The notes beneath the pieces were generated by a model. It was not told the DNA's origin, did not search any database, and saw only the letters and a list, made by a program, of their open reading frames with translations. Position numbers and translations under genes: made by a program. A stretch of 64,000 bases of DNA from Limonium bicolor (taxonomy: Eukaryota; Streptophyta; Magnoliopsida; Caryophyllales; Plumbaginaceae): the NCBI GenBank assembly GCA_023374045.1, contig CM041780.1, positions 38,703,030-38,767,029 on the forward strand. The letters are read 5' to 3'. This document shows, in pieces, positions 1 to 64,000 of the stretch; positions within the stretch are counted from its first letter, which is position 1, and each line of letters begins with the position of its first letter.

Positions 1-874
1 TGTGAGGCTTAACCTAATATTATTCAAGAGTGGAATAATTAAGAAACTAGATCGGGACCGTGAGTGTCCAATGATCTAGGAGTCAAGTAAACTACCCGGT
101 TGAGATAGAAAGTTGGTAATTAACGAGAGTGAAACTCACTTGAGATACGGTCTCTCAAGGCTGAAGAATAAGATAGCTGAACTTAACAAGCTGGATGTGA
201 GATCTGTGTGGATTGTATTCCTGGATTGAATGTGAAGTGTGGTGTGAATGTACATATATGATGTATTGTTGTATTGCATGTTGTTTGAACTAAAATGAAC
301 TGCATGCTCTTGACCAATTAGTCGGCGTACCCTCACTAGTACGCGGGGTATGCGGAAGTCATATTCAGCGTAAGCTGACCCCCTAGGGGGAACGTTTTTA
401 GTGTGCAGGTACCCAAAGTGAATATGAACACTGTAAGAGACTGGCAGCTAAGCCGGACACCGTTCGAGAGCAGGACGGGGTTGTCATTGATGTGGGTAGT
501 TGTTAAAGCAATTGTATTTGTATACTGTGGGATGTAAGACCAAAAAGGGTCATGGATATACTCGGGAAATTGTAGATACTCGGTATAGTTTGAATGGAGA
601 TGGTATTTGTATAATTTGGATTTGAAGGTTGTATTTGATTTCTGAATTGGTTAAGTATCGGAAGTAGCGTTTGCATTAAGGTACTCGTTAAAAGACCCAT
701 CAGACCGATATTGTATTTGTTGTAGTATTTGTGTTTGGATTGGCCTCGTTAGTCACATAGGTGACTAGCGGCATTGTATCACACCCCCGGTTGTAGTTAT
801 TGTTCCGCTGCATTATGGTTGGTAATCGAGACGGATTAGGAGATAATGGTGTGATTACCGGTAGGGGTGTTACA
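1..874 (+). mobile_element. Element A, 5' LTR, right-hand part only
   Basis: This is the last 874 bases of a long LTR whose start lies outside the window. It matches the end of the LTR at 9549-10417 over its whole length, with about 26 differences by eye (roughly 97% identity). It ends in GGGGTGTTACA at 874, followed by a 5-base spacer and the tRNA primer-binding site, which fixes it as the 5' LTR. It holds the same CCCC-GGGG hairpin, acceptor-like CAG|GT (408/409) and CCGTTCGAGAG block as the 3' copy. The similarity of the two copies suggests a fairly recent insertion. Confidence 0.93.
391..408 (+). promoter_or_regulatory. Acceptor-like site in A 5' LTR
   Basis: A T-rich run leads to GTGTGCAG followed by GTACCC, just after a CCCCCTAGGGGG palindrome. 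Equivalent sites occur at the same place in every LTR whose end is visible. Splicing here is inferred, not observed. Confidence 0.5.
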
Positions 875-879
875 AAAAG

Positions 880-891
880 TGGTATCAGAGC
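880..891 (+). other. Primer-binding site of A (initiator tRNA-Met)
   Basis: TGGTATCAGAGC is complementary to the 3' end of plant initiator tRNA-Met. It lies five bases after the LTR end, the usual place for priming minus-strand DNA synthesis. Confidence 0.95.
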
Positions 892-907
892 GAAGTATCG
901 CTCTGAT
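884..907 (+). other. PBS hairpin of A
   Basis: Left arm ATCAGAGCGA (884-893), loop AGTA, right arm TCGCTCTGAT (898-907): a perfect 10-bp stem whose left arm overlaps the last eight bases of the primer-binding site. Copies are at 19351-19374 (C), 33473-33496 (E, minus), 45391-45414 (F, minus, one mismatch) and 56557-56580 (I). In C the tenth pair is T-A instead of A-T, so pairing is kept. Confidence 0.85.
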
Positions 908-1075
908 GGTCTAAATACCGAGTCTAGGAAGATACCGAGTTAGGAATTAGAGACTTGGGGTAAGGGTTGAGTGTTAGCGTGTGACGTACGCTAGTTAGGA
1001 ACTTCCAGTGTGATCTGGATACCTACATAATCACTCCCGCCCTCCGCAACCCCGTTATAAGTTGGGGAAAAGAAC

Positions 1076-1123
1076 GCCAGGGAGATGGAAAGACCTCTCA
1101 CACTCGGGTTAACCCGATCTGGC
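1076..1123 (+). other. Leader hairpin 2 of A (GCCAG...CTGGC)
   Basis: Outer arms GCCAG (1076-1080) and CTGGC (1119-1123) enclose a palindrome TCGGGTTAACCCGA. Homologues: 19545-19592 (C), 56749-56794 (I, inner TCGGG-AAA-CCCGA, outer arm with a G-T wobble), 33254-33302 (E, minus) and 45191-45219 (F, minus, inner CCGGG-GAAA-CCCGG). The F inner stem changes T-A to C-G at its closing pair. Confidence 0.6.
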
Positions 1124-1285
1124 AGATGCAAAATAAACTTGTAAATAGGAAGAACCTGTCATACGGTAGATTCCAAGGTTTGGAAATCCCGAAGACGGTC
1201 CCCGTTTGAACGACAATAACCGTACTGAAAGGCAGTATATTGAGAGATCCTAAATACAGGATGATGGAATTTGCGGCACCATGGG

Positions 1286-1305
1286 GCGACATGCTTCGCA
1301 GTCGC
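1286..1305 (+). other. Internal hairpin 3 of A (bulged A)
   Basis: GCGAC, a bulged A, TGC, loop TTC, GCA, GTCGC form an eight-pair stem in 20 nt. The same 20-nt object is at 19740-19759 (C), 56957-56976 (I), 33075-33094 (E, minus) and 45010-45029 (F, minus). The closing pair is G-C in A, E and F but T-A in C and I. The loop sequence varies freely (TTC, TAC, GGA). Confidence 0.7.
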
Positions 1306-1820
1306 GAGAACCATGCGCAGCCAACAAGAAGGGAAGCTTAACTGTGTAATGAAGCAAAATAGCAGAGTAACACAACTCAAGACAAAAGAGTCTACGGACT
1401 GCAATGCGTGATGATACTAACAACGGTACAGAAACCAAACCAATCAAGGAATTAGTCAAGGTTGGATAAACTCCAAGCCTACAACGCCAAAGGGCAGTAA
1501 TACCCAAATAACATAGTTCGGGCAACTATGAGAGCAATCATTAAGCTTACACTAACAGGACTACCACGCAGTTCCTAAGGATTAAACAAGCCTTAGTAAC
1601 CACCATTAAGGTGTGGAAACTGGCAACGAAACAAGATACACGGAGTACCACAAAGGTCGGGAAGCCCCGAAATATTGACAACTTTGTCAAGAATACTAAG
1701 AGATTACTCAGGAATTTATCACTAAGATCGAAATGGATGGAAGAGCCAATAAAACCACCAAGTATGGATGGAAAACATTACCGCAGCCGGCATAAGGTAA
1801 CCTAAAACCGACGTACCCGC

Positions 1821-1840
1821 GCACTAGCCAAGGCAAGTGC
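1821..1840 (+). other. Internal hairpin 4 of A (GCACT...AGTGC)
   Basis: GCACTAGCC-AA-GGCAAGTGC pairs with one A-A mismatch. Homologues: 32589-32609 (E, perfect nine-pair stem GCACTTGCC/GGCAAGTGC), 44522-44539 (F, CACTTGC/GCAAGTG), 57331-57350 (I, GCACTTG/CAAGTGC) and 20296-20315 (C, weaker). Loops differ in sequence and length. Confidence 0.65.
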
Positions 1841-2266
1841 AGCAACAACAAGACAAGTTGGAGGACGTTAAATGACTAACAAGTACTTACTAAGCACCAT
1901 CATGGAGATGGAAGTAATCATAGGATCGCCAATCCTAAGAACTTGAGGAACCAAACATTGGAAAGGCCTAACGGCCCGACCATTACATTAACGAACATAC
2001 CAGTCAGCGGGAAGCTGGACTTGGTTAAGACTTCAAACATGGCAACGCCATGAAGAACTTCCTATAAACTCAAGTTTTCTATTTCAAAACCAAAAATTTC
2101 TTTCAAACCACAACTTTTCTTTTAAACCTCAGATTCTATTTAAAACCGAACTAGAGAATCACGGTGCGTATCATAGAATGATACAAGAGGAGTTGATGAT
2201 ATAATACTTCACCTAGGCATGTGACGAGCACTACGAGTATACCCAAATACAGGATGTGGGACGACC

Positions 2267-2284
2267 GCACTCCGAAGGAGCATG
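2267..2284 (+). other. Internal hairpin 5 of A (CTCC...GGAG)
   Basis: CTCC-GAA-GGAG sits in a strongly conserved neighbourhood (GACCGCA before, GCGGGCCTGAC after). Homologues: 13526-13537 (B, minus), 30622-30632 (D, minus), 32152-32162 (E, minus), 44108-44118 (F, minus) and 57912-57923 (I). The loop is GAA or GATA while the stem is invariant. I did not find it in the truncated C domain. Confidence 0.65.
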
Positions 2285-3351
2285 CGGGCCTGACAGACCC
2301 TTTCGTGAGTTAGTCAGGTAAGTGGTAACGTACCAATATGGTACCCCACGTATGTATACATGCAGTGCACGAAACACGGGGAGTAGTCAGCCCGTTCTAC
2401 GGACAGTAAGTGAATACAAATCCGGAAGAGTTGGACACCTCAAACAGTCGAAGGAACTCAGATTAGCATACAAGCTAAGGAGTCAAGAATACACTCCGGA
2501 AGAACGATTAAGAGTTAGGAAGTACGAGAAGCACTAGTAATTGACTAAAGACATTCGATATATCTTGAGAATTCGAAACAAAAGTAGGAAATAGCCAGAT
2601 GGATACCGGGCTAAGCACAGTGAGGCAAATGCCTCGCGGGAACACCTTAATGTTGAATGAATGGGATAGGATTCCCAGAACAACCATTATAAATACCCTG
2701 GGTGACCATCTGAAGTACCGGAGGACACCGATTACCACTGAAGGAAGTACAAAACTTGTTAAAACCATAAGAGAAGTACCCATGGCCTACCCTAAGAGCG
2801 GGAGGTGTATAACCCCAAATGGGACAATTTAGAATCCAGAACCGCAATGCGGAATAAATTACACATTCTCAAAAATGTTAGCTGGAGGTAAATGCATAAT
2901 CAACAATACCCAGGAGCAGTCCATAAAGGGTATCAAGGACAACATAGTTGAAAAAGGTGTTGTAACAAGAGCACCAGAGCTATAACGAACACTCGGTTAG
3001 AACACCGAAGGATCCCACTTACCCAGGGGATACCCTAAATTATTGCAAGGTACCAACCAATACCAAGAGACTTAAAGGGCATCCAACGAACGGAAGCGTG
3101 ATGCAAGGATCCTTGTCATGGAGCCCCAGTGTTACCTCCAAACCAATTTACGGATTACGGAGAAGCAATGCTTATGAACAGCCTAAGATGAGCAGAGCTC
3201 TAGGCAACGAGGCTAGTACGCCGAGAAACTATTATAATACATAATTCAATGGTTACAAAACCCATTGTGAACTATATGTAGAGTTGCCAAGAACGGCACC
3301 AGTGAAGATGGTTAATAACCAACAAGTAAAGATACCCCTCGTTAAGGTGGT

Positions 3352-3365
3352 ACCGCAAGAGCGGT
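3352..3365 (+). other. Internal hairpin 6 of A (ACCGC...GCGGT)
   Basis: ACCGC-AAGA-GCGGT, a five-pair stem with a tetraloop. Copies are at 58827-58840 (I, loop AACA) and 31105-31118 (E, minus). Confidence 0.55.
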
Positions 3366-3716
3366 GAACATACAAATCCCAGGGAAGAGGATACCGTCAA
3401 TAAAAGTCCGAAAATATATCCCTTTCAGAACTACCAACGTAGTGAAGCTTGAGCATACAGGTATTGCCAAGCAATGTGGAAATAAGCTATTATAGCACTG
3501 TTGGAACCGAAGAGTAATCGGTTAAGAGAAATACAGTTTGTGCAAGGGAAGTGGGAAATCAATGACGCTCAAGGAGCTCAGAGAAATAAAGAATATCATA
3601 TTCTATAACCAGCCAAGTGAATGGCGAACCATTGCCTAAATGGTAGTAAAACATGAGTAGAAGCTAATGAAATAGCGGATGCCATAGGAACCAAGTTTGT
3701 AAACAAATACGAACAT

Positions 3717-3734
3717 GGTGCGCAGCAAGCGACC
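3717..3734 (+). other. Internal hairpin 7 of A (GGTGCGC...GCGACC)
   Basis: GGT, a bulged G, CGC, a five-base loop, GCG and ACC; one extra A interrupts the right arm. Copies: 22152-22170 (C), 59125-59142 (I), 29183-29200 (D, minus), 42681-42698 (F, minus) and 30767-30784 (E, minus). Confidence 0.55.
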
Positions 3735-3853
3735 AGTACATGTGGATAAATCATACAATGAGATGGAGTTGATGAATAATGGTAGACAGACCGAGAAACA
3801 AGGAAACAATATTCATTCCTATTGCTAATCTCATAAGAGATTTACTGCCAAGT

Positions 3854-3911
3854 GTTTACGCTTCTGCACTCTGTAGGACTGAGTATTTTGGTATTGCACT
3901 TGTGCAGTAAT
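3854..3911 (+). other. Conserved internal module M of A
   Basis: A block of about 60 bp starting GTTTACGCTTCTGCACTCTG and ending near TTGCACTTGTGCAGTAAT. It is among the best conserved sequences of the internal domain, with copies at 29029-29094 (D), 42529-42592 (F) and 59321-59376 (I). It also occurs inside solo LTR H (48762-48822), where it is not in an internal domain. It contains the short inverted repeat TTGCAC/GTGCAGTAA. Its function is unknown. Confidence 0.7.
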
Positions 3912-4631
3912 GATCGAGTGGGATAGCTAGAAATTGGGAAGGTGACAATTGTAGTAAGAATAGAAAGGAGACTAATGATGGCACATGGACCGACGCATGG
4001 AAAATGCAAGGTTGTACGAGTAAAGAACACTGGTACAAAACCAGTTGAGTGAGCATAGTTCAGACGCCACTAGTAATAGAGGAAGCACTACAATTAAGCA
4101 GTGGATCAACCTCAACCGACAATAAGTCAGGAGAATCAAGTGAATAATCACTCAAGTACACAATAGTTTGTACATTGATTCCAGAGAACTGGATAAGAAA
4201 CTTGTAACTCATTGAATTCGCGTACGGTAAGAGATACCACGCTTGATTAATAAACATTATTCCCAAGATAAAAAGGGATAAAAGGACAGTGTATAACACA
4301 TTAAGGATAACGAGAAGGGTAAGTAAACCCTAGGTCATCAGGGTCGCGCAGCAAAAGCTAGTGGGCCCAAATTCTAAAGGTTTAATACATATAGTGAATG
4401 AATGGATAATTATCAATGCCTTGAAGCCTCTATGGCTAGAACCGAACCCGGTTAAGAGTTAAGTGAACTCCGATGGAAATTCTTGGTGCAGGGACTAAAC
4501 CAGTAAATTGGTTAAGACCCTTTGACCAGAATACATTGTGTAATAGACCGCTTGGAAGTTGAACCACTCCATAACGGCTGAATGCCTTCGACCAATGACC
4601 AATGTTGACATATGGTAGATTACATGGGCGT

Positions 4632-4655
4632 AATCCCTTTTTAAGGGGGGTAGAG
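4632..4655 (+). other. Internal second polypurine tract of A
   Basis: CCCTTTTTAAGGGGGGTAGA closely resembles the true polypurine tract before the 3' LTR (TTTAAGGGGGTAGAT) but lies 1.3 kb upstream of it. Equivalents are at 12448-12474 (B), 28311-28342 (D) and 41811-41835 (F), all preceded in element direction by GGGCGTAA or a close variant. It could act as a second plus-strand priming site or be a relic of an older LTR edge. Confidence 0.6.
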
Positions 4656-4968
4656 CGAAAATTGTGAAGTGTATGTTTCACGTGGTAAGGGTGTAAACTA
4701 CTATGCGCATAGCACAAAAGAAATTGTTTTGATGATGGGTACTTATGTTACATAAACATTCATACTCACTCATTGGGAAAACTATGATTATTTGTGAAAT
4801 TTGAAGTGAAAGGAGTATTAATTATGAGAGATTTGAGGCGAATGGAGTAGAGAAACTCCATATGAATGAGAACCCCGTGATATATGCCTATTCGAGATTA
4901 GACATAGTATTCGATTTGGGATTAGACATGGTATGGATGAGTATATTTGGAAGATTTGTTGAGAATAA

Positions 4969-5200
4969 ATCGGTACGAAGCCGATGTTGAACCCAGCGGG
5001 AATCGAGTCCCCTAGGTGACTGAGTTGATTGTATTTTCTTGTAAATGATTGGGGATAGTATGATATATGCCGGTATGAAACAGGTGTGGAGATATGTGTA
5101 TGTTTGAGGAAAATTGATGAGTATAAATCGGTATGAAACCGATGTTGAATCTAGTGGGAATTGAGTCCCCCTAGGTGAATTGATCGATTTTATTTGGGAA
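4969..5200 (+). repeat. Two-copy direct repeat, 150-bp period
   Basis: Two diverged copies of about 75 bp begin near 4969 and 5119. Both contain AAATCGGTA, CCGATGTTGAA and GAGTCCCC-TAGGTGA. Each has a small ATCGG/CCGAT inverted repeat. They lie between the internal and terminal polypurine tracts. Confidence 0.7.
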
Positions 5201-5569
5201 TGAATGGAGGATAGAAAACTGAATGGAGTTACAACACGTATTGAATTTTTAAAGTAAGCATTTGGAGACAATGGAGGATGATTGATGGACCGAGTTCCAT
5301 CGTTTGGAGATGCTTTGCTTTGTTTTTATGACTAGAATGATTAAGAAGATAGAAAATGGTAAATGATTGAAATACCTGATTGTTTGAAATGGAAGTGTGA
5401 AGTCGAACTTGATTTACTAGTGATCAAGGGAGATGAAGCACAAATAGGGCGGAGAGATGGTTCATCACCGATGCTGATCACATCGGGGTTGAATGATTCT
5501 TCAGGCTCCCTATAAGTGGTCATAAGTAATCCTGCTAGGATAAATGCAGTAAGCATGTATTGGGTTTAG

Positions 5570-5850
5570 TGTGGAATTGTACTGTTTTGTATGCTTGTGT
5601 TGTACTGGCATGTACACACGGTTTAATTGCATTAGGGTAGTTATTCGGTGTTGCACCGGTACGTGCATGGCTGACAATTGTTTTGTGTTGCACTGGTATG
5701 TGCACGGGGTAAATTGTTTTGTGACGTATTGATGTGTACGCACGTGGCATGGTACTGGGATGTATGTTGTGTGGTGTTGGTAGGCACCCACGGTTGTTAA
5801 ATTACTTGTTAACTGATTTGGTGTGTACCGGTATGTATACACTGGCTGGA
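5570..5850 (+). repeat. Tandem repeat of A between the two PPTs
   Basis: About five diverged units of 50-60 bp, each with a short inverted repeat. Examples are TGTAC...GTACA near 5609 and TGCAC...GTGCA near 5653 and 5689. The arms change together between units. B has an unrelated tandem repeat in the same place (12200-12410). Confidence 0.65.
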
Positions 5851-5931
5851 ATGACTTTGAGCCTGTAGGGTTATAGAGATAATAACCTCGGCACACGATA
5901 TGTCTAAATGACTAACAAACGTAGACTCACC

Positions 5932-5965
5932 AACTTTGTGGGCAAAGTTCTTTAAGGGGGTAGAT
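5932..5965 (+). other. PPT of A with adjoining hairpin
   Basis: AACTTTG (5932-5938), loop TGGG, CAAAGTT (5943-5949), then TTTAAGGGGGTAGAT ending one base before the LTR. The purine run is the plus-strand primer. The hairpin recurs next to the PPT in D (26900-26917, loop of other sequence), F (40399-40416) and, shorter, B (11767-11783, GACTT/AAGTC). Confidence 0.8.
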
Positions 5966-6479
5966 TGAAATACCCCATACTTAATTAGGGTGATTAAATT
6001 ACTCTAATACGATATTGAGGGCCTATTAGTGCCTAATGAATTTTGGTAAAAGAATAAATCCAAAAGAAATAATAAAAACGCTTAAAGAGCGAAAAACGCT
6101 AAAACGAGCGTTAAGTGACCCTAGGAGAAATACAACCTTAAATAGGGTACTAAATGAATTTAAAGGCTTAATAATGCCTAAATAATATATGTGAACAATT
6201 CCCGAAGAAAACGGATCCATAAAACGAATTAAAACGCTAATAAAGCTTTAGCGCACGTTTTTCGAGAAAACCCGAAAACGTGACTTTGAGTGGTCAAACG
6301 AACCCGTAAAAATTATAGTTCATTAAGTAACTATAAATAAACATTAATGGGAGTATAATAGCCATTAAAATTAAAGAAACGAGAAAATTCCGGAAAACGG
6401 GCCCGGTTAGTGAATAGTGCTAAACCGGGTAAATTAACGAGCGTTTTCAGTAAAAGACAAAAAAAAATGCTCCAGCTGG

Positions 6480-6503
6480 TATATATTAAGGGGGCCGGTT
6501 TTG
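6480..6503 (+). promoter_or_regulatory. Core promoter of A LTR
   Basis: TATATATTAA (6480-6489) is followed by GGGGGCCGGTTTT. The GGGCCG-TTTT motif recurs at the same offset of about 500-545 bp in E, I and, altered, in C and D, and at about 1120 bp in J. Transcription would start just downstream, giving a U3 of about 0.5 kb and about 3.9 kb of R plus U5. Confidence 0.65.
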
Positions 6504-6589
6504 ACTAGTCAAAAAGCCTCCCCTCACACACAATAAAATAGAAGAAAGAAAAGAAAAGTAAAGGAAGAAAGAAAAGTAGAAAAAGGGTA

Positions 6590-6675
6590 ACCCCTCTTCT
6601 CTCTCCTCCTATTCTCTCTTTTCTTTTCTCTTTCCTCTCTTTCTCCTTCTTCCTTGCGATTTTCTCCTCCCTCTC
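6590..6675 (+). other. Pyrimidine-rich leader tract
   Basis: Almost pure C/T sequence (CTCTTCTCTCTCCTCC and similar) at about +630 to +710. C, E and I have the same kind of tract here, in element orientation. It lies in the predicted 5' untranslated leader. Confidence 0.6.
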
Positions 6676-6831
6676 TCTGGTTTGAACATTTTTGCAGCCC
6701 TTCCATGGCTACTCCCCCACTTCAACCTCATGCCCAAGCTTTATTAAAGCTCCAATCACAAAAATAATTACATATTTGAACTCCTCCCCTCATCATTCTC
6801 TACACTTCCCTCTTTTCAAAATTCGAAAAGG

Positions 6832-6918
6832 ATGAGTTTCATCTCCATGGGTTTTCCCCATTTGAAGAGAAAATCACACCATCTTGTAGCTTGGAGTCTC
6901 CTCATTCTTCTAAGGTAA
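6832..6918 (+). CDS. Putative 28-residue leader ORF of A
   Basis: An 87-base ORF beginning ATG-AGT. Residues near the middle read GFPHLKRK and near the end AWSLL. The E and I LTRs have ORFs of exactly the same length there with the same two blocks. The last codons are CTA-AGG-TAA, so the stop codon is part of the donor-like AAG|GTAA. No known protein family is recognised. It lies after a plausible promoter, but conservation could equally be at RNA or splice-site level. Translation is untested. Confidence 0.35.
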   Translation: MSFISMGFPHLKRKSHHLVAWSLLILLR

Positions 6919-7279
6919 AAATTTCATTGAAAAACTCATGTTTGCTCTTCCTCCCTTGGTAGTCGATTTGGCTCTCTCTCACACCTTGTTTTCTTCTTGA
7001 TTTTGAGCTTCAATTCAACTCTCCAATGGTGGTGGAGTTTCCCCTTTGATTCATGGGTGAAAGCCCCTCTTGAACATTCCAAAGGTAAAACCCTAACTTT
7101 GTGTTTTAAGCCCTTAACTTGATTTAGAGTTCCTAAGGGCTTGAGTGGTTAATTGAATCCATCTCTTGTGTTACTTGAATGTGGGATGAGTTTGGTAACT
7201 CTATTCCCACTTGACCGATTTGGAGGAGAGGAGGAGCAAGAGGAGAATTCAAAAGAGAAACTTGTGAATTAAGGTAAGA
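6912..7279 (+). promoter_or_regulatory. Three donor-like sites of A LTR
   Basis: AAG|GTAAAA after 6914, AAG|GTAAAA after 7084 and AAG|GTAAGA after 7273, that is at +948, +1118 and +1307 from the LTR start. The other LTRs show nearly the same offsets. Confidence 0.55.
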
Positions 7280-8132
7280 AATCTACCTTAAGGTTTATTT
7301 TGGATGCTTTAGAATTGGGATGGGTAAATAAACTAATGAACCCAAATATGAATTGAAATATATGTGGAAAATGTGTGTAGTTGGTTCTAGAGAGATTTGT
7401 GAACTTGGGTGGATTTAAGGCCTAAGTGCCATTGTATTTAAAGTTTGAGCTATTGTGGTATATTGTGTTTTATGGAATTTTGATGAGCTTGGGATTGATA
7501 TTGTGTGCTGGTAGGACCCCTTGTGGGTGTGGTTAGATTAGGAATGAAATTGGTGAGAGTTGATGATTTGGGACATGTAAGGTTTATGGGAGGTTGTGGC
7601 GAAATTTTAGTAGAAAACAAGTGTTGTAAGATGACTTAATGTGATGGCAGAACCTAGGTATTTGTAATGTTGAGAGGAGAGGATTGATAGCCTTGAAATG
7701 GCATTTAGAGAACTAGGGGGAAGAGTGTGAAAATCTGTAGCAATGGAATATGGAAATGTTTTAGAAAAACTAGGAAATGAGCTAGTGTGCAAGACTTTGG
7801 AAACAAGAGTTGTGCTTGGGTTTAGTTAACGTACTTGTCTAGGGATGAATTGGTATGGTCATTGATGCTTTTGGTGAGGTTGGTAGGATGTAAAAACTAG
7901 CAAGAAGAAGTTAGAAATGCATAGTAGTGCAAAATGCAGAATGTGAGAATGTGAATTTGAGGAATTTGAGCAAGAATAAGGTAGTGGATTTAACTAATGA
8001 TTTGGAGTGATTTAAGAATGTTTTGAGGTATTTAATTATGTAGAAAACATGTGGAAAGATTAGGAAATTATTAGAGGTGAATTAGGGGTTGAAAACTGAT
8101 GGAAAAATGTAAATTTTGACAGTTCCAGGGGT

Positions 8133-8312
8133 GGTCTGGGTTTGCAAATCGGTACGCAAACCCAGACCATAGCAAAAACATGGCAGAAGGTGACTTCAGA
8201 GGGTGGTCCGGGTTTGTAAACCCGGACATATACCCGGACCATAGCAAAAATGTAACAGAATGTGAAATCCGTGGTTGGTCCGGGTTTGTAACCCCGGACA
8301 CAAACCCGGACC
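8133..8312 (+). repeat. Hairpin array of A LTR (3 units, 72-bp period)
   Basis: Three 36-nt inverted repeats start at 8133, 8205 and 8277, exactly 72 bp apart. Unit 1 arms are GGTCTGGGTTTG and CAAACCCAGACC; unit 3 arms are GGTCCGGGTTTG and CAAACCCGGACC. Both are perfect 12-bp stems with 12-base loops, and the one arm difference is compensated on the other side. Unit 2 pairs over nine bases. Arrays with the same spacing but other sequences sit here in C, D, E, F, G and I. Confidence 0.85.
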
Positions 8313-9340
8313 ATCATAAAACTTTGCCAGAAAGTGTTTTTAAAGGGTTCTAATGATGGGGAAGTGAATGGTATTGGTTTTAGAAGTTGTTAAGGCCTTG
8401 TGTGGTGATATTTAAAGGTCCTAAGAAGTGTAAACAAGTGTAGTAAGTGAGTGAGAAGTAAGGACATAATTTCACATAAGTAAACTAAGTATACCGGGAC
8501 AACGGGGTAAGTACGGGAGTAGTAACTATTGTTGTACCGTATGAGCATAGAATTAATAACAATGTTGAAACATTACCAGTGGAACAAGTGTGAACCAAGG
8601 TACAAGGGAACACATGGTAAAGCTAACTCCGGTGAAAGGTATGATTTCCTCATGCTCTGTATCCTAACTTGGTTACCTCGATTTGTGTGCTTGTTTGATT
8701 GTGTGATCACCTAACAAGATAAATGCACGAATCGGATTGTGTGCACTTATTAGTGCTTGTATGGCATTGTCGCTTGTTAGATTGAATTTAAACTAAGTTT
8801 GTATAATTCATGAAACGGATGAATGATGAATGAGTTGACTGCATGTGATTGAGTATTGTAGTGCGACTCATAGTTGAGTCTTGATTGATTCGCGACTCGA
8901 AGAACGAGTCACGTGGTGGATGATGAAAACGAGGTAACACACGAAAACCATCGATTAACGGACAACGATAAATCAAACCTATAAACTTACTCGAAATGAG
9001 AACAAGCTATACATAAGGCTAGAGAACGTCCTTAATAACAATAGACGACCTCCTGTGCAAGGATGAAACTCAATGTTAGAAAATGAACATATTCCTAAGT
9101 AATGGAAGTGTAGGGGCGACCCTTAAATCGGCAGATACAACAAGATGGGAAAATCTCCTAAGTTGTATGATAGCATCGAGAGAGATGCGGCTGACTAATG
9201 TTTATATATGTATTTATATATGAGTACCTATTGTTACTAACCCGAGAGCTGGGTTAGGGGGGATTGTGAGTCACGGATGCAAGGAAGAGGAAGCAACAGA
9301 GCGTATGTTTCCGAATCCATGGTCGAACTCCCTTGTTACC

Positions 9341-9396
9341 GGGCCGTGTGCCACATAGTGGTGCCCTGCGGGGCCGTGTGCCACATAGTGGTGCCC
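9341..9396 (+). repeat. Two-copy 30-bp direct repeat
   Basis: GGGCCGTGTGCCACATAGTG followed by GTGCCC occurs at 9341-9366 and 9371-9396 without a mismatch. It lies at the position of the second tandem repeat of the other LTRs. Confidence 0.85.
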
Positions 9397-9920
9397 GACT
9401 AGAGTAAGACCGGCAGAGCTTACCCGTCTAAAGAGGTAACTGAGTATTATGGGATAGGAAGAGGGGACATGAGAGAATGTTTCTAATTCCGCTGGTGACT
9501 ATAAAAGCCCGGTGTTGAGACCTATATATGTCTATGCTCGGAGGCCTATGAGGCTTAACTTAATATTATTCAAGAGTGGAATAATTAAGAAACTAGATCG
9601 GGACCGTGAGTGTCCAATGATCTAGGAGTCAAGTAAACCCCCGTTGAGATAGAAAATTGGTAATTAACGAAAGTGAAACTCACTTGAGATACGGTTTCTC
9701 AAGGCTGAAGAATAAGATAGCTGAACTTAACAAGCTGGATGTGAGATCTGTGTGGATTGTATTCCTGGATTGAATGTGGAGTGTGGTGTGAATGTACATA
9801 TATGATGTATTGTTGTATTGCTTGTTGTTTGAACTAAAATGAACTGCACGCTCTCGACCAATTAGTCGGCGTACCCTCGCTAGTACGCGGGGTATGCGGA
9901 AGTCATATTCAGCGTAAGCT

Positions 9921-9952
9921 GACCCCCTAGGGGGAACGTTTTTAGTGTGCAG
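9921..9952 (+). promoter_or_regulatory. CCCC-GGGG hairpin and acceptor-like site of A 3' LTR
   Basis: GACCCCCTAGGGGG is followed by a T-rich run, GTGTGCAG and GTACCC. The site is 465 bp before the LTR end and about 2.7-3.0 kb after the donor-like sites. It is the likely 3' end of an LTR intron. Confidence 0.5.
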
Positions 9953-10003
9953 GTACCCGAAGTGAATATGAACACTGTAAGAGACTGGCAGCTAAGCCGG
10001 ACA

Positions 10004-10023
10004 CCGTTCGAGAGCAGGACGGG
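10004..10023 (+). other. Conserved 20-mer in exon-like part of LTR
   Basis: CCGTTCGAGAGCAGGACGGG, with CCG(T)/(A)CGG able to pair. Near-identical copies follow the acceptor-like site in D, G, E and I, and a diverged one in C. It is one of the few LTR blocks shared almost base for base between families. Confidence 0.6.
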
Positions 10024-10512
10024 GTTGTCATTGATGTGGGTAGTTGTTAAAGCAATTGTATTTGTATACTGTGGGATGTAAGACCAAAAGGGTCTTGGAT
10101 ATACTCGGGAAATTGTAGATACTCTCGGTATAGTTTGAATGGAGATGGTATTTGTATAATTTGGATTTGAAGGTTGTATTTGATTTCTGAATTGGTTAAG
10201 TATCGGAAGCCGCGTTGCATTAGGGTACTCCGGTAAAAGACCCATCAGACCGATATTGTATTTGTTGTAGTATTTGTGTTTGGATTGGCCTCGTTAGTCA
10301 CATAGGTGACTAGCGGCATTGTATCACCCCCGTTTGTAGTTATTGTTCCGCTGCATTATGGTTGGTAATCGAGACGGATTAGGAGATAATGGTGTGATTA
10401 CCGGTAGGGGTGTTACAGTGTTGTGTGCTGGATAGAAATAAGCTTGAGTGAGTTTGATGAAGAGAGGAGAGTAAAAGGAAGAAGGTGGGTATATGTTTTT
10501 GAGCCAAAACTC

Positions 10513-10539
10513 TTACCTAGAGGAGGAGATAGCAGCCAT
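10513..10539 (-). CDS. Eight-residue ORF at B donor site
   Basis: ATG-GCT-GCT through TCT-AGG-TAA, ending in the donor-like site just as the longer ORFs of A, E and I do. It is too short to judge alone and is listed only because of the shared stop-in-donor arrangement. Confidence 0.2.
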   Translation of the reverse strand: MAAISSSR

Positions 10540-10754
10540 GGAACCGGTGGTGTCTCTCGGTTTAGGATTCAGTAGAGGGGAGCTTGAAGTTTACGACTGA
10601 AGGTTGAAGAATGTTATTGGATGAAACGAAAGGGAATCGGTGATAAGAGGTAGTAGGTGTGGGTTGGTAGATGATGGTCAAGGTGGGGAGTTCCCCAAAC
10701 TGAAATGGTCCCTCACCATGCAGGCATTGTCGGACAGGATGGGTAGAAGTAGGT

Positions 10755-11270
10755 AGATTTGTATATCATATTATATGTTACTTTTGAATATGAAATGTAC
10801 TAACCGGTGCTCTTTTTTGCAGGTTGTTCAAAACTTATAGTGGGTACGGATGACATATCAAGACGGCGGAAAAAAATATACCAAGGTAGGAAGAGGGCAA
10901 ATGGTGTACGCTTAACTATTTCATAAAATGGGTAATCATGTTATACTTATATTAAAGCAATTTGATGAACCACATATATATATAAGGTAACCGGTAATTA
11001 GACAAGGAAAGAGTGGTTAATATACAGTTGAAGTATTAGTTACGTAAGAAGGGTGAGTTTGTTTGATTATAATATATGCTACATAAGAACATGAAATGGA
11101 GCCCATATCTATGTGTACTAATCGGTGGCTTCTTTTTTTTTCTAGTTGTACAGATCTTGGAAGTGGATAAGAAGAACATGCCAAAGGAAGTGGTATGATG
11201 AAACAAGGTGGCAGAGTAAGTTGATTAATTTCTTTGACAAAGTAGTAAAAATGTTACTTAAAATAAAGTA
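10755..11270. repeat. Diverged tandem duplication in B LTR
   Basis: Two segments of about 210 bp start near 10755 and 11056. Both contain ATATGAAAT or CATGAAAT, GTACTAA-CGGTG, a T-rich tract and a purine-rich stretch ending CCAAG or ACAAG. The 300-bp period accounts for the downstream shift of the B donor-like site. Confidence 0.5.
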
Positions 11271-11306
11271 ACTTTTGGCCATGTATAATCTTAAGTATAG
11301 CCGGCC

Positions 11307-11316
11307 ATTTATATAA
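11307..11316 (-). promoter_or_regulatory. TATA box of B LTR
   Basis: TTATATAAAT on the minus strand, about 435 bp into the LTR, followed by GGCCGG. Confidence 0.6.
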
Positions 11317-11750
11317 GGAGAAAGCTGTTGTTATGCGGACATTTTTGAAAAACTTGAATTATACATTTGAATGTGGTACATTATGTCACATTAGTATATT
11401 TAAGGGTATTTAAGACCCTAAAACAGAATAGGATTCATTTTGGAGGCAATCTCACAAAAATGTGTTCTAAGGAAGCTTAGTGTACATTTTGTGTTCTAAT
11501 GAGTTTCTAAGCTTGGTTTCCCCTTGGAAACGGCTTTAATATGTTCATTTATGTACTATAAGGCCTAGGTTAAAAAGTTTAGAGCAAACAGAGTTCGTTT
11601 TTGATATTTAGTCACCCTAAAAGGTCAAAGGGTGTAATTCTTGCTTTCTGTTAAACTTTGTTGTTTTATTTTATTTTTAAGGCATGATTAGGCCTTAATT
11701 CAATTGATTATATGTTTAATCAATATTTAATTAAGTAGGAATATTTCAGT

Positions 11751-11766
11751 CTACCCCCCTTAAAAA
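11751..11766 (-). other. Polypurine tract of B
   Basis: TTTTTAAGGGGGGTAG on the minus strand, two bases from the LTR start. Confidence 0.8.
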
Positions 11767-12199
11767 GACTTTGTCCCGAAGTCGCTTTACTTAAATAGGT
11801 GTATTAATACTACCCATATAATCCCATAATGAATATCTATATGGTATATCATTTACACACATCGTGTTGTGCTAATACCGCACAAAAGCCCTCAATTGTG
11901 GCGTTAATTTAAACATATATGGATATAGGCGATCCATCAGCACCATCATTTCTTATCAGTTCTACCAACCCTGACAACCTTCCCGAGGTGTCCATACCAT
12001 TTCATCATTCCACATTCCATATCTAATGATTCATTTCGTGTCTAGGCGATACCGTATGTAAACAATCTACAAGGTACTATAATTTTATATATCACAAATA
12101 TTATAGAAAGGTACTACACACATGGGTGTAGACCCGTCATTCAAACAAGTATTTCGTAAGATTCATACATACAAGTTCACATCACTCATAGACAAATCA

Positions 12200-12410
12200 A
12201 CAACTTACGCCCCGCGTACTAAACAACACCAACAAAACAACAAACAACATCAACAAACAGCGTATGCCCCGCATACCAAACAACACCAACAAACAACATA
12301 TGCCCCGTATACCACCAACTCACTGTATGCCCCGCATACGAAACAAACCAACAAACAACATCGTATGCCCCGCATACCAACAAACTACCGTATGCCCCGC
12401 ATATGAAACA
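12200..12410. repeat. Tandem repeat with GTATGC-CCC-GCATAC hairpins
   Basis: Five to six units of 30-50 bp made of AACAACACCAACAAAC-type sequence. They are separated by GTATGCCCCGCATAC or close variants (12262, 12362, 12390). Each of these folds into a six-pair stem with a CCC loop. It occupies the same slot as the repeat at 5570-5850 in A but has a different sequence. Confidence 0.8.
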
Positions 12411-12447
12411 ACAAAATTCAGTGCACACATGTGCACAGCCAAGAGGC

Positions 12448-12474
12448 TCTACCCCCCTTAAAAAGGGTTACGCC
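12448..12474 (-). other. Internal polypurine copy of B
   Basis: On the minus strand GGGCGTAACCCTTTTTAAGG then GGGGTAGAG, the same motif as 4632-4655 in A. It lies 0.7 kb from the LTR. Confidence 0.65.
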
Positions 12475-15264
12475 CCAGTACCTCACAAGTATACAACAAC
12501 CGCTCAACAAGGAGCACTGGATACTTGGCTCTCATAGAGTTATCTAACTCTCATGTGCATCTTCTACCTACCTTTGGAGTAGATTTTTCTCATATCAGAG
12601 AGACGGGTATGGCTCTAGCCCTCCCGGGCTGCAAAACATTTAAAGGGGTGAGGCACGTGTTTGTGCTCTCTCCCGAATCGGTTTTTATTGGGCCCACTCG
12701 CTCCGTACAAAGGTGCAGACCCATGGATATAGGCTCAGTTTGCCTCTTCCTATTGTCGTATATCCCATCGTTTGGATTACTAGCATACATGCGTGTATCT
12801 TCTCTTACTGATTCTCAGCTTGAGGTGTCATATGACATTGGCATTATGGTACTTAGTGCTCTTTGCACTTGTCTTTCTAATACTGAGATGTACTAGCCTC
12901 CATGTTCACTTAGATAAGGGTTGTCATCCGTGTCTCCTGGTGGTTTTGTTCCGGAGTAACACATTGTTGTAGTTCTTTGATACTTGTTTCGTGTTGATAT
13001 CCATTGCATCTTCTCGTGTGTCGGGTTAGCATCAACGTTCATATGGTTTTTCCTGCTTCCTGCTGGGGAATCCATATATTGTGCTCGTACTGGAGTTCTG
13101 TAACTTCATCTTCCATTTCACATTAATCTTTGTGAGTTTTACTTGTTTAAGTTCACCCACGTATTTATTGTTGATGGTTTGTTCCTGTTGGTCGCTTCCG
13201 CGCGCACCATATTTCAGTTGATTTGCCGGTTGTTAGTTATCGTAACGTTTGTTCCTTGCTCGAGGCATCAGCTAGTGTGCTAGCTCTGTCTTTCATCGTT
13301 GCGTAGTCATGCGTTTAAGTTCGCATCATTCAGTAGGTTCCTCTGGCCCGTTGGTTTAACTGCGGCTCTTTTCGTCCATCTTCGAGGTGATCTGCATCAC
13401 TGTCCGTAGCACGGGGTTGACTACTTCTCGTGTTCCTAACACTACTTGTCTACATGCATGGGTACCGTACTGATACATTACTACTTACCCGACTAACTTA
13501 TAAGTAAGTCTGTCAGGCCCATATGCTCCTATCGGAGTGCGGTCGTCCCATGTCTCTTTTAGTTTAATGGTAGCGTCCGTCACACGGCTATTGTGAAGTA
13601 TTCTATTGTCAATCTCCCTTTTGATGGATGTCCTTGTTGTAGTTTGATGTTAATTGGTCCGCATTGTCGGTTATCTTGTCGTAGGTGCTAATGTCCTAGT
13701 AGTATGGTGGTAAAAGTGGTTGAAAACATTATTTTTGTTCCCTGGACTCATGTCCTTAGTACTACATTTCATCTGGTACTCATCTCTAAAGGTAGCACTT
13801 GGTTGTTAATCAGTTAAACGTTAAATGTTGGTTCGTCTGTATGGCTGCAATAGGTTCATGTAATATTCGTTCAGAGCTAGCATTGTCAGTTCTCCTATCT
13901 CGATCTCCATGAGTACTATACATATTCTTTTCCTCCTAGTTAAATTATTATCACATCTCATCTAGAATCCCGATACGGTGTAGGGTAAGTTCTCATACTT
14001 GGGTATTCATATTTGTTCCCTCTTCCGTTTAATTGGGTGTATTGTAGATTGTATCACTGCTTGAGCAACTCGGCTCTTCACTTTTCAACCATTCTCATTG
14101 CTGGTACTACATCCACAAAGGGTATACCATTTGTCAAAAGATTATGTTTGTCCATTAGGACTAAACGTTTATCACTTTTAGTGATTGGCATTGATTGCCG
14201 GTATATACTTTTGGTATTCGGCTAGTAAGCAATGTTTTTGTTGTTACTTATTATTTAGTGCTAGTTATTTGTAACTGCAGTTATTTTTATTTCAGGTGCG
14301 CGGTTTGGCGCCTGTTAGTAACCCATCATTGTTATCCCCATTGGTTACAGTATGTACCGTAGCTCTTTTACTTCATTATATTAACTTAGACATTGTTATG
14401 TTAGCAGTATACCTCGAAAGGTGATTGGAGTCGGTGTTCCCGGTCTCCTGGGCTCATGTCCCTTATTTGTACATTAGGTACTTGCTTACCTGCGCTATTT
14501 AGCGTTCGGTTTGAGTGTTTGTAATATCGATTTAGTTGTTTGCCATTATTTTAATTTACACATTCATTCATCATTGATAGTCATCACAATAGTAAACGAC
14601 ATGTTTTTAACACATATTGGTACTCATCATTTTTACATGGCAGAATGCCAACGGCGGTAGCCATTCTTCTACTTAGAACTTGTCTCATAATCAGTATGAT
14701 ATTGATAATACACCTAAAACTTAATCTTGACGTTTGTTCGTTTTTTGAAATACCCCAAACCTAAGTATGCTAAGTAAACATCAATTTATGAGGTAATAAG
14801 GCTAAAACATGCCTTATTAAGATTGGTAGACAATTTAAACCCAGGAAAACACAAGAAAACACCTTAAGGGCAATTTGGGCAAAATGTGGTCTAAGCTTGG
14901 AGTGACTTTGATTAGAACCCAAATATCATTATAAGACCTTATTAACATGCTAATGGACATGTTAAATCAATTAGCAAAGAAAACCAAGCTCAAAAACAAG
15001 CTTAAACACAAAATGTGCTTTAAGACTCCTTAAAGCACCTTTTTGAGAAATTGTCTTAGAAATGAGTTTTGAGTGGCTAAATGCCCATGATTACACCTTA
15101 ATCAACATGTGTACTAATTAGTATCACATTAGGAAGTCTAAATCAATGGGAAACCAAAAATTTCAGAAATTTGTGCACCAATTAGTGAATAGTGCTCAAA
15201 TAGTGCTAGTTTTGACTTAAGTTAACTTAATTAGTCAAATGGCCAAACAATGCCATATGTATCT

Positions 15265-15286
15265 TATATATGAAGGGGGGGGGGGA
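15265..15286 (+). promoter_or_regulatory. Core promoter of C LTR with a run of 12 G
   Basis: TATATAT (15265-15271), then GAA and twelve consecutive G (15275-15286), then ACGGTTTT. The other families have GGGGCCGGTTTT here; the long G run may be an expanded form of it. Confidence 0.65.
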
Positions 15287-15636
15287 CGGTTTTAAGGGGA
15301 TGAGTCACCATAGGGGACAGCCAACTTAAAGGAAATGAGAGGAAAAGTTGTAAATTCACTATTCACCATTATAAAGCAAAATATCCTTTATTAGCCTACC
15401 TCTCTCCTCTCTTCTTCATTCCTCTTCTTCTTCCATGGTTTCCTTCTTCTTTTCTCTGTTCTAAAGCCGTCCAAGCAGCACCCATGGCACCACCACCTTG
15501 CTTTGTCCATAACTTGCTCGTTTTAGCTCCAAATCAAAAACTAAGCATAGAATTCTCTTAGTTAGACCAAGGCCTTGCTTCCTATCTTTTCAAAATTTGA
15601 AAAGATTCATTTTGGAGCCATGAGAAAACTCCATTG

Positions 15637-15690
15637 ATGGGGGAAATCAAGTTTGAAGACCTCTTTTGGTTCTCCATTCATCCAAGGTAA
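15637..15690 (+). CDS. Putative 17-residue leader ORF of C
   Basis: ATG-GGG-GAA to CCA-AGG-TAA. The stop again overlaps the first donor-like site AAG|GTAA. The peptide differs from those of A, E and I, and only the ending is shared. Weak on its own. Confidence 0.25.
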   Translation: MGEIKFEDLFWFSIHPR

Positions 15691-16055
15691 TGAAAATGTA
15701 AGAAAAACCATGTTTCCACCACTTCTCCTTCATTGCCGAAAATTTCTTCTCATGGGGGCCTTGTGTTTATGCCTTGTTCTAGCTTGTTTTATTCACCAAG
15801 GACTAGTGGAGGTCCTCTTTCATTCGTTGCCCAAGTCTACTTTGAACTTCAAAGGTAATCATCCACTTTTATGTCTTAAAACACATTTTTTTAACCTAAG
15901 ATTGAATTCTATGAGTTTAGGCATATTTCTTAGTGCTCATTAGATTATTTGAATGGAATTAGAACATTGGCAAGGGAGATTAAATTGGTGGCCGAGATTC
16001 ATTCAAGAAAATCCCTAAGGAGGAAGTTAAGATAAGCTTGGAGAAACAAGGTAAA
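15684..16055 (+). promoter_or_regulatory. Three donor-like sites of C LTR
   Basis: AAG|GTAATG after 15686, AAG|GTAATC after 15854 and AAG|GTAAAT after 16050. Spacings of 168 and 196 bp match A (170 and 189). Confidence 0.55.
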
Positions 16056-17342
16056 TGTTTTACCTAATGGTGGTTTAAGGTTTGAAGGGATGAGATTTAG
16101 ATAAGTCCTAATGTAGCTTAAAGCTTACATTATGTAATGAGTTATATAACCAAGGAAAAAGAATTTAAGAAAGCTTGTGAACTTGTGACTAAGGAGCCAA
16201 TGGGAATGAGTTAGTAAGATAAGTTGAAGGTGGATTTTAAGAGCATTATAAGTACTATGAGGTTGATGGGTGTAATTGCAGGTTGAAAGCTATTACATGT
16301 GGGAAATTCAGTGTTTATATTCATGTCATTTAAGGGCCTAAGAGACATGTCATTTAAGAGCCTTAGTGCTATACAATTTAAGATTATTGCACTATATTGA
16401 GTTTGTTGTGAATGAGTTGATTTGGGTGAGAAAATATGATGAGAAAGGATTTGATTGGTGTGAGATGATTGTATGAGAAAAACAATACATTTGGGCATGA
16501 TAATATACTAGAGGAGCTATGGCGAAATTTGAGTAGAAAACAAGCGTTTAAGTGGTGGCTGTGAATGGATATGACCTAGGATCTACTAAGAGTCCTTAAG
16601 GAAATTTGGGTGAAAATAAGTTAACGACAGTGTTCTTGAGGATTAGAATGACTTAGAATTGTTTAGGAAGAATTAGAGGTTAGGAGGGTGTAAAACTAAA
16701 TGTTGGGTGTAGTAATATACTAAGAAAGCCATGTCAAAATTTGTAGAGAAAACTAAGTGTTTAAGATGTTCTAAGGAGATTTTATGACTAAGGATGTTCT
16801 AGTAACATTTAGGGTTGTTTTGGTGAAAATGGATAAACTATGGAGTTCTTGAGTACTAGGAAGACATAGGGATGTCTAAGAGGGACTAGGGGTTATAATG
16901 GTGAGTTTTATGCACCAAAACCATGGTTAAGGAAGCTAGGAAACTTGTAGAAACTTTGAAGGAAAAATAAGGTATGATGACTTATATGGATGTAAGCATG
17001 TGCTATATTATATGTAGCTTTGAGAAGTTTGAGTAATGCAAATGGGTATGCATAATGATGATTGAGGAGTAGTTAAGATGGTTGTGAAGAAGCATGAAGA
17101 TTAGTTGAGGTCTTAGGCAAAATCACAAGTGGGAAGTGTAAGAAATCAAGTGTTAAGTGTAAGAATTTTGTAAGAAATTGAGTGTCAAGTTTGTGATGTT
17201 TGAGGAAGGTTTAGTGCATGTTTTAAGGTGTTTAAACATGTAGGAAACATATGGAAAGATTGTGGAATGAGTGGGAAAAGATTGGGGTGAATTTGGAGTT
17301 CAAAATGAGGAGAAAAGCACTTTGGAAAATAGATTCTGCTGT

Positions 17343-17440
17343 GGACCGCCCCTAAGGACCGCTCCTGTGGGGAGGTCCAGGCAAATTCTGCAGGAAAATA
17401 GCTTCTGGTTGGGACCGCCCCTGGGACCGCCCCAGTGCAG
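17343..17440 (+). repeat. Hairpin array of C LTR (2 units, 69-bp period)
   Basis: Unit 1 (17343-17378, 36 nt): GGACCGCCCC pairs with GGGGAGGTCC apart from one G-A mismatch. Unit 2 starts at 17412 with GGACCGCCCC but lacks the matching right arm. It is the most decayed of the arrays. Confidence 0.65.
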
Positions 17441-18589
17441 AGAAAAAGAAAAAATTTTGTTTTTGGCTTCTAATGATGGGGAATTGAATGGTAATGGTTT
17501 TAGATGATGTTTAGGCCTTGTTTGGTGACATGTAAAGGCCTTAAGAGGTGTAAACAAGTATGAGGTGTATGAGAAGTGATTAACTTATATGATTAAGTTT
17601 AAATTACAATGACTTAGTGGTCCAACATTATGGAGTGATGATGATTAGAAAGACAAGCATGTAATGACTTAAGAGGTTAAGGTAAGTAAAATGGTTTTAA
17701 GTGTTTAAGGTTAAGTTAGAAAGAATTTATGAGGAGCTAGATGGAGATTGATATGTAATGATATATAAGGTTGTTTAAGACTTGTTTGGTGAGTGACAAT
17801 GATAATTAAGTGGGTGAATAGGTATAAGGAATGAGGAGAAGTGATTCACTTAAGATTAAGTTTATAAGAACTTAAATGGTATTTAGTTGGAAATCATTAG
17901 TGATTAAGTAAGCTAGGTTAATTAAAAGTAATTAACCACCAAATTCAATGAATGTTTTAGGACTTGGGGATTTGGACTCCGGAGGAGAGTAAGCAACCGA
18001 AACGACCAACGGTGAACGGTACAGTTCTTCTTGTGACCTGCTTGCTAACGAGGTGTCCCTCGGCTTGTGTGCTATCTGTTTATGTGTGCCGGCTAAACAA
18101 GAAAGCATGCAACCGGAATATTATGATTATTGTATTGTTGTGCGATGGTTGAAAACTAACACAACTTACCGTGAGAACCTACTAACTAATGTTTAGTAAA
18201 GAATAGTGTGAGATTAAGGAACACTCCCAAATATTGTTTTCTTCTTAGTAACCGAAGGAGGTTAACTAACAAACATTGTCTTGAGACTTCTACTAACTGG
18301 AACTTGGGGGGAGTGAGGAATTCGGGACTGACTCCAGTCATGCATGTTAAGGAAAGGGGGTCGGTATCTAAAGAAGATCCGATTTCCGCTTAAGGACTTG
18401 TCTCCGGACTTGTTGCCTAGGGTCGGTAGCTAGTTCAGCTACATTGGACATACAGTCCAAGGTAAGAGGCATTAAGATGGTGCGGTAGGATCACCTAAAT
18501 CCTACGTTTTAAGATGAGTTGTTTATTCAACCAAGGGAGTTAATAGCTCATTGGCTAGGGTTGCTTTTGACCCGACAAAAATAAACATT

Positions 18590-18780
18590 GAGATAAGATA
18601 CAATCGTTTCTATTTAAAGAATGGTTAGTATTCTAGGATTAAGATAAGGTTTGAGATAAGATACTACTATTTCTATTTAAATAGTGGTTTGTATAGTGAG
18701 ACTGAGATAAGCTACATCCATTTCTATTTAAAGAATGGTTTGTTTTCTAAGACTAAGATTGAGGTAAGATAAGGTTGGAC
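18590..18780 (+). repeat. Three-unit tandem repeat, 61-63 bp period
   Basis: Units begin GAGATAAG at 18590, 18653 and 18714. Each contains TTTCTATTTAAA followed by a GTGGTT or ATGGTT block. It occupies the second variable repeat slot of the LTR. Confidence 0.8.
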
Positions 18781-19010
18781 TAAGAATAAGAGGAAACATA
18801 ATTTAAGGAATTAAATAATTGACTCACTAATTAAGGGAACGCATTTAAGTTGTCCATTGTGTCTGAACTTTGACTGTTCATATTTGGCTTGTTGTTTATT
18901 GCACTTTCTATTATGTTGTGCATCTAATCAACCTCCATGCTATCGACAATTAGTCATCATAGCCACGTTAGCTTGGGGGCCATGAGAGGATCGTACCAGC
19001 AATTTTGTTG

Positions 19011-19041
19011 ACCCCCTTTGGGGGCTGTTTTTACTACACAG
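19011..19041 (+). promoter_or_regulatory. CCCC-GGGG hairpin and acceptor-like site of C LTR
   Basis: GACCCCCTTTGGGGGC, a T-rich run and ACTACACAG|GTGAAC, 300 bp before the LTR end. Confidence 0.5.
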
Positions 19042-19341
19042 GTGAACGTCAGAAGGCGCCCGTCATGAGAGTAAGATGGGGTAGACGTGTTACGGGTTAA
19101 GTGTGGCCTACGAGTTGTGCATGTACACTCGTATGGTACTTCGAGTTAGTAAGTTGTATAGGATGTGAGGGGATTGTAAGAATGATATGTATTTGGTTAA
19201 GACTTATAAGTACTAATGTTCGGTATATTCTGTTAGTCAGACCGTGGCAAGGTCCTGGAATGTATTTGAATCCGCTGCAACGTTTGTATATATGGTGATA
19301 AGTTTGTGATAACCACGATTGGATCGAGATGGGGTGTTACA

Positions 19342-22300
19342 AAAAGTGGTATCAGAGCGTAGTTACGCTCTGATGACAGGAATTGCCGAACTTAGGAGGA
19401 TACTGAGGTTGAGTTTGAGTTATGGGTTAAGGGTTGAGTGATAGAGTGAGAGGTGCGTTAGTTAGGACTTCCCGGTATTTACCAGATATCCATAGTACCT
19501 AGACCCGCCCTCCACATCCCTAACCCTGAATATGTGGAACAAACGCCAGAGAGAAGAAAGCCAACTCTTACTCAGGAAAAACCCGATCTGGCAGTTAGTT
19601 AACAGTAAGCAATACGAGAAACATCTTGTTGAACAACAGTTTATGAGAACTTGAACGCTTTAATTGGAGCGCAAAAGTGAAACAGGCGCTGCCAACGGAA
19701 TTCTACCAATAAGAGAACGGTAATTACCGGCAACATGGGTCGACATGCTACGCAGTCGAAATAACCCGCCATACCAATGGTAAGAAAAGCACTACTAGTG
19801 CAATGGATAAGAAAAAAAATAAGCGACATGAGTATCAGACAGTGGTCCGAATGAGCATAATAGTGGGATGATACAAAGCATGAGGGTTAAGATTATTGGA
19901 AAGTCCGGTTAGAAAAAGGAACTCCAAACCCCATACAATGAGAAAGGTTACAAACCTGGCCGACATAGTGCAGGCGACAATAAAGACGTGTACAACTGTA
20001 TACCGGAATAGGACTACGATGTAGTGCCTAAAGGAGAATCATTACTTAGTAACCACGACAAAATGTGTGAAAACGAGAGCGAGAGTCAAGACATGAGTAA
20101 ATAACAAGGGGTTCCCTCAGAAAGAGGAGCGCCCTGATGAGTGACGGTACTATCAATCGAACAGGAAACTGCCGGATGGCTAGTTATCCAAAATAAGAGA
20201 ACATCCAAGGAGTCCTGAGGACTAGCAATTACATGGAGATTAGGTGGAAGTAGTACTACAGACGCACACAGTACCGGAAGCTCATCTTGTATGGCGCACT
20301 TTCCATAGCAAGTGCTACCACGGTTAAGCTACACGGAAAGCCATCATGGCGAGATAACAGAACGCTACAGTTGTAGTACACACTAATACCGGATTGTAAA
20401 TCTATAAGAACGGGAGAATGAGACCTTGGAAGGGCCTGACGGCCTGACCATGATAAGATGAGTGGATACACCAGTCAGCAGGGAGCTGAACTTGGACATA
20501 ATACTAAACGATATAAATATTAGCAACGGTACAACCTACTACAACAACAACCGACAGTGCGGTAAGAACATCAATCCCAAACCCTGAGAGGGAAACATAA
20601 GAGATCGCTCAGTAATGCGAGCAAAACACTACGTAAGTGATAACGTACAAGGAATATATTACGGAATACAATGGAGACCGTCGACTTAAAAACTTTCAAC
20701 AAGAATGGGATAAGACTCCCAGATTGATCACTAAGAATACCAGTAATAAGCATTCTTCAATGAAGATGTTGGAAAACCCAGAAAACAAGGGTAAAAGAAA
20801 TGAACGTAAGCTATAACCTACTAAGGATCAAAGACGTACAACCCTGGAAAGGAAAGCTCAGAGGACTACCCCCCAGAGCGGGCATAGTCGAGCCGAACAA
20901 ACTGATGAATGACAGTTAATACTGTTTGTCTAACTTATTAACACCCAAGTATGATTGATCATCAACGGGTGGCGTAGTCAACAGAAGTTGAACGAAGTGT
21001 TGAGATGGAAGTATAAGATGACAGGATGATATCCAACTTGGACACCATAAGGCAAACGCCTAATACAAACCTAACCTTGATTGCTAAAAGACATAAGTCT
21101 AGTAAAATGACAGTATTTTCGAGGACACTAACTAACCTCAGATCACCTAAATAAACTTCCTTAGCAGGAAGCAGCATGCAGCAACTTACCATGAAACCCG
21201 ATACTACATTTAATAAGTAACCTAACGGTGGATAGTGTTCAAAGAAACAAAAACCTATAAGGATGACCTACAGATGAGTAAGAGTACAAGTAATGAACTG
21301 ACGCATTAAGCACTAAGAGCCTACGAGCCAAGGATGTTAACCACATCAGTGCCCGAGGCGCTGTAAGTTGTAAGAGAGCTTATTTAAGCTATGAACGAAC
21401 TACAATTCGTAGATATGAACGGTTACGACACCTATAACTTAGATTGTGGAAAATATTGCCAGGAAAGGGCACCAATGAGAATAATGACATGGTACATTGT
21501 CCGGGGCGGAGAATGAACCATTCCTTTTAGGGTGGGGATACCTCTCCTTGTTGTGAGGCCATGAGTGGGAATAAACCCCTCAAAAAGGGCTTTCACTAAT
21601 TAGAGATATAATACGCTTTTGTTAGAGAATGGAAACTGTAAACCTTGAGATTACCTTAGAAAGTACCAGATACACTTGAGTAATAAGGAAGGCTGCAGAG
21701 ACAAATCTCATATCCAACACCCAGGATTTAAGAATCAGTAATCGTCGGAGATATAAACATTGTGGGTGCACTGTATAACACGTCAATTGACCAGAGCTTA
21801 AAAGAGCTTGTGATTCAACGGATGACTTCTTCAGTAACCGGTTAAATTACATGGTAAATAACATCATAAAGGATGAAAGAATGTGGGAAAAATTAGCCTA
21901 ATTATGAACCTGAGATTGAAGCAGAACACTTTCGTATTAAGAGATAACCATTATACGCACGGTATGACAACCGCCAAACACCAAAATTAGAGAACTCCCA
22001 GTGTGTTTACACCAAGAAGGGATTGAATATAAGATAAGATGTTAGAATAAATGAGTAAATAGTTGCACCATCAATGGGAAACATAGTAAAGGCCAACTAC
22101 CACGGTAGTAGTGGTCGTGAGTACAATATTTATATAAGGGGATTAAGTCATGGTGCGCGGTAAAGCGACCGTTATGTATGAGCCGTCAAATATTAACACT
22201 GAGGCAATTAGATTTATGAGTTAAGACCAATATAAGTAAGGAAATAAGATGGTAGACGAACTGTGCATTGATGCCAGTAGTCTGGACCTGGTTAGGTAAG

Positions 22301-22441
22301 ATTTCACAGGAAGCACACTACCCATTCCTTAAGGAACTGTAAGTGCATTCCTAGTAGAACAAACATGAGAAAGAAGATAAGAGGCTCTATGGAAAGAGAC
22401 CTCAGTCACTAAGAGACCGAATCAGTACGGGATACAGAAAG
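19342..22441 (+). mobile_element. Element C, internal domain (PBS-proximal part)
   Basis: Follows the C 5' LTR and is cut off at 22442 by the D complex. It contains the primer-binding site, the PBS hairpin, leader hairpin 2, hairpin 3 (19740-19759), a weak hairpin 4 and hairpin 7 (22152-22170). These are in the same order as in A, but spacing is changed and the hairpin 5 region is apparently missing. No coding capacity is seen. Confidence 0.85.
19347..19374 (+). other. Primer-binding site and PBS hairpin of C
   Basis: TGGTATCAGAGC at 19347-19358. Hairpin arms ATCAGAGCGTA (19351-19361) and TACGCTCTGAT (19364-19374) pair perfectly. Compared with A, E and I the tenth pair is reversed (T-A), a compensatory change. 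Confidence 0.9.
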
Positions 22442-22792
22442 TGTAACACCCCCAACTGCAATCACGCCATTACCTCTTAAACTATCACAGTTACCAATAA
22501 ACTCACAGCGGAACTCTAAATACAACAGAGGGTGATACAACGCCGTTAGCCACCCATATGGCTAACCAGGCTTATTTCCACATACAGTAACGGTCTGATG
22601 AACTGGAACAACCGAATACACCATACAAATACAATACTCAACTCACTTCTTTACTATACCGAGTCTACAATATATGGATGCCGACAACATATTCGGTCTT
22701 ACACCTCTTTCAATACATAAGTAATTAAATCTAACTACCCATGCAATCCACCGATCCCGTCCTACTCTCGAACGGTAACATCTTTGGTGTAC

Positions 22793-22825
22793 CTGTAAAA
22801 TAAAAGCGTTGCCCCTAGGGGCTCA
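22793..22825 (-). promoter_or_regulatory. Acceptor-like site of D LTR
   Basis: Minus strand: GAGCCCCTAGGGGCAACG, then TTTTATTTTACAG|GTACACC. It is followed by the conserved CCGTTCGAGAGTAGGACGGG block near 22757-22776. Confidence 0.5.
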
Positions 22826-23079
22826 GCTTAACGCTGCATATGAAATTCGCATACCCCGAGCGCTAACCGGGGTACGCCGACTACTTTTGTCGGATATACA
22901 TGGTGTTCACTTAGTCAAACAACATGCATCATAGCAATACAATATATATGCGTATTACTCAAGGAGTCTACATCCAATCACGGAACACAATTCCTAACTA
23001 ACAACAAGGTTGTTAGTTGTATCTATTTACTCTTAGGCCTTGAGGGTTATACCTCACTATGCCTTGTTTACTTATTCAA

Positions 23080-23275
23080 TATCTCACCCGCTCTCTCGGG
23101 TTACTTATTCATATACACACCCATTCTCTTGGGCTACTCGTACTATACTCACCCATTCTCTTGGGTTACTTATACTCGCTATCTCTCACCCACACTTTGG
23201 TTATTTGTACTCATTATCTCACCCACACTCTTGGGTTATTTATACTCAAGCTCTTGAAGATTCTCGAGACACTGC
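23080..23275. repeat. Tandem repeat of about 43 bp in D LTR
   Basis: Four to five units on the pattern CTCACCCA-TCTCTTGGGTTA-TTATACT, each with CCCA/TGGG that can pair. Repeated open frames of 88 and 121 codons here come only from the repeat. The G copy is at 49910-50075. Confidence 0.75.
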
Positions 23276-24528
23276 AGGTCTCCTACGTCACGCTTGTTAC
23301 TCTTAACACATACTTAGGCCAAAACTCATGGCTCTCAAGCATAGTCTTACTTCCCCGGTTTCGACCCTACTCTGGTCTAGCATGGTGGGAAGGTTCAACT
23401 AGCTCACGAAACTCTCTCTCTTAGTTCCTAACTCTTTTACTTAGGTCCGACTACTCTCGGACTACTCTCATTCCCATACACTCCTCTCTCGGAGATATAA
23501 TTATTATTATGTGTTTTAGTCTGGAAGCATCACTCTCGATGTTTCTAATGACTTTGGGAACAATTCACAAGTTCGGTTAATCTTAGGTTTTAAGAGTTAC
23601 CCATACGTTTCATTTACTCATACGTTTGGTTATTTTCTTATACTGGGTAAATCCTCATATAGGAGGTCGACCATGTCTCAAGGGAGCTACTAATCCCTTA
23701 GGTCTCTTTTACCTTCTTTACTAGTTCACATCTTCTAACTATCGTTAATCCTCATAAGGGAGGTTCACTTATCTTTCCACTCTCATTTGTTTCGTGGATT
23801 GTGTCATTATGGTTTACTAACCGTTATCGGGTATTATTACTCAACCCGCACATCTCACTCACCTCATTCTAGGGGTTAGTTTCATATGTTTGTGTTTCGT
23901 TATACTTTAACGGATAGTTTGTGTGTTTGCACGTTTTCTTTATCATAAGCATCGACCCGATCTATGGGTCTCTAGCCAAACGTTACTCACTATGAGTCGG
24001 TCTTTACTCTATGTTAGACCACACCGGCATACAAGTGTGTTAGCTCATTTAACATACAACAAGACATACATAATCAAACAAGGGATTCTTTTCATGCTTA
24101 GTCTTGATTAAGCCGGCATACAAACACACAAATCAACGTAACTCGTCGTTAGCACGCGGAGTATGTGAAAATCATACCTTTCACCGGGGTTTTACTTTTA
24201 CCGTGTCATCTCACTCTCACCATGCTCGGGTCACGCACGATTCTCTGGTAATGTTTCAAACATTATTATTATTAATACTAGGCTCATACGGTACATAATA
24301 AAACAATATACAGCTACTCCCGTACTTACCCCTATTTATCCCGTTACCTCGGTTTTTCCCTTTTAATTATTTGAGTTCTCACTTCTCAATCACTTTCTAA
24401 CACTTTCTTACACTTCCTAGGGCCTTTACATGTCACCACAACAGGCTTAACATCTTATAGCATCATTAACATTCAAACCCCCATCATTAGAAACCTTTAA
24501 AACACTTTCTGTAGGATTCTGGGGGGGT

Positions 24529-24854
24529 GGTCCGGGACTTGGTCCCTACCCTAAGTCCCGGACCAATGCTGGTCCTAACTCTCGGCCTTATTTTTGAAGT
24601 GGTCCGGACCTTATACATCTCTTAAGTCTCGCACCAAACCTGCACTCGAACTCTCGGCATGAATTTCAATATGGTCCGGGACCTTGTCCATATCTCTAGT
24701 CCCGGACCAGGTGCAGACATCTATCCTCAGCTATTAATTAAGGGTGTGTCCGGTACATGGGCAGGGACTTAAGTCCCGGACCAATCAAACTGAAAAACTC
24801 TCGGGGTAGTTTAGGGGGTGGTCCGGAACATGGTCCTAGACCTAGTCCCGGACC
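24529..24854 (-). repeat. Hairpin array of D LTR (5 units, 72-74 bp period)
   Basis: Units start at 24529, 24601, 24673, about 24747 and 24820. Unit 1 arms GGTCCGGGACTT (24529-24540) and AAGTCCCGGACC (24553-24564) form a perfect 12-bp stem with a 12-base loop. Unit 3 arms are GGTCCGGGAC and GTCCCGGACC. Units 2, 4 and 5 carry point changes or one-base losses. The stem is the same on either strand. Confidence 0.85.
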
Positions 24855-25567
24855 CGCTGCTACAGATTTTACATTTGGCATTTCCAAATCTGTTACAATT
24901 CCATTCTTCCACCATTTGATTTCCCAATCTTTCCCACTTGAAATCCACATGTTTTAGCATCTAAATTCCCATCTGAACCATCTCAAACTAATCACCAAGT
25001 CCACTCACTATGCCATGCTCAATTCACTCAAATTCACTTATATTTTCATAACTTGGTCTCTTGTTCCTTAACTCCTTGTAACAGATTTTGGAAACCTCTT
25101 CTTACCATTCTAACTTCCATCATTAATACCATTCCCAGCACTCATATGACATTATTTTACTCCTAACACCCTCTTCTTCTTAGTTGGGTTTTCAAACCAT
25201 TAACCAACCTTAAACTTCTTAAACACTCCTAGTTTCTTCTTTAAAATGAAACACTCATATCCATACTCCCCTAAGCAAATTTTGACATCACTTGGCTACT
25301 TTCTATGCATTCTCACCACACCAAATATGCTCACAAACACTTCTTCTCCCCTGTTTGGTTTAGACATCAAAAGCCACCTCAAATTCCCATTGTTCACACC
25401 AATGAACTAGCTTAGACTCAAGCTTATTTTCCACACTTAAGCAACATTAAAACATTCTCATTCCCACTCAATATTGTTGTACCATGACTACACCAATTCA
25501 AGAACATTAAACCAATTCTAAATCCTGTTTTACAAGTCAAATAAAACCAACTCAAGGTGAGCTTATT

Positions 25568-25950
25568 ACCTTGTTTGTTTTCGGTTTTCTTCCTCCTCTT
25601 CTTCCTCTTTCTCTTGCTCTCTCCTTCTTTCCTTGTTTTTACCACACACAAGGGAGTCTAGATTGCTATCTACAATCATATCCCCATAACACACATATCA
25701 AGCTATTAATTCAATTTTTGGCCCTCACAAAAACTAGTATTTAAGAGCTAGTTTTTAAGGCTTAACCTTGACATTACCTTAGAGTTTCCAAATGAATAGC
25801 TAAGGCAATCAATTGATGGAATTTCCAACACTCCACAAGAGCATGGGTGAGGAGCCGACTGAAATGGAAGAAAATTTTCAACGTGGAGAAAATTTTCCAA
25901 ATTGCAAGAACAAGCTAGAAATGAGTAAAGCTCTTGCTTATAATTACCTT
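25568..25950 (-). promoter_or_regulatory. Three donor-like sites of D LTR
   Basis: Minus-strand AAG|GTAA with exon ends at 25948, 25778 and 25570. The F copies are at 39446, 39280 and 39078. Confidence 0.5.
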
Positions 25951-26885
25951 AAGGCATCAAGGAGGTGAAGGAGGGTCAAAATCAACTCCACAAGATTCAA
26001 AAGGGCCAACACCCATGGAGGTGAAGGTGGAGGAATCAAGATTTTATTGGGTGGAAAACGAAGCCCTTGCCGATACGAATCTAACGGTAGCATTTTTGTG
26101 CGATTCGGTGAAGAAATGAGCAAGTTAGAGGAGGAAGAAGATGGAGCTTGTGAGCTTCCTTTGGATTCGGCATTTACAGAGGAAGAAGAAGGAGCTTAGT
26201 TGGAGGGGGAGAAAGCGATCGTGAAAGAATAAAGAAGGAGAGGAGAGAGAGTAGTAAGGTCTCTTTTTACTATTCCCCTTTTTACTTTACTTATTTGTCA
26301 TCTTGTGACCTTATAAGCTAACAAGCTAATTAAATGTGTGCGTGTGCTAATAAAAATTGGCCCCACACAAAATACAAGCTTGGAGCGTTTTCGTTTTTTT
26401 ACAAGAAACGCTCGTTTTTTACTCGGTTTGGCACTATTCACTAACCGGGCCTGTTTTTCGGATTTTTCTCGTTTAATTAATTTAATGGTTATTAAGCTTC
26501 CATTAATACTTATTTATAGTTATTTAATCAACTATAATTTTTACGGGTCCGGTTGACCACTTAAAGTCACGTTTTCGGGTTTCTCGAAAAACGTGCTTTA
26601 AAACTCCGTTAGCGTTTTAGTCCATTATTTGGATCCGATTTCTTCAGGAATCATTCCCGTATACTAATTAGGCCTAACTAAGCCTTAGGAATCCATCTCG
26701 GACCCTAACACGATCATATATCTCTTATACTTATTTAATGCGCGTTTTAGCGTTTTTCGCGTTTTACGCATTTTCTCTTTTTTTTGGTTTTATTTCCCTT
26801 ACCAATACTCTTTAGGCACCATTAGGCCCTTAATAATCATATTAGAGTAATTAAATCGTGATTTTTAGATCCAGGGTATTAAAAT

Positions 26886-26917
26886 CTACCCCCCTTAGGA
26901 ACTTTGTCCTCAAAGTT
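26886..26917 (-). other. PPT of D with adjoining hairpin
   Basis: Minus strand: AACTTTG, loop AGGA, CAAAGTT, then CCTAAGGGGGGTAG. The loop differs from that of A (TGGG) while the stem is the same. Confidence 0.8.
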
Positions 26918-26953
26918 GGTGAATCTTATATCGTTACTCTCATCGGCACGTTA

Positions 26954-26982
26954 TGCCAAGGTTATAATACATGTATAACCTT
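26954..26982. other. Inverted repeat AAGGTTATA/TATAACCTT
   Basis: A perfect nine-pair stem around a seven-base loop in the D internal domain near the PPT; the F copy is near 40457-40481. Confidence 0.6.
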
Positions 26983-27163
26983 ACGGACTCCACAAGTCAG
27001 TCTCATTTCACACACACATACCACACATATATCACAGCATGTATAGCAATCAAAAATACTCTTTGTACTCTCTCCATGGAATCGGTCCGAAGACAAGAAG
27101 GCATTACAGTCCTCGAATCCATATTGAGTAATATACTACTGATCCCTCAGGTACCGGTCACGT

Positions 27164-27229
27164 TGAACACTTACTCTTTCTGGTTCACGACCGTTTCATG
27201 ACAAATGGGCACTTACTCTCTCTGGCCCA
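27164..27229. repeat. Two tandem hairpins with compensated arms
   Basis: TGAAC...GTTCA (27164-27187) and TGGGC...GCCCA (27206-27229) share the loop ACTTACTCT-TCTG. Two adjacent stem pairs differ between the copies, and both stay complementary. Confidence 0.6.
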
Positions 27230-28310
27230 CGGTCCCTTCGGTTCTGATCAAAACGTTACACATATAAATATCCTCAGGCACTCTGGTTGACTCACTCAAC
27301 AAGGATCGTCTCAGGGTACTCTCCCCGTCCCGCTGCTTTTGGAAAAATTACACACTGTCACGCCCCCCCAACCGGTCACTTAGGACCGCCGCACGTACGG
27401 TTGCAATGGTTTCAAAACTAATACACGCCCACCGTTCTACCGGTCATCAAGACTTAAGGCCGTAGCCATCGGCGGGTGATAGCGGTTTCAAAACCAGTTT
27501 CATATTCATCTTCATACTTGAAGAAAATTCTTTTGTAAATTCCATTTGAAAATTCTTTTTGAAACATCACATAACTCCAAGTCCAATTTATGGTAGCTGC
27601 CTCTTTTCTTAGCGTGATTACTTGTGACCACTTATAGGGAGCTTCAATCATCCAACCCTGATGTGATCAGCATCAGTGTTGAACTATCCTTCCACTCCAA
27701 TTTGTGTTCGATTTCCCTTGATCGCTAGCAGATCAAGTTCCACCTCCCATGTCAGTTTTAAACAATCAGATAGTCAAACATTTTCGTTTTCTATCTTTTA
27801 CTCTTCCTAGTCATATTCATACAACAATCCATTTTAACTTATCTCCAATTCCTAGAACTTAGGTCATCCGTCATTAACAATTTCTTTGCTTACTTTACCT
27901 AAGCAACTCATGACCTCATTTTCTCAAGTTGCTACTCAATTTAAAACACACCACATACAACTCCAAAGGATGGACTCACTCCATCAATCATTCTTAAATA
28001 AAATCACTTAGGGAACTCACTCCCTACAAGGTTACACATCGGTTTCATACCAATTCCTACTCGTTATGTCTCATGTCTAATCTCACTAGACATATACTAT
28101 AGGGATTCTCATTCCCCAGGAGTCTCTCTACGTCTCTTTTCGTACGTATTATATACTCGTTACTTGCATCTCTCATGCATAATTCTCATACTTACACGAT
28201 GAATGGGTACACATGTTTATGTAACATGAGTCCAATCATCAAAATAATATCTTTTGTGCCATGCACATAGCAGTTTACGCACCTATACGTAAAACATACT
28301 CTAAGTGGTT

Positions 28311-28342
28311 TCTCGCCCTACCCCCATAAAAGGGGTTACGCC
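28311..28342 (-). other. Internal polypurine copy of D
   Basis: Minus strand GGGCGTAACCCCTTTTATGG then GGGTAGGGCGA, 1.4 kb from the true polypurine tract. Confidence 0.6.
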
Positions 28343-29660
28343 CACGTAACAAACCATATGTTTTTACTAAACATTGGTTCCCTAATTTGGGTATCATGAA
28401 GTGTTTTAACTTCAATGCGGTTAATTAACTCATAACGGGCTTGGTTCTAGCCTTTAAGGCTTCAAGGCGTTTATGATAAGCCATTTACTCACATTGCCAG
28501 TATACTTAACCTTTGAATTACGGCCCACTAGCTTTTGCTGCGTGACCTGATAACTAGAGCTTAATTCGCCCTTTGGTATTCTCAATATATTCTCTACTCC
28601 CTTTCATCCCTTTTTGTCTTGGGGATAAAGGTTTCTTAATCGTCGCTTGGTATCTCTTATTGTATGCGAATTCGATGAGTTATAAATTTTCTCTCCAATT
28701 CTCTGGAATCTATTTCGTATAGCACTGTATACCTCGTGATTATTCACTTACTTTTCCGACTTGTTGTCGGTTGAGGTCAAGCTACTACTAAGAATGTAGT
28801 GCTTCCTCATTTAATAATAACTTCTGAATCATGTTTGTTTATTTGTTTCTGTAGAATAATTCCTCATTCGTACTACTCTGCCTTTACCATTCGTCGGTCC
28901 TAGGACCTGTGGGTTACAACCCACATTCTTTGTGCATCTTGGTGAACGGCCGCACGGTTAATTCTCTAGATTTTCACTCAACAGGCTTCGTTGACAATTC
29001 TCAATTCCTGGCTCTCTGACTCGATCATTACCGCACAAGTGCAATACCAAAATACTCAGTCATACAGAGTGCAGAAGCGTAAACTCTTGGCAGTAATTCT
29101 CTCATGAGATAGGTATGAACATGTCTCCTTTACCACATCTTCCCGTCAGCTTCGTATCATTATCTTATTTTACTGTTACAATGGTCGCTTACTGCGTACC
29201 ATGTCCTACTCATTACAACATTCCCTTACACAATGGCATTCGCTACTAGTTTAGCATCCGCCCAGGTGTTCTCGCCATTTACACTACGGTTTGCCATTCA
29301 CTTGACTTAACAAATACGCTATCTTTTAAATCTCTCTATGCTCTTGCGCACTGCTAACTCTGCAGTTCAAATTGCACACATGCAGTGTTTACTACTCATC
29401 CGATTACTCTGTCGGTTTCCTTCCACTGCTATCAAAGCCTTTCTGCATACTTTCCTGTTCATATACTCCATTGCAATATACACATGCTTAAGTTTCACTA
29501 CACCGCTCTAGCAGTTTCATATTACATTCATAGGTGGTAGCCTTTCTCTGGAGGATTCACGCAATTGCCGCTCCATAGGCCTACAGTAACGAGGGGTATT
29601 CCCCGCTGTAAGGTAGTGGTTCATTCTCCACCATTCCTCTTATGCCGTTATACATAGGTT

Positions 29661-29790
29661 AACGGTTTATCGGTTTGACTTTATAATCTTATTAATCTTA
29701 GTTGGATTAACATGTTTATTTCTTTAAGGTTTTTGGATAATTAGGCTTAAGCTCTAGAGCCATGTTCTTTCACTGTTTATACAGTTTCTA
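29661..29790. other. Replaced patch between D and F
   Basis: D and F are nearly identical on both sides (CATAGGTT before, GGTTTGGAGGTAATACTGGG after) but unrelated for about 130 bp here and about 115 bp at 43161-43275. It looks like a swapped block rather than gradual change. Confidence 0.6.
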
Positions 29791-30742
29791 TACCTTATAC
29801 CATTAAGGTTTGGAGGTAATACTGGGTTTTGTTATGGTTGTTTTATCACGCTTCCGTACATGGAAGTCCCTTTAAGTACCTTGGTATCATTCATGCCCTC
29901 TGGCGCATTTAGGGTATCCCGTGTTACGTGGGACCCTTCGGGTTCTACCCGAGTGTTCGCTTTAACACTAGTGTCTTAAACGATACTTCGTTCAACTACT
30001 GTTGATTCCGGCACCCTTTACGGATTCCTAGGTAGTTTACTGAGTTGCGCCATTACATCTGGCTTGAACTCATGGTTATATCAGTTTCTTTACTCCGCTC
30101 TGCGGTTAGGTATACTTTAAATCATCCCATTTGGGTTGTAACGTCTCCCGTTATTGGGTAGATCATCGATTTTTCTCCCTTACGATCCTGGTCAGGTCGT
30201 TATTCTCCTCAGTAAGGTATGTTGTGGAATCCTATCCTGTTAATCAAACATTGATATGATCATTTAGGGCATTCATCTTATTGCTTACACTGGTATTCAT
30301 TCCAGTTATTAGGTATTCCTCCTTAATTCTGAGGGCATCTCCAAGTCTATACTTAATATATGTCTTCTCAACTTATCCACGCTATATCCTTAGGTCTGTC
30401 ACCTTGCTGGTTTCTAGACTCCTTTCGCTTGGAAGCTTCTCTGTGTTCTTCGGTCATTCGAGGGTGTCCCACTATCTTGGTTTGAATTGGCTCTTTTGTC
30501 CATAGTATGGAGTGGGCTACTTCCCGTGTTCCGTACTCTACTTGTATACATACATGGAGTATCTTATTGATACGTTGCCACTTACCCGACTAACTCATAA
30601 TTGGTCTGTTAGGCCCGCAAGCTCCTTCGGAGTGCGGTCGTTCCATGTCTCGTTTGTGTACACTTGTAGTGTCGGTCACACGCCTAGGTGAAGTATTCTG
30701 TTACCAACTCCTCTTATAACGTCCTATGTTAATTACCGTGGT

Positions 30743-33505
30743 ATTGGGTGGTTATTCTCATACATCGGTCGCCTGTTGCGCACCATGTTCTTACTGATTT
30801 CACGGTATTGGTTCACATGGCATCCGTTGTTGCTAGCTTCAGCTCATGCATGTCTATCATTCATACAATGATTCCCCATGTATTTGGCAAATATAGAATA
30901 TAGTATTCCTTTATTTTTCTGAGCTCCCTCAGCATCATTGGTTTTATAACTGGTTACTCCTTGGTTGTCAACATTGCTGTTGAAGCTTATTTCAAATTGC
31001 TTGACAATAATTGTATGCTCAAGCTTGACTACGTTAGTAGTTCTTAGAGGAATATATTTCCCGACAGTTACTGATGATATCCCCTTCTTGGGGTCCATGT
31101 GTTCACCGCTCTTGCGGTCTCACATTTATGAGGGGCATCCTCAATTATTGGTTGTCACTCTTTTATCGGTGTCATCCTTGACCACTTTCCGTATAGTTCA
31201 CATTGGTTTTGCAACCGTTGGGTTGTGTGGTAACAGTTTCATGGCCTACTAGCCATGTTGCCTAGAGCTCTGCTCATTATAGGCTGTTCCCAAGTGATTA
31301 TTTCTCCATAACCATCGCTGGATTTGGAGGTGATACTGGGCTCCCTGACACGATCGTCACATCACGCTTCCGTCTGTTGGGGACCCTTTTTGTAGCTTGG
31401 TATTGATTTGGGGTATCCCCTGTCAAGTGGGATCCCTTCGGTGTTCTAACCGAATGTTCGTTCCAATTGTGGTGTTCTTACCATGACATTTCATTCAACT
31501 GTGTTGACTTGATACCCTTTATGGATTGTTCCTGGGTGTTATTGATTATGCTATCACCTCTGGCTGATATTTATAAGTATGTTCAGTCCGTCATCCTACC
31601 TTGCGGTTCTGGATTTGAGTCATCCCATTAGGGGTTGTAACGTCTCCCGTTCTTAGGGTAGACCATTGGTGTTTTTCCTTGTGTTATAACGGGTTTGATA
31701 TCCCTTCCGGTGATGAATGGTATTTCTGGTACCTTATAACATCACCCTGTGTGTTTGTGGTAGTTGTTCTGGGGATTCTATCCCGTTCATTGAACACTGA
31801 TGTGTTAATGTTAGGCATTTGCCTTACTGTGCTTAGACTGGGTATTCCCTCCAGTCATCATGTTCTACTTCAATATCTTTGAGACATGTCCAATGTCTTA
31901 TCCCGTTGTTAGTGCCTCTTGCACTTTCAACTCTCAATGGTTCTCCTGGAGTGAGTTCTTGACTCCTTAGCTTGTAACTTATCTGAGTTTCTTCTGCTCA
32001 TTTTGGGTATCCAACTGTTCCGTTTTGAATTTACTTATGGTCCGTAGAACGGAGTTGGCTACTTCCCGTGTTCCGTACACTACATGTATACATACGTGGG
32101 GTACCATCTTGGCACGTTACCACTTACCTAACTACATGTCAGGCCCGCAAGCTCCTTCGGAGTGCGGTTGTCCCACATCCCGTATTTGGGTACACTAGTA
32201 GCGTTCGTCACACGCCTAGGTGAAGTATTCTATTGTCAACTCTTCTTGTATCACTCTATGATACTCACCGTAATTCCGTCTGTTGGGTTTTAAAAATCCA
32301 AGGTTTTAAAAGAAGGTTTGTGGTTTTTGAAGAAAAATTTGGTTTTCGAAATAACGGTTCGGTGTTAAGAATTCTTCATGGCGTTGCCATGTTTCAGGTC
32401 TTGACCAAGTTCAGCTTCTTGCTGACTGGTATACTATTAATACAATGGTCGGGCCGTTAGGCCTTCCCGAGGGTTCGTTATTTAACATCCTTAGGATTGG
32501 TGATCCTGCATTTGCTCCATCCGTCATAGCGGTACTGTAGTAAGCATTTGCGGTTTGGTTAAAGTATTCCAACCGTTCTGTTGTTACTGCACTTGCCCTA
32601 GGCAAGTGCGCGGGTAGGTTGTTTTTCAGTTAACGTATACCGTTTACGGCATCGTTTCCATCCATAGTTGGTGGTCTTATCAGGTTTTTCTTTGATCTTT
32701 CGATCTTGGTGATCGATTTCCTGAGTCGCTTCTCAGTATACTTGACATGATTGTCGTCCATCCGGGTGTCTCACACCTTCAGTGTGGTTAACGAGACTTG
32801 GCTTGTCCTTAGGAACCATGTTGTGGTCCTATAGGTGTCTGTGTTATGATTTCTTTCATCGCTATCTGAACTATGTTGTTGGGTCATTACAGCCTCTTGG
32901 CATGTAGGTTTGGTATTAATCCAACCTCGACTAATTCCTTAGTCGGTTTGTATACCGTTGTTGGTATCATCAAAGATTACGGTCCGTAGACTCTCTTGTC
33001 TCGGCTTGTTACTCCATCTTCCTTGCTTCATTGCACAATTGTGCTTCTCTTCTTGCTGGCCACACATGGTTCTCGCGACTACGAAGCATGTCGCCCCATG
33101 GTGCCATAAATTCCATTATCCCTGTGTTTAGGATCTTCCTTCCTCCGCCATTAAGTGCGGTCCTTGTAATCAAACGGGAACCGTCTTCGGGACTTCCAGT
33201 TCTTGGACTCTACCGTATGACAGGTTCTTTCTTAATAAGGCTTGTTTTGTAATGCCAGATCGGGTTTTACCTGAGTGTGAGAGGTCTTTCCATCTCTCTG
33301 GCGTTATTATTCCAACTTTATACCGGGGATTGCGGAGGGCGGGGTATGGTTGTTGTAGGTTTCCGATTCATATGGAAGTTCCTAACTAGCGTCCTCGCAC
33401 ACTAGCACTCAACCCTTAGCCCTAAGTCTCTACTTCCTAACTCGGTATTTACCTAAACTCGGTATTTCATCCATCAGAGCGATACTTCGCTCTGATACCA
33501 CTTTT
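30743..33505 (-). mobile_element. Element E, internal domain (PBS-proximal part)
   Basis: Minus-strand domain from the primer-binding site at 33489-33500 leftwards to the junction at 30742/30743. It carries PBS hairpin, leader hairpin 2 (33254-33302), hairpin 3 (33075-33094), hairpin 4 (32589-32609), hairpin 5 (32152-32162), hairpin 6 (31105-31118) and hairpin 7 (30767-30784), in the order seen in A. About 1.5 kb (30743-32280) corresponds to a region also present on the D side (29165-30741), so the join created a partial tandem duplication of two diverged versions. No coding capacity is seen. Confidence 0.82.
33473..33500 (-). other. Primer-binding site and PBS hairpin of E
   Basis: Minus-strand TGGTATCAGAGC at 33489-33500; the perfect 10-bp hairpin spans 33473-33496, identical to that of A. 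Confidence 0.92.
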
Positions 33506-33893
33506 TGTAACACCCCTACCGCTAATACCGTCATTACTGTACAATTACTTACCTTCGCAGCGGATACTCCTTACACAACGGCGGGTGTACAATGCCGTTA
33601 GTCACCCACGTGACTAACAAGGCGAGTTACAGTACTACATACTATCGGTCTGATGAACATGAACATACCGAGTGCTCTACACAATACAATACTTCCCATT
33701 GCATACTCATCCATATCCAATTACAACTCCAATGCATTACTATACCGAGTATACTACAATCCTTAAATTACCAATACAATTTAAACTCCCAAATTCGCAT
33801 TACAATACGAGTACCAATCCCTTCCATACAACTACCCATGCTTACGCAGCAGTCCCCGTCCTACTCTCTCGAACGGTGATCAGCTTCGGGTAC

Positions 33894-33926
33894 CTGCACA
33901 CTAAAAATGGTCCCCCGAGGGGGTCA
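33894..33926 (-). promoter_or_regulatory. Acceptor-like site of E LTR
   Basis: Minus strand: GACCCCCTCGGGGGACC, a T run and TAGTGTGCAG|GTACCC, almost the same as in A. Confidence 0.5.
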
Positions 33927-34129
33927 GCTTACGCTGCGCATGAAATTCGCATATACCGCGTGCTAACCGCGGTACATCGACTACTTTGGGTCGAATATAC
34001 ATGGAGTTCATTTACATGCATGCATACATACTCATGCTACAACAATACAAACAACAAACACTACACATAGACATACAATTCTAATACTTATCGAGGAAGA
34101 CAGTTCGGTAGTCAACCTTTCGTGTTGTG

Positions 34130-34440
34130 TTCATTCATTACTCATCGTACTACATTCGATATTCGCTACTCTTCTCATACCTACTCCTTACTCTTACATA
34201 CTCGACACTCCATGTTCGATACTTTACTAGTATACGTTCCTTACTCCGTACTCGTTACTATTCTTATGTATGCTCATTACTCAATACTCCTTACTTACTC
34301 ATACATACTTGGTACTCACTACTTACTCATACATACTTAATACTTGGTACTCATTACATACTCATACTCACTTCTTACTCAATACTCATTACTTTACTCA
34401 TACGTACGCAATACTCAATACTCATTACTTTGGCCACCGG
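34130..34440. repeat. TACTCAT-rich low-complexity repeat
   Basis: Irregular repeats of ACTCAT, ACTTACT and CATAC. It produces overlapping open frames of up to 178 codons with no protein-like composition. It fills the second variable repeat slot of the E LTR. Confidence 0.7.
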
Positions 34441-35570
34441 GCGGTGTCATACAAAGACTCGCCACCGGACCTACAATACGAGGGCTATACGCTTAGCTCC
34501 TCAGATACTCAAATGTCCGTTCTACGGACTACTCATATTCCCAACACTCTTCTCTCAGAGTATAATACAATCTCACGGATTAGCCTAGAAGTATCTCTCT
34601 CGATAACCTCCACTGGCTTAGGGAATTACTACCGTCTAGTATCCTCAGGTTTAAGGGTTTCCCCCAACATATCGGATACTCTCATGTTCGGGACATACTT
34701 ACATCAGTCGGGTCCTCTCAGAATGGGTCGACTAGATACTAAGGGGTTTGGAGATCCCTCGTCATTCTTTACTACTCTCATGGTTCATATTTTGGACCAA
34801 GATTAGTTCCTCTACTGGAGGTTACTTATATACTTCCACTACTTATTGTTTGTGGATTATTCATTTCATTTCTCCTGCCGTTATCGGGAGGTTGTTACTC
34901 CCGTATACACTCTCACATTCTAGTGAGTTCATTGGTTGCATTATCGTTTATCGTTTCGATAGTTTAGTGCGTCGCTATTATTTCATTAGTTCACAATAAG
35001 ACTCTTACTACGAGTCATTACAAACAAGACTCACCTATGAGTCGATCTACGCACCAAGTAAAGCCACACAATCAATTCAAGAAAGGTTAGCTCATGCAAC
35101 ATACAACAAGACATACAATGAAGGGCAATAAACCGTTTTCATGCTTTAGTCTTGATTAGCCGGCATACAGCACACAAATCAATGTAACTCGGTTAGCATA
35201 CGGGGCATGAGAAAATCATACCTTTCACCGGAGTTAGCTCTACCATGTGTTCCCTCGTTCCTTGGTTCACACTTGTTCCACTGATAATGTTTCACATTAT
35301 TATTAATACTATATTCTCACCATACACAAATAATTACTACTCCCGTACTTACCCCGTTATCCCGGTGTACTTACTGTTCTCATACTCTCAATTTACTTGG
35401 TTACTTCCTACACTTGCTTTCCTACTCATATACTTACTTTCTTACCTTTACTACTTCATTCATAGTGTACTACTACATATATATGCATGTATGTGTATAG
35501 GCATATATATATGTACATATGATTATTATAACCATACAATAAAAATATTTTTATCTCATTTTTTTTGACC

Positions 35571-35816
35571 CGACCGACTTGCGACCGACCTTGCAAGTCC
35601 GGTCCATTCCAGTAGCTATCAGTACGAAAATTTTCTGTCTCGACCGACTTGCAAGTCCGGTCGATTCCAGTAGCTTACTGTCGCGGAATTTTTTCTGGCC
35701 GACCGGACTTGCAAGTCCGGTCGCAAGTCCGGTCCATTCCAGTAGGTTGCAGACGGGAAAATTTTCTGGCCGACCGGACTTGCAAGTCCGGTCGCAAGTC
35801 CGGTCGGCCCAGTAAT
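35571..35816 (-). repeat. Hairpin array of E LTR (4 units, about 60-71 bp)
   Basis: Units start near 35571, 35641, 35700 and 35771. In element direction a full unit reads GGAATGGACCGGACTT, a 14-base loop, then AAGTCCGGTC. It also contains a perfect 22-bp palindrome with arms GACCGGACTTG and CAAGTCCGGTC. The unit aligns with that of I, with two compensated pair changes. Confidence 0.8.
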
Positions 35817-36699
35817 TCAGTTTTAAAATTTGTTTTCAGTCCTCTCTTTTACCCATTGCTTCCCCAATCTTCCTACGTAATCCCACATGTTTTAGTGCCA
35901 TTTAGGCCTCCTAATATACCTTAATTCATCCACCAAATCCATTACTAAATCCCTCAATTCACTTACACAATTTCCTCACTTCTTTTCCAACACTTGTAAC
36001 AGTTTTTTTTGTTACATTTATGCTACAGATTTTACCATTCCATTCTCCCATCCAATACTTTCTTAACCAATGCCATTCCTAGCATTCCAATTACTTCTCC
36101 TTACCATACCAATTCATTTCCAAGCCATTGCACTACCTATACCCAAGTTCCAACACTCATCCTACACAATTCTGCACATTGAATTCTCCTAACTTCTCCA
36201 ATGTATTCCTATGCTCCTTTGCTACAGATTTTACACTTCTTACCTCTCATACTACAATCACCATTCCATAGCTACAAAACCTCTCTACTAATCCCAATAC
36301 ACACCTTGTTCTCCCATTCACCAAGTCATTCCTAAATGCATAATTCCTACTAAAATTTCGCCATAGCTCATCTACTTTCTTTACTTATCCACACACATCC
36401 TTTCTCATCAATTTCATTCCTATCCTAGCCAAACCACAAGGGTTCTACCAGCACACATACTAAATCCTAATACACCAATGTTTCCTCAATCACATTATCA
36501 ATACACCAATATTCCTCAAATAGCATTACTAATTTACATACACCATTCTTTTGGCTCTAAGGCCTACAAATCCACACATTTACTTGCTAGTACTCAAATT
36601 TCCACAATTACAATACCACTGCAAAATTTTGGTTCTTTAAATATTTTACCCTTTCCCATTACCCTAATGCAATAGAATTTACATTAGGAAGGAGCTCTT

Positions 36700-37094
36700 A
36701 CCTTGAGCTTTTGATTCCTCTAAATCTTTTCTTTTCCGTCTAATCTTTTCCATTTCTTCTTCTCTCTTTCTTTGCACAAATCGACCACATGGGGAATGGA
36801 GTTGCCAAACTCCATTCCCATCACCCAAAGCACATCAAACAAGTATAATTAACACACTAACCCTTAGATTTATGCTAGTTCATTGAAGTGTTCAAAATAC
36901 AAATTTCTAGGGTTTACCTTTGGAGTGCTTTAGGAGGGTTTTAGCCCTTGGTTCAAGAAGAAGAATCCACCACCATTGTTAGGTGAAGTTGATGCTCAAA
37001 AGAAGAGAGAAAAACAAGGCATTACAAAGGGGCTAAAAATCGGTTTCCAAGAAGAGTGGAGGAAACTTGAATCTTTTGTAGAGATTTTTACCTT
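36700..37094 (-). promoter_or_regulatory. Three donor-like sites of E LTR
   Basis: Minus-strand AAG|GTAA with exon ends at 37092, 36918 and 36702; the third reads AAG|GTAAGA. Confidence 0.55.
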
Positions 37095-37174
37095 GTTGGA
37101 AAGAGGAGACTCCAAGCTTCACAATGGTGTGCTTTTCTCTTCAAATGGGGAAAACCCATGGAGATGAAACTCAT
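37088..37174 (-). CDS. Putative 28-residue leader ORF of E
   Basis: 87 bases, the same length as in A and I, with GFPHLKRK in the middle and CEAWSLLF near the end. It ends ACA-AGG-TAA at the first donor-like site. Compared with A, several differences change amino acids, so protein-level selection is not shown. Confidence 0.35.
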   Translation of the reverse strand: MSFISMGFPHLKRKAHHCEAWSLLFPTR

Positions 37175-38040
37175 CCTTTTCGAATTTTTAAAAGATAGAA
37201 TGTAGAGGATGAGGGGAGTTCAAATATGTGTTTATTTTTCATTTGGAGCTCACATGGAGGTAGAGCAAGAGGATGAAGAGGGCTGCCATGGAAGCTGTTT
37301 GGAGAGCTCCAAAAATCGCCCAAATCAGAGAGAGAGGAGGGAGGAGCCGATGGAGAAGGAAGGAGGGGAGGAGAGAGAAGAGAGAAATGAGGGGGAGAGA
37401 GAAAAGGTAAGTTACTTTTTACCTTTTATTCTTCTTTTGCTTTTTGACTCATTATTTATTTAGCTAGTGTGTGTGTGAGAGAGGGGGTTTATTTACCTGT
37501 TAGAAACCGGCCCTCACTGTATTACTAGCTGGAGCGTTTTTCGTCTTCTACAGAAAACGCTCGTTACTTTACCCTGTTTTGATACTATTCACTAACCGAG
37601 CCCGTTTTCTGGAATTTTCTCGTTTCTTTATTTTCATTGGTTATTAAGCTTCCATAAATGCTTAACAATTATTATTCAATGATTTATAATTTTTTTACGG
37701 GTCTGTTTGACCACTTAAAGTCACGTTTTCGGGTTTCCTCGAAAAACGTGCGCTAAAGCTCTTTTAGCGTTTTATACATTTCTTGGTTCCGTTTTCTTCG
37801 GGAATCATTACTGTATACTACTTAGGTATGAATAAACCTTAGCAATACTTACGATACTATAACCGAGGTCTCGTACCTCCTATGGTTATTTAACGCTCGT
37901 TTTAGCGTTTTCCGCTTTCTAAGCGTTTTTCCCATTTCTTTTGGATTTATTTTCTTTACCAAAATTACTTAGGCACTATTAGGCCTTTAAATACTATATT
38001 AGAATAATATAATCACCATATTTAAGTTCGGGGTATTTCA

Positions 38041-40382
38041 GGTCCCTACCCTAAGTCCCGGACCAATGCTGGTCCTAACTCTCGGCCTTATTTTTGAAGT
38101 GGTCCGGGACCTTATACATCTCTTAAGTCTCGCACCAAACCTGCACTCGAACTCTCGGCATGAATTTCAATATGGTCCGGGACCTTGTCCATATCTCTAG
38201 TCCCGGACCAGGTGCAGACATCTATCCTCAGCTATTAATTAAGGGGTGGTCCGGTACATGGGCAGGGACTTAAGTCCCGGACCAATCAAACTGAAAAACT
38301 CTCGGGGGTAGTTTAGGGGGTGGTCCGGAACATGGTCCTAGACCTAGTCCCGGACCCTGCTACAGATTTTACAGATTTGGCATTTCCAAATCTGTTACAA
38401 TTCCATTCTTCCACCATTTGATTTCCCAATCTTTCCCCACTTGAAATCCACATGTTTTAGCATCTAAATTCCCATCTGAACCATCTCAAACTAATCACCA
38501 AGTCCACTCACTAAGCCATGCTCAATTCACTCAAATTCACTTATATTTTCATAACTTGGTCTCTTGTTCCTTAACTCCTTGTAACAGATTTTGGAAACCT
38601 CTTCTTACCATTCTAACTTCCATCATTAATACCATTCCCAGCACTCATATGACATTATTTTTACTCCTAACACCCTCTTCTTCTTAGTTGGGTTTTCAAA
38701 CCATTAACCAACCACTTAATCTTCTTAAACACTCCTAGTTTCTTCTTTAAAATGAAACACTCATATCCATACTCCCCTAAGCAAATTTTGACATCACTTG
38801 GCTACTTTCTATGCATTCTCACCACACCAAATATGCTCACAAACACTTCTTCTCCCCTATTTGGTTTAGACATCAAAAAAACCACCTCAAATTCCCATTG
38901 TTCACACCAATGAACTAGCTTAGACTCAAGCTTATTTTCCACACTTAAGCAACATTAAAACATTCTCATTCCCACTCAATATTGTTGTACCATGACTACA
39001 CCAATTCAAGAACATTAAACCAATTCTAAATCCTGTTTTACAAGTCAAATAAAACCAACTCAAGGTGAGCTTATTACCTTGTTTGTTTTCGGTTTTCTTC
39101 CTCTTCTTCCTCTTTCTCTTGCTCTCTCCTTCTTTTCTTGTTTTTACCACACACAAGGGAGTCTAGATTGCTATCTACAATCATATCCCCATACACACAT
39201 ATCAAGCTTATTATTCAATTTTGCCCTCACAAAAACTAGTATTTAAGAGCTAGTTTTTAAGGCTTAACCTTGACATTACCTTAGAGTGTCCAAATGAATA
39301 GCTAGGCAATCAATTGATGGAATTTCCAACACTCCACAAGAGCATGGAGGAGCCGACTGAAATGGAAGAAAATTTTCAACGTGGAGAAAATTTTCCAAAT
39401 TGCAAGAACAAGCTAGAAATGAGTAAAGCTCTTGCTTATAATTACCTTAAGGCATCAAGGAGGTGAAGGAGGGTCAAAATCAACTCCACAAGATTCAAAA
39501 GGGCCAACACCCATGGAGGTGAAGGTGGAGGAATCAAGATTTTATTGGGTGGAAAACGAAGCCCTTGCCGATACGAATCTAACGGTAGCATTTTTGTGCG
39601 ATTCGGTGAAGAAATGAGCAAGTTAGAGGAGGAGAAGATGGAGCTTGTGAGCTTCCTTTGGATTCGGCATTTACAGAGGAAGAAGAAGGAGCTTAGTTGG
39701 AGGGGAGAAAGCAATCGTGAAAGAATAAAAGGAGAGGAGAGAGAGTAGTAAGGTCTCTTTTTACTATTCCCCTTTTTACTTTACTTATTTGTCATCTTGT
39801 GACCTTATAAGATAACAAGCTAATTAAATGTGTGCGTGTGCTAATAAAAATTGGCCCCACACAAAATACAAGCTTGGAGCGTTTTTCGTTTTTTTACAAG
39901 AAACGCTCGTTATTTTACTCAGTTTGGCACTATTCACTAACCGGGCCTGTTTTTCGGATTTTTCTCGTTTAATTAATTTTAATGGTTATTAAGCTTCCAT
40001 TAATACTTATTTATAGTTATTTAATCAACTATAATTTTTACGGGTCCGGTTGACCACTTAAAGTCACGTTTTCGGGTTTTCTCGAAAAACGTGCTTTAAA
40101 ACTCCGTTAGCGTTTTAGTCCATTATTTGGATCCGATTTCTTCAGGAATCATTCCCGTATACTAATTAGGCCTCACTAAGCCTTAGGAATCCATCTCGGA
40201 CCCTAACACGATCATATATCTCTTATACTTATTTAATGCGCGTTTTAGCGTTTTTCGCGTTTTACGCATTTTCTCCTTTCTTTTGGTTTTATTTCCCTTA
40301 CCAATACTCTTTAGGCACCATTAGGCCCTTAATAATCATATTAGAGTAATTAAATCATGATTTTTAGATCCAGGGTATTAAA
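38041..40382 (-). mobile_element. Element F, 3' LTR remainder
   Basis: Corresponds to 24541-26883 of D with about 98-99% identity. It starts exactly where E was inserted, within the loop of hairpin unit 1, and ends with the same altered terminus (TTTAATACCCTGG on the minus strand) beside the polypurine tract. The other part of this LTR (equivalent to 22442-24540) is missing left of E. Hairpin units 2-5 are at 38101-38356. Donor-like sites have exon ends 39446, 39280 and 39078. Confidence 0.88.
39442..39714 (-). CDS. Putative 90-residue leader ORF of F
   Basis: Ends LLDALR with the codons TTA-AGG-TAA at donor-like site 1, the same arrangement as in A, C, E and I. The protein is rich in L, S and P and matches no family I recognise. 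The D copy carries small insertions that break the frame. The upstream length may be chance; only the ending is shared. Confidence 0.25.
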   Translation of the reverse strand: MLSPLQLSSFFFLCKCRIQRKLTSSIFSSSNLLISSPNRTKMLPLDSYRQGLRFPPNKILIPPPSPPWVLALLNLVELILTLLHLLDALR

Positions 40383-43300
40383 ATCTACCCCCCTTAGGAA
40401 CTTTGTCCTCAAAGTTGGTGAATCTTATATCGTTACTCTCATCGGCACGTTATGCCAAGGTTATAATACATGTATAACCTTACGGACTCCACAAGTCAGT
40501 CTCATTTCACACCACATACCACACACATCACAGCATGTATAGTATAAAAAATACTCTTTTTACTCTCTCCATGGAATCGGTCCGAAGACAGAAGGCATTA
40601 CAGTCCTCGAATCCATATTGAGTAATATACTACTGATCCCTCAGGTACCGGTCACGTTGAACACTTACTCTTTCTGGTTCATGACCGTTTCATGACAAAT
40701 GGGCACTTACTCTCTCTGGCCCACGGTCCCTTCGGTTCTGATCAAAACGTTACACATATAAATATCCTCAGGCACTCTGGTTGACTCACTCAACACAGGA
40801 TCGTCTCAGGGTACTCTCCCCGTCCCGCTGCTTTTGGAAAAATCACACACTGTCACCGCCCCAACCGGTCACTTAGGACCGCCGCACGTACGGTGCAATG
40901 GTTTCAAAACTAATACACGCCCACCGTTCTACCGGTCATCAAGACTTAAGGCCGTAGCCATCGGCGGGTGATAGCGATTTCAAAACCAGTTTTCATATTC
41001 ATCTTCATACTTGAAGAAAATTCTTTTGTAAATTCCATTTGAAAATTCTTTTTGAAACATCACATAACTCCAAGTCCAATTTATGGTAGCTGCCTCTTTT
41101 CTTAGCGTGATTACTTGTGACCACTTATAGGGAGCTTCAAGAATCATCCAACCCTGATGTGATCAGCATCAGTGTTGAACTATCCTTCCACTCCAATTTG
41201 TGTTCGGTTTCCCTTGATCGCTAGCAGATCAAGTTCCACCCCCCACGTCAGTTTCAAACAATCAGATAGTCAAACATTTTCGTTTCTATCTTTTACTCTT
41301 CCTAGTCATATTCATACAACAATTCATTTTAACTTATCTCCAATTCCTAGAACTTAGGTCATCCGTCATTAACAATTTCTTTGCTTACTTTACCTAAGCA
41401 ACTCATGACCTCATTTTCTCAAGTTGCTACTCAATTTAAAACACACCACATACAACTCCAAAGGATGGACTCACTCCATCAATCATTCTTAATAAAATCA
41501 CTTAGGGAACTCACTCCCTACAAGGTTACACATCGGTTTCATACCAATTCCTACTCGTTATGTCTCATGTCTAATCTCACTAGACATATACTATAGGGAT
41601 TCTCATTCCCCAGGAGTCTCTCTACTTCTCTTTTCGTACGTATTATATACTCGTTACTTGCATCTCTCATGCATAATACTCATACTTACACGATGAATGG
41701 GTACACATGTTTATGTAACATGAGTTCCAATCATCAAAATAATTTCTTTTGTGTCATGCACATAGCAGTTTACGCACCTATACGTAAAACATACTCTAAG
41801 TGGTTTCTCGCCCTACCCCCCATAAAGGGGTTACACCCGCGTAACAGACCATATGTTTTTACTAAACATTGGTTCCCTAATTTGGGTATCATGAAGTGTT
41901 TTAACTTCAATGCGGTTAATTAACTCATAACCGGGCTTGGTTCTAGCCTTTAAGGCTTCAAGGCGTTTATGATAAGCCATTTACTCACATTGCCAGGTAT
42001 ACTTAACCTTTGAATTATGGCCCACTAGCTTTTGCTGCGTGACCTGATAACTAGAGCTTAATTCGCCCTTTGGTATTCTCAATATATTCTCTACTCCCTT
42101 TCATCCCTTTTTGTCTTGGGGATAAAGGTTTCTTAATCGTCGCTTGGTATCTCTTATTGTATGCGAATTCGATGAGTTATAAATTTTCTCCCAATTCTCT
42201 GGAAATCTATTTCGTATAGCACTGTATACCTCGTGATTATTCACTTACTTTTCCCGACTTGTTGTCGGTTGAGGTCAAGCTACTACTAAGAATGTAGTGC
42301 TTCCTCATTTAATAATAACTTCTGAATCATGTTTGTTTATTTGTTTCTGTAGAATAATTCCTCATTCGTACTACTCTGCCTTTACCATTCGTCGGTCCTG
42401 GGACCTGTGGGTTACAACCCACATTCTTTGTGCATCTTTGGCGAACGGCCGCACGGTTATTTCTCTAGATTTTCACTCAACAGGCTTCGTTGACAATTCT
42501 CAATTCCTGGCTCTCTGACTCGATCATTACCGCACAAGTGCAATACCAAAATACTCAGTCATACAAGTGCAGAAGCGTAAACTCTTGGCAGTAATTCTCT
42601 CATGAGATAGGTATGAACATGTCTCCTTTACCACATCTTCCCGTCAGCTTCGTATCATTATCTTATTTTACTGTTACAATGGTCGCTTACTGCGTACCAT
42701 GTCCTACTCATTACAACATTCCCTTACACAATGGCATTCGCTACTAGTTTAGCATCCGCCCAGGTGTTCTCGCCATTTACACTATGGTTTGCCATTCACT
42801 TGACTTAACAAATACGCTATTCTTTTAAATCTCTCTATGCTCTTGCGCACTGCTAACTCTGCAGTTCAAATTGCACACATGCAGTGTTTACTACTCATCC
42901 GATTACTCTGTCGGTTTCCTTCCACTGCTATCAAAGCCTTTCTACATACTTTTCTGTTCATATACTCCATTGCAATATACACATGCTTAAGTTTCACTAC
43001 ACCGCTCTAGCAGTTTCATATTACATTCATAGGTGGTAGCCTTTCTCTGGAGGATTCACGCAATTGCCGCTCCATAGGCCCTACAGTAACGAGGGGTATT
43101 CCCCGCTGTAAGGTAGTGGTTCATTCTCCACCATTCCTCTTATGCCGTTATACATAGGTTTTGCAACGTTTAAATCTATGAATGGTAGTTGGTTTACTAC
43201 TGCTTACAAGCCATAATGCCTCGAGCCATGCTCTTTTCAGGCTTTTTATTCAAGTTTCTTCTTCTCCTTATACCATTTAATGGTTTGGAGGTAATACTGG

Positions 43301-45422
43301 GTTTTTGATATGGTTGTTTCATCACGCTTCCGTACATGGAAGTCCCTTTAAGTACCTTGGTATCATTTCATGCCCTCTGGCAATTTAGGGTATCCCGTGT
43401 TACGTGGGACCCCTTCGGGTTCTACCCGAGTGTTCGCTTTAACACTAGTGTTCTTAACACGATACTTCGTTCAACTACTGTTGATTCCGGCACCCTTTAC
43501 GGATTGCTCCTAGGTGTTACTGAGTTGCGCCATTACATCTGGCTTGAACTCATGGTATATTCAGTTTCTTACTCCGCTCTGCGGTTATGTATACTTTAAA
43601 TCATCCCATTTGGGTTGTAACGTCTCCCGTTATTGGGTAGATCATCGATTCTTTCTCCCTTACGATCCTGGTCAGGTCGTTATTCTCCTCAGTGAAGTAT
43701 GTTGTGGGAATCCTATCCTGTTAATCAAACATTGATATGATCATTTAGGGCATTCATCTTATTGCTTACACTGGTATTCATTCCAGTTATTAGGTATTTC
43801 CTCCTTAATTCCTGAGGCATCTCCAATGTCTATACTTAATACTATGTGCTTCTCGCACTTATCCACGCTATATCCTTAGGTCTGTCACCTTGCTGGTTTC
43901 TAGACTCCTTTCGCTTTGTAAGCTTCTCTGTGTTCTTCGGTCATTCGAGGTGTCCCACTATCTTGGTTTGAATTGGCTCTTTTGTCCGTAGTATGGAGTG
44001 GGCTACTTCCCGTGTTCCGTACTCTACTTGTATACATACATGGAGTATCTTATTGATACGTTGCCACTTACCCGACTAACTCATAATTGGTCTATTAGGC
44101 CCGCAAGCTCCTTCGGAGTGCGGTCGTTCCATGTCTCGTTTGTGTACACTTGTAGTGTCGGTCACACGCCTAGGTGAAGTATTCTGTTACCAACTCCTCT
44201 TATAACGTCCTATGTTAATTACCGTGGTTCCCTGGTTGGTGTTCAAATTTGGGGGTTTTTTTTGGAAAATTTGAGTTTCGAAAGAAAATTTGGGCTTTGA
44301 AGGTAAATTCTTCATGGCATTTCAATGCCGCTGCTCTTACCGAGTCCAGCTTCTCACTGACTGGTATGTTCTTAATACAATGATCAGGCCGTTAGGCCTT
44401 TTCAAGGTTTCGTTTCACACTTCTTAGGGTTGTTTTGCCATATTGGCTTCTCTCGCCTTTTTGGTAATTGCCAAGTACTGGTCGCTTGTCAAAGCGCCTC
44501 TTAACAGTCGCATTAATACTACACTTGCCTTAGCAAGTGCACGGTACAGGTGGTTTTTTGGGTTAACTCATACCAGTCACGGTATTGTTCACTGTATCTG
44601 GTAGCCTTGTCGGCTCTTCCTTAATCCTTTAGTTGGATAACTACTCCTTAGAGGCTGCTTCTCATACATCTTGACATGACCGTCAGTCATTTAGGTGCTT
44701 CTCCAATGTCGGAGTTCCTTAATTATTTAGTTCTATGTTCTACCTCGTTGCTCGTTCCCACGTCTTTACTGTGGTTACAGAGGTTAAGTCATTTAGGCAA
44801 TACTTCTGTAGTCCTATTTGGGTATATCCCGTAGTTTACTCGTAGCTGTCTAAGCTATATCAGTTAGGTATTTCAACTTTTTCGGGTGTGGCAGGGTGGG
44901 GGTATCTACTTCTGACTAGATTCTTAGGCGGTTAGTATACCGTCATGAATCCGCCTTGTTGCACGGTTGGTGCTTACCTTCCCGCTATTATTCGGCCAGC
45001 CAGATTCTCGCGACTGCTAAGCCTGTCGCCCCAAGCTACTACAAATTCTGGTCTCCTTGGATTAGGGTGTCTCGATCTTTCGCCATTGAGTGCGGTTATT
45101 GTCGTTCCAGCGGGATTCGTCTCCGGGATCTCCGGTTCTCGGGATCTACCGCATGACAGATTCTGGTTCATATCGAAATAATAATTAAGTGCTAGACCGG
45201 GTTTCCCCGGCTCTCTGGCGTTCTTTCCCAAGCTTTTAATACGGGGGTTGTGGAGGGCGGGTCTGGTATTGTAAGTATCCAGATCATACTAGAAGTTCCT
45301 AACTAGCGTATCTCTCACGCTACCACTCAACCCTTAGCCCTAGGTCTCTAATTCCTAACTCGGTATTTCCTAAGCTCGGTATTTCCAGTCATCGGAGCGA
45401 TACTTCGCTCTGATACCATTTT
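40383..45422 (-). mobile_element. Element F, complete internal domain (5.04 kb)
   Basis: Minus strand, from the primer-binding site at 45407-45418 to the polypurine tract at 40385-40396. It contains PBS hairpin (45391-45414, one A-C mismatch), leader hairpin 2 (45191-45219), hairpin 3 (45010-45029), hairpin 4 (44522-44539), hairpin 5 (44108-44118), hairpin 7 (42681-42698), module M (42529-42592) and the internal polypurine copy (41811-41835). It is non-coding, and its length matches the A domain (5.09 kb). Confidence 0.88.
45391..45418 (-). other. Primer-binding site and PBS hairpin of F
   Basis: TGGTATCAGAGC on the minus strand at 45407-45418, four bases from the LTR. One stem base has changed (ATCGGAGC on the plus strand), giving a single mismatch. 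Confidence 0.92.
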
Positions 45423-45802
45423 TGTAACACCCCAACTGCTAATCATGCCATTACCTCTTAAACTGTCACAGTTACCAATAAACTCACAGCGGAACTCTAA
45501 ATACAACAGAGGGTGATACAACGCCGTTAGCCACCCATATGGCTAACCAGGCTTATTTCCACATACAGTAACGGTCTGATGAACTGGAACAACCGAATAC
45601 ACCATACAAATACAATACTCAACTCACTCACTTTACTATACCGAGTCTACAATATATGGATGCCGACAACATATTCGGTCTTACACCTCTTTCAATACAT
45701 AAGTAATTAAATCTAACTACCCATGTAATCCACCGACCCTGTCCTACTCTCGAACGGTAACATCTTCGGTGTACCTGTAAATAAAAACGTTGCCCCTAGG
45801 GG
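45423..45802 (-). mobile_element. Element F 5' LTR (G), first piece
   Basis: Matches 22442-22820 of D. Ends at the H insertion; the last five bases AGGGG (45798-45802) are the left target duplication of H. Acceptor-like CAG is at 45775-45777. Confidence 0.92.
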
Positions 45803-46213
45803 TGAAATACCCCATAAATTAATTTAAATTAATTTAGGGGATTTCTTTTGGTAAACCCTAAATGAAACTATTAAATATTAATTTATTATATGGTATTACG
45901 AATTTAATAGTGAGATTTATAAGTCAATAAATCTTGGGAAAATTTCAAGACACTCCAATTATATTATAAAGATTTTAGAAATACTTTGAACATTGATTTA
46001 AGGCTTAAAAGTCAAAATAAAATCATAGAAACCTTGAAGCTTCAAAAGCCTTGCTAGGATTGACTTTTTGAGAATGGTCAAATCAGGCCATGAAAACTAT
46101 ACCAATAAAAAGGTTATGGAAAACCCAGAAGATCGATAAAAAGAACGTTAAAAACGGATCATCCTAGCCAAAGTTATGATAAATTGAAGTTTAGAGCCAA
46201 AATTTTGAAGGAT

Positions 46214-46246
46214 GCTGACGTGTCCAGGGCTAGGGACACGTGTCGC
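46214..46246 (+). other. Inverted repeat in H (GACGTGTCC/GGACACGT)
   Basis: Arms of eight to nine bases around an eight-base loop, upstream of a TATA-like CCTATATCTT near 46322 (+519 from the LTR start, the same offset as in A and C). Confidence 0.5.
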
Positions 46247-48761
46247 GCCCAGTCAGCACCGGGTCACTCAATCGGTTGAGTTTCCAGCGGTTTTGGCATG
46301 TCATGGGGCGATCTTTAGACACCTATATCTTTTCCCTACTCCACCATTTGGTATGCCGTTTGTATCATTCGATTCTCCTATCTTTCCTCTTTCCAACCAT
46401 TACTCACACACCATCTAACTCCTTCTACAATGATCGGAAAGTTGATCCAAAGTGGCCTCCTCGCGAGTTCGTAACCCAGAATTCCGATTTTTCCTGAGAT
46501 CGGGTAAACTTCGTCACGCCATAACTTCTTCATTTCTCATCCAAATTTCGTATTCTTTAGCTTGTTTTGAAGATCTTTAATCCCTCTATAACTTTCATGT
46601 TGATGGCCAAGGCTGATTCGCAATGGTTTGGGAGATAAATCAGTCTAAAGATGCCTACTCGATCACGGTGGTAATTCTGCCCAGTTCATCCCGAAACCAA
46701 CTAGGTAAACACGGATCTTGTGAGATGTGTAACTTTCTCCCTAGTTCATCAAAATCAATGATTCTTCCACTAACATCTAGAGTTACATGCCTAGTTTGGA
46801 TTGTGATAGGTTCCATGAATCAAATCTCTCTCAATTGGTGCGAGTTGATTCGAGAAGAGGCATACCTGAAACCGCACATAAAATATCGATTTCCAGAATT
46901 CTCGATTTGGTTCACCCCGTTAATGCAATTCCGGTGAGTTTCTGATCAAATTGCTCCATTGATGCCATTCGAAATCTCATCACCGATCAAACCCACATGC
47001 CAATTTAGTCTATTATGCATTACAATGGGAGAATTTGTCGAAATTGAATTCGAACTCAACTGTGAACCCTAACTTCGAACCCAGTTTCGAATCGGTTTAA
47101 TTCTGCATGAAAATTGGGGAAATCGGTACCATTAGAACCGGAATTTGATTACGAATCGATAGGAATAAGAATCATCGAATTTCGTTCTGTAGATTGTGAG
47201 ATATCGCGTGATTAGTACTCGGGTGCGAAGGGGAGATGCCTGATGAACTAGCGAGTTCTGGGCCGTCCGATCTCAGTTAATAAACATGGACGGCCAAGAT
47301 TAGATCGTGGGGATTTAAGATATAATAAGAGAATATGTTTTCCAGAATAAAGTCCTAACTTTCTAGATTTATTTAATAATGGCCCCCCAATGTATTTTGA
47401 CATGAAATTTTAACCATAGATTCCTTATAAAATCTAGTTTATTTTGATGTAAATTAATATGGGTTTTGAGTTTTTAAACATAAGTTATGATTTTCCAAGT
47501 TACGAGTATTATGGATTTTTAGGTAATTTAAAAAGATATTTTTATGAAATAAAAATTTTATAATATGTATAAAATGTTATAGTTATTATATATTAAATTT
47601 GGGAATTTTTGGACAAGGGTAAATAGGTTTAAAAATTATGTTTATGGAATTTTCATAAATAACTTATAATATATGGTTTTGAATGTAACAAAAATTAAAG
47701 TATGGTTTTGTTAATAAGCTTTTTAGGTTGGGGAAATAATTAAACCTAAATTAACATTTTACATCATATGTTATAAATATTTTGGTATTATCTTTTAGGT
47801 GAAGTAAAATTTGTTTTACACATAAATACTTGTATGAGAACAATAAAATAGTAACTTATTTAAATCGAGATATTCAACAAACTACTATTAATATAATATA
47901 AATTGAGGTTGTAAACATCATATATTATTATTGAGGTTAATATGCTTAATTAAACGAGGGCAAACACTTTATTTTATAAACCATATATCAGTTGTGGATA
48001 TGTCTAAAAGGTATTAAATATAATTAAATACAATAAGAATTTCTTAAAGAATGTTTTGGATAAATCTTAAGGAAAATATAAGTGTATATATAAATACATT
48101 AGAAGTAAATAAAAGTAGTAACATACCTTGTGGGAAACGTATTAAGAGGGAAAAATTGGGATAAACCTTATTCATACGTGACACTTAAAAAAAAAATATA
48201 TAATCAATGTTAATGTGACATCTAGGTGGACTATTAGGGGGAAATACATACCTTAAACCTTGAATAGGTGATAAAGTAAGTTAGCCAAGCGTAACCAAAG
48301 GGTTTAATTAAACTAAACCTATAATCAGGAGTGGGTAAATGGAATAAGTTAAGTATGCATTAAAGTTTTTAATTACGAGATCTAGCCAGACCCCTAGGAG
48401 GGAGTAACTGTAAAACAGAACTATAGACTAATAGGAATGGAGGATGTGTAGCATTATAGTACCTTAACTAATCAATGCTTGGAATACTTTAATTATAGGT
48501 GATTAGTGGAAGTAGTTCGCATTTTCAAGTTTGGTTACTGCTACTACATATACCAGGTACGATTTCTCGTACTCAGATGCTTTTGGTGACGAATTTTATG
48601 GAATGTCTTGAGAAACGCTAAATGAGTTTGAATGAATCTTGAAAGGAAATTGTTTGTGTGACTAACTCAGCCTGTTGTGACTGACTGAGCCTTGAATGTA
48701 CAACTTTCATGATTATTGGTTCCTCCTTTCTGGTTGTCTCATTAGATATTAACTGCTGAGG

Positions 48762-48822
48762 GTTTACGCTTCTACACTCTGTAGGACTGAGTGTTTTGGT
48801 ATTGCACTCGTGCAGTTAATAG
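48762..48822 (+). other. Module M inside H LTR
   Basis: GTTTACGCTTCTACACTCTG through GCACTCGTGCAGTTAAT, the block otherwise found in the internal domains of A, D, F and I. Confidence 0.75.
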
Positions 48823-48924
48823 TCTAGTGGGAATATGGGAAAATGTCAATCTTGGTATATATTGGGTATGGATTCTTTCTATTAAGTGGTGCACACACTT
48901 TTCACCGATGACTGAGAACGGGTC

Positions 48925-49014
48925 AGTGGCAGCGGAGGTCTGCTATACCTCGTCCAAGTGGACAACTGACAGCGGAGGTCTGTTTACCTCATCCTTGGAC
49001 TCACTTCTGCCACT
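48925..49014 (+). other. Branched inverted-repeat structure in H
   Basis: Outer arms AGTGGCAG (48925-48932) and CTGCCACT (49007-49014). Inside are GAGGT/ACCTC (48935-48951), TCCAAG/CTTGGA (48953-48999) and, within that, GAGGT/ACCTC (48975-48990). Two GCGGAGGTCTG blocks 40 bp apart form the repeated arms. Confidence 0.65.
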
Positions 49015-49346
49015 GCTGTCGCCATCTCACTTTTTTTCTTTCTTACTCTTGTTATGCTTTCATTCCCAGTCCTTGTGACTACCTGGGCCTTTCTAATCCT
49101 AACTGGAACTGAATTTAACTTAAGCAATGGATGTTCACTAACTTCTGGCGTGTTCTTTTATGTTGGCTCACTTTACTTACTTGTCATTTATCCTTATCCT
49201 TGACTCGATACTTTTGACTTGGTGGTTTGGATGTGCCTTGTTCTTCTGCTTTTGTTCTAAGTGTTTGGCTTCATCTTATTGTTTATTTTTAAGAGTTATG
49301 TGTTTAAACTTTGTTTTGGAGAGTTGTACCAGTACCATTCCAGGGA

Positions 49347-49391
49347 ACTGACCCACCCCTGGGGGGGCTGGGTGGTCTTGTCATCTTGCAG
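49347..49391 (+). promoter_or_regulatory. Acceptor-like site of H
   Basis: CCCACCCCTGGGGGGGCTGGG, then TCTTGTCATCTTGCAG|GTACGAC, 250 bp before the LTR end, as in the other LTRs. Confidence 0.5.
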
Positions 49392-49641
49392 GTACGACTT
49401 TTTATACAGGTGGCCACGAAGAGAGTGAGTGTATGGGATGGGAATTAGGAATTTTGGAGAGCTATTGTATTTTGTTGTATTATTACGCTTATGTTATGTT
49501 TTCTCTCGAGTTCGACCGTAGCGTTTGTAATATCATAAGTTGTAATTGGTGAGGTTTGGTGCCGGGTGTTTGGAACCCGATGATCTGTAATCGCCTTAGT
49601 ATTTTATTTCCGCTGCATTTATGATAGATAGGGGCGTTACA

Positions 49642-52475
49642 AGGGGCTCAGCTTAACGCTGCATATGAAATTCGCATACCCCGAGCGCTAATTGGGGTAC
49701 GCCGACTACTTTTGTCGGATATACATGGTGTTCACTTAGTCAAAAAACATGCATCATAACAATACAATATATATGCGTATTACTCAAGGAATCTACATCC
49801 AATCACGGAACACAATTCCTAACTAACATAACAAGGTTGTTAGTTGTATCTGTTTACTCTTAGGCCTTGAGGGTTATACCTCACTATGCCTTGTTTTATT
49901 CAATATCTCAATATCACCCTCTCGGGTACTCTCATATACACACCTATTCTCTTGGGCTACTCGTACTATACTCACCCATTCTCTCGGGTTACTTATACTC
50001 GTTATCTCACCCACACTTTGGGTTATTTGTACTCATTATCTCACCCACACTCTTGGGTTATTTATACTCTAGCTCTTGTAGATTCTCGAGACACTGCAGG
50101 TCTCCTACATCACGCTTGTTACTCTTAATACATACTTAGGCCAAAACTCATGGCTCTCAAGCATAGTCTTACTTCCCCGGTTTCGACCCTACTCTGGTCT
50201 AGCATGGTGGGAAGGTTCAAATAGCTCACGGAACTCTCTCTCTTAGTTCCTAACTCTTTTACATAGGTCCGACTACTCTCGGACTACTCTCATTCCCATA
50301 CACTCCTCTCTCGGAGCTATAATATTATTATGTGTTTTACTCTGGAAGCATCACTCTCGATGTTTCTAATGACTTTGGGAACAATTCACAAGTTCGGTTA
50401 ATCTTCGGTTTTAAGAGTTACCCATACGTTTCATTTGCTCATACGTTCGGTTATTTTCTTATACCGGGTAAAATCCTCATATAGGAGGTCAACCATGTCT
50501 CAAGGGAGCTACTAATCCCTTAGGTCTCTTTTACCTTCTTTACTAGTTCACATCTTCGAACTATCGTTAATCCTCTTGAGGGAGGTTCACTTATCTTTCC
50601 ACTCTCATTTGTTTCGTGGATTGTGTCATTATGGTTTACTAACCGTTATCGGGTAATTACTCAACCCGCACATCTCCTCACATTCTAGGGAGTTCATATG
50701 TTTGTGTTTCGTTATACTTTAACGGATAGTTTGTGTGTTTGCACGTTTTCTTTATCATAAGCATCGACCCGATCTATGGGTCTCTAGCCAAACGTTACTC
50801 ACTATGAGTCGGTCTTTACTCTATGTTAGACCACACCGGCATACAAGTATGTTAGCTCATTCAACATACAACAAGACATAAATAATCAAACAAGGGATTC
50901 TTTTCATGCTTTAGTCTTGATTAAGCCGGCATACAAACACACAAATCAACGTAACTCGGTTAGCACGCGGAGTATGAGAAAATCATACCTTTCACCGGGG
51001 TTTTACTTTTACCGTGTCATCTCACCATGCTCGGGTCACGCACGATTCTTTAGTAATGTTTCAAACATTATTATTAATACTAGGCTCATACGGTACATAA
51101 TAAAATGCTACTCCCGTTACTTACCCCCTTATCCCGTTACCTCGGTTTTACCCTTGTTAATTTGAGTTCTCACTTCTCAATCACTTCTAACACTTTCTTA
51201 CACTTCCTAGGGCCTTTACATGTCACCAAACAAGGCCTTAACATCTTATAACATCATTAACATTCAAACCCCATCATTAGAAACCTTTAAAACACTTTCT
51301 GTAGGATTCTGGGGTGGTCCGGGACTTGGTCCCTACCCTAAGTCCCGGACCAATGCTGGTCCTAACTCTCGGCCTTATTTTTGAAGCGGTCCGGGACCTT
51401 ATACATCTCTTAAGTCCCGGACCAAGCCTGCAGTCGAACTCTCGGCATGAATTTCAATATGGTCCGGGACCTTGTCCATATCTCTAGTCCCGGACTAGGT
51501 GCAGACTTCTATCCTCGGCTATTAATTAAGGGGTGGTCCGGGACATGGGCAGGGACTTAAGTCCCGGACCAATCAAACTGAAAAACTCTCGGGGTATTTT
51601 AGGGGGTTGTCCGGAACATGGTCCTAGACCTAGTCCTAGACCCTACTACAGATTTTACAGATTTGGCATTTCCAAATCTGTTACAATTCCATTCTTCCAC
51701 CATTTGATTTCCCAATCTTTCCCATTTGAAATACACATGTTTTAGCATCTAAATTCCCATCTGAACCATCTCAAACTAATCACCAAGTCCACTCACTAAG
51801 CCATGCTCAATCCACTCAAATTCACTTATATTTTCATAACTTGGTCTCTTGTTCCTTAACTCCTTGTAACAGATTTTGGAACCCTCTTCTTACCATTCTA
51901 ACTTCCATCATTAATACCATTCCCAGCACTCATATGACATTATTTTTACTCCTAACACCTCTTCTTCTTAGTTCGGTTTTCAAACCATTAACCAACCACT
52001 TAAACTTCTTAAACACTCCTAGTTTCTTCTTTAAAATGAAACACTCATGTCCATACTCCCCTAAACAAATTTTGACAGCACTTGGCTACTTTCTATGCAT
52101 TCTCACCACACCAAATATGCTCACAAACACTTCTTCTCCCCTGTTTGGTTTAGACATCAAAACCACCTCAAATTCCCATTGTTCACACCAATGAACTAGC
52201 TTAGACTCAAGCTTATCTTCTACACTTAAGCAACATTAAAACATTCTCATTCCCACTCAATATTGTTGTACCACGACTACACCAATTCAAGAACATTAAA
52301 CCAAATCTAAAACCTATTTTACAAGTCAAATAAAACCAACTCAAGGTGAGCTTATTACCTTGTTTGTTTTCGGTTTTTTCCTCTTCTCTTCCCTCTTTCT
52401 CTTGCTCTCTTTTTCTTTTCTTGTTTTTACCACACACAAGGGAGTCTAGATTGCTATCTATAATCATATCCCCAT
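49642..52475 (-). mobile_element. Element F 5' LTR (G), second piece
   Basis: Continues the D-type LTR after H, matching about 22820-25680 of D. It includes the 43-bp repeats (49910-50075), the best-preserved D-type hairpin array (51316-51642) and the third donor-like site (exon end 52359). Element I interrupts it after CCCAT (52471-52475); about 1.2 kb of this LTR must lie right of element I, beyond the window. Confidence 0.9.
51316..51642 (-). repeat. Hairpin array of G LTR (5 units)
   Basis: Units at 51316-51351, 51388-51423, 51461-51496, 51535-51570 and 51608-51642, period 72-74 bp. Units 1, 2 and 4 have intact GGTCCGGGAC/GTCCCGGACC stems in which D or F carries errors. Confidence 0.85.
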
Positions 52476-53179
52476 TGAAATACCCCAAACCTTAATGTGT
52501 TAATTAATTTTGTAATTATAATTCTCTAGGGCTAATTAAGTCCTTAAGATCATTGATGAAGAAACAAAAACCAAAAAGAAAAAAGAATGTGCGTAAAAGT
52601 CACAAAACGTGAAAATGCATATTTAATTATTCTAGGGGGTACATAACCTTCGTTAGGGCTATAAATATATTTTTATATATTAATTACACACTAAGAACGT
52701 GTGGGAAAAATTCCAGAAGAAAACGGATCCAAACAATGCGTTAAAACGCTAACGGAGTCTTAAAGCGCGTTTTTCGAGAAAATCCGAAAACGTGACTTTA
52801 AACAGTTAAATGACCCCGTAAAAATAATAGTTGATTATGTAACAATAATTAAACATTAATGGGAGTTTTAACCATTAAAATTAAAGGAATGAGAAAATTT
52901 CCGGAAAACGGTCCCGGTTAGTGAATAGTGCTAAACCGGGCAAATAAACGAGCGTTTTCTGTTAAAGGACGAAAAACGCTCCAGCGTGTCTACAGTGGTG
53001 GGCCGTTTTTATTAATGTAAACAGCTCACTCACATAAGACTAGTTAACTAATAAATAAAGTCAAAAAATAGAAACACCACTTATACCCCCACACTTTCTC
53101 TCCTTCCTTATTTTCTTTTTCCTCTCTCTCTCTCTTCCTCTCTTTCTTCCTCCACTGATTTGCCTTCTCCCTCTCTGGG

Positions 53180-53410
53180 TTGAACGTTTTTGAAGCCTCC
53201 CATGGCTACTCCATGTTCAACCTCATGCCCAAGCTCCCTTTGAGCTCCAAGTCAAAAATAAATCACATATTCTTTTTCCTCTCATCTTCCTCTATCATCC
53301 TCTCTTTTCGAAATTCCAAAAGGATGAAGTTGACCTCCATTGGTTTTCCCCATTTGAAGAGAAAATGGCACCAATGTGAAGCTTGGAGTCTCCTCTTTCT
53401 TCTAAGGTAA
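53180..53410 (+). CDS. Putative leader ORF of I (76 residues; conserved last 28)
   Basis: The open frame starts at 53180, but only the part from the ATG at 53324 is comparable to A and E. That part is 28 residues, with GFPHLKRK then CEAWSLLFLLR. It ends CTA-AGG-TAA at the donor-like site. If splicing joins AAG to the acceptor at 56190, the frame would run on through TAC-AAG-GAA to a GAG-TAG stop inside the conserved 20-mer. No known family; untested. Confidence 0.35.
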   Translation: MNVFEASHGYSMFNLMPKLPLSSKSKINHIFFFLSSSSIILSFRNSKRMKLTSIGFPHLKRKWHQCEAWSLLFLLR

Positions 53411-53741
53411 AAATTTCCAAGAAAAAGTTACTTCCTCTTCATCTCTTGGTGTAATCGATTTTTCACCATTATTGACCTTGTTTTTCTCCTTGTTCTTGAG
53501 CTCCAAATTAATCCTTCAATGGTGGAGTAATCCCTCTTAAAAGCTTCAAAAAGGTAAACCCTAGCTTGTGTTCTAAGCCCCTTTGATTTAATTGAGTTTT
53601 CTAAGGGTTTAGATAATTGATTGAGTATGTTTTGTGTTCTTGGATGTTGTAATGGAGTTTGGAAACTCCATACCCGCTTGACCGATTTTGAAGAGATGAG
53701 GAGCAAGAGGAGAATTAAAGAGACTTGTGAAATTAAGTAAG
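53404..53741 (+). promoter_or_regulatory. Three donor-like sites of I LTR
   Basis: AAG|GTAAAA after 53406, AAG|GTAAAC after 53553 and AA|GTAAGG after 53736. Confidence 0.5.
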
Positions 53742-54396
53742 GAATTCACCTTAAACCTTGTTCTAAATTGTTTAAGTGTTTGGGATGGGTAAACAATTTA
53801 TGAACCCAAATTGTGGATTAAAATCTGTGTTGTAATGTGTTTAGTTGGTTATGGAGATTGATATTGTGGCTGTGGAGTTTATGGTGATTATGTTGTTGTT
53901 GATGAATTTGAGGATTGGTTATGTGCTGATAGGACCCTTGAAAAGGGTGTGGCTAGATTAGGAATGAGGAGGATGTGTTTTGATGAATTGGAGATGCAAA
54001 GTTTATGGGGAGGTTATGGCAAAATTTTAAGGGAAAATGAGTGTTGAGAATGGCTTTATGGATGAGAGAGTTTAGGTGTTCAGTTGGGATGTTTAATGTT
54101 GAGTAGAGAGAGTGTTGGCCTTGTAATGGTGAATGAATAATGGAGTTAAGAGAGTGGTGAGAAAAATCTGTAGCATAACACTTGATAGAACTAAGCATTA
54201 GTTCTTGTAAGAGGAGAGTGAGAAATTTGGGTGAATTTGGTTAAGAATTGAGTAACAAGCGTAGGTGATGAGTTAGGTGAGTTTAAGAGGTTGTAATGGT
54301 GATGGAAAATGCCCAAATACATGTAGGAACCTTGGAGCAACAATGGGAAGAAGTTTGGAGTTGAATGGGCATTTAGAAACAATGGCCTGGAGCCGA

Positions 54397-54720
54397 CCGA
54401 CCTTAGGACCGGACTTACAAGGTCGGTCGAGCCCAGTTTAACCCGTCGGAAATCTTTCTGGAATCGACCGACCTTGGGACCGGACTTGCAAGGTCGGTCG
54501 GACTCAAATTTTGTGCGCGGAAATCTTTCTGGAACGGACCGACCTTAGGACCGGACTTGCAAGGTCGGTCGGGGTAAAATTTTCAAACGGGAAGTCATCT
54601 GGAATGTACCGACCTTGGGACCGGACTTGGCAAGGTCGGTCGGAGTGAAAAATTTTGAACTCGGACGTTACTGGAATGGACCGACCTTGGGTAAGTTCGG
54701 TCGGTAAGGTCGGTCGGCCA
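54397..54720 (+). repeat. Hairpin array of I LTR (5 units, 70-72 bp period)
   Basis: CCGACCTT starts units at 54397, 54468, 54539, 54609 and 54681. Arms GACCGACCTT and AAGGTCGGTC enclose a 14-base loop containing GGACCGGACTTGC. Spacers share AAATCTTTCTGGAA or TCATCTGGAAT. Unit 5 is shortened. Confidence 0.85.
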
Positions 54721-55584
54721 CTTATATATAAAAAAAAAATTAATTTGTCTAATGATAAGGATTGGTATGTAAAGATGTTATAAGGTTGTTAAGGATATGT
54801 TAAGTGAGTAATAATGACCATTGAGTGGTGAAGAGTTGTAATAGAAATGTGAAAGTAAACAAGTTAAGAATGTGAAGTTATAAAACTACTGAACGGGGTT
54901 AACCATGGGCGCACTAGTCTTAACTAGCTACTACCCCGATGTTAATGGAAGTAGTTATAATGTTACCAGTTGTTCAAAGAGTTTTCGAGAAACATGCGAT
55001 GAGACGTTGGAGTGGACCTTCGGTGACAGGTATGGTTTTCTTGCAACCTGTGTCCTACCGGGTTACACCGGCTTGTATGCCAGTGTGTTTTTCTGTGTGT
55101 TTGCCACCTTGCAAGATAAAGCATGAAATGAGTTTACAGTAAGTCATTATTGTGGCGTAATTAATTCCGATACCGTTTAACCTTAATTATGTGTTAAATA
55201 ATAGTTAACCGACCTTAGGTTCACATAAGAGAACGGTATTCGGAATAAACGTCCCAACCCACGGGAACGTTCAAACTACGGCTATCCGTGCGTTAGTGTA
55301 TGTGGTGACTTGTGTGATGTATGTGACTTGTTCAGTATGTTGTCGTTATTGGATACTGTTATCCGTGTTGTTGAAATGGGATGTGATTTTCCCTGATGTG
55401 TCTAACCAAGTTAGTAACACAATGTGATGTACGTATGTGATAAGTTCCATAAAGGAACCTCTAATTAATAAGTATATGTTATGTATGGTGAGGAATCCGG
55501 TCGCGCGTGTTGTTCGGGAGTTGATGTATATATGTGAGTTAACTCCCATTCTGTTATGTTAGGGTTGTATATCCTTCTTGGATG

Positions 55585-55800
55585 TTCGACCTCCCACTAG
55601 CTTAGCCAAAGCTTACCTACCCGACCTCCACATCGGGCTAGGAGGGAAATTATGTGTAATGTTGGTAGGGTGTTGATGCCTAAGTTCGCTTCGACTCCCT
55701 CTTGTTTATGTTACGGTTGTTCTTCCTCCTTGAATTACAACCACCCATAAGCTTAACCAAGGCTTACCTAACTCATCACTATTGGAGCTAGGGGGAATTG
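55585..55800 (+). repeat. Two-copy direct repeat in I LTR
   Basis: CTTAGCCAAAGCTTACCTAC near 55602 and CTTAACCAAGGCTTACCTAA near 55753, with similar flanks; period about 150 bp. Confidence 0.65.
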
Positions 55801-56144
55801 TGTATGTTGTGATCGGTCCTATATGAGGCCGCCATACCTAAGTGAAGAAAATGTATGTATGGGGTGCGCGGACTTATATTACCTCCGGCACATCCTAAGT
55901 AAAGTGAACATTCTCTAAGAAGAATGGAACTAAGTTGTGTGTATGTTATTAAGTGAAGTGTGTTGTTATGTTGTGTGTGCTAAATTGGTGTTTGTGTCCT
56001 GCTAATGGATGTTTGCTTATTAAGCATGATATGTGTGCGTAGTTTGTGCATGATTTAAATATAATCAATCGCATGCTAAGACGACAATTAGTTGTGCGTG
56101 GCCCGGTAGCATGCGGGCTGCGGGATTACCATACCAGCAAAGGT

Positions 56145-56190
56145 GCTGAGCCCCTTGGGGGCCACCCTTTTCTTCTCTTTCCTGTTTTAG
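56145..56190 (+). promoter_or_regulatory. Acceptor-like site of I LTR
   Basis: GAGCCCCTTGGGGGCC, a strong pyrimidine run (CCCTTTTCTTCTCTTTCCTG) and TTTTAG|GTACAAG. It is the most canonical of the acceptor-like sites. Confidence 0.55.
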
Positions 56191-56552
56191 GTACAAGGAA
56201 CTGGAGGCCGTTCGAGAGTAGGACGGGGTAGTAGATTGTATGTGGGTAGTCATGAAAATTGTGGATGTGCTGTAGGTGTAGTAAGACCGAAATTGTATCG
56301 GCGTTAGTTGGTAATTACTCGGTACAGTTGTAATGTAAGTGTATAATGAATGTTGAACATGGAACGGGATTAATGTGTAGATGCTCGGGAGTTTAGTCCA
56401 TCAGACCGGTACGATGTATATATGTTAGCCTTGTTAGCCACGAGGGTGGCTAACGGCGTGTAACACCAAAGAGTTAAGTGATGTTGTGAGTTGAGATTTC
56501 CGCTGCGATACGTTATTAAGTGTGTGGTAAGTAGTTGGCGTGTTACAAAAAG

Positions 56553-56580
56553 TGGTATCAGAGCGAAGTATCGCTCTGAT
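56553..56580 (+). other. Primer-binding site and PBS hairpin of I
   Basis: TGGTATCAGAGC at 56553-56564; the perfect 10-bp hairpin is identical to that of A. Confidence 0.92.
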
Positions 56581-59500
56581 GACTGAATTACCGAGCTTAG
56601 GAAGTACCGAGTTAAGAGTTTAGTGCTTTGGGTTAAGGGTTGAGTGATAGCGTGAGAAGTACGCTAGTTAGGAAATGCCAGTGTGTGCTTGATACGTACA
56701 ATATCCATCCCGCCCTCCACAAACCCTATTTTATAACTTGGGAAGAACGCTAGAGAGATGGAAGTCATCTCTTACTCGGGAAACCCGATCTGGCATGTTG
56801 ATATTTACCTCTGTAAGTATGGGGAACCTGTCATACGGTAGATTCCGAAAGGTGTGAATCCCGAAGACGGTTTCCATCTGAACAATGTTTGCCGCATTTA
56901 ATAGTGAAAAGTGAAGAATCTTATGCTTAAAGGAATAGAATTTCTGGCAACCTGGGTCGACATGCGGAGCAGTCGAGAACAACCAGCTTGCAACGCACCC
57001 ATCGTGCAACAATGGAGAAGTGGGGTAATGAAACCCGAGACGAGTGTCTATGGGATCATGAATGTTAACTAATACACCAACGGTATAACAACCGATTAAG
57101 GAACGACAACGTAGTACGAGGAGGATACAATACCCAGTAAAAGGGGGTCTCCCAGAACGGGAAACACCTTAGTTAATGATCATCATGTGGAGACAGTGAG
57201 AAGTACCCAAAAAAAAATTTATTGTTAAGGCTACAAGATCAAGTAGGGGCCAGCAAGGCCACAAATATTAGTGCGGATGAAAACAATACCGCAACCAATG
57301 TGTATTGAACCGATAACCAGCTAGCATGGCGCACTTGCCATGACAAGTGCTGCTATGACAAGGCTGTACGGAAAATTTTAAACAACTACCGGTACTTAGT
57401 GAAGTACCATGAAGATAAGTGGGATTATCATAGCCGTGGAAGGGCTTAATTGCCTGACCTCAGTACTTGGAAATACACAAGTCAGCAGGAAGCTAGACTC
57501 GGTTAAGGCAAGGAAACGTTGTAAAACCAGGAGAATTTTCTTTCAAACTTAAATTCATTTTCAAAACCTTTTTCAAAAACCAAATTTTCTTTCATACCCA
57601 ATCTATTTTAATTATTCTCTTTTAAAACCAGACCAGAAGACCTACACCAGCCTCAGTGCCGCATGGTAGGTAAGTTATACCCAGTTTACTTTCGAATAAC
57701 CGGATGGAAACCGGTAAACCCAAGGGTAACAACCTGAGGAATGGATTGAGTTCATAATAATACAACATGGATACATTTCCCTTGATTAAGTTCGGGAAGC
57801 ATGGAATGCATATTATCACAGGATAATATAAGAGAAGTTGACAACAGAATACTTCACCTAGGTGTGTGACGGACACTACGAGTGTACCAACAGTAATGTG
57901 GGATGACCGCACTCCGATAGGAGCTTGTGGGCCTGACAAACCTTCTTATGGGGTAGTCGGGCAAGTAGCAATGTATCAGTAGGGTACCCCACATATGTAT
58001 ACGAGTGGAGTCTGGAACACGGGAAGTAGTCGACTCCATACTACGGTCCGAAGTAAAAGTCAGACAAGAGTAATAAACTACCATCGAATGGTTGAAGTAA
58101 AGGAACCCATTTAAGTTAAGAGGACTAAAGGGATTAGTGAGTTATTGCGAGGAAATGTTTAAGAATCTAGATGTGTGAAGTGCACTGACAAGTAAGTAAA
58201 GACATCGTATATGTCTCAAGGATTTGGATGGATGAACACAGTAGCTGGAGTAAGTACCCAGCCTATATATGGTGAGGCAGATGCCTACTATGGATATGTT
58301 AATGTGCAATGATCGGGATGAGACTCCCGAGATGATCACTAGAGATATCAATCTCACTAAGGAGAATATTCAACCCAGCAAAGAACGCGGGGCGAAATAG
58401 AAATTAAAAATACCAATGAGTTCAAGCCAGATGAAAAGGCATAACCTAATAACACCCAGGAGTTATCCTTAAAGGGGTGTTTGGGTCAACAATGGTTGAA
58501 CAAGATACGTGACAGAAACGCAAAGGCTGAAATTAACACCAAGTTTAAACACAAGTCGTAAGAGGGAAGTCTGACATCCTTGAAGGGGCATCCCATGAAA
58601 GGAACAATGATACTACGACCTTGTCATGGAGCCCAATACCAATCTAAACCATGTAATGTGTGTGGACAGCCTACAACGGGCAGAACTCGAGGCAATAAGG
58701 CTTAAAAGCCACAAATCGAATGTGTTAAGAAAATGTTATTGATCACAAGAAGTTTACGTTATATAAGTAAGTAAGCGGATAACGAACCATTGCTTAGAGT
58801 GTGGGGACACCTCTTGATATTGTGAGACCGCAACAGCGGTGGTTATGTGAACCAAATTTAGAGAATGTGTTAAGAGTTGACCATGTTGTTACTACGAAAG
58901 GAAGTATTCGTACCAGTTGTGCAGACGGAAAGAGTGATAGCCTAATGGCAACCACCATAGGTGTGGGATGCTAGATGTGTAATGAACAACGCTCAAGGAG
59001 CATAGGCTCGAAGAGCAGAGTATTCAGCAGTCAGCCGAATAAGTGGCAAAACACAGTGTAATAGCGGAAGCTAATATAATAGCGGATGTAGTGTAAGTTA
59101 ATGTTATACAATGAGTAAGAGCACGGTGCGCAGTAAGCGACCGTTGCATAAGTATTGTTATAATAATGTGGCAAATAAGACTAGTTATGAGTGAAACTCA
59201 ATGGGCATACAAGGTAAGTGATAACAAACCGACTGGGCAATAAGCCAATGGTCGGTACTATGTGATAAGGAACACAGTGTGAATTCCTATTGCAATCGCA
59301 TAAGAGATTTACTGTCAAGAGTTTACGCCTCTGCACTCTATACTGAGTGTTTTGGTATTGCACTTGCGCGGTAATGATCGAGTGTGATAGCTAGGAAGTT
59401 TGGGTAATGTTAATTGTGATGGAGGAACAAGAATTATGGTGTGATAAAACCTATGCATAAGAAGACACGGTCGTACCAATCAAAGGGTACTTGATTGGCA

Positions 59501-59755
59501 TAAGTGACTACAATAACACGATTGTTAAATATCGGTATGGAATATACCTCAAGTGTTGGAAATAAACGACAGAGTACTACACAATAGGTAGTAGCTCAAA
59601 CGTAACCGACAGTGAGTCGGAAGAAATTAAGTAAATCAGTGTGGAATACAGTAAATTATCATGGAAGTAAATAGAAAGGTTGTAACTCACCGAACTCGCT
59701 CTTGGTAAGAAATACCACGCGTCGGTTGAGAAATCATTATTACCAAGATGAAGGT

Positions 59756-59873
59756 GATAATCGAAGATATGCAATACAGTAAGAATAATGAAGGGGGTAA
59801 CTAACTAAGTTAGTTAAATCATACCAGATGATAATCGAAGCATGCAATACAGTAAGAATAATGAAGGGGTAAA
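59756..59873 (+). repeat. Two-copy 74-bp direct repeat
   Basis: GATAATCGAAG then GCAATACAGTAAGAATAATG at 59756-59799 and again at 59830-59873, almost identical. A recent local duplication in I. Confidence 0.85.
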
Positions 59874-61146
59874 TAAGCTTGAAGTTATCGTCCGCAGCAG
59901 AAACTAGTGAGCCGGCGATCAAGAGTTGGATGTCCGTTGTAAACATGAGTGAATGGCAATTATTAATCCCTAGAAGTTTCATAGGCCAGAATCGAAACTG
60001 GTTATGAATTAAATAAACTCTAAGGATGAAATACCCCGAATCTAATTAATACTTGCTAATTATTAAATAATGGAGAATTGATCTAGAAACAGATCGTTTT
60101 AGTTACACATGCTAATCTATACATGCAAACGTTACTGAATTAATGTTATTACACGTGCGCATGCAAACTCACGCATGCAAACGACACGAAAAACAGTCGT
60201 TTTACCATAAACGCTAACTAGCGTAATTTTACTAAACATATTCGTACAAACGTTCATGTACAATTATTAACAAGGACTAAACTTCTTGCATAACTAGCTC
60301 TATAAAGAGCGTCAACAAGAAAAGAACAATACCAACGTGTATACAAACGAGCAACGTAAATACTTTACGAATGCCTAAACATCTACAAATGCTACAATAA
60401 ATTGAAATACACAATTAGATAAATGTAACAACTTATGTTACACCTATTGTATATATTATGAAGATATAATAACTCATCAAAGGTCAAAGATGCGCACTAA
60501 ACATCTTGACAAGAAGCACGTTCGTAAAACTCCTTAGAAACATGCGATTAAGCATGACCTTGTATGACCTTCTAAAACTCAAACCAAATGGTCATACACT
60601 CATTATATGAATATAAACATATTCCCTAGGCTATATTCAGTCGAAAACACAAAATGCTCGGGAGTGCTCACGCACGCTCCTTAAAGCACGAAAAGCCCGG
60701 AGGAGTGCCGAGGTGGCACGAACTCCTATAAAATTAATTCCTAGAGTTCCTAACATCATTATTAACCTTTATAAAGAGAACCCACGAAGTGGTTTCTCAA
60801 AATTCAACAAAAATCTCAGGAGTATTTCTTAACGCTCCTTTTTGGCCCGGGAGTGTCCCGAAGCCCGTAAATTATGACTTGGGTTGATGTAACCCCATAT
60901 AACTCAATGTAACATCCTAATATATCATTATTTACCATAATAAGTGTTTATAAACACTTGGAACTCATAAAACCAATTTATTCCCAAAATTTCCTTAGAG
61001 CACAAAAACACACCTTCGGGTGTCACTAAAACGCGTTTTACGCAATTACCTTGTAGTTTTTGACATGCCACGAATTAAGAATCTTAAATAGGGTTAAAAT
61101 GACCTTCTAAATAAGTTGGAGGCAGTGTCAAACCAGGTGCTCTATA

Positions 61147-61204
61147 GGGGCCGATTTTATGTGCAAAAACTAGTATAAAATTTGCATTTAATGTTTATAA
61201 AAGG
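61147..61204 (+). promoter_or_regulatory. Candidate core promoter of J
   Basis: GGGGCCGATTTT at 61147-61158, TATAAAA at 61174-61180 and TATAAAAGG at 61196-61204. Here the GGGGCCG motif precedes the TATA boxes, unlike in A. Confidence 0.45.
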
Positions 61205-61855
61205 CATAGAACATGGTGACTCACCTTCCCATGTGCTATAATACTTAATGACAGAAGAATATAAGTCTCATGTGAGCTCCATGCTGTCGAAATTATGAAG
61301 GGAAACAAGACCATGTGTGCTAGACAAAAACAAAATGAAAAAGGCAAAAAGTAGATCTAATTCCACCTTTTTGATTTCTTATAATTCAAGTGACCTTCCT
61401 TGCTTGTCCTTGGCTCTTCATTACCGGTTGAGACACTCCATTTAAGCTATGATTTCGTGGGTCTACATAGGAGGAAGAAGACATCATTCAACAATTGAAA
61501 AATCAAAGGAATAAAGCCTTACTTTTCTTACCTTGTCATTTAGCTTGCATAATTGTTCCCACCTTGTCTTGTCTTGCATTATGGCCGAACATATGCTGGA
61601 AAGAAGGGCATTTATTGAGACAATAACTCATGTAATAAACTAAGGAAAAAGAATAGTCATTTGACATTGAAAATTAACAAAACAAAAATCAAATTCCAAA
61701 TTGCATTCTCTTCTTACATGAGCTTAGTCTCATTCTTCCCCTTGCACACTTCACTCATGAATTGGTAAGGCTCTCTCCTCTCTCTTCTTGCTTCATCTTC
61801 TTCCTTTGAAGCTCTTTAGTCCATTAATGGAGTTTTAACTTCTATCTTCATCTTT

Positions 61856-62320
61856 AAGGTAATTTCCTAGCATTTCTTGTCAAGCCTTGAAGCAAAACTC
61901 TTCCTAGCATACCTACAAGGATTCGGCATCAATTAGTACTCCATGGAGGTTGTCTAAACCAACATTAATCCAAGGAGCATCTCAAAGTTATCTTAAGGTA
62001 TCATGCTTGAAAATCCTTAAAGCACATTTTTGTGTGTAACCGATTTCTACTTCTTCTAAGACTCTTTTCTTCTTCATTTTCATGAAGGAAAATTTGTTCT
62101 TCATCCATATTAGGTGTGCCGAATTTATAAGGAGAAAAAGCTTAACGTAAATCCTTGGAAAACTACTTACAAATCTACTTAAGATCTTTATTGAAGATCT
62201 AACTCCTAAACTCCTTCACCACTTGCATATAACCGAAGTGGAGCATCAAGATTACCTAGGAGAAAGCTTGGAGATCCAAGAAGAGTTTAAGCACTTAACC
62301 ACCTTTGTTAAGAAGTAAGT
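61856..62320 (+). promoter_or_regulatory. Three donor-like sites of J LTR
   Basis: AAG|GTAATT after 61858, AAG|GTATCA after 61997 and AGAA|GTAAGT after 62314, in the same place relative to the CT-rich leader as in the other LTRs. Confidence 0.45.
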
Positions 62321-62739
62321 TTACTAAGTTAATCTTTATGTTTTAAGCTTTGTTAAGCTTCTAAAAATTATACAAAAATTATGTACATCTCCTAGGTTAT
62401 ATAAAACCGAAACTACATGGTATAATATACCAAAAATATAATCTATAACCTATATGGAAAATATTTACCTTAAGACACATTTTTGTCACAAAATTTATCT
62501 ATGTTAGGTACAAATTCAAACCGAATTACCAAGGGTAAAAATGTTCTATTTTGATCTAAGAATCAATATAAGACATTACAATAATTTTTACATGAGTTAT
62601 ATAACTCCTATGAATTTATGTATAATTATTTTGACATATAAATCCACTTTTATATACTATATGGTCACTAATTAATTATGGCCGAATGGTCTAAGTGATA
62701 AATAGGTATTAATGACCTACTTAGGTATATAAACTTATA

Positions 62740-63440
62740 TTATAAAGTTTGGAGAGTTAAAAATATTTTATTAGTGCTTAAATGGTTAATTAATTAAGTT
62801 ATGTGGCTAAAATGTAATTTTCACAAAGTTTGGTGCATATACTATAAAAACCGAGAGTTAAGGGTGTCCTTGGGATAAACATGATATAATATAAGGTTAG
62901 GAATTAAGTTTATGAATTTTAGATAATTTAAACAAGTGTTAAAATAACAATTTATAAAGTTTTGGGCTATTATGTAATTTATAAAAGTTATTATGAAAGT
63001 TTGGAATTTAATATGGGGCGAATTCATAATTAAGAGAATCATGAAATTCACTTTCGAAATTTTGAGGAATTAAATATTCAAACTATAGTTTATAAGTTAT
63101 TAAATAACTATTATAAAGTTTTGGGGTGAAAATGTAATTAATGAAAAGTACATGACCAAAGCCGAATTACTTTGGGCTAGTTTTGTAATTTAAGAATTTA
63201 TATGCATTTATTCAGTAATTAAGAAGAACTAAAAATTAAAACTATAGTTTATAAGACATTATGTAAAGGTTATAAGATTTTGTGGTTAAATTGTAATTAT
63301 TGAAAATATTACATTAAGGCCGAAAGTTTATAGGGCCAAATTGTAATTTTCGAAAAGTTATAATGTTCAAAAGTCATATACCAAAATATTAATGGTTGTC
63401 TTGTAATATAATTAAATAAGGAATTAAAACTATATAATAT
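62740..63440 (+). repeat. Diverged 159-bp tandem repeat in J
   Basis: TATAAAGTTTTGGG or a variant recurs at 62953, 63112 and 63271, and AACTATAGTTTATAAG at 63080 and 63239. Units also share TGTAATT and GCCGAA. Weaker copies extend on both sides. Confidence 0.6.
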
Positions 63441-64000
63441 AATGAGATTGGAGTTGAAAAATAATTATAAGAAAAATATGGCAAAGCCGAAAATGAATGT
63501 GGCTAATTGGTGATTTATTAAAGTTATGGTGTTCAAATAATAATTACTAAATTTTAGTGGTTGTTTAGTGAATTAATTAATTAAGGGAATGAAAGTATGT
63601 ATTATAATGTATTTTGGAGTATAAAGTAAAGTTTATGAAATAAATGAGGTTATAACATAATAACCGAAAAGTATGATGTATTTATGGGATTAAAAATATC
63701 TGTAGGTCCTATATGGATATTTAAGAAATATAGAAAAGATAATTATGGTTTAAGGATTTATGAAGTTTAAACTATATGATATACAAGTACAAGTAATTTA
63801 CTTGTAAAAGAAATAATATTATTTTGGGTTAGTATGTAATTAATAAAAGATATGGGAGAGTTATGCCCATGCGTAACGAGTAATTACAATTTGAGGATTT
63901 CTTAAGTTGTCATGTCATTTAGACAATTATATATAAGTATCATAAATAATACATGTGTATGAAAAATATATACATCAGATTTTCAAGTAAATCAAAAAGG

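Follow-up and report, generated by a model that had tools for sequence, protein, structure and literature searches.

In the long terminal repeats (LTRs) of Sireviruses, which are Ty1/copia elements, palindromes named RM boxes occur in clusters that precede a TATA box near mid-LTR; most of them have a CGG-CCG core, and their sequence varies between elements while palindromy and place are kept, according to the description of these LTRs in PMC2829016, which also names the U3 boxes of Tnt1, a second system with which the arrays described below can be compared. In the structure profiles reported in PMC10760457, maize Ty3 elements present no obvious structure peak. The 64,000-nt stretch of Limonium bicolor DNA analysed here (the window), drawn from a host genome of 2.92 Gb, is packed with long LTRs, many of which carry tandem arrays of GC-rich palindromes near their middle. 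Judged from sequence, there is about an even chance that these arrays are a palindromic module with a cis-regulatory role, placed mid-LTR in a retrotransposon superfamily that is LARD-like and non-coding.

The LTRs start with TGAAATACCCC and end with GTGTTACA, the 5' LTRs being followed by the primer site TGGTATCAGAGC, and their ends presumably resemble those of Tekay-type Ty3 elements. The complete LTRs measure 4452 bp in family A (a 3' LTR at 5966-10417, plus strand, with TGAAATACCCC and GTGTTACA at its two ends, the last 870 bp of which are 97% identical to positions 3-874), 4596 bp in C (14746-19341, plus strand), 4442 bp in D (22442-26883, minus strand), 4535 bp in E (33506-38040, minus strand), 4072 bp in I (52476-56547, plus strand) and 3839 bp in H (45803-49641, plus strand), while J is truncated by the window end (60027 onwards). 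H is a solo LTR flanked on both sides by the 5-bp duplication AGGGG and is inserted within the G/F LTR of family D. Mutual similarity (57-72% in the pieces aligned by BLAST) links A, C, D, E and I, and H and J align weakly with each other and with none of the remaining LTRs. D, F and G are 94-97% identical and are therefore one family, so that the array-bearing families number five and not seven, as the first-pass annotation of this DNA had counted them.

The longest plus-strand frame in the interior of element A encodes 92 aa, and neither ten plus-strand pieces of this interior (E ≤ 1) nor ten other frames of the window (E ≤ 0.1) have a Pfam match; in 5.2 kb of the interior of a young C-type copy, judged by frame length only, the longest frame on either strand is 116 aa. 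The 97% identity between the two LTRs of A over the comparable 870 bp makes the decay of a recent coding interior unlikely. Among the genome matches listed for the conserved flank described below, same-strand neighbours are often separated by 9.0-10.4 kb, the distance that 4.4-kb LTRs on either side of a 5-kb interior would give. The elements look LARD-like, with LTRs of 4.1-4.6 kb and an LTR pair and primer-binding site around an interior without detected coding; LARD LTRs are 4-5 kb long, as are those of the elements here. At 30742-30752 similarity switches from a D-type to an E-type interior, as if two elements had recombined, and elsewhere in the genome three evenly spaced LTR matches stand in a row at G000:C4:316757361-316777128 (about 9.7 kb apart) and G000:C1:194121987-194140853 (about 9.4 kb apart), as in tandem LTR-interior-LTR-interior-LTR elements. 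Moreover, the A, C, D, E, F, G and I arrays recur at 95-100% identity, in the same order and with nearly equal spacing, at G000:C5:5365626-5421861, some 33.3 Mb away on the same contig, which represents either a segmental duplication or an assembly duplicate.

Each of the seven places named in the first-pass annotation does hold tandem GC-rich inverted repeats, and the arrays lie at 0.46-0.59 of LTR length in A, C, D/F/G, E and I. H (complete) and J (cut by the window end) have no array, so that five of the seven LTR families in the window carry one and the assertion that every family does is true for one LTR group only. Specifically, array A (8132-8313, plus strand) is made of units 8132-8169, 8204-8241 and 8276-8313, with three units in 28/28 aligned A copies; array I (54394-54715, plus strand) is made of units 54394-54429, 54465-54500, 54535-54572, 54608-54640 and 54679-54715, with five units in 21/21 aligned I copies; and array C (17342-17434, plus strand), for which 40 copies were compared, contains unit 1 (17342-17379) and unit 2 (17411-17434, an arm of which is lost in the window copy). 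On the minus strand, array D (24528-24854) has five units, the outermost being 24854-24820 and 24565-24528, array E (35571-35816) has units of 42 and 34 nt and two imperfect ones, and two further arrays belong to family D, namely G (51315-51642) and F (38041-38356), the latter interrupted at 38041 by the beginning of LTR E. The copies compared, window copies included (with F and G counted under D), amount to 28 of 40 listed for A, 30 of 40 for D, 30 of 40 for E, 40 of 40 for C and 21 of 40 for I, many of them being LTR pairs or duplicates and hence not independent.

In each 72-bp repeat, two arms of 11-14 nt, separated by a constant distance, form a dyad, which is complemented by a spacer of about 34 nt. 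In the window, neighbouring detected units are 70-75 nt apart, where mostly 69-74 bp had first been proposed, while the spans proposed for single units (36 nt in A, C, D and G, 34 nt in E and I) are replaced by 38-42 nt in A (A1 being 14-10-14), mostly 38 nt in D and G (11-16-11 to 14-8-14), 38 nt in C, 42 and 34 nt in E and 33-38 nt in I. The arrays had also been said to differ in sequence between families, which is half right: A and D arms have TGGTCCGGG...CCCGGACCA in common, E and I arms share GACCGGACTTGC and GACCGACCTTG, and C stands apart with GGACCGCCCC, giving three arm types across five families. In many units the middle is a third copy of the arm, either direct (E, C and one of the listed sites of the position-5 form described below) or inverted (A2, A3, D2); in the genome-wide sample described below, 17 of 97 distinct units have such a copy, all inverted (6-nt match; 0.7% in shuffles), so that the third copy is common and not general.

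A scan for perfect, GC-rich inverted repeats (arm of 8 or more, loop up to 30) found 4 in LTR A, 0 in C, 4 in D, 6 in E, 2 in H, 8 in I and 0 in J, against means of 0.1-0.5 per LTR in ten Markov shuffles of each, and the repeats located within the array are 4/4 in A, 2/4 in D, 4/6 in E and 5/8 in I. A tandem-repeat finder (TRF), suggested earlier as a check, reports the arrays at A, E and I and none at C, D, F and G. The lowest-energy 110-nt sense window falls in the array in all five array-bearing LTRs, and LTR A has a further low-energy window (-47.2) at 3881, outside the array. Rfam yields no match in the window at gathering thresholds, with sub-threshold hits only at array A (best E 0.14), and a search for other array types in the long loci retrieved from the genome gave one cluster outside the list of known arms (L085), which is itself E-type.

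Several observations lie beside these arrays. LTR E starts inside the F palindrome array, in the middle of a unit (38040/38041); for LTR elements, a palindrome preference described as only weak is given in PMC6911290. At position 1222-1249, LTR E has one more hairpin, GGGAATGGAGTT, which stands singly, has a loop of 4 nt and is found in nearly all long E-family loci. Another tandem array, with the palindromic core CGTATGCCCCGCATACG, lies at 12241-12413, outside the LTRs studied, and tandem 33-35-bp repeats (TCATTATCTCACCCACACTCTTGGG...) occupy 23068-23248 and 49971-50069, in the later portion of LTRs D and G.

The sequence TCTAATGATGGGGAA follows array A at 8349-8363 and array C at 17469-17483 (both plus strand), and the claim that this downstream flank is conserved stands, within 3 mismatches, for A, C, D, G and I, and fails for E. 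Genome-wide, a longer version of this flank, TTCTAATGATGGGGAATTGAATG, with up to 3 mismatches, has 12,935 matches (6,506 and 6,429), and the reversed control has 0. From 100 exact places listed on the chromosome-scale contigs C1 and C2, 40 sites were chosen with the array ignored in the choice; they form 11 groups at 80% identity, three of which contain 31 loci. Arrays missing from most intact copies had been named as a refutation, and all 40 flank-chosen sites have at least one GC-rich palindromic stem upstream (at least 8 pairs with one mismatch tolerated, in a scan without shuffle control), with only one stem each in L166 and L188. Both arms are present at 117 of the 120 expected positions of units 1-3, as anchored by arm sequence, a fourth unit occurs in 16/40 loci and a fifth in 5/40.

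To anchor the units of this flank sample, a partial match to GGTCCGGG/CCCGGACC was required no more than 8 nt from a multiple of 72. The comparison leaves out 2 of the 138 units, whose span is 45 nt, as well as spacers shorter than 25 or longer than 45 nt and those spacer pairs within a locus that involve unit 1. Within arrays, the identity between units is 0.909 in arms (178 pairs), 0.626 in loops (178) and 0.567 in spacers (82), compared with 0.445, 0.450 and 0.472, respectively, in shuffles, whereas corresponding units of different groups are 0.78-0.85 identical in arms, 0.49-0.71 in loops and 0.55-0.68 in spacers. The anchoring itself favours the arms, of which it uses eight bases each; among the bases not used, the next three reach 0.95, the four just outside the palindrome 0.36 and ungapped spacers 0.51. 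The period is 71.9 nt with an SD of 0.74 over 95 intervals, a spread bounded by the 8-nt search window on either side, and the arm-to-arm span is 36 nt in 108 and 35 nt in 26 of the 138 units. The geometry proposed to be under selection is held, whereas the proposal of a freely changing sequence finds no support: between units of one array in the 40 copies chosen by their flank, arms are 91% identical against 63% for loops and 57% for spacers, so that conservation is highest in the arms. Arms and spacing are under constraint, loops and spacers are not. The first formulation, in which the sequence is free and the geometry fixed, is reversed for most copies, which keep both arm sequence and geometry. 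Divergence along the LTR, which is lower in the array than upstream in A and D, was set aside because the copies had been chosen by similarity in that very stretch.

The arms differ between types, and the copies of C and E indicate how they may change. Unit 2 of C is a 38-nt trio of arm, arm and inverted arm, with a stem of 9 or more pairs in 32/40 copies; in the window copy it is broken by a deletion. The eight broken copies present seven forms, all singletons except the one shared by the window copy and its segmental duplicate, and the stem is intact in both C forms that more than two copies share (16 and 7 copies). Two C loci, L105 and L126, have TCT in place of the loop AGA while the arms are unchanged, an inversion rather than three substitutions, and in several E copies a 12-nt arm module is lost or gained. 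Distinct indels of 5 nt or more within units number 7 in C, 5 in E, 1 in D and 0 in A and I, and in the spacers compared (A, D, E and I) there is 1 in E and none in D, A and I. Gain and loss of whole arms, together with the inverted loop, suggest that hairpins form during copying. Slippage by arm-sized steps and loop inversion offer a mutational route to compensated change, so that compensation alone is no proof of structural selection; better evidence of constraint, modest in number, is the contrast between arms and spacers and the failure of broken C units to spread.

Covariation across families was assessed on 102 distinct units (identical ones merged from 138) with 1000 shuffles. Watson-Crick cells amount to 1313/1836 against 1229 (SD 10.5) in shuffles and double-change cells to 104 against 54.7 (SD 6.2), and 0 of 1000 shuffles reach either value; controls with slid arms give 284-692 Watson-Crick and 25-46 double cells. 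The number of pairs with a double change (13 against 10.2, reached by 38 of 1000 shuffles) and of extra pair types (22 against 18.9, reached by 79 of 1000), which are less prone to shared ancestry, are a weaker signal. The doubles come from few events, namely a block at positions 8-9 in which TTTG/CAAA became ACTT/AAGT, the replacement of G-C by T-A and by A-T at position 5 and again at position 0, and that of T-A by C-G at position 10. The compensated G-C>T-A transversion at position 5, TGGTCCTGG...CCAGGACCA, occurs at 410 genome sites (reversed control 0), and the 15 sites listed of these 410 have 14 TTTG backgrounds and one ACTT background, so that it either had several origins or moved from one background to another. 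Replacement of both arms, as first suspected, is thus borne out across families, where covariation exceeds shuffles, whereas within families it is weak or absent: A has 3 double cells (reached by 3/300 shuffles), D has 1 (37/300), and E, I and C have 0, one E unit and one C unit absent from the reference row being left out of this count. The compensated pair first pointed out between units 1 and 3 of A (T-A in unit 1) is present in only 2 of 28 A copies, that of the window and that of its segmental duplicate, and was rejected as evidence of RNA pairing, as it amounts to a C>T and a G>A transition at two CpG sites that mirror each other; other copies have T.G intermediates. Mispair types show no wobble bias (23 G.T against 26 A.C; 20 against 15 in an earlier count on A, D and E with D unit 1 left out) in a test low in power because most mispairs are post-insertion decay, and of the mispair cells (62 G.T against 40 A.C) about 30 of the 62 G.T are one fixed pair in D unit 1. 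Without a wobble bias and with little covariation within families, nothing favours pairing in the sense-strand RNA.

Regulatory signals around the arrays differ between families. Directly after array I lies a TATA-like ACTTATATATAAAAAA (54720-54735, plus strand), with CACTTATA[AT]A in 21/21 I copies, which may be a promoter; a TATA-like motif also lies about 60 nt after array E. For A, C and D, no TATA[AT]A[AT] occurs within 600 nt, the next one being at LTR positions 3238, 3017 and 3640, respectively. The arms of A and D begin and end with TGGTCC and GGACCA, and these hexamers occur 4 times in the A array, 10 times in the D array and 0 times in the remainder of both LTRs. GGACCA is the core of the TCP4 site, given as gGGaCCAC in the consensus reported in PMC2553836, which makes a TCP-class factor a concrete candidate for the TGGTCC...GGACCA arm type only; since the C, E and I arrays contain no GGACCA, TCP cannot be general. 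RM-type palindrome clusters of Sireviruses form CpG islands; here the observed/expected CpG ratio is raised in E (1.30) and I (1.32) and not in A (0.78), C (0.39) and D (0.66).

Fixed spacing within and between dyads, kept arm sequence and a mid-LTR place fit a DNA control region, and a loop of constant length is more in line with paired sites on DNA than with a hairpin in RNA. As such a region, the arms would act as double-stranded DNA, either as sites of dimeric transcription factors or as an upstream promoter element, and transcription and copying of the element would depend on their being kept, and sequence turnover would come from hairpins formed in reverse transcription or replication, through slippage between arms, inversion of the loop or copying of one arm onto the other, so that both arms change together. 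RNA from the arrays could, in addition, be a source for small-RNA silencing, which has been reported for Sireviruses. The regulatory reading is limited by the lack of a nearby TATA in A, C and D, and the compensated change could come from arm-to-arm copying alone. The alternative of an RNA-level function, in which a row of hairpins in the element RNA would serve packaging, dimerisation or export, as a non-autonomous element relying on the proteins of a helper would require, draws on the stable local folds exactly at the array, on stems that are kept while loops vary, and on cross-family compensated changes above shuffles, yet it has to contend with the missing wobble bias, the weak or absent covariation within families, the weaker pair and pair-type measures and a loop length that is rigid in the flank sample. 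These points leave RNA as the reader of shape without support, which the first-pass annotation had put forward alongside a cruciform, and such a function is rather unlikely.

Palindromes and repeats could also be functionless by-products of mutation, made and kept perfect by slippage or template switching in reverse transcription, an explanation also offered for the hypervariable tandem repeats of Tat-lineage 3'UTRs in the relevant part of PMC7004042. The arm-sized hairpin indels, the loop inversion in the two C loci and the 12-nt module of E are what this would produce, but slippage between units would homogenise the spacers too, and these are near random next to arms 91% alike, with a sharp edge between them; broken C units do not spread, and the expected units are nearly all in place (117/120 in 40 copies), so that an origin by mutation alone is unlikely. 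The arrays might instead matter mainly in a silencing conflict, either feeding small RNAs or escaping them by a change of both arms, a possibility to which the three arm types in five families lend themselves and which has a precedent in the maize Sirevirus palindromes, presented as small-RNA hotspots in sections of PMC10760457 and PMC5311732. However, the arms are the conserved and not the variable part in the flank sample. Hairpins of 33-42 nt are, in addition, short compared with known plant small-RNA precursors, and a main role in silencing is improbable. A composite of these ideas, speculative and quite unlikely as a whole, would have a protein-less retrotransposon superfamily keep the 72-bp dyad ruler as a key to transcription or packaging and rewrite both arms in one step by hairpin-templated copying, such that the sequence read by silencing changes and the geometry read by a factor stays.

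If the cis-regulatory reading is right, palindromic LTR control regions are not exclusive to Sireviruses, and elements that code for no protein and number thousands of copies possess a counterpart. The five families and the roughly 13,000 flank-marked copies would then be a natural experiment on how a two-arm dyad changes without loss of function, and the same set bears on whether hairpin-templated copying, and not selection alone, yields compensated change, a question of arm copying that bears on every covariation argument drawn from repeats.

Set against known systems, the arrays resemble the Sirevirus RM boxes as a cluster of short palindromes near the middle of the LTR whose sequence differs between elements, and an RM motif, CACCGGACTGTCCGGTG, resembles the E arms (both from the RM box descriptions of PMC2829016). 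The CGG-CCG core is found in the palindromes of A, D, E and I, and in C a CCG is present in one arm of unit 1 only. Conversely, by the same descriptions in PMC2829016, the arrays differ from RM boxes in belonging to a non-coding element with other junction sequences, in being longer two-arm dyads with an 8-18-nt middle and a fixed 72-bp period, and in having a TATA directly after the array only in family I, where RM boxes lie upstream of TATA in general terms. The Sirevirus PPT octamer AGGGGGAG before the 3' LTR is absent in A, which reads AAGGGGGTAGAT/TG and retains the AT/TG part, and the Sirevirus 5' junction CA/ATTGG before the primer-binding site is absent as well, A, C and E reading CA/AAAAAG and F CA/AAAA, in each case followed by TGGTATCAGAGC; by these two signatures, the elements are not Sireviruses. 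The maize Sirevirus palindromes are nonetheless alike in forming a palindrome-rich, fast-evolving and hairpin-folding cis region of the LTR, as portrayed in the corresponding sections of PMC10760457 and PMC5311732, and should the elements here prove to be Ty3-derived, a counterpart of such arrays outside Sireviruses would be new with respect to the profiles of PMC10760457. In the titles and abstracts that searches of open-licence papers listed, no palindrome array of this sort is described for Ty3 or LARD elements. LARDs such as barley Sukkula share an interior without detectable coding and a very high copy number (as characterised in PMC7215508). The Tat-lineage 3'UTR repeats are likewise tandem, at one place and different between families; as located in the portrayal of PMC7004042, they lie between pol and the 3' LTR, whereas the arrays here lie within the LTR, are palindromic and keep arm sequence and period. 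Among the systems considered, the remaining one is Tnt1. Its U3 boxes are tandem, dyad-symmetric regulatory boxes of the LTR that vary between subfamilies, as do the arrays here, but Tnt1 is a copia element with short LTRs whose boxes have been tested experimentally, whereas the present arrays are putative control boxes. Taken together, the arrays are most likely a control region of a known sort, akin to the RM boxes of Sireviruses, but belonging to another class of elements, which is non-autonomous.
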